Virus record (IMG/VR): IMGVR_UViG_3300022707_003617
Span: 1 to 40,239 of that record
DNA length: 40,239 nt
Direction: 5' to 3' (one strand)
Origin: a virus
Shown one piece after another: positions 1-40,239 of the stretch (positions within the stretch are counted from its first letter, which is position 1; each line of letters opens with the position of its first letter). The notes under the pieces were generated by a model. The model made no database searches. It was not told the DNA's origin and saw only the letters and a program-made list of their open reading frames with translations. The translations under genes were made by a program, and so were the position numbers.

Positions 1-2
1 GG

Positions 3-2945
3 CGAGCTGCCCGCACCGCACCTGTTGAACCTGTTGGGCCGGCCCGCCTCGGCCCTGCACCGCCTCGCAGGCTCCTACCACCCCCCAGAGGCCCAGAGAT
101 AGGGATTGAGCGAGAATTGCCCGGTGGAGAAGGTGTGGTGCGCCCCGTTCCAGAGGGGGTAGCTAGGGTGCCGTCGGCGGTAGAACGTGCGCCCCAGGCG
201 AAGCCCGCGCCTCCTACGAAGCCTTTACCGCCTCCGCAGCCGATTGCGGCACGAGAAGCAGCAGAATTGGGGGTAGCAGCAGAGCGAGTGCCAGAAGTCT
301 TGAGAAGGCAGAGGGAGGGCGAAGCTGCTCAGAAAATAGCAGCGGAACGTCCAGTAGAGCGACCTTCGATGCTTGAACGACCAGGAAAAGCCGACTTGGA
401 ACTATTGGGCGCACAAGAATCGGGCGGGGAAATAATTATGAGATTCGGCCCTGAGTCGGTAGTTACAAAGGGAACCCTAGAGCAAGTATTCAAAGGGTTC
501 AATGTGGAGGTGTTAAAGCAAAAGAGTATCCATACAACACTAGGGGCCGACCCAAGAATGGTACAGAGTTTCCGCGTCTCCTTTTGGGATGAAGGCAATC
601 GTCTAAGCCCGACACTAGCAAAACGCGCGTTGCAAGAGAGGTTGGGCGGCGAACAGCGATTCACGACAGAACCAATACGAAAACGGCTGGGGCTAGAACG
701 AGGTTTCCTGCGGGCCGAGGACGTACTTCCGATTGAAGCCATCCGAGACTTTGCTGCTGGAGTGAAGCAGATTGGAAAGGGAATCGCTGCCCGCTTCAAA
801 GGCAAAGGAGTTCGTGCGCCTTCAAAGAGAGTTGCTGGAGATTTGGCTGACCAGATAGACGTAGTGGCTACCAAGCTGACGCGAGATGCTGAAATGCTGC
901 TTGAGCAGACTGAGAACATAGCTGAGACTGGCACCTTTCAGCCCGGCCCGCCCGGACGTGGTGCCAGGGCAGAACGCGCCGCCCGTGCTCCAGTCAAGCC
1001 GCAGTTGAAAGTGTCGGAGCAGATGGTCAAAGACCTCAATGCTCAAATTGTTGCAACCGCAAGAGCGGTCAATGAGTTTCGCGCACAGGCTGAAACCACC
1101 GGAAGCGCCGATCTAAATCGGTCTCTTAGAGCGGCGGAGGCACACCTGGAAGTTCTGGCAGAACGGTATCGACCTCTTCCAAAGGCTGCGGGTCGAGCAG
1201 TCAAGGCGTTTGACTATCCAGTGCCAGCAGAAGTCGTGGCCGAATTGCAGCGCGTCGGGTTATTTCTCAAGCACGCCTCCAAGCCCGGCCTAGCCGACTA
1301 TGTGTTTGAAGCCTGGGTGAACTTTCTGCTCTCTGGCCCCAAGACACACCTAGTCAACTCTGTCTCCAATACCCTTGTGCGGCTATCAGGAACCGCTGAA
1401 CGTGCAGCGGGGGCGACGGTGGATTTGATGCGCGCAAAGGTTACAGGCACACCGCGGGAAAGGTTCTTTGGAGAAGTAGGGCAAGAAGCCTTCGGCTTAT
1501 GGAGAGGAATCAAAGAAGGGGCACGGATTGGCTTGGAGGCTTGGCGCACCGAAGCCCCAGTAACTAGCAAGTTAGAAATGGCGCGCCAGCGGGCAATTCC
1601 CGGCCGGGTAGGACGTGTGATTCGTACTCCTGGACGAGCGTTGATTGCAGCCGACGAGTTTTTCAAAGCTATCAGTCACCGGGTGGAAATCAATGCCCGC
1701 GCCTATCGTACCGCAGCCAAGGAAGGTAAAACAGGCGCAGCTAGGGCCGAACGCATTGCGCGATTGATTGAGAAGCCCACACCGGAAATGGTCAAGGCTG
1801 CCGAAGCCGAAATGCTTTACCGCACTTTCCAACAGCCTTTTGGCCCTTGGTCGCGGCACATAGCGTCCATGCGCTCTGTCATTCCTGGCATACGATACAT
1901 TGTTCCTTTTCTGCGCACGCCAATTAATATCGCTAAGTTCACCCTTGAGCGCACACCGCTCAACTTTCTCCGAGTGGCGCAAATGTTCGCCAAAGGTGAA
2001 CTCAAAGGCGGGGAACTGAGTGCTGAGGTTGCCAAGCCGATAATCGGGACAATAGTCGGAGCGGCAGTCACGATGTTAGCCGCCGAGGGTAAGATCACTG
2101 GCGGTGGACCGAAAGACCGCAGCAAACGCCGCGTGCTCTACGATACTGGTTGGCAGCCCTACAGTTTCAAAGTAGGAGACACCTACTACTCCTACAACCG
2201 TTTTGAACCTATCGGTGCGCTGTTTGGCATTTCTGCCGATTTCGTTGAAACCTTTGACGAGAGAGACGAGTTAGAACAAACGCAAATGGTTGGGCGCATG
2301 GTGTTTTCCATCTCCCGCAACATTACCAGCAAGACTTACCTGCGGGGAATTTCCGATGCCATGAACGCAATCTCCGACCCGGAACGCTATTCCTCGCGTT
2401 GGATAGAAAGCATAGCGGGGACGGCAGTACCGACAATAGTAGCTGAGTTGTCGCGGGCGACCGACCCTTTCTACCGCGAACCTACTACCGTACTGGAAGC
2501 AGTCAAAGCCCGCATTCCTGGTATAAGCCGTCAAGTCCAACCCAAGCGCGGAGTGTTCGGCCAACCAACCCGCCGACAAGGGGGAGCAGCCCGACGCTTC
2601 TTTCTACCCCCGATTTCCGGCCCGATGGGCGGAGCACCAGAGCGGGAGTTGGCCCGCTTGGCGATGGGAGTTTCAGTTCCAAGCAAGAGGATTGGGATTC
2701 GTGGACGCGAGTTGGAATTGAGCCCAGAGGAATACGGGCGCTTGCAAGAAACTCGCGGCGGATTGGCGCGCACGATGCTGGAACGGCTAGTGGGCCGAGC
2801 CGCCTATCAGCGCATGAGCGACGAACAGAAAGAGCGGGTGATTCGTAAGCTTATGACTCGCGCTGGGGGAGCCGCACGCGGTAAAATGATTCGTTCGATT
2901 CCAAGGCCGCAGTTGCAACAGCGGTACGCAGAAGCAAGGAGGTAG
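3..2945 (+). CDS. Large internal-virion / polyvalent-type protein, C-terminal part (5' cut by window edge)
   Basis: The frame is open from base 3 with no stop, so the visible TTG at 117 is probably internal and the gene begins outside the window. The first part is Pro/Ala/Arg-rich linker. The rest is mostly helical, with signatures I associate with the C-terminal regions of giant phage polyvalent or ejected virion proteins (LPD38-like): a LLSGPKTHLVNSVSNTL segment, a DEFFKAISHRVEINARA segment, and a PGIRYIVPFLRTPINI segment followed by a hydrophobic stretch (IIGTIVGAAVTMLAAEG). Such proteins usually exceed 1500 residues and are thought to be carried in the virion and injected with the DNA. 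The family is inferred from motif resemblance; no enzymatic domain is visible in this part. The stop is followed at once by the next gene. Confidence 0.7.
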   Translation, partial: RAARTAPVEPVGPARLGPAPPRRLLPPPRGPEIGIERELPGGEGVVRPVPEGVARVPSAVERAPQAKPAPPTKPLPPPQPIAAREAAELGVAAERVPEVLRRQREGEAAQKIAAERPVERPSMLERPGKADLELLGAQESGGEIIMRFGPESVVTKGTLEQVFKGFNVEVLKQKSIHTTLGADPRMVQSFRVSFWDEGNRLSPTLAKRALQERLGGEQRFTTEPIRKRLGLERGFLRAEDVLPIEAIRDFAAGVKQIGKGIAARFKGKGVRAPSKRVAGDLADQIDVVATKLTRDAEMLLEQTENIAETGTFQPGPPGRGARAERAARAPVKPQLKVSEQMVKDLNAQIVATARAVNEFRAQAETTGSADLNRSLRAAEAHLEVLAERYRPLPKAAGRAVKAFDYPVPAEVVAELQRVGLFLKHASKPGLADYVFEAWVNFLLSGPKTHLVNSVSNTLVRLSGTAERAAGATVDLMRAKVTGTPRERFFGEVGQEAFGLWRGIKEGARIGLEAWRTEAPVTSKLEMARQRAIPGRVGRVIRTPGRALIAADEFFKAISHRVEINARAYRTAAKEGKTGAARAERIARLIEKPTPEMVKAAEAEMLYRTFQQPFGPWSRHIASMRSVIPGIRYIVPFLRTPINIAKFTLERTPLNFLRVAQMFAKGELKGGELSAEVAKPIIGTIVGAAVTMLAAEGKITGGGPKDRSKRRVLYDTGWQPYSFKVGDTYYSYNRFEPIGALFGISADFVETFDERDELEQTQMVGRMVFSISRNITSKTYLRGISDAMNAISDPERYSSRWIESIAGTAVPTIVAELSRATDPFYREPTTVLEAVKARIPGISRQVQPKRGVFGQPTRRQGGAARRFFLPPISGPMGGAPERELARLAMGVSVPSKRIGIRGRELELSPEEYGRLQETRGGLARTMLERLVGRAAYQRMSDEQKERVIRKLMTRAGGAARGKMIRSIPRPQLQQRYAEARR

Positions 2946-2947
2946 TG

Positions 2948-3325
2948 ATGCGAAGTATTTTTGCAGGAATGATTGACTCGGTGTTCTCTATCGGTGCTGC
3001 GGCGGCGGGGGAAACAGGCACCGGGGGAGTCACAGGCACAACTTTCGCCGTTCCAGCCCCTCCAGTCGGAGGCGGGCAGGAAAACGAAGTGGTGGTGGAG
3101 TACACCGAACAGACCGCGCCCAGCAGTTTCACGCTTTTGTTGGAGGGTGGCAACAGCGTGGACGCTTCTGAGGACTTGGAAGCTCCTTTGGAAGTCCTAG
3201 CCACCATCAACACCGTGAATGAGAAAACCATCCGGCAAAAGATCGGACGCTACCGCTTTGTGCGGTTGAACTTGACAGCAATGGCCGGGGCGAGCGCAGA
3301 AGTGACCGGCAAGATAAGAATGTAG
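2948..3325 (+). CDS. Small structural-type protein, unknown function
   Basis: 125 residues. The ATG at 2948 is chosen over the GTG three bases earlier because AGGAGG (2937-2942) lies five bases upstream of it. The N-terminal third is Gly/Ala/Pro-rich; the rest (EVVVEYTEQTAPSSFTLLLE onward) alternates like beta-strand and resembles small head- or tail-decoration proteins. It sits between the giant virion protein and another small protein that starts on the base after its stop, so the three are almost certainly cotranscribed late genes. I do not recognise the family. Confidence 0.65.
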   Translation: MRSIFAGMIDSVFSIGAAAAGETGTGGVTGTTFAVPAPPVGGGQENEVVVEYTEQTAPSSFTLLLEGGNSVDASEDLEAPLEVLATINTVNEKTIRQKIGRYRFVRLNLTAMAGASAEVTGKIRM

Positions 3326-3622
3326 ATGGCAACCGAAACCATAAATTTCACAGTAGATGCCGCTGGCGACCCCGAGGCCGTTACTGTTCCAGTAGCTTGC
3401 AGGTCAATTGAAGTGCGAGAACAGGGCGATCCGACCACTGACTATTTCGTGCGTGCGCCCTCCAAGACCAACCCACAGCATAGGCGTTTTGCTGGCTCTG
3501 CCACCATCTTCCGGGCGGTCGGGCGAATGTTCCAACCGAGCGAAATTGTGGGCTACCTAGAAACCGTCGCTGGTTCTGTGACTTTCTCCGGCATCACCGA
3601 CGCAGAGGCAGGAGAAGCCTAA
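3326..3622 (+). CDS. Small beta-rich structural-type protein
   Basis: 98 residues, starting directly after the previous stop and ending in a TAATG overlap with the fibre gene. The composition is beta-rich with no membrane segment, zinc motif or coiled coil. The placement just upstream of a large fibre protein suggests a tail, adaptor or decoration role, but this is inference from position alone. Confidence 0.65.
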   Translation: MATETINFTVDAAGDPEAVTVPVACRSIEVREQGDPTTDYFVRAPSKTNPQHRRFAGSATIFRAVGRMFQPSEIVGYLETVAGSVTFSGITDAEAGEA

Positions 3623-6600
3623 TGCCTGTTGTCATAGCAAACAGCAAAAAACTGAGGGATTGGCTAAAGAAAGACGGATTCAAAAAGCTAGCAGTCGCTC
3701 CAGTTTTTTCCTTCAATGCGAATGTTTTTGAGAACGCCAAGACCGAAGTAGTGCGGCAGCATCCCGAAGAAACCGACCCCGACCTGCGCACAGCCTATCG
3801 GCTGCTTACCCGACCTAAGCCCAAACCAAAGGTAGAGCCGGGCGTGACTCGCATTGAGCTACCCGCTTTCCTTCCCAAATGGCTCAAAGTAGGCTTCGGC
3901 ATCCTGGTGCTGCTATTGCTCTCTGTGATTGCAGCGCGCGGGCAGACAGTGACCTTCAAGGATGAGGGTGTCACGAGGGTCAGACGTGCCGGTGGTCAGG
4001 TCGGGATTGACTTTGTGGGAGCTGGGGTGTCTTGTGCCGCGAACGTGGCGGGCATCACCACCTGCACTATCTCAGGGGGCGGGGCTACCGGCTATCAAAC
4101 TATCGAGGACGAAGGTTCTGCGCTCACTCAGCGCACCGTCCTCAACTTCATTGGGGCTGGCGTTAGTTGTGTAGATAGTGGCGCTCCGGCCCGAACCGAC
4201 TGCACAATTTCAGGCGGTGGCGGTGGTTCGTGGTCCGACCTCACCGACCCCACGGCTGTCGTAGTCCTCAACTCCGACGCCGTCGCGGAATTGTTCCAGA
4301 CCCGCTTCACCGCTGCCTACGGGGGAACCGACATACTACTCGATTTCCAACAACTGACCGGCAACCCGGTGGCTGGCAGCGAATTTATGAGGCTCACAGT
4401 CAACGACCCCGATATGTTGCCGTTCGCCATCAATGACGGCACCAACACGGTGTTCCAGGTGGAGCGAGATGCCGACATTACCATTCGGAACTTCGCTGAC
4501 CAAACGCTAAATGCCAGTTTCGACGCTGGTGCGTCGTCTGTTCAAATAGTCAATCTTATCCTCGGTGATAGAAGCGCAACTGAATGGACTATTCAAAAGA
4601 ATGCCGCCAACAACTTCATCATTTTGGATGGAGCGCTTGCGCGGTTTGTACTCAATGGTGCTGGCAACGCCCAATTAACGGCTGGCGCAGCTACCGCAGA
4701 TATTCTGTTCCAAAGTTCCGCTTTTGCGACTCGCGTCTCCATCCTGGGTGACGCGCCCACGCTTTGTTTAGGGACTGGCGAGGACACTTGCCTCAACCGC
4801 TCGGCGGCTGGGATTCTCGATGTAATTAACGTAGTAGATGCCAACACCGGCTTCCGTATTGCTGGGGCTGCGGCGGCTGGCAACTATCTACGCGGTGACG
4901 CCACCAACTTTGTCTCTTCTGCGATTTTGACCGCAGACATTCAAGAACTGATCGCCTTTGTGGACTTGACAGACATAGCATCAACGACTGGCAGTGGTAC
5001 GGTAGGTGTTTTTGCTACTGCCCCGACATTCATCACCAGTATTACAACCCCGGTGCTGATATCCGGTGCAGCCGACCCCGCCGATGCGGGTGCGATTCGT
5101 TTGGGTAACAACGAATGTCTCCAGTGGGAACTTGCTACTCCCGGTGCGGACGGGACTCTTTGCTTCAACGCAAGTGATGAGTTTGCGTTCAATGCGCCCA
5201 TCCAGGTCAGTTCATCTGGCACCGATCAGGTGCAACTTGGCTCTGGCACCAACCTTTCGACTTGGCAGCATACCTTCATTGAGTTCGAGGGGGCGACGGA
5301 CAACGGGTTTGAGACACGTTTTAGTATCACTGACCCTACTGCTGACCGGACTGTAACCGTCCCCAATGTTGACACGACCATCCATCAGCCCTTCAGTTGC
5401 ACAAACCAGTTCGCCCAGTCATCCGCAGCCGCAACGGGATTGGTGACTTGCGCGACGGTTGACCTTACAGCAGATGTGACCGGAACGCTCCCTATTGGCA
5501 ACGGCGGCACGGGAACCCCCACGGCCTTCACTCTGGGATCGGTCGTCTTCGCAGGAGCGTCGGGCGTCTATACCCAGGACAATGCCAATCTCTTCTGGGA
5601 CGATACGAATGATAGATTGGGAATAGGAACAGCGATCCCAGGAAGACCATTGCACGTCGTCACCAGCTTTGATTTTGTAGCGAGATTTGAATCCACCGAT
5701 AGTTTTTCAGCAATTAGTATAAGGGACAGTAACACAACCGCAGGGGACCAGGTTTTGATTGCTGCGGTCGCGGATGATATGCGATTTCGTACATTGAACC
5801 AAGACCGGATGGCAATATCAAGTACTGGGAACGTCGGTATTGGGACTGCGGCTCCAGCTACATCAGCCCTGCTTGAGTTGTCCTCCACCACCGGAGCCTT
5901 CCTCCCCACACGGTTGACCACCACCCAGCGGGACGCCCTGACCGCTGTGGACGGGATGGTTCTCTACAACTCCACTCTAGCCCAAATGCAGGGTCGGGTA
6001 GGTGCTGCATGGGTGGACTTGGGGGCTGGTGGGGATGGGGTTGGCTATGACGAGGTTTTGGACGAAGGTACTGGCCTTACTAAGCGCGCTCAGCTTAATT
6101 TCATCGGCGGCGGTGTAAGCTGCGTTGACAATCCTGGTGCGACTCGTACCGATTGCACGATTGCAGGCGGCGGGACCTCCCACGAGATTCTGTCAGGCAC
6201 TCATACCGATACGACCACCGCTACGGTAGTGCGCGGCGACCTGATGACGGGGCAGCTTGCCACTCCCAAATGGCAGCGTCTTGCTATTGGTGGCACGAAC
6301 CTCTACCCCAAGTCTGATGGTACTGACATTGTGTACTCCGCCTTGGCTGCTGCTGGAGTGGGGACTTGTACTGCCGAGTTTGCGAGGGCGCTTAACGCGG
6401 ATGCGGTCCCAACTTGTGACCCGGTTTCTCTGACTGCAGACGTGAGCGGCATCCTTCCTGGCGCGAGTGGCGGTACGAACAGCGCCTTCTTCCAGGTAGC
6501 AGGACCAACCGTTCTGCGTACCTACACCTTCCCTGATTCGTCCCAGACAGTTGAGACGCAGAACAACAAGAATGTCGCCTCTGGATATGCTGGCCTAGAT

Positions 6601-7377
6601 GGAAGCACCAAGTTGACTCTAGCGCAGGGGCAGGAAGTTTGGGCGTTGGCTGACTTGACTGATGTGACCTCCACGACCGGAAGTGGAACCGTTTCCGTCC
6701 TAGCAACTTCTCCCACTTTGACGACCCCAGTTATCTCCAGCATTGTGAACACCGGCACCCTGACGCTGCCGACCTCCACCGACACTCTGGTAGGCCGCGC
6801 GACCACCGACACCTTTACCAACAAGACGTTGGACCAGGAAGGGACAGGGAATGTAGTCACCACTGTTTTCTATATCGAGTGGCAAGCGGGCAGTTGCGTC
6901 GGGGCCGTAGCAACATCCAATTTTGATGACTCTCCACTCCTTCCCGAACCTGCTGCTAATTGCGTAGCAGGGACGAACATCACGTCCGCTAGGCTTGACT
7001 TCGACGACACCGCCGATGAAGGCATGCAGATTTCATTCGTCCTTCCTACTGGTTGGGTTGGGAACATTGACTTTGACTTTGACTGGCATGGAACTGCCAT
7101 CATCAACGAAGTCGTGTGGGCGCTACAGACGATTTGTGTTGCCGATGGCGAGACGTTAGACCCAACTTTTAACACGGCCCAGACCGTGACTGACACCGCC
7201 AAAGGCACGGCCAACCAAATGAACAGAGCCACCATTTCAAATGTGACTACGACCGGATGCGCGGCAGGCGAGCGAATGTTCCTACAACCTTTCCGTGATG
7301 CCAACAATGGTGCCGATGACTTTGTGGGCGACAGCCGTCTGGTTACTGCTCGGCTGACTGGCAGGAAAACCAAATGA
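3622..7377 (+). CDS. Giant tail-fibre-like repeat protein with an internal membrane/signal segment
   Basis: 1251 residues. Residues 1-85 are charged and soluble. Residues about 87-105 form a strong hydrophobic segment followed by an ARG-Q junction that looks like a signal-peptidase site. The rest is Gly/Thr/Ala-rich beta repeat typical of phage fibres. A unit of about 40 residues (EG..L..R..LNFIGAGVSCVD....RTDCTISGGG) occurs near residues 113-153 and 160-200 and again about two-thirds along. LTD(I/V)(A/T)STTGSGTV also occurs twice, and RLGIGTA and GNVGIGTA segments resemble fibre stalks near the host-recognition end. No chaperone or enzymatic tip is recognisable. The likely role is host-surface recognition. 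The internal export-type segment is odd for a cytoplasmically assembled fibre. Confidence 0.75.
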   Translation: MPVVIANSKKLRDWLKKDGFKKLAVAPVFSFNANVFENAKTEVVRQHPEETDPDLRTAYRLLTRPKPKPKVEPGVTRIELPAFLPKWLKVGFGILVLLLLSVIAARGQTVTFKDEGVTRVRRAGGQVGIDFVGAGVSCAANVAGITTCTISGGGATGYQTIEDEGSALTQRTVLNFIGAGVSCVDSGAPARTDCTISGGGGGSWSDLTDPTAVVVLNSDAVAELFQTRFTAAYGGTDILLDFQQLTGNPVAGSEFMRLTVNDPDMLPFAINDGTNTVFQVERDADITIRNFADQTLNASFDAGASSVQIVNLILGDRSATEWTIQKNAANNFIILDGALARFVLNGAGNAQLTAGAATADILFQSSAFATRVSILGDAPTLCLGTGEDTCLNRSAAGILDVINVVDANTGFRIAGAAAAGNYLRGDATNFVSSAILTADIQELIAFVDLTDIASTTGSGTVGVFATAPTFITSITTPVLISGAADPADAGAIRLGNNECLQWELATPGADGTLCFNASDEFAFNAPIQVSSSGTDQVQLGSGTNLSTWQHTFIEFEGATDNGFETRFSITDPTADRTVTVPNVDTTIHQPFSCTNQFAQSSAAATGLVTCATVDLTADVTGTLPIGNGGTGTPTAFTLGSVVFAGASGVYTQDNANLFWDDTNDRLGIGTAIPGRPLHVVTSFDFVARFESTDSFSAISIRDSNTTAGDQVLIAAVADDMRFRTLNQDRMAISSTGNVGIGTAAPATSALLELSSTTGAFLPTRLTTTQRDALTAVDGMVLYNSTLAQMQGRVGAAWVDLGAGGDGVGYDEVLDEGTGLTKRAQLNFIGGGVSCVDNPGATRTDCTIAGGGTSHEILSGTHTDTTTATVVRGDLMTGQLATPKWQRLAIGGTNLYPKSDGTDIVYSALAAAGVGTCTAEFARALNADAVPTCDPVSLTADVSGILPGASGGTNSAFFQVAGPTVLRTYTFPDSSQTVETQNNKNVASGYAGLDGSTKLTLAQGQEVWALADLTDVTSTTGSGTVSVLATSPTLTTPVISSIVNTGTLTLPTSTDTLVGRATTDTFTNKTLDQEGTGNVVTTVFYIEWQAGSCVGAVATSNFDDSPLLPEPAANCVAGTNITSARLDFDDTADEGMQISFVLPTGWVGNIDFDFDWHGTAIINEVVWALQTICVADGETLDPTFNTAQTVTDTAKGTANQMNRATISNVTTTGCAAGERMFLQPFRDANNGADDFVGDSRLVTARLTGRKTK

Positions 7378-7565
7378 AAAGAGCAGAGTTATGACTTCTC
7401 ATTTTGGCAGGCTTGCTCCAATCCTGCACTTGGATGGAACCGCCCGTTGTTGAGGCCGCCCAAGTTGACCTACTTTGGGACTACGATTATGGGGCTGATC
7501 CTGCCTGTGCAGTTGCGACCTCAGTCCACCGCGACTGTATTCATACGTCCAGGGCCACCAGCTAA
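7374..7565 (+). pseudogene. Lipoprotein-like small gene interrupted by an in-frame TGA at codon 7
   Basis: An ATG overlaps the previous stop (ATGA at 7374) and the frame ends in a TAATG overlap with the next gene, exactly as its neighbours do. Read through, it gives 63 residues: a short charged start (MKRAEL), the TGA at 7392-7394, then LLILAGLLQSC, which has the shape of a lipoprotein signal with a possible lipobox Cys, then a beta-type segment VDLLWDYDYGADPAC. A single C-to-T change (CGA to TGA) would explain the stop. Alternatives are readthrough (the context is TGA-C, known to be leaky), re-initiation at TTG 7404 or ATG 7434, or a sequencing error. TGA is an ordinary stop elsewhere in the window. 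Confidence 0.55.
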
Positions 7566-8293
7566 TGTGCGAGGTCAATAGCACGGTGAAAAAGCTGCTC
7601 AGCGTAACTCTATTGGCGTTGCTGGTTTCTCTGCCTGCTTGGGCAGACTTTCCGACCGTTGCCGCTACAAACACTAGCAACGCAACCGAGGTCACAAGTC
7701 ATGCAATAAGCTTGCCGGCTGATATTTTGTCGGGTCATCTTCTAATTGTTCTATTGGGGCTAGCCGATAATCGCACAACCACTTGGCCCGGTGGATGGAC
7801 AGAAATGTGGAGCGTATCATCGGCTGGGGCAGTTGTTTTTGAGGGCTATTATCGCATCGCTGACGGGACTGAAGGTGCGACCATCACTGTCACTACGAAT
7901 TTCGGAACCACCAGCGGCCACAACAGCTACCGAATAACGGGATATGCCGACACACCAGAGGATGGCACGCCAGCAACCGGAAGCGGCACAACCCCCGACC
8001 CACCGAGTCTAACACCTAGCTGGGGAGCGGAGGACACTCTTTGGCTTGCGTGCATGATGCACGACGTAGCGGATATTACTGGCTTTCCAACAAACTACAC
8101 CGATGGGATAGAAAGCAGCGCCGGGTCAAGCAGTGCCATCACCGGTTCGGCAAGGCGCGAACTCAATGCCACCAGTGAAAACCCAGGAACATTTACCGTC
8201 AGCCTCAGTTTCGACTGGATTGCCAATACGATTGCAATTCGTCCAGCGGCTGCTGCTGCTTCTCCACGTCGCCGCATGATCATAATTGATTAA
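7565..8293 (+). CDS. Exported beta-sandwich fibre-type protein (paralogue of the protein at 10685)
   Basis: 242 residues from ATG 7565. A GTG at 7586 would give a textbook n-region (MKKLL) and may be the real start. A Sec signal peptide ends near LPAWA-D. The body closely matches the second half of the protein encoded at 10685-12082: TSHxVxLPA, WPxGWxE, RxADGTEGxxITVTT, SYRxTG, PPSLxPSWGAExTLW, ARRELNxxSENPG and ANTIAIRPAA, ending in a basic PRRR tail. I know this repeat type from phage and metagenomic fibre-like proteins of unknown function. A role on the virion or host surface is inferred. Confidence 0.7.
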   Translation: MCEVNSTVKKLLSVTLLALLVSLPAWADFPTVAATNTSNATEVTSHAISLPADILSGHLLIVLLGLADNRTTTWPGGWTEMWSVSSAGAVVFEGYYRIADGTEGATITVTTNFGTTSGHNSYRITGYADTPEDGTPATGSGTTPDPPSLTPSWGAEDTLWLACMMHDVADITGFPTNYTDGIESSAGSSSAITGSARRELNATSENPGTFTVSLSFDWIANTIAIRPAAAAASPRRRMIIID

Positions 8294-8294
8294 A

Positions 8295-9734
8295 ATGAAA
8301 CGCCTATTCCTACTTTTGACTCTACTCTCTTTCCCTTTAGCAGTGGGAGCGGCTGACCACTTTATCCGTGACGGTGCCACAGGGGGTTCATGCACGGACT
8401 GGACGACCGCAAACGCCTGCGACAACCTTCCTGCGACCCTCACTCGTGGGGATACCTACTACATTGCCGATGGCAGCTACGGTGCTTACACCTTCAACGA
8501 TGCCGTCAGTGGCACCACGCTTATCACGATCAAGAAGGCGATTGAATCAGACCACGGAACCAGTACCGGCTGGCTTTCTTCTTATGGTGATGGTTCGGCA
8601 GATTTCACCGACTGGAACTTCTTTACCAGCTATTGGGAAGCAGATGGTCAAGTCGGCCAGTGGGCAGATGCCCGGTTGGGTGTCCCGGCTGTCCCAAACT
8701 TCGTCGCCTATGGTTTTCGTATTCTCAAAAATACGCAATCGTCAGGCGACAAACTAATTGAGATTGGAGTAGAGGCTACCCCAGTCACTAACGTTACCAT
8801 CCGGCACACCGAGATGGCCTACACCAACACACCAAGAATGTCAGGAAACTGGGCGCAAGACCAATTCATTATCATCGCTTGGGCTGATGATGTACTGATT
8901 AACTTCTGTTGGCTCCACGATGCCGGAGCACCCAGCCTCATCCTAGCGGATGCGAGCAACTTTACAATGGAATTTTCCGTTATGGAGCGGAATGGACATG
9001 CCGCGATTGCCGAGGGTTTTCCCCCTGAGACTGAGCAGGGCGGGCCGATGCACGCCTCCAACATCGGTGGCGACAATCACGTTTTCCGATACAACATAAT
9101 TCGAGACTGGCGGAGCACGGGCGCACTCAACATACACGCTGAAGGTGCTGGCATCACGAACTTCAAGGTTTACGGAAATTGGTTTACCACCACTGGCTAT
9201 TGGGCCTCGCCCAGCGAAGCAGATGATGAGAATGGGGTCGTCAGCGCGGTAACTGCCACTTCGGGGAACACGGCCTTCGTCTACAACAACACTTTCGTGG
9301 ATATAGACTATGGCTGTACGATAATGAACTTTGGTAGTTTCACTTCGAGGGACATCCGCAACAACATCTTCTACAACTGCCGTACCTGCTCGCAATCTGG
9401 AGGGGTGTGTACGGACGGCGATCCCGTACTGCCTCCCCTTGCCACGCACGACTTCAACTGGTTCTTTAACTCAGGCGAGCCCTGGTCAGAGACGAACGAG
9501 CAGGATGGCACTGGCGACCCGTTTGTGAATCTCTCTATCAACGATTACCACCTAGCGGCTGCAACCGATGCCGGTGACACAACGATTGGCGGCGAGTTCG
9601 ACACCGACCCCGATGGTTTAACTCGCGGTGCAGATGGTACTTGGGATAGGGGCGCGCTTGAATTTGTTGCAGGGAACCCTAGCACCTTAATATCTGGCTC
9701 CGTAAAGATCAGCGGAGCGGTAGTAGTTCAATGA
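8295..9734 (+). CDS. Secreted right-handed beta-helix protein (pectate-lyase-like fold)
   Basis: 479 residues from ATG 8295, one base after the previous stop; there is no good ribosome-binding site, so translation may be coupled. A Sec signal peptide (MKRLFLLLTLLSFPLAVGA) is followed by beta-helix rungs typical of polysaccharide-binding or -cleaving proteins (for example FVYNNTFVDIDYGCTIMN, RDIRNNIFYNC). The end (NDYHLAAATDAGD ... TWDRGALEF) is the usual C-terminal signature of secreted parallel beta-helix proteins. Phage tailspikes use this fold as depolymerases, but they normally lack a signal peptide. I cannot assign catalytic residues or a substrate. Confidence 0.75.
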   Translation: MKRLFLLLTLLSFPLAVGAADHFIRDGATGGSCTDWTTANACDNLPATLTRGDTYYIADGSYGAYTFNDAVSGTTLITIKKAIESDHGTSTGWLSSYGDGSADFTDWNFFTSYWEADGQVGQWADARLGVPAVPNFVAYGFRILKNTQSSGDKLIEIGVEATPVTNVTIRHTEMAYTNTPRMSGNWAQDQFIIIAWADDVLINFCWLHDAGAPSLILADASNFTMEFSVMERNGHAAIAEGFPPETEQGGPMHASNIGGDNHVFRYNIIRDWRSTGALNIHAEGAGITNFKVYGNWFTTTGYWASPSEADDENGVVSAVTATSGNTAFVYNNTFVDIDYGCTIMNFGSFTSRDIRNNIFYNCRTCSQSGGVCTDGDPVLPPLATHDFNWFFNSGEPWSETNEQDGTGDPFVNLSINDYHLAAATDAGDTTIGGEFDTDPDGLTRGADGTWDRGALEFVAGNPSTLISGSVKISGAVVVQ

Positions 9735-9749
9735 TTGAAGGAGAACGAA

Positions 9750-10688
9750 ATGGTCACTAAGCACTTGTGGAAACTTCCAGCAATCCTACTGTTGTCGGCT
9801 ATCTCTGTTTTGGCAGGGCAGGGAATCAAATACGACCCAGACACTTTCAGAGTAACGGAGTACTACGTCAGCGTCCCTACCACCGTATGGCTGGGCCTTC
9901 CTAATACACTGGTCAACCATGACGCTGTTGTCCAATTCACTATCACGCCCGCAGCATTGGCAGTCTCGCCTACGTTCTGGGAGTACGACCCCATAGCTCT
10001 GGTAACGGCCAACATCATCACTTGGCATGGAGACGTGATCCAGTATGATCCCGCCGACCCGACAGTTGCCAATCGAGTAACCCTCTACCAAAAGAACATA
10101 GTGCGCGCCGATTTTTTGGGCCAGCCCAACACGCTAGTCAACTATGACTCCACCGTTGGGTTCACCAGCACGGCGACTTTGCAGCGGAAGTATTGGAAGG
10201 TTAGCGGGACCGTGATTGTGGACATGAGCGCAGCCGAGCAGACTGCTGTGGATGCCGAGCAGGCAACCGCCGACGTCGGGCAGGCCGAAGTCCAAATGGT
10301 TCTGTTCGATTTCACTACCGCCGTGACGACTGGTGATGGGAAGTATTTTTTCCATATCGCGGAAGGCTCCAAACTAATCGGGATGGACCTAATTAGCCTT
10401 ACCGCTGCGGTTGTTACAGTCAGTTCGTCGGGCCTGCCAACCGTGGACGTGGCTCGATGTGCGCCAGTGGCTACTGGGAATCCGTGTTCCGGTACGGTGG
10501 TTGATGTTCTTTCGACCGACCTGACGATTGACGTGAACGAGGATAGTTCGTTCACTGCCACTACTGCCTTCGCCATCAATACGGCCAACGATGATGTGGT
10601 GGAGGACGGAATGTGGCGCATTGATGTGGACATTGCGGGTACAGGAACACAAGGGCTAATCGTCACGCTGATATTGCAACTGCCATGA
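9750..10688 (+). CDS. Exported protein of unknown function
   Basis: 312 residues. ATG 9750 is preferred because AAGGAG (9738-9743) is well placed. The N-terminus is a Sec signal peptide ending near SVLA-GQ. The body has an internal repeat: WLGLPNTLVNHDAVVQFT and FLGQPNTLVNYDSTVGFT occur about 75 residues apart, each followed by a segment with a conserved Tyr or Trp. A short Ala/Glu-rich helix (AAEQTAVDAEQATADVGQAEVQ) separates this from a beta-rich C-terminal half. It lies between two exported fibre-type genes and overlaps the next by four bases. No family recognised. Confidence 0.65.
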   Translation: MVTKHLWKLPAILLLSAISVLAGQGIKYDPDTFRVTEYYVSVPTTVWLGLPNTLVNHDAVVQFTITPAALAVSPTFWEYDPIALVTANIITWHGDVIQYDPADPTVANRVTLYQKNIVRADFLGQPNTLVNYDSTVGFTSTATLQRKYWKVSGTVIVDMSAAEQTAVDAEQATADVGQAEVQMVLFDFTTAVTTGDGKYFFHIAEGSKLIGMDLISLTAAVVTVSSSGLPTVDVARCAPVATGNPCSGTVVDVLSTDLTIDVNEDSSFTATTAFAINTANDDVVEDGMWRIDVDIAGTGTQGLIVTLILQLP

Positions 10689-12082
10689 GAATGAAACCGC
10701 AAATTATTCTCTTCTTTCTAGCCCTCCTGTGGGCCGCGCCTACTTGGGCGCAGATTAGTTTCATCGCTAAAGCAAACAATTCGGCTGGTAGTGGTACGGC
10801 CCTATCAGTTACACATGGATTGACCCTAGTCAACGATGACGTAATGATTGGCATCGTTCACACAGACAATGTGTCTGATTCCATAACTGATAACAATGGC
10901 ACGGAAGCCTGGACTGCTGTTTTTGGAGAAGATGGGCAGTCAGGAACTCACTCCTACCAGATATTCAGAAGAATCATTGACGGCAACGAGGGGACAACTT
11001 TCGACTTCACATCGAATGGTAACTTGCGCTGGACTCTTGCTGTATTCCAATGGCGGGGGGTTGATACTGCTGACATCTTTGACGTAACTCCGAGCGCCAC
11101 CACCTCGAACAACGGTGGTTCTGACCAAACCATTATCGGTAACGACATCACGGTAGCGGCGGGCACGGTTGGAATCTTCATAGCAATGCCTGACAGCGTG
11201 AACAGGTTTTTTTCTGCGATTACGGATTCTTACATAGCAAGGCTTGAATCCACCACAAACCCAGGACAGGATACTGCTATCTACTCGAAAGCATACCCAT
11301 CCGGTCAGGCTACAACCACCATTGAGGCAACTTACTCCCTAACCACAAATTGGGACACGCAGCATTTTTCACTCAAGGGGACGGCTTTCCCTACGGTTCA
11401 AGCCGTCAACGGCGGCACCCAAGCTACTAGCACCACCAGTCACACCGTCAACCTACCGGCCGGAATCCAGAATGGCAATCTGCTGTTTGCGGTCATAACC
11501 GTCACTGGACTTCCCGCGTCTGGTCTGGCCACCCAAATCACCTGGCCCACGGGCTGGGCTGAGCTCTATGAACGCATCTACGACGACGCCATAGACGTCG
11601 GCACTCAGTCGTTGGCTTTCCGGCGTGCGGACGGAACCGAGGGCGGAAGTATAACCGTCACTACCGACGACTCAGTGTTCAGTTCCCATACTTCCTACCG
11701 TTTGACTGGACACCACGCTACTTCCGATCCCGAAGTCGGTAGCGCTGCTGCCGGTAACACCAATCCCAACCCCCCCTCACTCTCGCCCTCTTGGGGAGCC
11801 GAAAATACGCTTTGGTTTGCCCTGTGCGGATTCTCCCTCAACGACGACGATATCACCATCTCCAGCGCTCCCACCAACTACACCAATCTACGCGAAGATA
11901 ATGGCGGTGCCACTGGCGAACAAACCTCTACCGGCACAGCCCGTCGAGAGCTAAACAGCGCTAGTGAAAATCCCGGCATCTTCACCATCACAACCGGCCG
12001 CCGTTGGGTAGCTAATACGATTGCGATTCGACCAGCGGCAGCGGTCACGGTGACACCGCGCCGTCGCGTGGTGGTGTATTGA
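10685..12082 (+). CDS. Exported two-domain beta-sandwich fibre-type protein
   Basis: 465 residues from ATG 10685 (ATGA overlap with the preceding stop). A Sec signal peptide ends at PTWA-Q. Two related domains follow: residues about 24-235, and about 236-465. The second is clearly paralogous to the protein at 7565-8293, sharing WPxGWxE, ADGTEG, PSWGAExTLW, ARRELN, SENPG and ANTIAIRPAA, and the same basic tail PRRR. The locus therefore holds three copies of one domain in two genes, by duplication. The likely role is a surface or fibre component. Confidence 0.7.
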   Translation: MRMKPQIILFFLALLWAAPTWAQISFIAKANNSAGSGTALSVTHGLTLVNDDVMIGIVHTDNVSDSITDNNGTEAWTAVFGEDGQSGTHSYQIFRRIIDGNEGTTFDFTSNGNLRWTLAVFQWRGVDTADIFDVTPSATTSNNGGSDQTIIGNDITVAAGTVGIFIAMPDSVNRFFSAITDSYIARLESTTNPGQDTAIYSKAYPSGQATTTIEATYSLTTNWDTQHFSLKGTAFPTVQAVNGGTQATSTTSHTVNLPAGIQNGNLLFAVITVTGLPASGLATQITWPTGWAELYERIYDDAIDVGTQSLAFRRADGTEGGSITVTTDDSVFSSHTSYRLTGHHATSDPEVGSAAAGNTNPNPPSLSPSWGAENTLWFALCGFSLNDDDITISSAPTNYTNLREDNGGATGEQTSTGTARRELNSASENPGIFTITTGRRWVANTIAIRPAAAVTVTPRRRVVVY

Positions 12083-12139
12083 TGAGGCCAACTAGGTGGG
12101 TGTAAATGATAATTTTCAAGCACGCAAGTAGGAGGCAAC

Positions 12140-12601
12140 ATGGCTGATATAGAAGCTAAATCTCTCGGTGTAAGTTCACTGGCAGGGTGCGTAGCGGCTG
12201 CTCTTACTCTGGGGCCACTCGCCTATACTGTTTTTCCTTCCAAGGACCAATTCACCGAACTGCGGTTTCAGGTACAGCTGAATCAGATGCGGCTGGACTC
12301 CGCTTTTGGTCCTTTGAAGTTTCCCACTGGATTGAACCCGCCTACAAGTTCACTACCCAATCCCAACCTAGTCCACGCTGCCGAGGAACCGCAAGCCGCT
12401 CAGGAGAAGCTAGAGGCATATCGCAAGGCTCTCAATGCTGGTATCGTTGTCCTGCCAGAAAGTTTCATTCAGAAGTGCGGTGAGTTGGGTTTCTGGAAAG
12501 AGAGTTCGCTGGTGGTCTATCAGTTCAAGGGCGCGGATGGCCGAGAGTACAGCGCCGACCAGACCATCGCTTGCATGATTCGCTTGCACGGGTACAAATG
12601 A
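12140..12601 (+). CDS. Membrane-anchored protein upstream of lysis cassette
   Basis: 153 residues; the start is supported by AGGAGG just upstream. Residues about 10-32 are hydrophobic (SLAGCVAAALTLGPLAYTVF) and would anchor the protein in the inner membrane. The rest is soluble, with a Pro-rich linker and a helical stretch rich in Ala, Glu and Gln (HAAEEPQAAQEKLEAYRKAL). It is the last gene before the homing endonuclease and lysis genes, so a lysis accessory or virion role is possible, but nothing in the sequence decides this. Confidence 0.6.
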   Translation: MADIEAKSLGVSSLAGCVAAALTLGPLAYTVFPSKDQFTELRFQVQLNQMRLDSAFGPLKFPTGLNPPTSSLPNPNLVHAAEEPQAAQEKLEAYRKALNAGIVVLPESFIQKCGELGFWKESSLVVYQFKGADGREYSADQTIACMIRLHGYK

Positions 12602-12619
12602 TTGAGAAAGGGGGATTAG

Positions 12620-13075
12620 ATGACTAACTTTGGGGCCAATCCAAACCTTACATGGGCATACATCGCTGGATTCTTCGATGGAGAAGGTTGTGCTGGGATA
12701 TATCAAAGGAACCCGAAGCACAACAGTGGTAGGGTTATCCTGTGCAGCATTGCTCAGAAGGCTGTGCCAGTATTAGAGGCGATCCGTGCCTTTCTAAGTG
12801 TTCAAGGTATTAGTGCAAACCTTAACCCCCAAAGGGGACGTGGGCCAAATCCAATTGGCGTGCTTCAAATCAGCGCCAAGCAGGCTGTCAAATTCCTTAA
12901 TGCCGTTCTGCCTTACTTGGTTGTCAAAAAAGTCATCGTACAAGACCTCCTCCGGTATGACAAGATATTTCCTCCATTTACACGCCAGCAATGTGGCAGA
13001 CTTTCAGGAGAGGCTAAACGTGCCCAGATTCGTGGACATAGGAGCCACTGCGCAGATCTCAAAAGAGCTAGTTGA
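12620..13075 (+). CDS. Freestanding LAGLIDADG homing endonuclease
   Basis: 151 residues, preceded by AAGGGGG. The segment YIAGFFDGEGCAGI (residues 13-26) is the LAGLIDADG helix with its metal-binding acidic residue. A second helix near residues 85-100 is not a clear second motif, so it probably acts as a homodimer. Such enzymes cut a DNA site and spread by repair. It lies between late genes, directly before an amidase of clearly different base composition, which fits a mobile insertion or co-transfer. Confidence 0.85.
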   Translation: MTNFGANPNLTWAYIAGFFDGEGCAGIYQRNPKHNSGRVILCSIAQKAVPVLEAIRAFLSVQGISANLNPQRGRGPNPIGVLQISAKQAVKFLNAVLPYLVVKKVIVQDLLRYDKIFPPFTRQQCGRLSGEAKRAQIRGHRSHCADLKRAS

Positions 13076-13089
13076 GTAGGAGAACAGGG

Positions 13090-13728
13090 ATGAAGCTAGA
13101 CCACAGCCTGCGCCTGCCCATAGACCAATATAAGAACGAGGTAACGAAAAAGAACCTGATCGTGCTTCACCATACGGTCGGCGGGAGCGCCCGCTCGACC
13201 TGGCGCTGGTGGATGACTGACCCCAAGCCGATCGGGACCGCCTACATCGTGGCGCGCGACGGGACGATCCACGAGGTCTTTCACCCGGAGTGCTGGGCGT
13301 ACCACCTCGGCTACGGAAGCCGGATGGACGAGAAGCGGTCGATCGGGATCGAGCTCGCGAGCGAGGGCGCGCTGGTCGAGCGGGGCGGAGAACTCTACTG
13401 CTTTGACCGCGTGAGCGAGCGGACTCGCTTTACCGATGACGTCTTTGACCTAAGCTCTCCATGGCGGGGCTATCGCTATTTCGCCGCCTACGCGGAGGCG
13501 CAACTTGCGGCGACGATCGAGCTGGTCGGGGATCTCCTCCGTCGGTTCAGTATCCCCCCCGCCGTTTTCCGGGATGTCTTAACAGGAACGCCATCAAAAT
13601 TTGATGTCAACCACCGGCTCTGGAACGGGATCATTGGGCACGCGCACGTCCGGGACGACAAGACCGACGTGCACCCCGGCTTCGACTGGAATCGGCTGAT
13701 TGCGGAGCTGAAACTCCAGCGGATTTAG
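13090..13728 (+). CDS. Endolysin: N-acetylmuramoyl-L-alanine amidase (Amidase_2/PGRP fold)
   Basis: 212 residues from ATG 13090 (AGGAG upstream; a TTG at 13072 is less likely). It cleaves the bond between MurNAc and L-Ala in peptidoglycan at the end of infection. Visible motifs are IVLHHTVGG (first Zn-binding His near residue 27), HPECWAYHLG, SIGIELAS, and GHAHV followed by KTDVHPGFDW, which supply the second His and the third ligand. There is no signal peptide or wall-binding domain, so it depends on a holin. Base composition is unusual: 158 of 240 bases in 13141-13380 are G or C (66%), against about 50% in the preceding gene, suggesting recent transfer. Confidence 0.88.
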   Translation: MKLDHSLRLPIDQYKNEVTKKNLIVLHHTVGGSARSTWRWWMTDPKPIGTAYIVARDGTIHEVFHPECWAYHLGYGSRMDEKRSIGIELASEGALVERGGELYCFDRVSERTRFTDDVFDLSSPWRGYRYFAAYAEAQLAATIELVGDLLRRFSIPPAVFRDVLTGTPSKFDVNHRLWNGIIGHAHVRDDKTDVHPGFDWNRLIAELKLQRI

Positions 13729-13738
13729 GAGGAGGTCG

Positions 13739-14050
13739 ATGGAAGGCTGGGAACTGTTCAAGCACATCATCGCGCGCGAAATTACGCACTTTGGCTGGGC
13801 ACCGTGGGCCTTTACCACCACCTACATGCTCTGTCACTACCTGGGGGGCTGGAAACCAAAACTAAAGCTGACTGGCGTCTGGCGCTTCCTGGTGCCGTGG
13901 GTGGTGGTGTGGTTCGCTATTTCCGTGCGCGAAGCCGCCGACGTGGCGCACGGGAGCTGGGTCGGCAAGAGCTATATTGACATCGCTTGGTGGGGGATTG
14001 TGCTAGGAGGCTGGGCTTGGCTCCAGCGCTGGATACAACGCCATACTTAA
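13739..14050 (+). CDS. Holin-like membrane protein
   Basis: 103 residues, with a strong ribosome-binding site (AGGAGGAGG) between it and the amidase stop. Three hydrophobic segments are seen near residues 19-38, 47-64 and 80-98, separated by short charged loops, the usual class I holin pattern. It follows the amidase by ten bases and is followed immediately by a spanin-like gene. The holin role, permeabilising the inner membrane to release the amidase, is inferred from topology and position. Confidence 0.6.
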   Translation: MEGWELFKHIIAREITHFGWAPWAFTTTYMLCHYLGGWKPKLKLTGVWRFLVPWVVVWFAISVREAADVAHGSWVGKSYIDIAWWGIVLGGWAWLQRWIQRHT

Positions 14051-14779
14051 ATGGGAAAGCTAAAAGACTACCTGTGGGAGTTTGCCATCGCCGCTGGCGT
14101 CGGCGCAGCCATCGTCTTCGGCTACTTCTGGTGGGCTTCTTCTGTCGCCTCCGCAGAGTTGGCGCGGCAGAAAATTGAAACCGAACAGACCGTCGCCCGG
14201 CTGGAAGAAGCAAACGAGAAGCTGGGCAAAGACAACGCGGACAAGGAACAACAGAACGAACAGCTCATGGGGCTCATTCAGGATATGCGCCTGGAGCTGC
14301 GCGAGCTTAAAGACCAAGTGAGCGACCTTCGGCAAGTGACCGCCGAACGGCTTGTCCGGGTGGCAAGTATGCCGATGGAAACCATCGCGGTCGAAACCGC
14401 CCAGGAACTCAACCTACCCCAAGTTGCGATTATGGTGCTGCCCGACTCGACCCTGAGTTTCACCCCGGAAGCCAGCAGGGTCAATCTGGAACACCTGATT
14501 CAAGGCACGTCCGACAAAGCAGAGCTGGTGCTATCACGGAAGGAAATCGCAAACCTGGAGGGCCAACTGGAAAGAGGGAAGGCGCTGGTCGGCAACAAGG
14601 ATTCAATCATCAAGAACAAGGACGGCGAGATTGCGAACGTGCGCGAAGAAATGGAGTCTCAGTTGAAGTTGAAAGATGCCGAGATTGGCGCACTCAAGGC
14701 CAAACTCCGCAAACGAACGGTGGTTTCCAGTTTCTTCGGTTTCATTGCCGGGATACTGGCAAAGGCGGTGTTCTTATGA
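14051..14779 (+). CDS. Spanin-like coiled-coil membrane protein
   Basis: 242 residues. The N-terminal membrane segment (about residues 10-30) is followed by a long Glu/Lys/Gln-rich coiled coil (about 35-100), a short globular part and a second coiled coil (about 165-220). The first half resembles inner-membrane Rz-type spanins. The C-terminus ends in another hydrophobic run (VVSSFFGFIAGILAKAVFL), which Rz proteins lack. No outer-membrane lipoprotein partner was found next to it. It may be an unusual one-component spanin or another envelope protein. Confidence 0.55.
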   Translation: MGKLKDYLWEFAIAAGVGAAIVFGYFWWASSVASAELARQKIETEQTVARLEEANEKLGKDNADKEQQNEQLMGLIQDMRLELRELKDQVSDLRQVTAERLVRVASMPMETIAVETAQELNLPQVAIMVLPDSTLSFTPEASRVNLEHLIQGTSDKAELVLSRKEIANLEGQLERGKALVGNKDSIIKNKDGEIANVREEMESQLKLKDAEIGALKAKLRKRTVVSSFFGFIAGILAKAVFL

Positions 14780-14979
14780 AGCTAAAAGGATGGAGAAAGT
14801 TTGTGGCGATGTTGACTGGTTTGCTGGTAGCTTGGCACCTAGCTCTCGTTGGTATCCAGCACGGAGTTGACCTCGTAGCACTAGCAGCCTTGGTGACTGC
14901 TAGTTGTGCTGCCCCCGCTGCCTATATGGGGTCTAATGTTTGGAAGGAGCACGTCAGAACTAAAAACGGAAAGCAGTAA
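14776..14979 (+). CDS. Small two-helix membrane protein, second holin candidate
   Basis: 67 residues, ATGA overlap with the spanin-like gene. Two hydrophobic helices (about residues 9-28 and 31-50) are joined by a very short turn, with a basic tail (KEHVRTKNGKQ), the class II holin layout. Together with the 103-residue protein this could be a holin/antiholin pair. The assignment is by topology only. Confidence 0.55.
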   Translation: MKLKGWRKFVAMLTGLLVAWHLALVGIQHGVDLVALAALVTASCAAPAAYMGSNVWKEHVRTKNGKQ

Positions 14980-14996
14980 GTATTTCGCAGCGCCAT

Positions 14997-15026
14997 AGGG
15001 GCCGGACAGCGCCACCCCCGGCCCCT
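14997..15026 (+). terminator. GC-rich stem-loop after lysis cassette (possible terminator)
   Basis: AGGGGCCGG (14997-15005) pairs perfectly with CCGGCCCCT (15018-15026) around a 12-base loop, 18 bases after the last lysis gene. No T-tract follows, so intrinsic termination is uncertain. The position, between the late block and a promoter-driven regulator gene, fits a terminator or insulator. Confidence 0.45.
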
Positions 15027-15077
15027 CCCTCCAAGTATAAGAAAACTAAGCAATACCAACATTCTCTAAAATATCTA

Positions 15078-15107
15078 TTGACATCACATCATCGAAGGCT
15101 GTATAGG
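15078..15107 (+). promoter_or_regulatory. Sigma70-type promoter for the XRE regulator
   Basis: A perfect -35 TTGACA (15078-15083), an 18-base spacer and a -10 TATAGG (15102-15107). The expected start site, about seven bases downstream, falls on the ATG at 15114, so the transcript may be leaderless, as is known for lambda cI from PRM. Confidence 0.6.
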
Positions 15108-15113
15108 GGTGGC

Positions 15114-15314
15114 ATGGCAACAAACACAAAGAGCAGCCAAGCACTCGCAGTAAGGCTTCGTGAGTACCGCTTTGAGAACGATCTCACTCAAGAAAAATTA
15201 GCGCAAATTCTAAGCGTTTCAATCTTCACTATCAGCCGAGCCGAGAACGGAGGCACCGTCAGTGACCGCACTGAGTTCAAAATTAAGAAACTTATCGGTG
15301 GGAGTGCACGCTAA
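15114..15314 (+). CDS. XRE/Cro-CI-type DNA-binding regulator
   Basis: 66 residues from ATG 15114. A helix-turn-helix (LTQEKLAQILSVSIFTISRAENG, about residues 24-46) takes up most of the protein, and there is no C-terminal oligomerisation or protease domain, so it is Cro-like rather than a full CI repressor. It heads the rightward early block behind its own promoter and probably controls lysis versus persistence or early-to-late timing. AGGGG lies upstream, but would be absent from the mRNA if transcription starts at the ATG. Confidence 0.8.
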   Translation: MATNTKSSQALAVRLREYRFENDLTQEKLAQILSVSIFTISRAENGGTVSDRTEFKIKKLIGGSAR

Positions 15315-15315
15315 T

Positions 15316-15642
15316 ATGAAAAACCTAGTTGCAGTGACGCTGTTTGTGGCGATGTTGGCGTCGGCCCAGACCCCGAATGTCGAACCGGGCTTGCTTTTGA
15401 CCGAGGTTGAGACTCTGCAAATCTCCATCGTGATGAAGGACACGCTCCTGGCTGCCCAGAGGATGGAGATTCTTCTCACCCGATACAACCAAGCCGTCGT
15501 CGAACGCAACGCTGGGCAAGCGGCATTCGATCAGATGGTGGTGAGGCTGCGGGCCGTGCACGAAGCGCCAGCAGACAGGTTCACGTTCGACTCCGCCACG
15601 CTCAGGTTTATTCCGCTTCCACCAGAAGAACCCAAGCTATGA
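15316..15642 (+). CDS. Small exported protein
   Basis: 108 residues from ATG 15316, one base after the regulator stop. Residues 1-17 form a Sec signal peptide ending at LASA-Q. The mature part is mostly helical (LLTEVETLQISIVMKDTLLA, then a short amphipathic segment) with no cysteines. A periplasmic early-gene product right behind the regulator could act in superinfection exclusion or envelope modification, but this is inference from position. Confidence 0.65.
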   Translation: MKNLVAVTLFVAMLASAQTPNVEPGLLLTEVETLQISIVMKDTLLAAQRMEILLTRYNQAVVERNAGQAAFDQMVVRLRAVHEAPADRFTFDSATLRFIPLPPEEPKL

Positions 15643-15857
15643 TTGCCACTGAAATACTTAGAACACAATTCGAGCAGCGGCCATACAAGGGAAAAAGGCA
15701 GCCTCCAAAAGAAGCTATAGAGCTATTTGCCTACCTTGTCGAAGAAGTAGCTCCGAATGATTCAAGCAATGAAAGGGCGGGGTCGTTTGCTGCAATGTGT
15801 CTCTTATGGACGTTGATCGAGGCTTGCGAAATACAAAGTCACAGGGTTAAGAAGTGA
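15639..15857 (+). CDS. Small early protein of unknown function
   Basis: 72 residues, four-base ATGA overlap with the exported protein gene and four-base GTGA overlap with the next, so it belongs to a translationally coupled chain. It is helical and soluble, with a basic N-terminal part (RPYKGKRQPPKE). No motif recognised. Confidence 0.55.
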   Translation: MIATEILRTQFEQRPYKGKRQPPKEAIELFAYLVEEVAPNDSSNERAGSFAAMCLLWTLIEACEIQSHRVKK

Positions 15858-16147
15858 AGAAACAAACCAATCTCGTCCTGCCCGAAGAACACGTAATGTT
15901 CAGGGAAAAGTGCATGCAGTTGTTTGAGCGGCAGATTCCAGGTGTGGAGCACCGCACTAATCGGCTAACCGCGATCATTGACGAAATTGCCAAGGTCGGA
16001 GACAGCTATCCAATGTACCAATTCTATCTCGCCGTGATGTTTTCCGCAGACGACATGCTTGTCAACATGCGGGAGTTGATGATGGCGGAGTTGGAACAAA
16101 AAGCAAAGGGTGGGACGAATGGCAAACAAGGAATCCTCAAGAACTGA
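15854..16147 (+). CDS. Small early protein of unknown function
   Basis: 97 residues from GTG 15854 (GTGA overlap). Predicted all-helical with charged ends (MKKQTNLVLPEEHVMFREKC). No zinc, nucleotide-binding or membrane motif. It overlaps the next gene by 29 bases. Confidence 0.55.
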   Translation: MKKQTNLVLPEEHVMFREKCMQLFERQIPGVEHRTNRLTAIIDEIAKVGDSYPMYQFYLAVMFSADDMLVNMRELMMAELEQKAKGGTNGKQGILKN

Positions 16148-16328
16148 CTGCCGCTTCCTGCACCACATGATATATCTGCGAAAGACCTATCACTACGGAA
16201 TGACGAACGAGCAGACCCTTGAGGGCTGGATTGGTCATTGCGTGAATGATGGGTGTGATTTCTGGCGCAAGGTTTTAGGGCCATTGCCGTCCCACAGGAC
16301 TGCCCCTGCCCCCCTCAAGGGAGCGTGA
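16119..16328 (+). CDS. Small early protein of unknown function
   Basis: 69 residues from ATG 16119, overlapping the previous gene; a GTG at 16110 is an alternative start. It is rich in His, Cys and aromatic residues (CRFLHHMIYLRKTYHYG, then GHCVNDGCDFW), which could bind metal, but the spacing fits no known zinc finger. Confidence 0.45.
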   Translation: MANKESSRTDCRFLHHMIYLRKTYHYGMTNEQTLEGWIGHCVNDGCDFWRKVLGPLPSHRTAPAPLKGA

Positions 16329-16331
16329 GCG

Positions 16332-16622
16332 ATGAACCGCTACAAACCACGCGAGAGGTTCATGCTCGGCTGCCTGCTGGTGGCTCTGATGGTGGGGATT
16401 GTCTTTGTGAAGTTCTGGATGGTGTCGGTAGAGGAACGGTTGGCTGAGAACATAGTTATCCGCCGAGCCAACTTGGGGGACGACAAGACGCAAACCAACT
16501 TGCTTTACAACCACGAGAACCGACTACGGAGAGTCGAGCGCACCGCTTGGGCCGTATGGGACCACCACGCGCCTTATGATGGTTGGCCTACGCAGCAGCA
16601 AATCGCAAGAGGGGAACGATGA
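16332..16622 (+). CDS. Small single-pass membrane protein
   Basis: 96 residues. A hydrophobic segment (MLGCLLVALMVGIVFVKFWM, about residues 11-30) follows a basic start, so the long charged C-terminal part probably faces the periplasm. The C-terminal part is helical (HENRLRRVERTAWAV). It ends in an ATGA overlap with the next gene. No family recognised. Confidence 0.55.
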   Translation: MNRYKPRERFMLGCLLVALMVGIVFVKFWMVSVEERLAENIVIRRANLGDDKTQTNLLYNHENRLRRVERTAWAVWDHHAPYDGWPTQQQIARGER

Positions 16623-16915
16623 GTGAGCCGTTGACGCTCGAACAACTCGAAGCCGATTCCAAGAAGCTAAGGGAGCCTGCTACCTGCAATGCCGGGCACA
16701 AAAGCAACCTGCCGGTCGCGTTGTGGGATTGTCCGGTATGTACGCAGTTGCTCCGCGACAAGCTCCAGCAGGTGGAGGAGTTGGTGGGAATGATTGGCTC
16801 CTACCAGAAGCGCATCCTCAAGAATCCCACCGATGTAGATAGCTATCCGACCGCTACCGACATATTCGCCAAGAACCGCGAAGTCGAAGCGGCGCTAGGG
16901 GGGAAAGCAGAATGA
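16619..16915 (+). CDS. Small protein with Cys pairs, possible zinc binding
   Basis: 98 residues from ATG 16619 (ATGA overlap). CNAGH and WDCPVCTQLL (about residues 23-46) give a Cys/His set that could form a small zinc site, followed by a helix and an acidic tail. It overlaps the HNH gene by four bases. Function unknown. Confidence 0.5.
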   Translation: MSEPLTLEQLEADSKKLREPATCNAGHKSNLPVALWDCPVCTQLLRDKLQQVEELVGMIGSYQKRILKNPTDVDSYPTATDIFAKNREVEAALGGKAE

Positions 16916-17346
16916 GGAAGCGCCGGATACATGCAGGCGGATATTCGATGATTCCATTCAAGAGGCATGGAATTTATGAGCATAGGCAAATCATGGAGGC
17001 GGTGCTTGGGAGGAAATTGCTAACTTCGGAACACGTTCATCACAAGGATGGCAATAAGACAAACAATCACCCTTCTAACCTACAGGTTGTTTCAGCTCAC
17101 GACCATCGAGGATTGCATCGGCAGACACGCTGCAAGTCTGGGCACGCACTAGAAGGTCCCAATGTGTATGTCCGACCAGACAACGGCAAAAGGCAATGTC
17201 TAGCTTGTAAGAAGGGTGTGTTCAAACGCTTTCGCGCGAAAAACCCGGGGTATTTGCGGCAATGGAGAGCGAACAGCCCTCACCGCGTTGCCGAATACGA
17301 ACGCCGGCGCAGAGAGGCAAGACGGCTAGGAGCTCCGCATGACTAG
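16912..17346 (+). CDS. HNH homing endonuclease
   Basis: 144 residues. EHRQIMEAVLGRKLLTSEHV then HHKDGNKTNNHPSNLQVVS and HDHRGLH (about residues 22-65) is the phage HNH_3-type core with its catalytic His and Asn. A CKSGHALEG...RQCLACKK segment behind it looks like a zinc ribbon used for DNA binding, and the C-terminus is strongly basic. Such genes cut and spread as mobile elements. It keeps four-base coupling to the gene before it. Confidence 0.85.
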   Translation: MRKRRIHAGGYSMIPFKRHGIYEHRQIMEAVLGRKLLTSEHVHHKDGNKTNNHPSNLQVVSAHDHRGLHRQTRCKSGHALEGPNVYVRPDNGKRQCLACKKGVFKRFRAKNPGYLRQWRANSPHRVAEYERRRREARRLGAPHD

Positions 17347-17566
17347 GCAGTGCGCGTGGTGTCAGCTAATTCTCGGAGAGCGGTGCCCTCAGTGCGGTTC
17401 GGAAAATCTGATTCTGCTCAACAGAGAGGATGATTTGCCACCCGATACGTTTGAGTGCCACAACCACCATGAATTTCAGGAAGGCGCAGGCGGAGTAACC
17501 CACGGAATTTGCGACCCCTGCCTAGAGAAGCGCAAGCAAGAGGTACAAAGCGCAGCCAGATACTAG
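17339..17566 (+). CDS. Zinc-ribbon small protein
   Basis: 75 residues overlapping the HNH gene by eight bases. Three CxxC pairs are visible: CAWC (residues 5-8), CPQC (16-19) and CDPC near residue 58, plus CHNHH, so it probably binds two zinc ions. It could be a DNA-binding or adaptor protein, but the partner is unknown. Confidence 0.55.
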   Translation: MTRQCAWCQLILGERCPQCGSENLILLNREDDLPPDTFECHNHHEFQEGAGGVTHGICDPCLEKRKQEVQSAARY

Positions 17567-17576
17567 CGAGGACGGC

Positions 17577-17738
17577 ATGAGCGAAGTTGAGAAAGAAAGA
17601 GTTCGCCTCCTAATAGAAATCTGTACGAGAAGCCTTTCGGTTATGACTGCGGCAGCAGCAATCGGGAATACAGAGGAAATTGAGAAAGGAAGAAAATCTC
17701 TTGAGGGCGCTCTGATTGAATTGGTTGGAGCTAAATAA
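17577..17738 (+). CDS. 53-residue helical protein upstream of recT
   Basis: ATG 17577 opens a 53-codon frame whose TAA shares one base with the recT ATG (TAATG), which argues that it is translated. The protein is helical, with alternating charged and hydrophobic residues (EVEKERVRLLIEICTRSL and EEIEKGRKSLEGALIELV), and could be a small coiled-coil partner. GAGG is present upstream. No family recognised. Confidence 0.6.
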   Translation: MSEVEKERVRLLIEICTRSLSVMTAAAAIGNTEEIEKGRKSLEGALIELVGAK

Positions 17739-18892
17739 TGACCACGGCTACCGAAAAGACCGGCCTCATAAAAGTTGGCGAAGAAGTCCAGAAGGTCAAA
17801 GCCTTCTTCAACACGCCCGCTATCAAAGAAGGGCTGCAAAAAGCATTACCGCAGGCGGGGGTAACTTTTGAACGCCTGATGAGCACGCTGGTTAGTTGTA
17901 TTCACAAAAAGCCTGGGCTGTTGCTGTGTACGCCCAATTCACTCTTCCAAAGTATAGTCCGAGCCGCACAGATGGGGCTAGAGATTGATTCTCCCTTGGG
18001 TCATGCTTATCTGGTTCCATTTGCACAGCAAGTGCAGTTGATTATAGGTTACAAAGGGTTAATTACTTTGGCCTATCGTGACCCGCATCTGGTTTCTCTA
18101 TCTGCACATGCAGTCGGTGCGAATGATGAATTTGATTATCAGTTAGGCACCAACCCCTATATCCGTCACAAGCCCGATCTCAAGCAGTGGACACTTGAAC
18201 CGGAGACTTTGGTAGCCGTCTATGCAGTAGCCAAGCTACGCAATGGTGGGGAAATGATCGAGATTGTGCCGGGCCGTGTTATTGAGCAGCTTTGCACCGA
18301 CCAAATCGCCAAGCACAAAGGCGAAAGCCCTTGGCGCTATCACTTCGGCGCTCAGGCTCGCAAGACCGCCATACGAAGAATTTCCAATCTCCTTCCTAAG
18401 AGTGCAGATGATTCTGTACGACAATGGTATGAGGCATTGGAGCATGAGCGCAGGACGGAAGAGGGACAAGTAACAGACGCGGTGGAGTTGCCTGAAAGCG
18501 CCGAACTGAGTAAGCCGTTTGTTGAAAAGGGTGAGTTTGACGAAGAGGCTGCCGTAGTTGAAGAAGAAACGGCTGAATCACTACCGCTTACTGTCTTTTT
18601 CAATGTCGCCAAAATTGAGGGAGAAGAGACGCTGTGCATCTGGGGGTCGGATGCCTCACTAGCTGCAATCCGGCACGTTCTGACCAAGAAGAAGGACGGC
18701 TTGGATGCAAAGTATAAGCCAGTCGTAAAAGAGGGCAAAGTTGTTGACATTCGATACCTTGCGAAGCCGACCAAAGACAACCTTAAACTCCTGCTGAAAA
18801 CCTGTGCAGATTCCCGCGTAAAGCTAGCAGAGGAATTCCCGGAACTAGACGCTAAGGGGATCGGGTTTGACAAACGCCAGTCAGGAGCCTAA
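17738..18892 (+). CDS. recT: RecT-family single-strand annealing protein with C-terminal extension
   Basis: 384 residues. Residues about 25-235 match RecT/RedB-type annealing proteins: LVSCIHKKPGLLLCTPNSLF, AAQMGLEIDSPLGHAYLVPF, LIIGYKGLITLAYR and HFGAQARKTAIRRI are typical. It would anneal complementary single strands during phage recombination or replication. RecT proteins are usually about 270 residues. Here an acidic linker (about 250-275) leads to an extra domain of about 110 residues (TVFFNVAKIEGEETLCIWGS onward) that I do not recognise. No partner exonuclease is seen nearby. Confidence 0.88.
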   Translation: MTTATEKTGLIKVGEEVQKVKAFFNTPAIKEGLQKALPQAGVTFERLMSTLVSCIHKKPGLLLCTPNSLFQSIVRAAQMGLEIDSPLGHAYLVPFAQQVQLIIGYKGLITLAYRDPHLVSLSAHAVGANDEFDYQLGTNPYIRHKPDLKQWTLEPETLVAVYAVAKLRNGGEMIEIVPGRVIEQLCTDQIAKHKGESPWRYHFGAQARKTAIRRISNLLPKSADDSVRQWYEALEHERRTEEGQVTDAVELPESAELSKPFVEKGEFDEEAAVVEEETAESLPLTVFFNVAKIEGEETLCIWGSDASLAAIRHVLTKKKDGLDAKYKPVVKEGKVVDIRYLAKPTKDNLKLLLKTCADSRVKLAEEFPELDAKGIGFDKRQSGA

Positions 18893-19388
18893 GCCATGCC
18901 GAACAAAAAGATGCAAGAAGCCGAGAGCTTGGGGCCGCGCTCGGTGCTGGGATTGTGTTCGCCGCTCCTACTTCTTGCGGAAGTTGAAGCGGAAGGCAAG
19001 GCGAAAGCGCCCCGGCTCCGCGCCCAACAGAGGGGCAGGGTGGCAAAGGGCAAGAAAGGCCGTCTCAAGGCAATCCTGCGCCGTCTGTGGAGCAAAAAGA
19101 GGCCCTTCAAGGCTTACATCCAAGGGATTGAAATCGGTGGGCCTTCCGGTGGACCACATAATCCCAGCGAGATTCATCGAGCAGCACCAGCTCGGCGATC
19201 CGAGCGCAGCGGTCAACCTGGTAGCCCTGTGCCGAAAATGTCACCCAAAGAAAAGGCGGGCTGAGGACAGGCTGTGCAACAGAACCAACATCATCGGCTA
19301 TCTCCAAGAAATGAACCGCATAGGTTTCCCGATGGAGCTCGTGAAGCGTGCAATGGCCTTTTATGGAATCAAGTGTGCGGCGATCTAG
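18867..19388 (+). CDS. HNH endonuclease with zinc-binding core
   Basis: 173 residues from TTG 18867, which lies inside the end of recT with AAGGGG seven bases upstream; no ATG occurs before the core. The N-terminal part is extremely Lys/Arg-rich with a CRTKRC...CWDC zinc-type set. The core (CAVCG ... VDHIIPARFIEQ ... NLVALCRKCHPKK, about residues 70-128) is a Cys-containing HNH. It could be a homing enzyme or a packaging/recombination nuclease. The last codons form one arm of a stem spanning 19375-19448. Confidence 0.8.
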   Translation: MTNASQEPKPCRTKRCKKPRAWGRARCWDCVRRSYFLRKLKRKARRKRPGSAPNRGAGWQRARKAVSRQSCAVCGAKRGPSRLTSKGLKSVGLPVDHIIPARFIEQHQLGDPSAAVNLVALCRKCHPKKRRAEDRLCNRTNIIGYLQEMNRIGFPMELVKRAMAFYGIKCAAI

Positions 19389-19448
19389 GGCGTGTATCCG
19401 GGGATAGCGCAGAGGAGCCTAGCCCCACTAGGGATAGGGTCGCCGCAC
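19375..19448 (+). ncRNA. Predicted three-way-junction RNA element 1
   Basis: GTGCGGCGA (19375-19383) pairs perfectly with TCGCCGCAC (19440-19448). Inside are two hairpins: GCG/CGC plus TATC/GATA (19390-19410) and CCTAG-CCCCA-CTAGG (19418-19432). The second is nearly repeated in the element at 20074. The 5' arm lies in the last codons of the HNH gene. Expression and function are unproven; it may be a regulatory RNA or a processing or termination structure. Confidence 0.4.
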
Positions 19449-19481
19449 TGCTTTCAATGGGAGAGACGATAAGGAGGAAAC

Positions 19482-19676
19482 ATGGACGAAGAAATGGAAC
19501 CAACTAGGGGCGAAACGATTGGAATGGTTAGCTCTAGGCCAACCATGAAGGACAAACTGCTCGGCAAGAAGCAACGCTACGAGAAGCAATTGAAAGAAGT
19601 GAACGATGCCCTGGAAGCGCTCAGGGAGAATCCCGAAATTGAACGGGTTCTCAACGTAGTCAGCAAAGTTATCTAG
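19482..19676 (+). CDS. Small helical protein of unknown function
   Basis: 64 residues with a strong ribosome-binding site (AAGGAGG). The C-terminal two-thirds is a charged helix (KKQRYEKQLKEVNDALEALR) likely to form a coiled coil. It stands alone between two structured gaps, unlike the overlapping genes upstream. No family recognised. Confidence 0.6.
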   Translation: MDEEMEPTRGETIGMVSSRPTMKDKLLGKKQRYEKQLKEVNDALEALRENPEIERVLNVVSKVI

Positions 19677-19682
19677 GGTTCA

Positions 19683-19770
19683 ATGGGAGAAGGGAGCCGA
19701 ACCGCCTACGGCAGATCGCAAAGCGCAAAACGCGGTTGGAAGCTGTAGGCCGGCCATGATCTTCTCCCAT
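19683..19770 (+). ncRNA. Predicted structured element 2
   Basis: ATGGGAGAAG (19683-19692) pairs perfectly with CTTCTCCCAT (19761-19770). Inside, CCGAACCGC (19697-19705) pairs with GCGGTTGG (19732-19739) with one bulge, and CGC-AAA-GCG (19717-19725) forms a small hairpin. The palindrome GGCCGGCC lies in the 3' half. The total length is 88 bases with no open frame. I checked for a tRNA: there is no T-loop or anticodon arm. Confidence 0.4.
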
Positions 19771-19799
19771 CAGTTTGGGGCTGGTGGTAAGGAGACGAA

Positions 19800-20069
19800 A
19801 TGAACGAAGAACAGGTAGAAACCGACCGCCGAGAAACGGTCGAGCGAAACCCTAAAAGCGCGGTCGCGCAAGTTGACAAGCTGGCGGCGTTCATCCTTGC
19901 CCACCAGCTCTTAGGCGAACCGAGCCGCAGCGAGGGTGCAGTAGATGTCTCGATTCGCTTGCATAAAGTGTTGCTGCAGGCGATTGCTACCCTTTCCACG
20001 CTGCCCGGGTACACCGATATGACTCCGTGGGAAGTCATGGAGAGTCAGAAGAAGCTTGCGGAAGTGTAA
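19800..20069 (+). CDS. Small early protein of unknown function
   Basis: 89 residues; the start is supported by AAGGAG. Helical and soluble (VDKLAAFILAHQLLGE and SIRLHKVLLQAIATLSTLPG), with an acidic N-terminus. It stands alone between structured gaps. No motif recognised. Confidence 0.6.
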   Translation: MNEEQVETDRRETVERNPKSAVAQVDKLAAFILAHQLLGEPSRSEGAVDVSIRLHKVLLQAIATLSTLPGYTDMTPWEVMESQKKLAEV

Positions 20070-20073
20070 GGCG

Positions 20074-20134
20074 AGGCGGCGCTGGTGAACCAACCAACTA
20101 GCCCCTCTAGCGACCCGGAACGCTGGTGCCGCCT
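20074..20134 (+). ncRNA. Predicted structured element 3
   Basis: AGGCGGC (20074-20080) pairs with GCCGCCT (20128-20134). Inside, CTAG-CCCCT-CTAG (20098-20110) repeats the hairpin CTAG-CCCCA-CTAG of the element at 19375 with one loop change. GCTGGTG occurs twice, once next to each outer arm. It precedes the gene at 20154 and could control it. Confidence 0.38.
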
Positions 20135-20153
20135 TTCACATAAGGATTGACTG

Positions 20154-20453
20154 ATGGAAACGATTAGAGCCTACGAACCGCCGCTCACTGAGGCTGGAAC
20201 AATACTAACTCCTGGCGAAGAAGGAGAAATTTATCCAGGGGTGCGTGGCTACGCAATAGAGCACAAGGGGTTCGTTTATATCCCGATGGTGTTTGGACAG
20301 GGCGATGGACAAGTGGGTAAGTTTCTTGACGCTTTGTCGCCCCGGTGTCGGATGGTCAACGTGATTTCAGCAAAGTTGCGCCACATGCTTCAACGGCGGG
20401 GATGGAAGATGAAAATAGAGGAGGATGTAGATGTGTGGGAACCTCCGAAGTAA
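20154..20453 (+). CDS. Small early protein of unknown function
   Basis: 99 residues, start preceded by AAGGA. The body is mixed alpha/beta (GEIYPGVRGYAIEHKGFVYI) with an acidic tail. The stretch TAAGGATTGACTGATG at its start recurs with one change at 20451-20466 just behind its stop. No family recognised. Confidence 0.58.
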   Translation: METIRAYEPPLTEAGTILTPGEEGEIYPGVRGYAIEHKGFVYIPMVFGQGDGQVGKFLDALSPRCRMVNVISAKLRHMLQRRGWKMKIEEDVDVWEPPK

Positions 20454-20463
20454 GGACTGACTG

Positions 20464-20508
20464 ATGCTCGGCATCCTCAAAGCATTGGCGAGTCGAGTGT
20501 GCCAGTGA
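20464..20508 (+). CDS. 14-codon micro-ORF starting a coupled chain
   Basis: ATG 20464 follows TAAGGACTGACTG, a near copy of the initiation region at 20141-20156, and its TGA overlaps the next GTG (GTGA at 20505). It is too short to assign a fold. It may act as a leader that loads ribosomes for the genes behind it. Confidence 0.3.
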   Translation: MLGILKALASRVCQ

Positions 20509-20654
20509 GCAGGAAAATGAAACCAAAGCGGTGCAAGGCCAAGAGTCGCGTGAGAAGGTTCCCTCACCTATTCCATCGCTGCGTGCTAGAGATTCGCCAC
20601 AAAGACTCGCACGCATGTCAGTGCGGAACAAGGTTTAGACGCGAAAGGAAATGA
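20505..20654 (+). CDS. 49-residue basic protein with His/Cys residues
   Basis: GTG 20505 is chosen for its overlap with the preceding stop; ATG 20517 behind CAGGA is the alternative. The protein is very basic (MSRKMKPKRCKAKSRVRRF), with HRC and HACQCG that could bind one metal ion. It ends in an ATGA overlap with the next micro-ORF. A nucleic-acid-binding role is only suggested by charge. Confidence 0.4.
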   Translation: MSRKMKPKRCKAKSRVRRFPHLFHRCVLEIRHKDSHACQCGTRFRRERK

Positions 20655-20713
20655 CTACCACCCCCACCACCGACCACCGGGAACGAGCCCGCGTCAGGAG
20701 CCGTATAGAATGA
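20651..20713 (+). CDS. 20-codon coupling micro-ORF
   Basis: ATG 20651 overlaps the previous TGA, and its own TGA overlaps the ATG of the winged-helix gene at 20710. The peptide is Thr-rich, then Arg-rich (MTTTPTTDHRERARVRSRIE). It may serve only to carry ribosomes to the next gene. Confidence 0.3.
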   Translation: MTTTPTTDHRERARVRSRIE

Positions 20714-21063
20714 AACAAGAACCGCTGTTTGACAAAAGAACGGAACACGCACGCTGGACCGAACGCGAACCACGCGCACATGCAAGACGGAGCGACCCCG
20801 AAACCAGTCACCAAGCGGCAGCGTCGGTCAAACGAATGCGAGAATCACAGATGTTCATTCTTGGATTGTTTCGCAGACATGGTGGAATGGTTGATGATGA
20901 GCTGATTGTGGTTGCCAGCGGCGTGCTTGCGGGTCGCAAGATGAGCGTTTCTGGCATTCGCACTAGACGGAGTGAGCTTGTCAGACTCGGCATGGTACGC
21001 GATACAGGAAAGCGGCGGCGATTGGAGAGCGGCAGGCTTTCAATAGTTTGGGCGGCGGTATGA
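20710..21063 (+). CDS. Winged-helix phage protein (DPxTSHxAA family)
   Basis: 117 residues. SDPETSHQAAASV (about residues 28-40) is the hallmark of a common small phage family with a MarR-like winged helix. The following helices and GIRTRRSELVRLGMV fit the recognition helix, and the last strands (RRLESGRLSIVW) the wing. DNA binding is likely; the target is unknown. It is coupled by four-base overlaps on both sides, to a micro-ORF and to rusA. Confidence 0.7.
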   Translation: MKQEPLFDKRTEHARWTEREPRAHARRSDPETSHQAAASVKRMRESQMFILGLFRRHGGMVDDELIVVASGVLAGRKMSVSGIRTRRSELVRLGMVRDTGKRRRLESGRLSIVWAAV

Positions 21064-21509
21064 ACGCGAAGCCCAGGATTCAATGGCCCCTAGTGATAGA
21101 AGTGCCGCTATCTGTTCCGAGTGGCAATGCCTATCGCCCCGGAGGAGAGTATCGCCATTGGGCAAAGTATAAGCGGCTCCGAGAAGAATGGCAGGGTTGG
21201 ATTGTTTTAAGGTTGGGCGCTCCCAAGCTACATCGCTTGCAAAAGTGGGTGGAGAAGAACCGCCCCAAGATGCGAGTGCAATTCACCTGTCACCGCAAAC
21301 GCATGATAGACCCACCCAACCTACACGCCGGCCTGAAACCAATGCTGGATTGCCTTGTGATGGCGAAGAAAAGCCATCCTAGTGGTCTAGGGCTGATCGT
21401 GGACGATTCGGCGGAGTGGCTGGTGGAGTTCACCGCGAAGCAAGAGTTGACGGAGAAAGGGATGCGGGCTTTTACACAAATAGAGATTTCACCAGTGGAG
21501 GTGGCGTGA
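21060..21509 (+). CDS. rusA: RusA-like Holliday junction resolvase
   Basis: 149 residues from ATG 21060 (ATGA overlap). The core matches RusA: VPLSVPSGNAYRPG at the start, KRMIDPPNLHAGLKPMLDCL, and LIVDDSAEWLVEF, giving the acidic active-site residues around positions 85, 99 and 118. The usual DxDN is DPPN here. It would resolve four-way junctions made during recombination or replication, and fits the RecT protein upstream. Its last codons are duplicated at 21670-21699. Confidence 0.75.
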   Translation: MNAKPRIQWPLVIEVPLSVPSGNAYRPGGEYRHWAKYKRLREEWQGWIVLRLGAPKLHRLQKWVEKNRPKMRVQFTCHRKRMIDPPNLHAGLKPMLDCLVMAKKSHPSGLGLIVDDSAEWLVEFTAKQELTEKGMRAFTQIEISPVEVA

Positions 21510-21512
21510 CGA
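21483..21512 (+). repeat. Direct repeat copy 1 (end of rusA-like gene)
   Basis: Thirty bases covering the last codons (EISPVEVA), the stop and the next GTG. They match 21670-21699 at 26 of 30 positions. Confidence 0.7.
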
Positions 21513-21655
21513 AACGACCATATCCAAAACACTATGTGTGGTGTACGCACTGTGGCTGGAGAGGCCGGCGGCGTCGGCATCGAAGTGGTGTTCACGGTAC
21601 TCCTTGCCCGCGATGTGGGCGGTTGCAGGTTGAAATAACTAGAAAGAAAGTTTAG
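21506..21655 (+). CDS. 49-residue zinc-ribbon protein
   Basis: GTG 21506 overlaps the rusA stop (GTGA). CTHCG (about residues 13-17) and CPRCG (about 34-38), with an Arg-rich loop between (RGRRRRHRSG), make a compact zinc ribbon likely to bind nucleic acid. It lies between the two direct repeats and may have been inserted there. Confidence 0.6.
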   Translation: MTKRPYPKHYVWCTHCGWRGRRRRHRSGVHGTPCPRCGRLQVEITRKKV

Positions 21656-21669
21656 GCGGCTACAGGTAA

Positions 21670-21699
21670 GAGATTTCGCCGGTGGGGGTGGCGTGATGA
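21670..21699 (+). repeat. Direct repeat copy 2: relic of the rusA 3' end
   Basis: In frame it reads EISPVGVA and stop, against EISPVEVA in the intact gene. Three of four differences are single G-for-A changes, two of them silent. A stop lies immediately upstream, so this is a relic, now serving as the initiation region of the gene at 21696. Confidence 0.6.
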
Positions 21700-22079
21700 G
21701 AAAAGCCATGAAAAATACTTGTGTGATTAGGATTCGTTCCGAACGATATAGGGGAAGGCTTGCACGCTTTCATCCTAAAGACAATGACTCTGTAGCGGAA
21801 GTGGGTTGCTGGCCTAAGAAACTGATGGGGCAGTTTGGTAAAAGACCTGTTGGTATCTACTCTATTCGGCGCGTGAAAAAATCTACTGCAAGGTCGGTAG
21901 ATGTTGTCATTGTCGGCAACACTTCCGGTTCCCCGTTCCCAGCTTGCTTTGAGCCATACTATGGAATCTGCAAAAGGTTTCTGCGCGAGTTGGGAGCCAA
22001 GCCGCCAGCAAAGGACAGGCGCAAAACCCTGCACCTTGTTGTTCGTAAACTCAAAGGTCTCAAAAGGAAAAAGTGTTGA
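21696..22079 (+). CDS. Basic early protein of unknown function
   Basis: 127 residues from ATG 21696; GGGGGTGG upstream is a good ribosome-binding site. Strongly basic throughout (MRKAMKNTCVIRIRSERYRG at the start, RKLKGLKRKKC at the end) with beta-strand-like segments in the middle (SVDVVIVGNT). It may bind nucleic acid. The next gene starts on the following base. Confidence 0.55.
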   Translation: MRKAMKNTCVIRIRSERYRGRLARFHPKDNDSVAEVGCWPKKLMGQFGKRPVGIYSIRRVKKSTARSVDVVIVGNTSGSPFPACFEPYYGICKRFLRELGAKPPAKDRRKTLHLVVRKLKGLKRKKC

Positions 22080-22973
22080 ATGCCTAAGCGCGTACTAGAC
22101 GGAGAGGGTTTTTGGGGCAGTAGGAAGCTCCGGCGCTGTCCGGTCTGGATTCGCCGCGAGTACCCCTACCTGTATCCGCTGGCAGACTGTAATGGGAATT
22201 TCGAGTTGGACATTCCTGTGATCCTGGGAAAACTAAAAGCGAACCGGCCCGACCTGTCCATCCGCAAGCTAGAACTTATCTTCGATACTTTCAAGAAGGA
22301 GGGCCTAGCCTTCGTCTGGGCGGCAGCACGCCGGCAGTACGTCCACTGGACCGGATCAGAGCGCAGAGGTAGGCTTCCCCAGCCCTCACACCGTTCCAAC
22401 AAGTACGAACGCAAGTTGGCACCACCTTACCCACAGGAGGAATATGCTGCTTATTTACAACAGTTTGGCGAGCTAGTTGATGTGGCGGCTTCCACCAGCT
22501 TGGCTACGGCTAGTGCTAGGGCAACGGTTAGGGCAAAGGAAAGGGCAAAGGAAAAACCTTCGCAGGATTTGTTTCTTGCATTCTGGAAATCCTACCCTAG
22601 AAAGGTCGGGAAACCAGCGGCACAGAGAACATGGAAGAACGCTTTGTTGAACCTTGAATACTTGGAGAAAAAATCAAACAGTCCCGGTGACAGAGAACCA
22701 CTAATCCCGAAAATCATGGCTGGCCTAGAACGCTGGAAGGAAACTGAACAGTGGCAGGAGGAGAAATTCATCCCCCATCCAGCGACGTTCCTGAATCAGC
22801 GGCGGTGGGAAGATGAACCGCCAGACACAAATAAAGGACTGAGTACGGCTGAACTCGGAACGGGCCCAGTTCCATCGCGGACAAGCCACTGTGCCTACTG
22901 TGGCGCTGAAACCCCACTAGGATTCCTAAAGTGCTTGAAGTGCATCAAGAAGAAGGCCCCGGCGAACCCATGA
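22080..22973 (+). CDS. Phage replisome-organiser / helicase-loader-like protein
   Basis: 297 residues. The N-terminal part (YPLADCNGNFELDIPVILGK, KLELIFDTFKKEGLAFVW, RQYVHWTGSERRG) resembles the winged-helix start of phage replication-initiation proteins. A linker with tandem Arg/Ala/Lys/Glu repeats (about residues 140-160) follows, then a second domain (FWKSYPRKVGKPAAQRTWKN ... FIPHPATFLNQRRWED) typical of helicase-loader-type phage proteins. The tail carries CAYCG...CLKC, an added zinc finger. It probably recruits the host helicase to phage DNA. The family is recognised from motifs; the loading role is inferred. Confidence 0.7.
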   Translation: MPKRVLDGEGFWGSRKLRRCPVWIRREYPYLYPLADCNGNFELDIPVILGKLKANRPDLSIRKLELIFDTFKKEGLAFVWAAARRQYVHWTGSERRGRLPQPSHRSNKYERKLAPPYPQEEYAAYLQQFGELVDVAASTSLATASARATVRAKERAKEKPSQDLFLAFWKSYPRKVGKPAAQRTWKNALLNLEYLEKKSNSPGDREPLIPKIMAGLERWKETEQWQEEKFIPHPATFLNQRRWEDEPPDTNKGLSTAELGTGPVPSRTSHCAYCGAETPLGFLKCLKCIKKKAPANP

Positions 22974-23200
22974 AACCATTGAGTGAATTGGTGAAAGAGT
23001 TTGAAGATAACTGGGGTGCCCACGCCGATGATGAATGCTCTGAGTGTATGGCTGCCCGACAGATTACAGAGAAACTGCAAGTATGGTTGAGGGAAGCTGA
23101 TAAGGCGCTAGACGAAGCTGAGCGGAATCCATCCGTCGTACAACTGGGATGGGTTCACCATAAGCTACTCGGCACAACGCGGACGGAGGGGAAGAAGTGA
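22970..23200 (+). CDS. Small acidic early protein
   Basis: 76 residues from ATG 22970 (ATGA overlap). Acidic and helical, with a CSEC pair near residue 23 that could bind metal with an outside partner. It ends in a GTGA overlap with the next gene. No family recognised. Confidence 0.55.
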   Translation: MKPLSELVKEFEDNWGAHADDECSECMAARQITEKLQVWLREADKALDEAERNPSVVQLGWVHHKLLGTTRTEGKK

Positions 23201-23421
23201 AAAAGTCCAAGCTGAGTGAGATTCGAGTGCGTGACCAATCTGCGCCTGGTGGTGCACGCTTTGATGTCCCTTACCTACTCGACTTGGTGGAGAGGCTGGG
23301 GAAGGCGTTGGATAAATACTGTGCTCACGATGCTACTTGCAACCATAGAGACATTTTTGAACCTCGCTGCGATTGTGGTTTGGAAGAAACTCGCGCACTC
23401 CTTAAGGAGCTAGAGCTATGA
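23197..23421 (+). CDS. Small Cys-rich early protein
   Basis: 74 residues from GTG 23197 (GTGA overlap). A helix (YLLDLVERLGKALDKYC) leads into CAHDATCNHRDIFEPRCDCG, four Cys and two His that probably form a zinc site, then a second helix. It resembles small phage accessory proteins of unknown role. Confidence 0.58.
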   Translation: MKKSKLSEIRVRDQSAPGGARFDVPYLLDLVERLGKALDKYCAHDATCNHRDIFEPRCDCGLEETRALLKELEL

Positions 23422-23894
23422 GCCGTGAACTAACAGAGAAACTGTTGAAAGTTTTTGTGGACACTGGCGACATGAAGATGAGTTACCGGGAACTGGCGGG
23501 AGTAGCGGCCAAAGAAATAGAGCGCCCCCTAGCCCAAGCGCGGGCGGAAGTGCTGGCGGCATGTGTTGCCGACGTAGATGCTGCCCTTGCTATATTTATG
23601 GAAAATGAGGGACGCAGTAAAGATGAAAAATTACTGGTCGGTGGTACATGTCTCGCAATCAAGAATCGCTTGGGAGAACTCCAACCCGCCGCCGCAGCCC
23701 TGGAAGAGTTACTAGAAGAAGCCAGGCGGAAGGAGGGGGAAAAAGTGCGTAAAGAAGCCCTCCTCGACATACTGGCGTTCAACTCTGGGCTCGGTTGTAC
23801 TCCACAGGAAGGCTACAAGTGGTTGGTCGAAGCTCTGCGAGATACACAACGCCTGTCTATTGAGAAGGCCCGCGTCAGTGAGGGGAAGAAATGA
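23418..23894 (+). CDS. Helical early protein of unknown function
   Basis: 158 residues, ATGA overlaps on both sides. Almost entirely helical and Ala/Glu/Arg-rich (LAQARAEVLAACVADVDAAL, AAALEELLEEARRKEGEKV), suggesting a coiled-coil or scaffold-like protein. It directly precedes the ATP-grasp gene and may be its partner, which is inference from coupling only. Confidence 0.6.
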   Translation: MSRELTEKLLKVFVDTGDMKMSYRELAGVAAKEIERPLAQARAEVLAACVADVDAALAIFMENEGRSKDEKLLVGGTCLAIKNRLGELQPAAAALEELLEEARRKEGEKVRKEALLDILAFNSGLGCTPQEGYKWLVEALRDTQRLSIEKARVSEGKK

Positions 23895-24625
23895 TCTACT
23901 GGATTGGCAACAGCGAGAATTGGGATAAGCCCATTCACCCAACAAGCGGCAGCGTCATGGACGAATCCTACGCCTTTCCCTTAGTGGAAGAAGCCGTGCT
24001 TGAAACTGCGTTCAGTCCAGTTTATGTACGTTGCAAACACTTGAGCCCAATGGCCGCCATCAATTGCACCAGCCGCCGCGCGCTCCGCACGATGCTACCA
24101 GATGAGCTGAACCCGCAATGGGAGACTATACCCTTTCTTTTTCTTGACGGTTTGGTAGTGAAAGCCCCCGCCAGTTGTCAGAACCAAGGCATCGGGTTCG
24201 CTTTGCCAAACGAGTATTCGCGCCGACTCGCGCAGTATGACCCAAGTTGGGCAGACCGCGGTATAGTTGAACAATACATTCCCGGCCCGCAGTATGAAGC
24301 CGATGGGGTAGTGATAGAGGGCAAGGTTCACCTGTTGGCATGGACGCTGCAGGAAGGTGAGAACGGTAAGATTGTGCGCTACAATCCTATGAGGGATAAG
24401 GACGGACCGATGTTACCAGAAGCTCCTACTGAGATAATTAAAACCGTGGTAAAGGCACTTGGCTTGGACAACTGCCCGTTCTGCTTTGAAATGAAATACA
24501 CCATAGACACAGGAAAGACGCAATGGAAGATCATTGACGCTCACGCTCGACTAGGAGAGGATCGGCGCTTGTGGGCAGATCAAGCCAGCTTGTTCGAGCG
24601 CATTGACAAGATTATTTCAGGATAG
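23891..24625 (+). CDS. ATP-grasp-fold enzyme
   Basis: 244 residues from ATG 23891 (ATGA overlap). ATP-grasp features are visible: LVVKAPASCQNQGIGF with the nucleotide-binding Lys near residue 91, GIVEQYIPGPQYEADGVVIE (about 124-143) where the purine contacts fall, and FCFEMKYTID ... WKIIDAHARLGED (about 198-223) with Glu and Asp/Arg positions for Mg-ATP. The family joins a carboxylate, activated as acyl phosphate, to an amine or thiol. At 244 residues it is short, and the N-terminal subdomain is reduced. The substrate is unknown. It closes the early block and overlaps the minus-strand gene tail to tail by 14 bases. Confidence 0.65.
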   Translation: MIYWIGNSENWDKPIHPTSGSVMDESYAFPLVEEAVLETAFSPVYVRCKHLSPMAAINCTSRRALRTMLPDELNPQWETIPFLFLDGLVVKAPASCQNQGIGFALPNEYSRRLAQYDPSWADRGIVEQYIPGPQYEADGVVIEGKVHLLAWTLQEGENGKIVRYNPMRDKDGPMLPEAPTEIIKTVVKALGLDNCPFCFEMKYTIDTGKTQWKIIDAHARLGEDRRLWADQASLFERIDKIISG

Positions 24626-25001
24626 CCGCAGCCTTCTCAGCCACTTTAATCTGCAGGTCGTCCGCGGCAAAAAGAACAGTGTGGGACTCTAGCCAGCCAA
24701 GAATCAGGACATGCCATTTCTTGCGCTGCGGTTGGGATTGCGTGCCATTGACTATATCTTGCAAGCTGCGGCCCAGCGGCGTAGGAAGCTGTGTCTTGGG
24801 ATCGTAGAACACCAGCCGAGGAACGTCAGAGCCATCGAAGCCAGCTAACCACAGCCCGTGCTCTAGTTCCATCACGCGGTTAATTTCTAAGTCGTCCATT
24901 TCGTCCTCCGGTTCGTCCTCACACCCACTTCTGCGCCCCAGGTCGCGCTCGTAGGCATACAGGTAGTCCTCTTTGTCCGTCTTTATGTAGAAGTCAAACA
25001 A
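24612..25001 (-). CDS. Small acidic protein of unknown function (minus strand)
   Basis: 129 residues from a TTG start (complement of 24999-25001), supported by AGGTGA four bases upstream of it. Residues about 25-50 are very acidic (CEDEPEDEMDDLEINRVMEL). The rest is mixed alpha/beta (HGLWLAGFDGSDVPRLVFYD). It is the last of three minus-strand genes and runs into the ATP-grasp gene end. No family recognised. Confidence 0.6.
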   Translation of the reverse strand: MFDFYIKTDKEDYLYAYERDLGRRSGCEDEPEDEMDDLEINRVMELEHGLWLAGFDGSDVPRLVFYDPKTQLPTPLGRSLQDIVNGTQSQPQRKKWHVLILGWLESHTVLFAADDLQIKVAEKAAAILK

Positions 25002-25157
25002 GTTTCACCTATCAAAAGTACCGACCGACCCCCGAACAGAAAAAGGGGGCCACACTTGCCTAGCGAACTGCACCCCGACCCTGTGCACCGGAGAGGTTAG
25101 CATCAGCCTCTAGGGGGAACGCTAAAGCAAAGTGACCCCCAACCTGTCTAAGAAGAA

Positions 25158-25415
25158 TCATTCATCCCTCAGTCTAATGTATTTTTCAATGGCTTGCTTA
25201 ACCCTGTCGTGCTCCTTCGGCCAATGCCCGTAAAGAAATGGCAGGCTACCCTTAGCAGCCTCCAACAACTCTGCTACGGCAGCATCCCGCTCCTCAGTCC
25301 TATCGCGCTCAGTAGCACACTCAGGATGATAAGGCTTCTCTTGCAGCCAGATAATATCCTGCGCCGAACCAAGCTCGTCGCCGCACTTCTCGCAGCTATA
25401 GTAATAGGTGCTCAT
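25158..25415 (-). CDS. Small zinc-finger-type protein (minus strand)
   Basis: 85 residues. CEKCG (about residues 8-12) and HPEC (about 30-33) form a LIM- or TraR-like zinc site near the N-terminus, followed by an acidic helix (RTEERDAAVAELLEAAKG). Its start shares one base with the stop of the gene at 25415-25726, so the two are coupled. About 155 bases with no gene separate it from the next minus-strand gene; a C5/G5 stem (25029-25049) lies there. Confidence 0.6.
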   Translation of the reverse strand: MSTYYYSCEKCGDELGSAQDIIWLQEKPYHPECATERDRTEERDAAVAELLEAAKGSLPFLYGHWPKEHDRVKQAIEKYIRLRDE

Positions 25416-25726
25416 TATCCCTCCCTATCAATCTCCGCCTTTATTCGGCGGGCCTCTTGGCACAAGTCAGCCCACTCGCTACGGCCAATATCAAGTACGG
25501 CGTCATCCCCCCGTGTACGGTCTGCTAGTCGCGCCAGCAACTCATACATCTCCGGCGCTTGGGCGATTAGAGCAGCGTCATTTGCGCCTTGCTTAACATC
25601 TGCGATTGGAACGTAATCTCTTTCAGGGCCTTTATAGTCGGCATCCACATGCCAGCGGCTTCCTACGTCTTGAGTAGGCCTCCACGGCCCCGGCGTGTGC
25701 TGCGTCAGCTGCTTGCTTTGTGCCAT
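25415..25726 (-). CDS. Phage protein of the HTPGPW / NAALIAxAPE family (minus strand)
   Basis: 103 residues, with GGAGGTGA just upstream of its ATG. HTPGPW near residue 10 and ANDAALIAQAPEMYELLARL in the middle are the well-known signature of a small, widespread phage protein of unknown function. It is the first gene of the leftward operon and its promoter should lie in 25727-25838. Confidence 0.75.
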   Translation of the reverse strand: MAQSKQLTQHTPGPWRPTQDVGSRWHVDADYKGPERDYVPIADVKQGANDAALIAQAPEMYELLARLADRTRGDDAVLDIGRSEWADLCQEARRIKAEIDREG

Positions 25727-25838
25727 TGCTTCACCTCCAAACTATGCTCAGCCTACCGCTGAACAAACCCAAGCGGAATAGACCAAAAGACTCAAATCGC
25801 ACCCATGACCTGCGCCTAGCCTAGCTCCCTAGTCCTAT

Positions 25839-25868
25839 TTGCAGCGCTGGCCCGCGGACCGCTATACT
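25839..25868 (+). promoter_or_regulatory. Candidate rightward promoter in the divergent region
   Basis: TTGCAG (25839-25844), 18-base spacer, TATACT (25863-25868). It lies in the 252-base gap between the leftward genes and terS. The spacing equals that of the promoters at 15078 and 26968. Confidence 0.45.
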
Positions 25869-25943
25869 TGCCCCCCTACGCGCCTTGAAACCAGCCCCGC
25901 GCCGCACTTAGGCGGCACAGTAGCCCTATGCCTACCGCACCCC

Positions 25944-25972
25944 TTGACTAGCACCCCCTGAGAGCGTAGGGT
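25944..25972 (+). promoter_or_regulatory. Candidate terS promoter, start site on the ATG
   Basis: TTGACT (25944-25949), 17-base spacer, TAGGGT (25967-25972). Seven bases downstream is the terS ATG at 25979, so the mRNA may be leaderless. Confidence 0.4.
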
Positions 25973-25978
25973 TGCCCT

Positions 25979-26749
25979 ATGGTGATTCCAACCGACCCGC
26001 CTGAAGTCAACCTTGGTGCTGAATTATACAAAAAACCCAAGGCGACAGAACCACTTCAGAATACCCCCGAATCGAAGCCCCAGCAGCCCCTAGCAGCCGA
26101 TCCCAAGCCGGCACAACCCAAGAGGCATAGAAAGACCCGGCTGACCAACAGAAGGACTATGCACGCTTGTTCTGACCCTGATTGCACCTGGCAGGCAATC
26201 CGCTACGCCCGAAAGAAGCAAACCCCCTGCCCTAAATGCGGTGCCACTGTTATGCGCCTACGCCTCGGCCGGTTAAGACTGACACCAAGAGAGCACCAAC
26301 TGGTAAAAGAGTACGCCGACCCCAAGAGCCCTACTTTTGCGAATGGCAAAAAGTCTGCTATCAAAGCAGGCTACAGCCAAAAGACAGCAACCACTCTTGC
26401 CTCAGAGACACTAGCTAAACCTAACGTCAGGAAAGCTCTTTTGAGGGAAATCCACGCGCACGGTGGGACGCTGGCCCTCACGGGAAAACGACTGGCGGAA
26501 GGTTTGTCAGCACATCAAACCCGCGTTTTCCTTAGCAAGGATGGCCACCTAGTGTACTCTGACGAGTTGGTTGACTTCGACCAGCGCCGGAAGTATGCAG
26601 AACTTGTATCACGCTTCGAGGGAGCCCTGCCAAGCCCCCAGGAGCAAGAGCGCATCGCGCTGCTACAGATTCAGCAGACTTTCAACCTCGTGCCTCCGAT
26701 TAAGGAGGAGAAAGAGCCGATAGAGATCGAGGGCACGGTCGAGGAGTGA
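25979..26749 (+). CDS. terS: Terminase small subunit with N-terminal zinc ribbon
   Basis: 256 residues. Residues about 100-155 (LTPREHQLVKEYAD ... KKSAIKAGYSQKTATTLASE, then NVRKALL) match the helix-turn-helix DNA-recognition domain of Terminase_2-type small subunits. The first 50 residues are Pro/Lys-rich linker, followed by CSDPDCTW...CPKCG (about 62-82), a zinc ribbon not usual in TerS. The C-terminus is acidic. It recognises the packaging site and regulates TerL. The large subunit lies 3 kb downstream rather than adjacent. Confidence 0.78.
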   Translation: MVIPTDPPEVNLGAELYKKPKATEPLQNTPESKPQQPLAADPKPAQPKRHRKTRLTNRRTMHACSDPDCTWQAIRYARKKQTPCPKCGATVMRLRLGRLRLTPREHQLVKEYADPKSPTFANGKKSAIKAGYSQKTATTLASETLAKPNVRKALLREIHAHGGTLALTGKRLAEGLSAHQTRVFLSKDGHLVYSDELVDFDQRRKYAELVSRFEGALPSPQEQERIALLQIQQTFNLVPPIKEEKEPIEIEGTVEE

Positions 26750-27005
26750 AGGCCACAAGATGTGGTATTGGGTGTTGCAGATAAAATCCCGAATCGCTAA
26801 CTCCTGTGGTAGCAACAAAGCTAGCTTCCTATAAGGGACATTATGTAAGATAGGGTGTGTGGCCTGAGGTTGAGCGCGCGCTTGGTGGATCGAAGGGGGT
26901 GGGGGGAGGTCAAGGAGTCCCTAGGAGTCCCACCTTAAGGTATATGGCTCGTGGTGACGATTTCTTCTTGCATTGCCATTCTTTTATCCGCTATGATGCA
27001 TACTA
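26750..27005 (+). other. 256-base non-coding region behind terS, candidate packaging/origin site
   Basis: No open frame of useful length. It holds a small hairpin (CCACA/TGTGG, 26752-26764), a G-rich run near 26894-26908, a direct repeat AGGAGTCCC (26913-26921 and 26923-26931), and a perfect palindrome ACCTTAAGGT (26932-26941), then the promoter at 26968. Repeats next to terS suit a pac or cos site, but this is only positional inference. Confidence 0.35.
26968..26997 (+). promoter_or_regulatory. Promoter module A
   Basis: TTGCAT (26968-26973), 18-base spacer, TATGAT (26992-26997). The expected start site is within about two bases of the ATG at 27006, and there is no ribosome-binding site. 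The T-rich spacer is shared with modules B and C. Confidence 0.55.
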
Positions 27006-27266
27006 ATGGGGATTCAGCACAGCCAAAGGGAAAGTAACGTGGTAGGCATATATCTTGACCCAAGGGTGAAGTTTGTCGGGACTTCCAAGTTACGGCAGAT
27101 GAACAAAAAACGGTTGCGTGCCTTTAGTAAAGGCGAAAACATTTTTGTGTTAACGACAAAAGCTGGTGAAAATTTGGCTGTTATGGTGCCCTTTCGAATC
27201 TACCAACGGATTCAAAATACACTTCTACATCAGACTTGGTTGCCGGGAAACCAGTCGGGAGCTTGA
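27006..27266 (+). CDS. Phd/YefM-like antitoxin-fold protein, no toxin partner
   Basis: 86 residues. TSKLRQMNKKRLRAFSKGEN, IFVLTTKAGENLAVMVPF and RIYQRI follow the Phd/YefM pattern (a helix, then strands ending in lAVlVPy and a helix), and the N-terminus would bind DNA. No toxin is next to it; the following gene is not toxin-like. A phage copy could neutralise a host toxin or act as a regulator. The family is inferred from the pattern. Confidence 0.5.
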   Translation: MGIQHSQRESNVVGIYLDPRVKFVGTSKLRQMNKKRLRAFSKGENIFVLTTKAGENLAVMVPFRIYQRIQNTLLHQTWLPGNQSGA

Positions 27267-27323
27267 TTCTCCCCCAAAACTTACTCTTGCATTGGCCTTT
27301 TTTTGTCTGCTAGCCTGTATACC
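27254..27323 (+). repeat. Duplicated promoter module, copy B
   Basis: About 70 bases beginning GTCGGGAGCTTGATTCT and ending at an ATG. They align with 27581-27652 across the whole length, including CCAAAA, a CTTG box, a T-rich spacer and TCTGCTA. Confidence 0.55.
27287..27316 (+). promoter_or_regulatory. Promoter in module B
   Basis: TTGCAT (27287-27292), 18-base spacer, weak -10 TAGCCT (27311-27316). The -35 and the next four bases equal those of module A, apart from one base. Confidence 0.4.
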
Positions 27324-27337
27324 ATGAGAGGTGCAAA

Positions 27338-27571
27338 ATGAATCAATCTACCTTGGACATCAAGCTGGAATCTGCGCAAGACCCGTTGACAGGCGATATA
27401 AGGCTCTTTCTCACGATCCCCCAACTACTCACCAGAACAGATGGAGAGTTCAAGTGGAGAATCATCCAAGCAATTGTATTGGCCCTTACGGACAAAGAAA
27501 CTTATGGGAGTGCCGACACTGAGGAGGGGCTGCAAGAGTTGCAGAGGAAGTTAAATGTTACTCACCAATGA
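27338..27571 (+). CDS. Small protein of unknown function
   Basis: 77 residues from ATG 27338, preceded by GAGGTG. Mixed fold (LDIKLESAQDPLTGDIRLFL, then a helix WRIIQAIVLALTDKE and an acidic tail). It lies between two promoter modules and so may be independently transcribed. No family recognised. Confidence 0.58.
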   Translation: MNQSTLDIKLESAQDPLTGDIRLFLTIPQLLTRTDGEFKWRIIQAIVLALTDKETYGSADTEEGLQELQRKLNVTHQ

Positions 27572-27580
27572 AAACTGACT

Positions 27581-27652
27581 GTCGAGAGCTTGATTCTGGC
27601 CCAAAAATTTGACCCTTGAACTTCCCTTCTTTCTCTGCTAAAGAGCGTACCT
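27581..27652 (+). repeat. Duplicated promoter module, copy C
   Basis: Begins GTCGAGAGCTTGATTCT and ends at the ATG of the gene at 27653. It aligns with copy B (27254-27323) end to end. Confidence 0.55.
27616..27644 (+). promoter_or_regulatory. Promoter in module C
   Basis: TTGAAC (27616-27621), 17-base spacer, TAAAGA (27639-27644). The expected start site is within about two bases of the ATG at 27653. Confidence 0.4.
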
Positions 27653-27805
27653 ATGAAGCGGTGGCTGCTGAGATTCTGGCGTAGGCAGTGCTTGGGGCTG
27701 AGGCGCTGGCTGGTGTTCACCGCCACGGAAACCTTTACGGTTGACGGCCCTGTGTCTCCGCCAAAATTCGAGCGTGAAACTGCTCGCGTTGAGGTTTACT
27801 GGTAA
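27653..27805 (+). CDS. 50-residue Trp/Arg-rich small protein
   Basis: ATG 27653 behind promoter module C; the stop shares one base with the next ATG (TAATG). The first 21 residues (MKRWLLRFWRRQCLGLRRWLV) are an amphipathic, Trp/Arg-rich helix able to bind membrane. The C-terminus RVEVYW resembles the DVVYW end of the protein at 28132, so they may be related. No known family. Confidence 0.5.
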   Translation: MKRWLLRFWRRQCLGLRRWLVFTATETFTVDGPVSPPKFERETARVEVYW

Positions 27806-27951
27806 TGAAGCAAGATGATTTCAATCTAGCCTTTGAGCTTTTCCTCTCCACGGTTGGCGCGGTCGGTTTCGGCCTCTGGCAAGGGAGTTGGAATGCGGGA
27901 GTTTTTGTATTCGTTGTGCTCTTTATTTCGATGAGATGGAGGGCTGGCTGA
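27805..27951 (+). CDS. 48-residue membrane protein overlapping the tRNA gene
   Basis: ATG 27805 (TAATG coupling). Two hydrophobic stretches, about residues 9-24 and 29-43 (AGVFVFVVLFISM). Its last 14 bases, including the TGA at 27949, lie inside the tRNA-Ser gene (acceptor and D stem), so processing of the tRNA would cut this message. Function unknown. Confidence 0.48.
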   Translation: MKQDDFNLAFELFLSTVGAVGFGLWQGSWNAGVFVFVVLFISMRWRAG

Positions 27952-28032
27952 AATGGCTAAGGCACCTGTCCCGAAAACAGGCGTACCGTTCGAGAGACGG
28001 TACTACGGGTTCGAATCCTGTGCCCTCCTCCA
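27938..28032 (+). tRNA. tRNA-Ser (anticodon CGA), encoded CCA, C33
   Basis: Acceptor stem GGAGGGC (27938-27944) pairs perfectly with GCCCTCC (28022-28028). D arm 27947-27963 has GG in the loop. Anticodon stem CCTGT/ACAGG encloses the loop CCCGAAA with anticodon CGA (27972-27974). A long variable arm GTACCGT/ACGGTAC (27983-28003) is perfect. The T arm ACGGG-TTCGAAT-CCTGT is followed by discriminator T and an encoded CCA (28030-28032). The long variable arm and CGA anticodon mean serine for UCG codons. Position 33, nearly always U, is C, and the discriminator is T where Ser tRNAs usually have G. Confidence 0.88.
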
Positions 28033-28131
28033 AAAGTTCTTCCCTGGAATAACGGTTCTCATAGACAAGCAGCTCAACCAGGATTCCCCTTTATTTCTGG
28101 TTTCTTCAAGGGTATTCCCTAAGCTAAAGAA

Positions 28132-28404
28132 ATGAGCTTCACTCTGCTACTCCGTAGGCTCTGGCGGATTTGGTTCTCGCCTCCGCGCCCGACCTGCGGT
28201 TCTTCTTGCCTTCCTGACTACCGCTGTTCCTCTTGCTCCAGTTGCTATCTGCACCAACACCGCTCCCACTACCTCTTGGGAGTCTGGTTCTGGCGGCATC
28301 CCAAAAGGGTGCTTGATGCGACTACCGGATTAGACGGCGTTGAAAGATTAGTGGAATTTGACGCTTCGATTGCGTATCCTGAGCCTGATGTGGTTTATTG
28401 GTAA
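28132..28404 (+). CDS. Small Cys/Trp-rich protein
   Basis: 90 residues. The basic start (LLLRRLWRIWF) recalls the protein at 27653, as does the ending DVVYW. The middle (CGSSCLPDYRCSSCSSCYLH) has five cysteines that could bind metal or form disulfides. The 99 bases between the tRNA and this gene show no clear promoter. No family recognised. Confidence 0.5.
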   Translation: MSFTLLLRRLWRIWFSPPRPTCGSSCLPDYRCSSCSSCYLHQHRSHYLLGVWFWRHPKRVLDATTGLDGVERLVEFDASIAYPEPDVVYW

Positions 28405-28407
28405 AAC

Positions 28408-28584
28408 ATGCCTAACACGATTGGAGTTGAAGTTGTAGAGTGGATTTTCAGACAATACCGCGGCCTACGAGCCGAACCCGATCACTACCAACCTGCCATC
28501 ATCAACGCCGACCACAAAACGCGCCAGAAACTAGAACAAGAGATTGACGAGATTATTACCAGAAGAAAAGAAGGGGGTGATTAA
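28408..28584 (+). CDS. 58-residue small protein
   Basis: ATG 28408, three bases after the previous stop. A helix-prone start (IGVEVVEWIFRQYRGL), a Pro/His-containing turn and a charged C-terminal helix (TRQKLEQEIDEIITRRKEG). The start of the next gene follows two bases after its stop. No family recognised. Confidence 0.52.
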   Translation: MPNTIGVEVVEWIFRQYRGLRAEPDHYQPAIINADHKTRQKLEQEIDEIITRRKEGGD

Positions 28585-28585
28585 G

Positions 28586-29092
28586 TTGGCACACAAAAGA
28601 AACTTGAGCCTAAAGTTGAGGCGTGTCGGCCTGGCATTTATTCTGGTGGTGGCCCTACCCACGCTTGCATCATTAAAGGCTCAGGTTCCCCCGCGTTCGG
28701 GCGTGGTAGAACAGCGGGAAGTAGAAAAACCACGCATTACCATTCGCAACTTCTCCCACGGCCCACTCGTCCTCGATTCTGGCCTGGGGAAGCCACCCAC
28801 ACACCGTTTCTTTGACCGCAAGAACCTGATTGGCTTCTCCGCTATGTTTGCGGCGCGGTCGCTTGACGTTCATTCCACCTGCCGGTTTCTCCGGCGTGGC
28901 TACCGCGAGGCTGTTTTCCCAAGTCAACGTTGTGGGACAATTGCAGCCGGGGCCTTCTCTGCTTCTGGCATGGTGGTAGGAGTGAGCTACTGGTTCCACC
29001 GTAAAGGCCACCACAAACTCGAACGCTGGCTACCACGGATTGCTGCTATCTCTGGTGGAATTGCAGCAACTTGGAACTATTCGATTCCATGA
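28586..29092 (+). CDS. Exported or membrane protein of unknown function
   Basis: 168 residues from TTG 28586, chosen because GGGGGTGAT (28573-28581) is an excellent ribosome-binding site for it. A basic n-region and hydrophobic stretch (VGLAFILVVALPTLASLKA-Q) make a Sec signal peptide. The C-terminal half has two further hydrophobic segments (LIGFSAMFAARSLDVHSTC and GTIAAGAFSASGMVVGVSYW) and resembles small membrane proteins I associate with Acidobacteriota genomes. That resemblance is weak evidence. Confidence 0.55.
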   Translation: MAHKRNLSLKLRRVGLAFILVVALPTLASLKAQVPPRSGVVEQREVEKPRITIRNFSHGPLVLDSGLGKPPTHRFFDRKNLIGFSAMFAARSLDVHSTCRFLRRGYREAVFPSQRCGTIAAGAFSASGMVVGVSYWFHRKGHHKLERWLPRIAAISGGIAATWNYSIP

Positions 29093-29271
29093 CCGGCAAC
29101 GCGCACCAGCGCAGAATCAGAAGGCGCGTCCGAGAACGGGCTGACCGTATCTACGACCTGCCAATGCCTCCGGGAATAAGGCGAGACCTAAACAAATTGG
29201 CGTGGCACTTGCTGGTTTGGAGCGGACTGGGAATTGGTTTTGGAGTAACCGCCTTATGGCTCTGGCCCTAA
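29089..29271 (+). CDS. Small membrane protein
   Basis: 60 residues from ATG 29089 (ATGA overlap). A very basic N-terminal half (HQRRIRRRVRERADRI) precedes one hydrophobic segment (LLVWSGLGIGFGVTALWLW) at the C-terminus, giving a tail-anchored layout. It overlaps the next gene by 16 bases. Function unknown. Confidence 0.5.
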   Translation: MTGNAHQRRIRRRVRERADRIYDLPMPPGIRRDLNKLAWHLLVWSGLGIGFGVTALWLWP

Positions 29272-29756
29272 AAACTAGAGGATTCACCCGCCATTGGATA
29301 GATGACTTTTTCCCCGCCGAACCTGTTGATATTTACAATGAATCCATCTTCCCGCACGAATGGAACTATGGTCTGCCAGACTTTCCTCTCCCAAAACACC
29401 TAAGCGTGAGCGGACCGCCGCGCGAAGGAGAACTAGATTTTGAATACTACGAACGCGCGTACCCGCTGGTTCGACCTCTTAAACCATCCACGCGGAAACG
29501 ACGCTTGCCCCGGTCACACCGCCCATGGTTGAAGAAGTATCCTGCCATTGAATTTAATGCCAAACTATCGCGTGAATATAAAGCCAAGCTATCACACTCC
29601 CGTCCTGAAAGGCGTGTGCCAATTCTAAGTACGGGTGACGAGCCGGTGAATTTTCCACCACCGCGTCCTCCCATACAGAAAGTTTGGCACTACATTTGGC
29701 AAACCAAGAAAGTGCTCGCCTGCACAGGCAAAGGATGTTCACTTTGCTGGCCCTAG
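29256..29756 (+). CDS. Pro/Arg-rich protein before terL
   Basis: 166 residues from ATG 29256, with GGAG upstream. Rich in Pro, Arg, Tyr and Trp, with little predicted regular structure (HWIDDFFPAEPVDIYNESIF; RPLKPSTRKRRLPRSHRP), ending in CTGKGCSLCWP, a Cys set that may bind metal. It overlaps terL by 22 bases. No family recognised. Confidence 0.52.
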   Translation: MALALKTRGFTRHWIDDFFPAEPVDIYNESIFPHEWNYGLPDFPLPKHLSVSGPPREGELDFEYYERAYPLVRPLKPSTRKRRLPRSHRPWLKKYPAIEFNAKLSREYKAKLSHSRPERRVPILSTGDEPVNFPPPRPPIQKVWHYIWQTKKVLACTGKGCSLCWP

Positions 29757-31342
29757 AGCAAGAGAAAAAGAAGTTCATCTGGGAGCCGCAGTCAGGGCCT
29801 CAAAGCGAGTTCTATTACTCCCGCGCCGATGAATGCTTTTATGGAGGAGCCGCCGGCGGCGGAAAATCCGATGGTATTCTTGGCATAGCCTGTTCTCAAG
29901 TTCACCATCCCTACTACAAAGCCTTGATCCTGCGCCGCACCTTGGCAGAGTTGGCACAAGAAGGCGGCCTGATCGAACGCTCCCATCAACTTCTACGCGG
30001 CGTCGCGCACTACAATTCCCAAAAGCATGTATGGAAATTCCCTTCTGGAGCAGGGATTCAGTTCGGGTATTGCGAGTCGGAGTATGACGTTCACCGCTAT
30101 CAAGGGACTCAGTACGCTTTTATCGGCTGGGAAGAATTGACCGGCTTTACTGAGTACCAGTATCGAACCATCAATGGCTACATTCGCAACCCTGGCTTCG
30201 GCCTGCGTAAGCTCGTCCGAGCAACTTCCAACCCTGGCCGCATTGGGCACGCCTGGGTCAAAGCGATGTTCATTGACAAACTCACCCCGTACAAAATCTA
30301 CCGAGTGGAGAAAACCGGTCTTACCCGCCAATTCATTCCGGCTAAAGTTTGGGACAACAAGATTCTGCTCGCTAATGATCCCGACTATGTGAAACGCCTG
30401 AAAGGATTGCCGGAACCCTGGCGCACTGCTTTGCTGGAAGGCAACTGGAATATCTTTACCGGGCAAGGCTTTCCTGAGTGGGACTACAAAGTTCATACCT
30501 GCGAACCGCACGAACTGGAATCCTGGTGGCCGAGAGTGATTGCGATTGATTGGGGCTACTCCAAACCTTACTGCGCGATTTCAATTGCAGTTACAGATTC
30601 ACCCCAAGCCCTCTTGTACCGGGAAGCCTACGGAACCAAACAACTCCCCCCAAGAGTAGCCGAGAGAATTATCCGAGAGCATGAAGGAGAGCCCCGCCCA
30701 ACTATCGTGCTGGATCGCGCCTGCTGGGCCAAGACTGGAGCTACCCACACCATTGCCGAGCAATTTGACGAAGTATTCCAACAGGTTGGTTGGACAGTAG
30801 AACCAAGCGATTCCGACCGCCTTTCGGGAAAGTTGCTGGTGCATGAATTTCTCCGCACCGAACCAGCCGAGCCGGTTGTGCCGCGTCCGGTAATTGACAG
30901 TCACTGGATGGAACGTTTCCGCAATGAAGGGGAAGAAGCAGTTAAGGAATTTGAAGCAATGGGAATACAGCCCGTGCTACCCCGCATGCTGATTTTCCGC
31001 AAAGGCATCTTGAATCGCAAACCTTACGGTTGTCCGAACCTGATTCGCACCCTTCCTACTCTGGTGCTGGATGAAGATAATCCCGACGATGTTGATACCG
31101 AGCAGGAAGATCACCCCTACGACTCTTTACGCTATGGCCTAAAACGCATTGGAGGCGCTGGGCAGAAACCTCTGGCGGACATTTTGGGTGAACGACTGGT
31201 CAACACCGACGCCTCGACTCGCCATATTGCTCGCGGTTTGGCAATGAAGCTCGACCGCCGGCTGAAACTATTGACAGGGGGTGGCATGAAGCGCATCATC
31301 TACCACGGTCACGCGAAGAATCGCCGCCGAGGGCCAGTGTGA
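29735..31342 (+). CDS. terL: Terminase large subunit (ATPase/nuclease)
   Basis: 535 residues from ATG 29735; an upstream TTG at 29684 is less likely. The ATPase domain has Walker A GGAAGGGKS (about residues 37-45), Walker B YAFIGWEEL (about 127-135) and the coupling motif ATSNPGRIGHAW (about 163-174). The nuclease domain has acidic residues in IAIDWGY (about 272), IVLDRACW (about 327) and HPYDSLRYGL (about 463). It pumps DNA into the procapsid through the portal and cuts it. Length and motif order are normal. It ends in a GTGA overlap with the next gene. Confidence 0.93.
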   Translation: MFTLLALEQEKKKFIWEPQSGPQSEFYYSRADECFYGGAAGGGKSDGILGIACSQVHHPYYKALILRRTLAELAQEGGLIERSHQLLRGVAHYNSQKHVWKFPSGAGIQFGYCESEYDVHRYQGTQYAFIGWEELTGFTEYQYRTINGYIRNPGFGLRKLVRATSNPGRIGHAWVKAMFIDKLTPYKIYRVEKTGLTRQFIPAKVWDNKILLANDPDYVKRLKGLPEPWRTALLEGNWNIFTGQGFPEWDYKVHTCEPHELESWWPRVIAIDWGYSKPYCAISIAVTDSPQALLYREAYGTKQLPPRVAERIIREHEGEPRPTIVLDRACWAKTGATHTIAEQFDEVFQQVGWTVEPSDSDRLSGKLLVHEFLRTEPAEPVVPRPVIDSHWMERFRNEGEEAVKEFEAMGIQPVLPRMLIFRKGILNRKPYGCPNLIRTLPTLVLDEDNPDDVDTEQEDHPYDSLRYGLKRIGGAGQKPLADILGERLVNTDASTRHIARGLAMKLDRRLKLLTGGGMKRIIYHGHAKNRRRGPV

Positions 31343-31557
31343 AAAAGAAAGCTAAGCCAAAGGCGAAGGTCGCCAGAACAACAAGGGCGCTCCGCATTCC
31401 CAATCCTATCCCCGCAGATTTTTCCAAGGGTAGAATGTGGTTAGAAGCTGTCAAAGACTGTGTAAAAACCTTTGAACAAACCACCGGCGCGAAAGCCAAC
31501 CAAACCCGTTTGATTGATTTCGTGCGCTGGTGCGAGGACAATAGTGGCCTACTCTAG
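31339..31557 (+). CDS. Small basic protein behind terL
   Basis: 72 residues from GTG 31339 (GTGA overlap). Lys/Ala-rich start (MKKKAKPKAKVARTTRALRI) and a helical C-terminal half (WLEAVKDCVKTFEQTTGAKA). It could bind DNA or fold against a partner. No family recognised. Confidence 0.55.
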   Translation: MKKKAKPKAKVARTTRALRIPNPIPADFSKGRMWLEAVKDCVKTFEQTTGAKANQTRLIDFVRWCEDNSGLL

Positions 31558-31735
31558 CCGTATTCGCCCGCCTACACCCTCTAATCCAAGCGCGCAACTG
31601 TTTCCTGCTCGCCGCCCATTTCAGGCCGCCCAACGAGAAACCATCCTCCGTGCTCCCAGCAGCCAACCGCGCAGGCGCTTCCGCTTTCGACTGAATCGAC
31701 GCCAAAGAGGTTCTCGCCTTGGGCCTTCCTATTGA
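31544..31735 (+). CDS. Small Arg/Pro-rich protein
   Basis: 63 residues from GTG 31544, with GAGGA five bases upstream, overlapping the genes on both sides by 14 and 17 bases. Low complexity, strongly basic (RRRFRFRLNRRQRGSRLG), probably unstructured and possibly RNA- or DNA-binding. It is kept because of the ribosome-binding site and the overlap pattern. Confidence 0.42.
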   Translation: MAYSSRIRPPTPSNPSAQLFPARRPFQAAQRETILRAPSSQPRRRFRFRLNRRQRGSRLGPSY

Positions 31736-32009
31736 AGCTAGGATTTACCTGCAACATACCCGCTACGCGCCTAAGCAACGGGTCGCCGTCACACTCAACG
31801 CTACCGAACATGATGTTACTTTCACTGACCGGCCTGAATTTGCCTACCGCAATCCAGACATTGCTCCAACTGTATCGCTTAATTGGCTCACTAGCCACGG
31901 AATTGAACCATTGCCGGGACAAACAGATTTCAAGACGGGTTTCCGCGTGATTTTTGGCGCACCTGCGCCAGCCAGCGCAGTCCTGAATTATTGGGCTGCC
32001 GTACTATGA
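31719..32009 (+). CDS. Small beta-rich protein
   Basis: 96 residues from TTG 31719 (AGAGG upstream). Its TGA overlaps the ATG of the beta-helix gene (ATGA at 32006), which supports this frame over a shorter one starting at 31732. Beta-strand-like throughout (EARIYLQHTRYAPKQRVAVT; FKTGFRVIFGAPAPASAVLN). It may be a structural or adaptor protein. Confidence 0.6.
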   Translation: MGLPIEARIYLQHTRYAPKQRVAVTLNATEHDVTFTDRPEFAYRNPDIAPTVSLNWLTSHGIEPLPGQTDFKTGFRVIFGAPAPASAVLNYWAAVL

Positions 32010-33877
32010 GAAACAAACTCGCGCTCACTACCGCACTTCTCTTCCTCGTCAGTCTTGGCGTGTCAGCTCAAACGATTCGGAATACTCGAATCTCGAAGTT
32101 GAACAACAATCGCTACGCCCTGAGTGGCTTTACAATTCAACAAATGCTTAATGACGGAATCGGTTCGACAATGATTCCATCAGACTTCACGACTGGTTTG
32201 GCCGCTCAGTTGTCCGTCGCCTCCGACCGCTCGATTGTGTGTCCTGCTCCAGGAGTGAATGAGATTGTACTGGCAGCTAATGTTGACGACCATGCTATCG
32301 TCAACTCAGACGCAGTTGGAGGGAATACTAATCTCAGCTTTTTCGAGTGTAGTTTCGACTTTAACGGGGCAAATCAAACAACGGGTCATGGGGGTCGGTG
32401 GGAGAAAGTTGTTGGGGTGTGGAACGTTGACCTGCGCCTAAAAGATGCTTCTCTTCACAACTGGAACTATGTCGCTACCGGCGGGGGCAACCAAGAAACC
32501 AATCGCGCTATCTTTCACAGCAACATTTGGAGCACAGGAGCGGGAAAACAAGCGACCTTGACCGGCGACAATCTGCGCCTGGGTGACGATTCAGCCGACA
32601 CTTTCGGCGCTGGCATTCTCTCAGAAGGTGCCTCCAACGAGGGTATTCACCTAGTTGGTAATCGTATCCACTTCGTCAATCTGAGCGACACCGGCTCAGT
32701 GGACGCACAGATTCGCATTGGGGGGAGTGCTGGTACTACAACCGGCGTAACTACTTTGGGGTTCTCGACCAAACGCGGCCCCCTATCGGCTGGACACTCC
32801 TTTGACATTTTGAACGCTGCTTCCTCTTTGATTGTGGGGGGGTATATAGACCACACCGACCACACCCTGGCTGCCCTGGACGGGCTGCGCTGGGTTGGCT
32901 CCAGCGCCAGTTCCCGTACCGTCGCGCTGGCCGTTATTATAGAAAAAGCGCGAAACGCTTTCCACCCGGAGACTGCCACCGACACCATCATAGGGGGAAC
33001 CCAGGCGCACACTAGCGAGCGAAACGGATACTTACTTTCGAGTGGTACAACTCTATTCGGGTGTATCGGTAGGGATGGTAGTCAAGAGGTTACAACCACC
33101 TACGATGGAGTGAACGCGCCCGCTGGCATCACAGACTTTTCCGTCATTGGCTGTCGGTTGTACGACGCGCAAGGGACAGCTACTCAGCGTTTTGGAATGC
33201 GGGTTGAGTCGGGCGCGAACGACCGTTATATTGTCGCATTCAATCGTTTCAGTGGAAACGTGACCTCCGATTTCAGTGACGCCGGAACCGGGGATGAGAA
33301 GTACATCTTCGGCAACCTGCCGCGCACCATCGGAAACTACATTCCAGCCGCAACGGAATTTTCCCGCCCGAGCGCGTCTGACACGGTTATCACCGCGCAA
33401 GTTGACGATGATGCCAATGACCGTTTCCGTATGCGAGCCGATGGGCTTGCGACATTGGGGGATGGAACGTCTGCACCCGACGTAACTGCGTTTCAACGCA
33501 CCAGCGCGAACAACCTTCGGGTCGGGGACAACACTGACGATGTAGTGAGCATCCGGGTATTAAACGCTACTAGCGGCATTCAACTGACGGGTGGAATGCT
33601 GGAATACAACAACGCTCCCACCCTAGCGGCATCCACCACCCCAAGCGTGACAGGAGGGAACCTCTTCCTCACCAACAGCACGGCTAGCATTACAGATTTC
33701 ACCGGAGAACAGAACGGTCAAGTAATCATCCTCCTGTGTGGGGGTGACGCAACTACCTCTCTGGTGGATTCACCCCCGCTGTTCTTGGCAGGTGCCTTTA
33801 CCTGCACTGCCGGTGACACCATCACGCTGGTTTCTGATGGGGCGGTTTGGTTTGAGACTTCTAGGAGTCTAAACTAA
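32006..33877 (+). CDS. Beta-helix tailspike-like protein with a Sec signal peptide
   Basis: 623 residues from ATG 32006. A clear signal peptide (MRNKLALTTALLFLVSLGVSA-Q). Residues about 90-440 show parallel beta-helix rungs (GIHLVGNRIHFVNLSDTG; FSVIGCRLYDAQG; YIVAFNRFSGNVTSDF), then a fibre-like linker (ADGLATLGDGTSAPDVTAFQ) and a compact beta C-terminus with three cysteines. Phage tailspikes of this fold bind or cleave surface polysaccharide. A signal peptide and a location between terL and portal are both unusual. No catalytic residues can be named. Confidence 0.72.
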   Translation: MRNKLALTTALLFLVSLGVSAQTIRNTRISKLNNNRYALSGFTIQQMLNDGIGSTMIPSDFTTGLAAQLSVASDRSIVCPAPGVNEIVLAANVDDHAIVNSDAVGGNTNLSFFECSFDFNGANQTTGHGGRWEKVVGVWNVDLRLKDASLHNWNYVATGGGNQETNRAIFHSNIWSTGAGKQATLTGDNLRLGDDSADTFGAGILSEGASNEGIHLVGNRIHFVNLSDTGSVDAQIRIGGSAGTTTGVTTLGFSTKRGPLSAGHSFDILNAASSLIVGGYIDHTDHTLAALDGLRWVGSSASSRTVALAVIIEKARNAFHPETATDTIIGGTQAHTSERNGYLLSSGTTLFGCIGRDGSQEVTTTYDGVNAPAGITDFSVIGCRLYDAQGTATQRFGMRVESGANDRYIVAFNRFSGNVTSDFSDAGTGDEKYIFGNLPRTIGNYIPAATEFSRPSASDTVITAQVDDDANDRFRMRADGLATLGDGTSAPDVTAFQRTSANNLRVGDNTDDVVSIRVLNATSGIQLTGGMLEYNNAPTLAASTTPSVTGGNLFLTNSTASITDFTGEQNGQVIILLCGGDATTSLVDSPPLFLAGAFTCTAGDTITLVSDGAVWFETSRSLN

Positions 33878-34230
33878 TGCGAAGAAGCCTACTATCCTAC
33901 TGTTCGCCTTATGTGCGCTGGCTGGAAGCGCAGCAGGAAAAGTTGGAGCACGTTTTGGAAGTGCTAGCTGGGGTCAAGACGATAGAACCGACTGAGGGAA
34001 AACTGAGTGAAGCCCATCCCGATGCGGGAAAACGAGCGGCTTCTTACGGACTTTCCAGCGCAGACCAGCGGGTAGAACTTGAAAAGCGCGCGTTAGACTC
34101 ATACAATCTCACCATGAAACACGGAGCAGAATTTTCAGCCAGAGAAACGTGGAAGAAGCATCACAAGGAGGACGAAAGTGCCAGCCCTGAGCAAAGCAGC
34201 CCGGAGAACGGCGGCCATCGCCAAGCATGA
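33877..34230 (+). CDS. Small helical protein upstream of portal
   Basis: 117 residues, TAATG overlap with the beta-helix gene. Helical (WLEAQQEKLEHVLEVLAGVK; RVELEKRALDSYNLTMKH) with a charged, disordered tail. It overlaps the next gene by 53 bases. No family recognised. Confidence 0.55.
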   Translation: MRRSLLSYCSPYVRWLEAQQEKLEHVLEVLAGVKTIEPTEGKLSEAHPDAGKRAASYGLSSADQRVELEKRALDSYNLTMKHGAEFSARETWKKHHKEDESASPEQSSPENGGHRQA

Positions 34231-34366
34231 GCCATCCAAGCTCTACGCACGCAACCGTGGGATGCTTGGAATGAGCAAGCCGCAGTTGCACCACCTAGCC
34301 GCCACCAAGGAAAAGGGACTACCGCAGAAGAAAGGTAAATACCGTTTCCGCTTGCGGCAGAAATAA
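34178..34366 (+). CDS. DUF3008-like small protein
   Basis: 62 residues from GTG 34178, supported by AAGGAGG (34165-34171). MPALSKAARRTAAIAKHEPS, then GMSKPQLHHLAATKEKGLPQ, resembles small phage/bacterial proteins of the DUF3008 type (MPAKSKxQQRAAG...ASTKxKGLPxKK). The tail PQKKGKYRFRLRQ is repeated at the start of the protein at 36978. Role unknown. Confidence 0.6.
   Translation: MPALSKAARRTAAIAKHEPSKLYARNRGMLGMSKPQLHHLAATKEKGLPQKKGKYRFRLRQK
34322..34361 (+). repeat. Direct repeat copy 1 (PQKKGK-RFRLRQ)
   Basis: Forty bases matching 36981-37020 at 36 positions, in the same reading frame. Confidence 0.75.
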
Positions 34367-34367
34367 G

Positions 34368-34604
34368 ATGGCTAGTCTAGTTCCGTTCGTTTATAGAGAC
34401 TGCGGCCTGTTCAGTGGCATATTTATCCATGAATCAGAACTTGTTCGCAAAGACCAAATCTGCATTATTGAAAAGCGGTGGGCCTTAGTCCACCCAGAAT
34501 TACTGACCGACTTTTTCATCATGGATTTGTTTCCAAGTTGGGCGAGCCTAATGGGGCTTAAAAGTCCGATGACTACAGATAGGATACGCTGGAGGATGGC
34601 GTAG
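34368..34604 (+). CDS. Small protein of unknown function
   Basis: 78 residues, starting two bases after the previous stop. Aromatic-rich mixed fold (VYRDCGLFSGIFIHESEL; LTDFFIMDLFPSWASLMG). No membrane segment is strong enough to call. It lies directly before the portal gene. Confidence 0.5.
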   Translation: MASLVPFVYRDCGLFSGIFIHESELVRKDQICIIEKRWALVHPELLTDFFIMDLFPSWASLMGLKSPMTTDRIRWRMA

Positions 34605-34609
34605 AAAAC

Positions 34610-36967
34610 ATGGCAACTAGCCCCGGCACCGGTTCTCTAACCTCAGTTGTTTCAAGCCCTGCCCCTGCCGCTCCTGGCGAACAGCAAAAGCCAGAAGGCA
34701 CTGATTATCCTTCACTGAATGAGCATCGCGGCGAGGACTTACCCGATAGCGCGCAGCGTTCGTTGCGCGAAATCGTCAACCGCTACGAGATTGAGCACAA
34801 CAGCACTTGGCGCTACTTTCACCACCACTTTGCCAAAGCCGACTACTACTGGCGCGGGATTCAGAATATCTACTTCGATGCCGAAGTGGACAACTACCGG
34901 GAAATTACCCGCGATGTGTTTCGGCGCTTTGGACTGAATGACGAAGAGGAGCGATCCTACCTCTACCCCGTCAATTTCTACACCGCGATGGGGGAATCAA
35001 TTATCGCTATCCTACTCCAGCGGTTGCCGAAGGGCCGCTTTGTTCCAACCGACTTTGAAAAAGAAGTGGACGTAATTGCTTCCAAAGCGGCCAATGCAGC
35101 TAAGACTCACCTTGACCGCGTGAACCAAGCTCGCCTGCTCTACGCTCACGTTCTCTACCTAGCTTATACCCACGGTGTTTTTGGTGCCTACACTCGTTTC
35201 AAGGTGGACAAAGACCTCTACGGTTCAAAGCAGGAAACTGCTTATACAATGGGCCAGTCTCGGATTCCCCCTGCTTATTTTTGCGAACAATGCGGCACCA
35301 TGAATCCCGCTGCCAATTTAGTTCTTACGGCTGGTATGTGTGTACGATGCAAAGCTCCGCTCCAGCGCGAGAATCTAATTCCAGAAAAAATGATTGAAGT
35401 GCCGCAAGAAAGCCATACCTATGAAGTTCCCAATGGCATGGTCAAGACCGATATACACGATGGGTTGGAAATGCGCTTACCCTTCTTCGCCCGCACTAGA
35501 ACCGAATGCCCGTTTATTGGTCTAGTTTCAGAGATTGACGAAACCGCTTTGAAAAATTCCAACCCCGACAAAGCAGATAAAATCACTGGGGGCTATTATG
35601 CTACAGGCGGAGAAGAAGGCTACGACCGCTACCTGCGCTTAGCTCGGATGCAGCCCTATGGCTATTTCTATGGAACGGGGGCAGAAATTACCAGCCTAGT
35701 TACTTGGCGGCGTTGGTGGTTAAGACCCTACACCTTCTGGGGTTTGAAGAAAGACAAGCAAGAGGAACTGCTGCACTACTTTCCCAAAGGAGTGAAGGTT
35801 CACTTTGCCAATGATGTATTTCTCTTGGCGGAGAATGAATCTATGGACGATCACTGGTCAGTGGGCCACACCATGCCGGGTGTAGGAATGTATCGCAATT
35901 CCATCGGGCAGAGCGTCATTCCTTTGCAGGAAGCCTACAACTTTGATGAATCCATCAAGCGGGAATGGATTGAGTACAAGTCGTTTGAGCCGGAGTTTGT
36001 GGACGTTCGGATGGTGAACGTAGATGCCTTGAATCGCCGCAAAATGCGCGCACGCGAAATGGTGGGAGTGGATGTACCCGCTGGCAAATCAATTCACGAT
36101 GTTAAAGTTGAGTCGCGCAAAGGCAAAGGGCCAGAAGCCGCTTTTCGCCACTCAGTTGATATTTTTGAAATGTCGCGCTTTTTGGCCGGAGCGCCCCCAA
36201 GTCTAAGCGGCGGCATGCAAAAAGTTGTCAAGCCAATGGCATTTGCGGCTGACCGTGACATGGCTTTGGGACGAAAAGGAATTCACTACGTCATGCTGGT
36301 GGATTTCTGGAACGATATGTCCTATCAACAAGTCAAGATTTTCAGTGAAACCCAGGAAGAGGACGTTCGCTACCAACTCAAGAAAGGGGAAGGCTACGAA
36401 AACGTGGTGGTTCCAGTGCAAGCACTCAAGGGCGGCAATTTTTCCATCTACCCCGAAATTGACGAAGGCTTCCCCGCTCTGATCGAGCAGCAGCGCGAAA
36501 CCTACATGAAGATGCTGGAAATGCAAGACGAGGAGTTCAACAAGATTCTCGCCCACCCGCGCAACATTGATTTGGGCAGGCAAATGTTTGGCCTGAAGTT
36601 GTATATCCCTGGCGAGGACGACCGCCACAAGCAGTTGCTCGAAATTGACGGCCTACTCAAGGGTAAACCCATGCCGCAAATGGCTCCCGATCCTACTACC
36701 GGAATACCGGTGCAGCGTTTGGTTCCATCCATTCCACCCAATCCCCATGTGGACAACCACGCCATCCACGCTGAAGAACTCAAAAACTTCTTGGTTTCTT
36801 CGGCTGGGATTGAAGCCGAAAAAGCTAACCCCGGAGGCTTTGCTAATTGCATAGCGCATTTACTGGCGCACGAGGATATTATTCAACAGGAGATGCAGGC
36901 TGAGGCCCAAGCGCAGATGGCAATGCAGGCCCAAGCTCAGCCCGCTGCGGCTCCAGCGAAGAAATAG
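34610..36967 (+). CDS. Portal protein with zinc-finger insertion
   Basis: 785 residues, the size of P22-type podovirus portals. A disordered Pro/Ala N-terminus leads into a helical body (STWRYFHHHFAKADYYWRGI, NFYTAMGESIIAILLQRLPK) and the long wing/stem region (SRFLAGAPPSLSGGMQKVVK, QVKIFSETQEEDVRYQL), ending in a Gln/Ala-rich helix that could form a barrel. Residues about 225-247 hold two CxxC pairs (CEQCG, CVRCK), a zinc finger not usual in portals. It forms the dodecameric DNA channel of the head and docks TerL. The call rests on overall pattern, size and position. Confidence 0.8.
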   Translation: MATSPGTGSLTSVVSSPAPAAPGEQQKPEGTDYPSLNEHRGEDLPDSAQRSLREIVNRYEIEHNSTWRYFHHHFAKADYYWRGIQNIYFDAEVDNYREITRDVFRRFGLNDEEERSYLYPVNFYTAMGESIIAILLQRLPKGRFVPTDFEKEVDVIASKAANAAKTHLDRVNQARLLYAHVLYLAYTHGVFGAYTRFKVDKDLYGSKQETAYTMGQSRIPPAYFCEQCGTMNPAANLVLTAGMCVRCKAPLQRENLIPEKMIEVPQESHTYEVPNGMVKTDIHDGLEMRLPFFARTRTECPFIGLVSEIDETALKNSNPDKADKITGGYYATGGEEGYDRYLRLARMQPYGYFYGTGAEITSLVTWRRWWLRPYTFWGLKKDKQEELLHYFPKGVKVHFANDVFLLAENESMDDHWSVGHTMPGVGMYRNSIGQSVIPLQEAYNFDESIKREWIEYKSFEPEFVDVRMVNVDALNRRKMRAREMVGVDVPAGKSIHDVKVESRKGKGPEAAFRHSVDIFEMSRFLAGAPPSLSGGMQKVVKPMAFAADRDMALGRKGIHYVMLVDFWNDMSYQQVKIFSETQEEDVRYQLKKGEGYENVVVPVQALKGGNFSIYPEIDEGFPALIEQQRETYMKMLEMQDEEFNKILAHPRNIDLGRQMFGLKLYIPGEDDRHKQLLEIDGLLKGKPMPQMAPDPTTGIPVQRLVPSIPPNPHVDNHAIHAEELKNFLVSSAGIEAEKANPGGFANCIAHLLAHEDIIQQEMQAEAQAQMAMQAQAQPAAAPAKK

Positions 36968-36977
36968 GGAGGAAACA

Positions 36978-37190
36978 TTGCCGCAGAAGAAAGGCAAGCA
37001 CCGCTTCCGCTTGCGGCAGACTTACGAAACCAAAGACCTGATTCTGCCAATGTTGAAGCTGAAAAAACCAGTGACTATCCGCATCACAGGGGACGACAAG
37101 TACCTACGCCTATTTGTCGGCCCCCGTGATTGGCAGTTCTCCAAAGAGGATGGACGTTTTGTCGGGGCAGGAACTCGCCGGGGGAATTGA
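36978..37190 (+). CDS. Small protein sharing the PQKKGK-RFRLRQ motif
   Basis: 70 residues from TTG 36978 with GGAGG five bases upstream. Its first 13 residues duplicate the C-terminus of the protein at 34178; the TTG corresponds to a Leu codon there. The rest (MLKLKKPVTIRITGDDKYLR) is beta-like. It lies directly behind the portal gene. Confidence 0.6.
   Translation: MPQKKGKHRFRLRQTYETKDLILPMLKLKKPVTIRITGDDKYLRLFVGPRDWQFSKEDGRFVGAGTRRGN
36981..37020 (+). repeat. Direct repeat copy 2 (PQKKGK-RFRLRQ)
   Basis: Forty bases matching 34322-34361 with four changes, directly after a TTG start codon. Confidence 0.75.
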
Positions 37191-37191
37191 T

Positions 37192-37893
37192 TTGCACGAA
37201 ACCTACGAACAGATGGTGGACCGCGAAACCGCCCCGCACTCGCCCGCCAATAGCTTGCGCGCGCTGGTGCTGAACGCTTCCCTCAAGCCTGGGCCAGAAA
37301 CCTCTAACACTGGCGAACTAGCCGCCCAAGTAGTAGAGGAAATGAAAAAACACGCTCCTGGTATGCGCCACGATGCTGTGCGCTTGGCCGACTATGAAAT
37401 TCCAGTCGGAGTCAAAGCTAACATGGGGAAGGGGGACGACTGGCCCGAAATTTCCAAGCTCTTATTGAAGGCTGATATTGTACTGTTTGCTACACCGATT
37501 TGGTGGGGGGATCGTTCCAGCTTGATGCAGCGAGTGATTGAGCGCATGGACGATTTTGACGAGCAGTACCTAAAGAGCGGGAAGAACCTGATCTACAACA
37601 AAGTTGCAGGCGTTGTCATTACCGGCTCCGAAGATGGTGCAATGTCCACCTTCTCACACTTGGCTGGGGTGTTGACTTGGCTGGGTTTTACCTTACCGCC
37701 GGAATCAGGAGCCTATTGGGTGGGGGAAGTCGGACGCGCGAGCCCGCAGGACGCGCAAAAGCGCCGGCGCAACAAAAGCACCAAAAAGATGGTTCATTAT
37801 ATGGCGCGCAACTTGGTCAAGATGGCCCAAACTCTAAAGTCTCATCCTCTCCCAGCCAAAGCAGAAGAAAAGCACGGAGCCAGCACCCGATGA
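37192..37893 (+). CDS. Flavodoxin-fold NAD(P)H-dependent FMN-reductase-like protein
   Basis: 233 residues from TTG 37192, which has GGGGGA six bases upstream; ATG 37150 would add 14 residues but has no spaced ribosome-binding site. LRALVLNASLKPGPETSNTG near the start is the phosphate-binding loop of the FMN site, DIVLFATPIWWGDRSSLMQR (about residues 107-126) the second FMN loop, and AGVVITGSEDGA a third. The family reduces flavins or quinones with NAD(P)H. The C-terminal 45 residues are a basic tail. It sits between portal and scaffold among head genes, an unexpected place for a redox enzyme. Confidence 0.75.
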   Translation: MHETYEQMVDRETAPHSPANSLRALVLNASLKPGPETSNTGELAAQVVEEMKKHAPGMRHDAVRLADYEIPVGVKANMGKGDDWPEISKLLLKADIVLFATPIWWGDRSSLMQRVIERMDDFDEQYLKSGKNLIYNKVAGVVITGSEDGAMSTFSHLAGVLTWLGFTLPPESGAYWVGEVGRASPQDAQKRRRNKSTKKMVHYMARNLVKMAQTLKSHPLPAKAEEKHGASTR

Positions 37894-38075
37894 TTGAACT
37901 GCGGTGCAAGAGATGTCGGAAACTCTTGCTGCGGGCCGAGGACATTCGCAGCGGCAAGGCCGAACTTAAATGCCCGAACTGCAAGACGAAAAATACTTAT
38001 TGCTTTTCGGCCCGCGAGGGGCGTAGTTTAGGATGGTTTGATAGAGAGGAGCCAAAGGCTGTAACGCCAAGCTGA
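37890..38075 (+). CDS. Com-like zinc-finger protein
   Basis: 61 residues from ATG 37890 (ATGA overlap). IELRCKRCRKLLLRAEDIRS, then ELKCPNCKTKN, closely follows phage Mu Com, a four-Cys zinc finger that activates translation of the mom DNA-modification gene by binding its mRNA. Similar proteins occur widely in phages without mom. No mom-like gene is seen here. The last gene before the terminator. Confidence 0.75.
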   Translation: MIELRCKRCRKLLLRAEDIRSGKAELKCPNCKTKNTYCFSAREGRSLGWFDREEPKAVTPS

Positions 38076-38107
38076 GCGCCCGGAGCGCCTGAATACTAGG
38101 CTCATTG

Positions 38108-38152
38108 AAGCCCACCCCGTCTTAGGACGGTGCGTGGGCTTTTTGTTTTTTG
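38108..38152 (+). terminator. Rho-independent terminator
   Basis: AAGCCCAC (38108-38115) pairs with GTGGGCTT (38134-38141), with an inner CCGTC-TTAG-GACGG stem, followed by a T-rich run (TTTTTGTTTTTT). The strongest terminator in the window; it separates the portal block from scaffold and capsid. Confidence 0.88.
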
Positions 38153-38169
38153 GAATGATAAACAGGATT

Positions 38170-38217
38170 CCTCACGAAAGTCGACTCGCCGCCGTTAGCG
38201 GCTGTACTGGAGTGAGG
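38170..38217 (+). promoter_or_regulatory. Leader structure that could mask the scaffold ribosome-binding site
   Basis: CCTCAC (38170-38175) can pair with GTGAGG (38212-38217), which contains the GAGG in front of ATG 38223. Inside, GCCGC-CGTTA-GCGGC (38188-38202) forms a hairpin. ACTC (38184-38187) could compete for the same site. No good promoter is visible between the terminator and this gene. Confidence 0.35.
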
Positions 38218-38222
38218 TAGTA

Positions 38223-39464
38223 ATGGCTGAGAATGAACCCGTAGTGGCCGAACCACAGGTTGCCGAAACCACCGCCCCGCCAGCGGAAACCCCGGCAGAA
38301 CAAGAACAACCTACACTTACGCCGGAGCAGGAAATTGAGAAGTTAGTTCCGACGGAAGAGAAACCGGAAGAAACTCCCGCCCCACCGGCTGCGGAGCCGT
38401 CCCCGAAAGAGGAGAAACCTGTAGGGGAGGAAGAGAAACCGGCGGAAGAAGCTCCCAAACCCGAACTGTCACCGGAACAAGTTGAAGCCGAAAGTGCCTT
38501 GCCGGAGAATGTCCGAAAGGCGTTTGGCGAAGTGCCGGAATTGCGCGGGGTCTATTTCCGCGAGAAGCAGTACGCAGAGATTTACGGCAGCTTGGAAAAT
38601 GCCAAGCACGTTCATGCTGAGTACGATGACTTGCAGGAAACCGACCGCCTCTTTACTTCCCCAGAGAAGTCTGACCAAGTTCAGTTTCTCCAAGGAATGC
38701 AAGAGCAATTCCCCGAAGCCTACAACCGCGTCTTAGGAGTAGTGGTCGAAAGCACTTTCAAGCAGTACGCGCAAGACCTGCGCGGGATTTACAACCGTGG
38801 CGATCTTGCCGATGCTCTCGACCAAATAAACGCGGTGTTTTTGGGCGACGGAGCCCAATCCCAACCAGCTACGGGAGTAGATGCGAGGGAACGGGCACTG
38901 GAAGTACGCGAACAAGCACTTTCCAGCAAGGAAACAGCCGGCACACAGCAACGGGCATCGGAGTTTCAGCAAGGTGTTCAAGGAGCCTGGGAAAAACGGG
39001 TGGACAGTCATATCACCGAAAGAGTCAAAGAATTGCTAGGAGACAAGTCGCTTCCCAAATGGCACGCCTCTGGCCTCCGTCGCAACGTCCTAGAACGAGT
39101 GGGACGTGCGATTGAGAACAACCCCATCTTCCAAGACCGCCTACTCTCGCAAGTTCAGTCAGGGGATTTCTCCGATGAGCATCGGGAATCCTTGGTGAAC
39201 ATGATTTTCAGCGAGTTCTCTTCCTCTCTCAGCAGCTTCGTACAGGAGGAATTGGCGGAAGCTGGCCCACTGGTTGTCCAGCAGAGCGAGGAGCGTCAGC
39301 AAGCAGTAGAAGCGCGTACCGCACGCGGAAAAGAGCCCGGTGCGGGTACGGCGCACTCCACGCCCAAAAAGACGCCGGTAGCCGACATGAAGCCCAAGGA
39401 AGGCGAAACCGAACAGCAATTCGTTGACCGACTTTACAAGGAGTTGGCCCCAACAGCAACATAG
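38223..39464 (+). CDS. Scaffolding-type head protein
   Basis: 413 residues. The first 95 are a Pro/Glu/Ala-rich disordered segment. The remainder is helical and highly charged, with a coiled-coil middle (ARERALEVREQALSSKETAG) and a C-terminal region with basic residues, the usual build of phage scaffolding proteins, which guide capsid assembly and then leave. It lies directly before the capsid gene, as scaffolds do. No protease motif is visible. Sequence identity to a named family cannot be claimed. Confidence 0.72.
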   Translation: MAENEPVVAEPQVAETTAPPAETPAEQEQPTLTPEQEIEKLVPTEEKPEETPAPPAAEPSPKEEKPVGEEEKPAEEAPKPELSPEQVEAESALPENVRKAFGEVPELRGVYFREKQYAEIYGSLENAKHVHAEYDDLQETDRLFTSPEKSDQVQFLQGMQEQFPEAYNRVLGVVVESTFKQYAQDLRGIYNRGDLADALDQINAVFLGDGAQSQPATGVDARERALEVREQALSSKETAGTQQRASEFQQGVQGAWEKRVDSHITERVKELLGDKSLPKWHASGLRRNVLERVGRAIENNPIFQDRLLSQVQSGDFSDEHRESLVNMIFSEFSSSLSSFVQEELAEAGPLVVQQSEERQQAVEARTARGKEPGAGTAHSTPKKTPVADMKPKEGETEQQFVDRLYKELAPTAT

Positions 39465-39495
39465 GGTCTAATCTCACTCCAAGAGAGGAAAGACA

Positions 39496-40239
39496 TTGCC
39501 ATCACCACAAGCAACAACTGATGTGGTTGGAGCACAACTTGAGCGGGTAATCCCCTCACTCAAACCCATGTTTGAATGGGACGATTTGCTTTTTGGCAAG
39601 ATTGCCACCAAGCAAGGAGATATGGTTTCGTCCCGTTCGGCACGGATCGTGCTGCAAACACGAACTGGTGGACGTTCCGGTGCAGTATCTTTGGCCGGGG
39701 GCGTCCTGGGACGCGGCGGAGCAGGCCGGTACGATGTAGCGACTCTCACCCCTCGGTCATCACGCCACGCCCTAGAGATCAACTACGATGCCGTAAAGCA
39801 AACGCGCGGGAACCCGGTTTCCGTGTTCAATTTGCTCAAACGGGAGACTTCCAATGCCATGTCGGAGTTCAGGAAATTTTTCGATAGACAACTCCAACAG
39901 AGTAGCAACGGAATTCTCGCAACCATCTCAGCCGTGGCGGCTGACGTTATCACCGTCAACAACGCTCCCTTCTTCGTGCAGTTGCTCTCGGAGGGTCAAG
40001 TGGTTTCGATTTATGACACCACCTTGGCGACCAAGCGCGGAGAGGGCGAGATTCTCATCATCGAGCAGGAGTTTGCGCGCTTCACTTTTGTTTCAGGTGA
40101 CACGCCCGCAGGCACAGTTGCCACCGACGAAGTGTTGCCGGAAGGACTGACCGGCGCTAACCCAACCTGGTACTTCGGTTTGCCGTTCCATATTGACAGT
40201 AGTGCGACAGGTACTTGGCTTGGGATCAATCGTGCGACC
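39496..40239 (+). CDS. Major capsid protein, N-terminal part (3' cut by window edge)
   Basis: The frame opens with TTG 39496, preceded by AGAGGA, and stays open through base 40239, giving 248 residues so far. LERVIPSLKPMFEWDDLLFG, RSARIVLQTRTGGRSGAVSL, RSSRHALEINYDAVKQT and NAMSEFRKFFDRQLQQSSNG resemble soil-phage capsid proteins of the HK97 fold. A beta-rich part follows (GQVVSIYDTTLATKRGEGEI). Its position after the scaffold fits. The fold assignment is inferred. Confidence 0.75.
   Translation, partial: MPSPQATTDVVGAQLERVIPSLKPMFEWDDLLFGKIATKQGDMVSSRSARIVLQTRTGGRSGAVSLAGGVLGRGGAGRYDVATLTPRSSRHALEINYDAVKQTRGNPVSVFNLLKRETSNAMSEFRKFFDRQLQQSSNGILATISAVAADVITVNNAPFFVQLLSEGQVVSIYDTTLATKRGEGEILIIEQEFARFTFVSGDTPAGTVATDEVLPEGLTGANPTWYFGLPFHIDSSATGTWLGINRAT

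Follow-up and report, generated by a model that had tools for sequence, protein, structure and literature searches.

The genomes of mosaic phages carry boundary or linker sequences, short conserved stretches that flank unrelated genes, and the early genes of phage T7 have RNase III processing hairpins between them. A third described system, the SAS and ESAS elements, is found in cluster K mycobacteriophages (PMC3203893) and in Microbacterium cluster EF (PMC7302621). The SAS consensus is 13 bp long, GGGATAGGAGCCC (PMC3203893), there are 11-19 copies per genome, and 17-bp stems enclose 4-13 nt (PMC3203893, PMC7302621). The ESAS authors state that departures in the inverted repeats do not support RNA pairing, and propose that a protein binds the DNA (PMC3203893). 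The locus studied here resembles that layout: a short conserved repeat lies near translation starts in some of its copies, inverted repeats with a variable spacer lie just upstream of it, and the gaps concerned are wider than usual, among non-structural genes and ahead of genes that differ between phages.

The window analysed is a whole IMG/VR virus record of 40,239 bases, classed as linear. A block of plus-strand genes (15114 to 24625) comprises an HTH regulator, two HNH endonucleases, RecT, many small genes and a replication-initiation protein. Gap sizes were taken from a hand list of the 26 genes in this block, a home-made gene caller having been discarded because it missed the HNH gene at 18867-19388; in the list, entry 20464-20505 ends a codon before its stop and entry 16119-16331 extends 2 bases beyond its own. 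Neighbouring genes mostly touch or overlap, and the gaps of at least one base measure 1, 10, 93, 123, 84, 10, 55 and 37 nt. An earlier note, made from the sequence of the window, had pointed to three consecutive structured gaps amid overlapping genes, and these are indeed the widest three of the block (93, 123 and 84 nt), in a row. The elements in them are designated E1, E2 and E3, and the features of the locus are as follows.

18867-19388, plus strand: HNH endonuclease gene (open reading frame; phrog_144, E 2.8e-12; Pfam HNH)
19371-19453, plus strand: E1, a 15-bp outer stem with inner helices, best fold on the plus strand; copies in relatives G001 (two), G003 and G004
19450-19469, plus strand: tail repeat GYTTTCAATGGGAGAGACGA, whose core GGAG resembles a Shine-Dalgarno sequence; 10 copies matching at least 15/20 in 5 records
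19482-19676, plus strand: small gene of 64 aa between tail repeats (open reading frame)
19679-19690, plus strand: second tail-repeat core, TTCAATGGGAGA, part of the 5' arm of E2
19681-19772, plus strand: E2, the strongest fold of the three (z -5.13, 0/1000 shuffles; rank 2 of 1339 windows)
19800-20069, plus strand: small gene of 89 aa (open reading frame)
20070-20139, plus strand: E3, a 15-bp stem with G-U pairs and a CTAG hairpin within; copy in G005
20140-20156, plus strand: start region ATAAGGATTGACTGATG after E3, directly repeated in the window and shared with G003-G005
20154-20453, plus strand: small gene of 99 aa flanked by the start-region repeat (open reading frame)
at 20451, plus strand: near copy TAAGGACTGACTGATG of the E3 start region, behind the next gene (direct repeat)
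20451-20483, plus strand: right edge of the variable zone, a conserved start region with first codons (MLGILKA)

PHROGs and Pfam searches with the 64-aa, 89-aa and 99-aa genes gave no match. The three elements lie in their gaps as had been claimed, except that the 5' arm of E1 lies inside the HNH frame, being made of the final codons and stop of that gene.

The three perfect stems reported earlier were recovered exactly: 9 bp in E1 (19375-19383/19440-19448, span 74 nt), 10 bp in E2 (19683-19692/19761-19770, span 88 nt) and 7 bp in E3 (20074-20080/20128-20134, span 61 nt). The CTAG hairpin motif said to be shared by E1 and E3 is likewise present, as CTAGCCCCACTAG at 19419 and CTAGCCCCTCTAG at 20098, but in the minimum-energy fold of E1 the CCCC pairs with GGGG and the hairpin is lacking. 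In the shuffle control proposed for these folds, exact elements were equalled by 13 (E1), 0 (E2) and 1 (E3) of 1000 shuffles but, with 10 extra nt on each side, by 44, 0 and 53. The bare gap 1 folded no better than shuffled sequence (z -0.28, 382/1000), because the 5' arm of E1 sits in the HNH frame; for bare gaps 2 and 3, 21 and 22 shuffles of 1000 were as good. The best perfect arm inside each gap was reached by 25, 8 and 239 of 2000 shuffles, respectively. A scan of 1339 windows, each 90 nt long and set 30 nt apart, placed E2 2nd and the best window over E3 18th; windows over E1, whose stem this spacing did not frame, came 747th or lower. The strongest fold of the whole window (8671-8790, z -6.9) lies in a coding region. 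The single-sequence statistics are thus clear for E2 and modest for E1 and E3, so that support for the latter two rests on relatives.

Relatives were found by several routes. A search with RecT gave a close relative, G001 (79% protein identity), one with the tail TTTCAATGGGAGAGACGA gave G002, G003 and G004, and an HNH alignment gave G005 and G006; behind the HNH gene of G006 no such element was seen. Over 1718 bases G004 and G003 share 99.94% identity, and for this reason neither the alignments nor the island count described below include G004. In searches of 50,697 phage records, the nucleotide sequences of the locus and of window positions 1-8000, and the HNH protein, found no match, and all terminase and RecT matches were below 60% identity. 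A pattern scan of genome contigs returned seven contigs of unrelated phyla, judged from their titles to be chance. A scan with the 3' arm of E3 returned six contigs, namely three known relatives plus L041-L043, and reading the latter across the match revealed no element; a viral scan with the right-edge island returned known relatives only.

E1 is present once in the window, twice in G001 and once in G003 (the same in G004), giving four distinct copies from three phages. In a MAFFT alignment of these, all 60 cells of the 15-bp outer stem are paired: eight pairs are invariant, six have changed on one side and one on both (C-G to U-A). In a slid control, with partners moved 1-3 columns, 38-58% of cells pair; the stem was picked by folding one of the same sequences, which gives it an advantage in this control. 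The 5' arm of E1 is coding in the window and in G003, and part of its conservation may thus lie at the protein level. The first alignment also included a hairpin of L014, lone tails of L014 and L002, and E2, whose arms do not align and which were for that reason excluded from the pair counts. As to covariation, proposed earlier as a check, every E1 cell is paired and one pair has changed on both sides, but the shuffle control was not significant (118/500), as expected with only four sequences. RNAalifold predicted 25 pairs for E1, five with changes on both sides, some of these within the inner helix. This helix reads GGGG/CCCC in the window and in one of the G001 copies, but GGCG/CGCC in G003. 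It excludes the CTAG hairpin, which is not conserved, the CTAG-CCCCW-CTAG motif being missing from the other E1 copies. A covariance model of the four copies, run over 233,721 bases (the relatives' records and the window), found five strong places (99.8-114.2 bits), all confined to the E1 locus. Weaker matches at the same locus were two in G002 (26.5 and 27 bits) and a lone G001 tail (19.6 bits), and four further matches all had E values of 0.5 or worse. The model gave E3 4.2 bits (E 7), and the idea that E1 and E3 form one family joined by the CTAG hairpin was rejected.

E3 recurs in G005 at 91% identity over 86 nt, amid unrelated genes, and apart from the edge islands there is no other strong nucleotide match between the window and G005 inside the zone. 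Its fold in G005 is strong (z -4.99, 0/1000 shuffles), and the sole change in the 15-bp stem between these two sequences is G-U to A-U. Of E3 and what follows it, G003 and G004 have lost or lack all but the 3' arm and start region; G003 directly joins two blocks (22/22 and 28/28 bases) that are separated by 178 bases in G005, and E3 has therefore been lost or gained there. A candidate replacement 5' partner in G003 (10/11) was rejected as firm evidence, since 71 of 5000 shuffles match it and it is absent from the best fold. Pairing is thus kept across relatives for both E1 and E3, and the earlier view of structured elements between small phage genes holds for them. E2 had no relative among the related phages compared. 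Its 5' arm contains the second tail repeat, so it may have arisen locally by rearrangement of this material, and it is probably of the same kind as E1 and E3, on weaker evidence than they have.

E1 is followed directly by the repeated TTTTCAATGGGAGAGACGA and E3 at once by the conserved translation-start region. The ten tail repeats lie on the gene strand, immediately downstream of the HNH gene or of the site where it would stand, and the next best matches (pieces of G001-G004, and the window) score 14, as do the best at the HNH loci of G005 and G006; a shorter tail pattern had one exact match in these two, in G005 and distant from the zone. The small genes between tail repeats differ, with 64 aa in the window, a membrane-like open reading frame of 35 aa in G001 and 55 aa in G002. 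An ATG falls within one base of the repeat in two of ten copies (G001 8788 and G002 9387), and at the window repeat of 19450 the start is 12 bases downstream, behind a second Shine-Dalgarno sequence. In L014, a 370-aa gene (1964-3073) matching phrog_4285 (transposase), without a match in Pfam, is preceded by a tail repeat and by a leader that could pair (z -1.19); an open reading frame at 1233-1748 of L014 has repeated ARS/WLA/GSL motifs, perhaps a tandem array.

The right edge of the zone in the window, G001, G003, G004 and G005 is a start region with first codons, GACTGACTGATGCTCGG..., identical at 29/29 bases in G001, G003 and G004. In G005 it occurs twice, before two different open reading frames, one a DNA methyltransferase; the start region with MLGI[LV]KAD stands at L037 2313 and 2518, before two different open reading frames, the second being the DNA methyltransferase. 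Between the edges lie three genes in the window, one of 90 aa in G003 and one of 97 aa in G005. A homologue of the G003 90-aa gene (78%) is found elsewhere in the window, on the opposite strand at 25566-25675, and zone genes may for this reason move and invert too. The early block has 18 short islands shared with relatives, of which 10 coincide with a start region, against a mean of 3.6 when shifted, and at least 10 was reached in 50 of 10000 shifts; islands above 60 nt were excluded, which left 27 of 39 rows that merged into the 18, and two starts in the list used (15852 and 23198) are off by a base or two. Four stretches of the window (16301-16337, 16598-16626, 16868-16918 and 22948-22991) share 86-100% identity with G001 or G003, straddle start codons and sit between genes without nucleotide similarity. 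Ahead of the block, a non-coding hairpin at 14997-15046, AGGGGCCGG...CCGGCCCCT, is 92% identical in G003. Far downstream, the start stretch (37019-37148) of an NADPH-dependent FMN reductase gene (37114-37893) matches early-side DNA of G001.

E1 and E3 occupy particular positions between genes, are conserved, keep their pairing, and are tied to start regions and to gene exchange. The explanation tentatively preferred, with a probability of roughly 45%, is that they are cis-acting hairpins of the sense-strand mRNA at gene-swap junctions, between the HNH gene and exchangeable small genes, serving as processing or insulating marks and doubling as recombination homologies. A hairpin in the long early transcript would mark the boundary of two messages, where it is predicted to be an RNase-processing site or a barrier to decay, and an insulator that shields the next start site from upstream structure. 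Hairpin and start region could also supply short homologies by which RecT-type recombination would swap genes, a role suggested by their constancy while the genes behind them differ; RecT is encoded in the window and G001, and G003 encodes a protein of the RecT family. Little is understood of how a small gene that has just entered a mosaic phage comes by a functional start and a clean message, and a constant structured RNA and start region with a changing gene would offer a testable model, in which the junction, not the gene, carries the expression signals.

That the inverted repeats act instead as DNA, as operators, promoters or other sites for a phage or host protein, is rather unlikely. The arms and tail are more conserved in sequence than the inner loops, as in a protein site, and ESAS sets a precedent (PMC3203893). 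The pairing itself leans towards sense mRNA, because the non-Watson-Crick cells in a tally of the outer stems are all G-U (16/60 in E1 and 9/30 in E3), with no A-C, and because in 8/8 copies tested the plus strand folds lower than the minus strand. The difference is 1.3 to 14.2 kcal/mol, where the early region in general gives -1.1 +/- 5.5 kcal/mol, and the stems were originally chosen on the plus strand. In G003 neither strand stands out, with z -2.75 for the minus strand and -2.53 for the plus strand. Promoter-like sites at the gaps are not above chance, which speaks against this explanation too.

It is also unlikely that E1 is a scar of HNH mobility, in which a gene that jumped or was lost left only its 3' end behind, with hairpins that have no job. 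Several HNH genes are present in the window, and the E1 copies of G001 and G004 retain the last HNH codons (KCVAI/CVAA and stop) with no HNH gene directly ahead; one G001 copy forms a mini-ORF, MKCVAI, with a Shine-Dalgarno-like AGGTG, and no ATG start was found for the remnant frame of the other. The point at which G004 departs from G003 is precisely the left edge of E1; this junction is possibly a chimera, being about 300 bases from a contig end. Against a scar, pairing survives changes at 7 of the 15 stem pairs, one of them a non-synonymous codon change made together with its pairing partner, and no HNH gene precedes E3 in the window. In 4/4 distinct copies a stop codon (TAG or TAA) marks the inner border of the 5' arm, even where the HNH gene is gone, which suggests a further, doubtful reading of E1 as a translation-sensing switch at gene-swap junctions: a ribosome ending at the stop would melt the stem and so alter how strongly the swapped-in gene is expressed.

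Chance hairpins, in junctions inherited by descent, would suit the small number of sequences (four of E1 and two of E3) and the frequency of perfect stems of at least 9 bp, which is not in excess across the window (12, against 8.7 +/- 3.2 in shuffles); that four diverged E1 copies keep their pairing makes this improbable. That each small gene is followed by an intrinsic terminator or attenuator is very improbable: TTTT follows the E1 stem and TTT the E3 stem, but the T run is short and displaced, and of 13 terminator-like sites (12.3 expected), with a short GC stem and an immediate T run, none is at the stems of E1-E3. Free trans-acting small RNAs, close to one of the two options of the earlier note (small phage RNAs or processing sites), would fit the size and gap position, yet seem very unlikely given the overlap of the E1 arm with a gene end and the lack of promoter-like sites there; a search of Rfam 15, which had also been suggested, matched no family, with only a tRNA elsewhere reaching the gathering cut-off and a best score near the locus of 15.3 against 40 bits. 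A tRNA-Ser (CGA) gene is located at 27938-28032. Integron-like attC sites, folded as single-stranded DNA, are the least credible, for although an imperfect inverted repeat lies behind each small gene and repeats bracket genes, neither attC core, GTTRRRY nor RYYYAAC, occurs on either strand of the three gaps. Overall, what the earlier note observed is confirmed and its interpretation partly supported.

No description of E1-E3 was found in literature on phage boundary sequences, T7 processing sites and structured phage RNAs, a coverage mostly outside subscription journals. The preferred reading, of mRNA hairpins at gene-swap junctions, makes the elements comparable to the T7 RNase III hairpins, which are likewise irregular, of similar size and in gaps between small early genes; the likeness is one of size and position. 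Compared with SAS and ESAS, the repeat here, TTTTCAATGGGAGAGACGA, is neither GGGATAGGAGCCC nor a near copy, and no sequence is shared. There are 1-3 copies here, with all ten repeats at one locus, against 11-19 across the non-structural half of the genome, and 15-bp stems around roughly 40-70 nt, against 17 bp around 4-13 nt. On that comparison the locus works like the SAS/ESAS layout but is not a member, since sequence, number and spread differ. Unlike in ESAS as described, pairing is kept (60/60 cells in E1), and the authors' argument against hairpins fails for E1 and E3. If the preferred reading is true, inverted repeats beside start-associated repeats can be RNA hairpins, an option set aside for the mycobacteriophages. 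Like the boundary sequences of mosaic phages, the constant stretches described here are short, conserved and beside unrelated genes, and they may serve as homology for gene exchange; unlike them, some of the boundaries here are hairpins with kept pairing.
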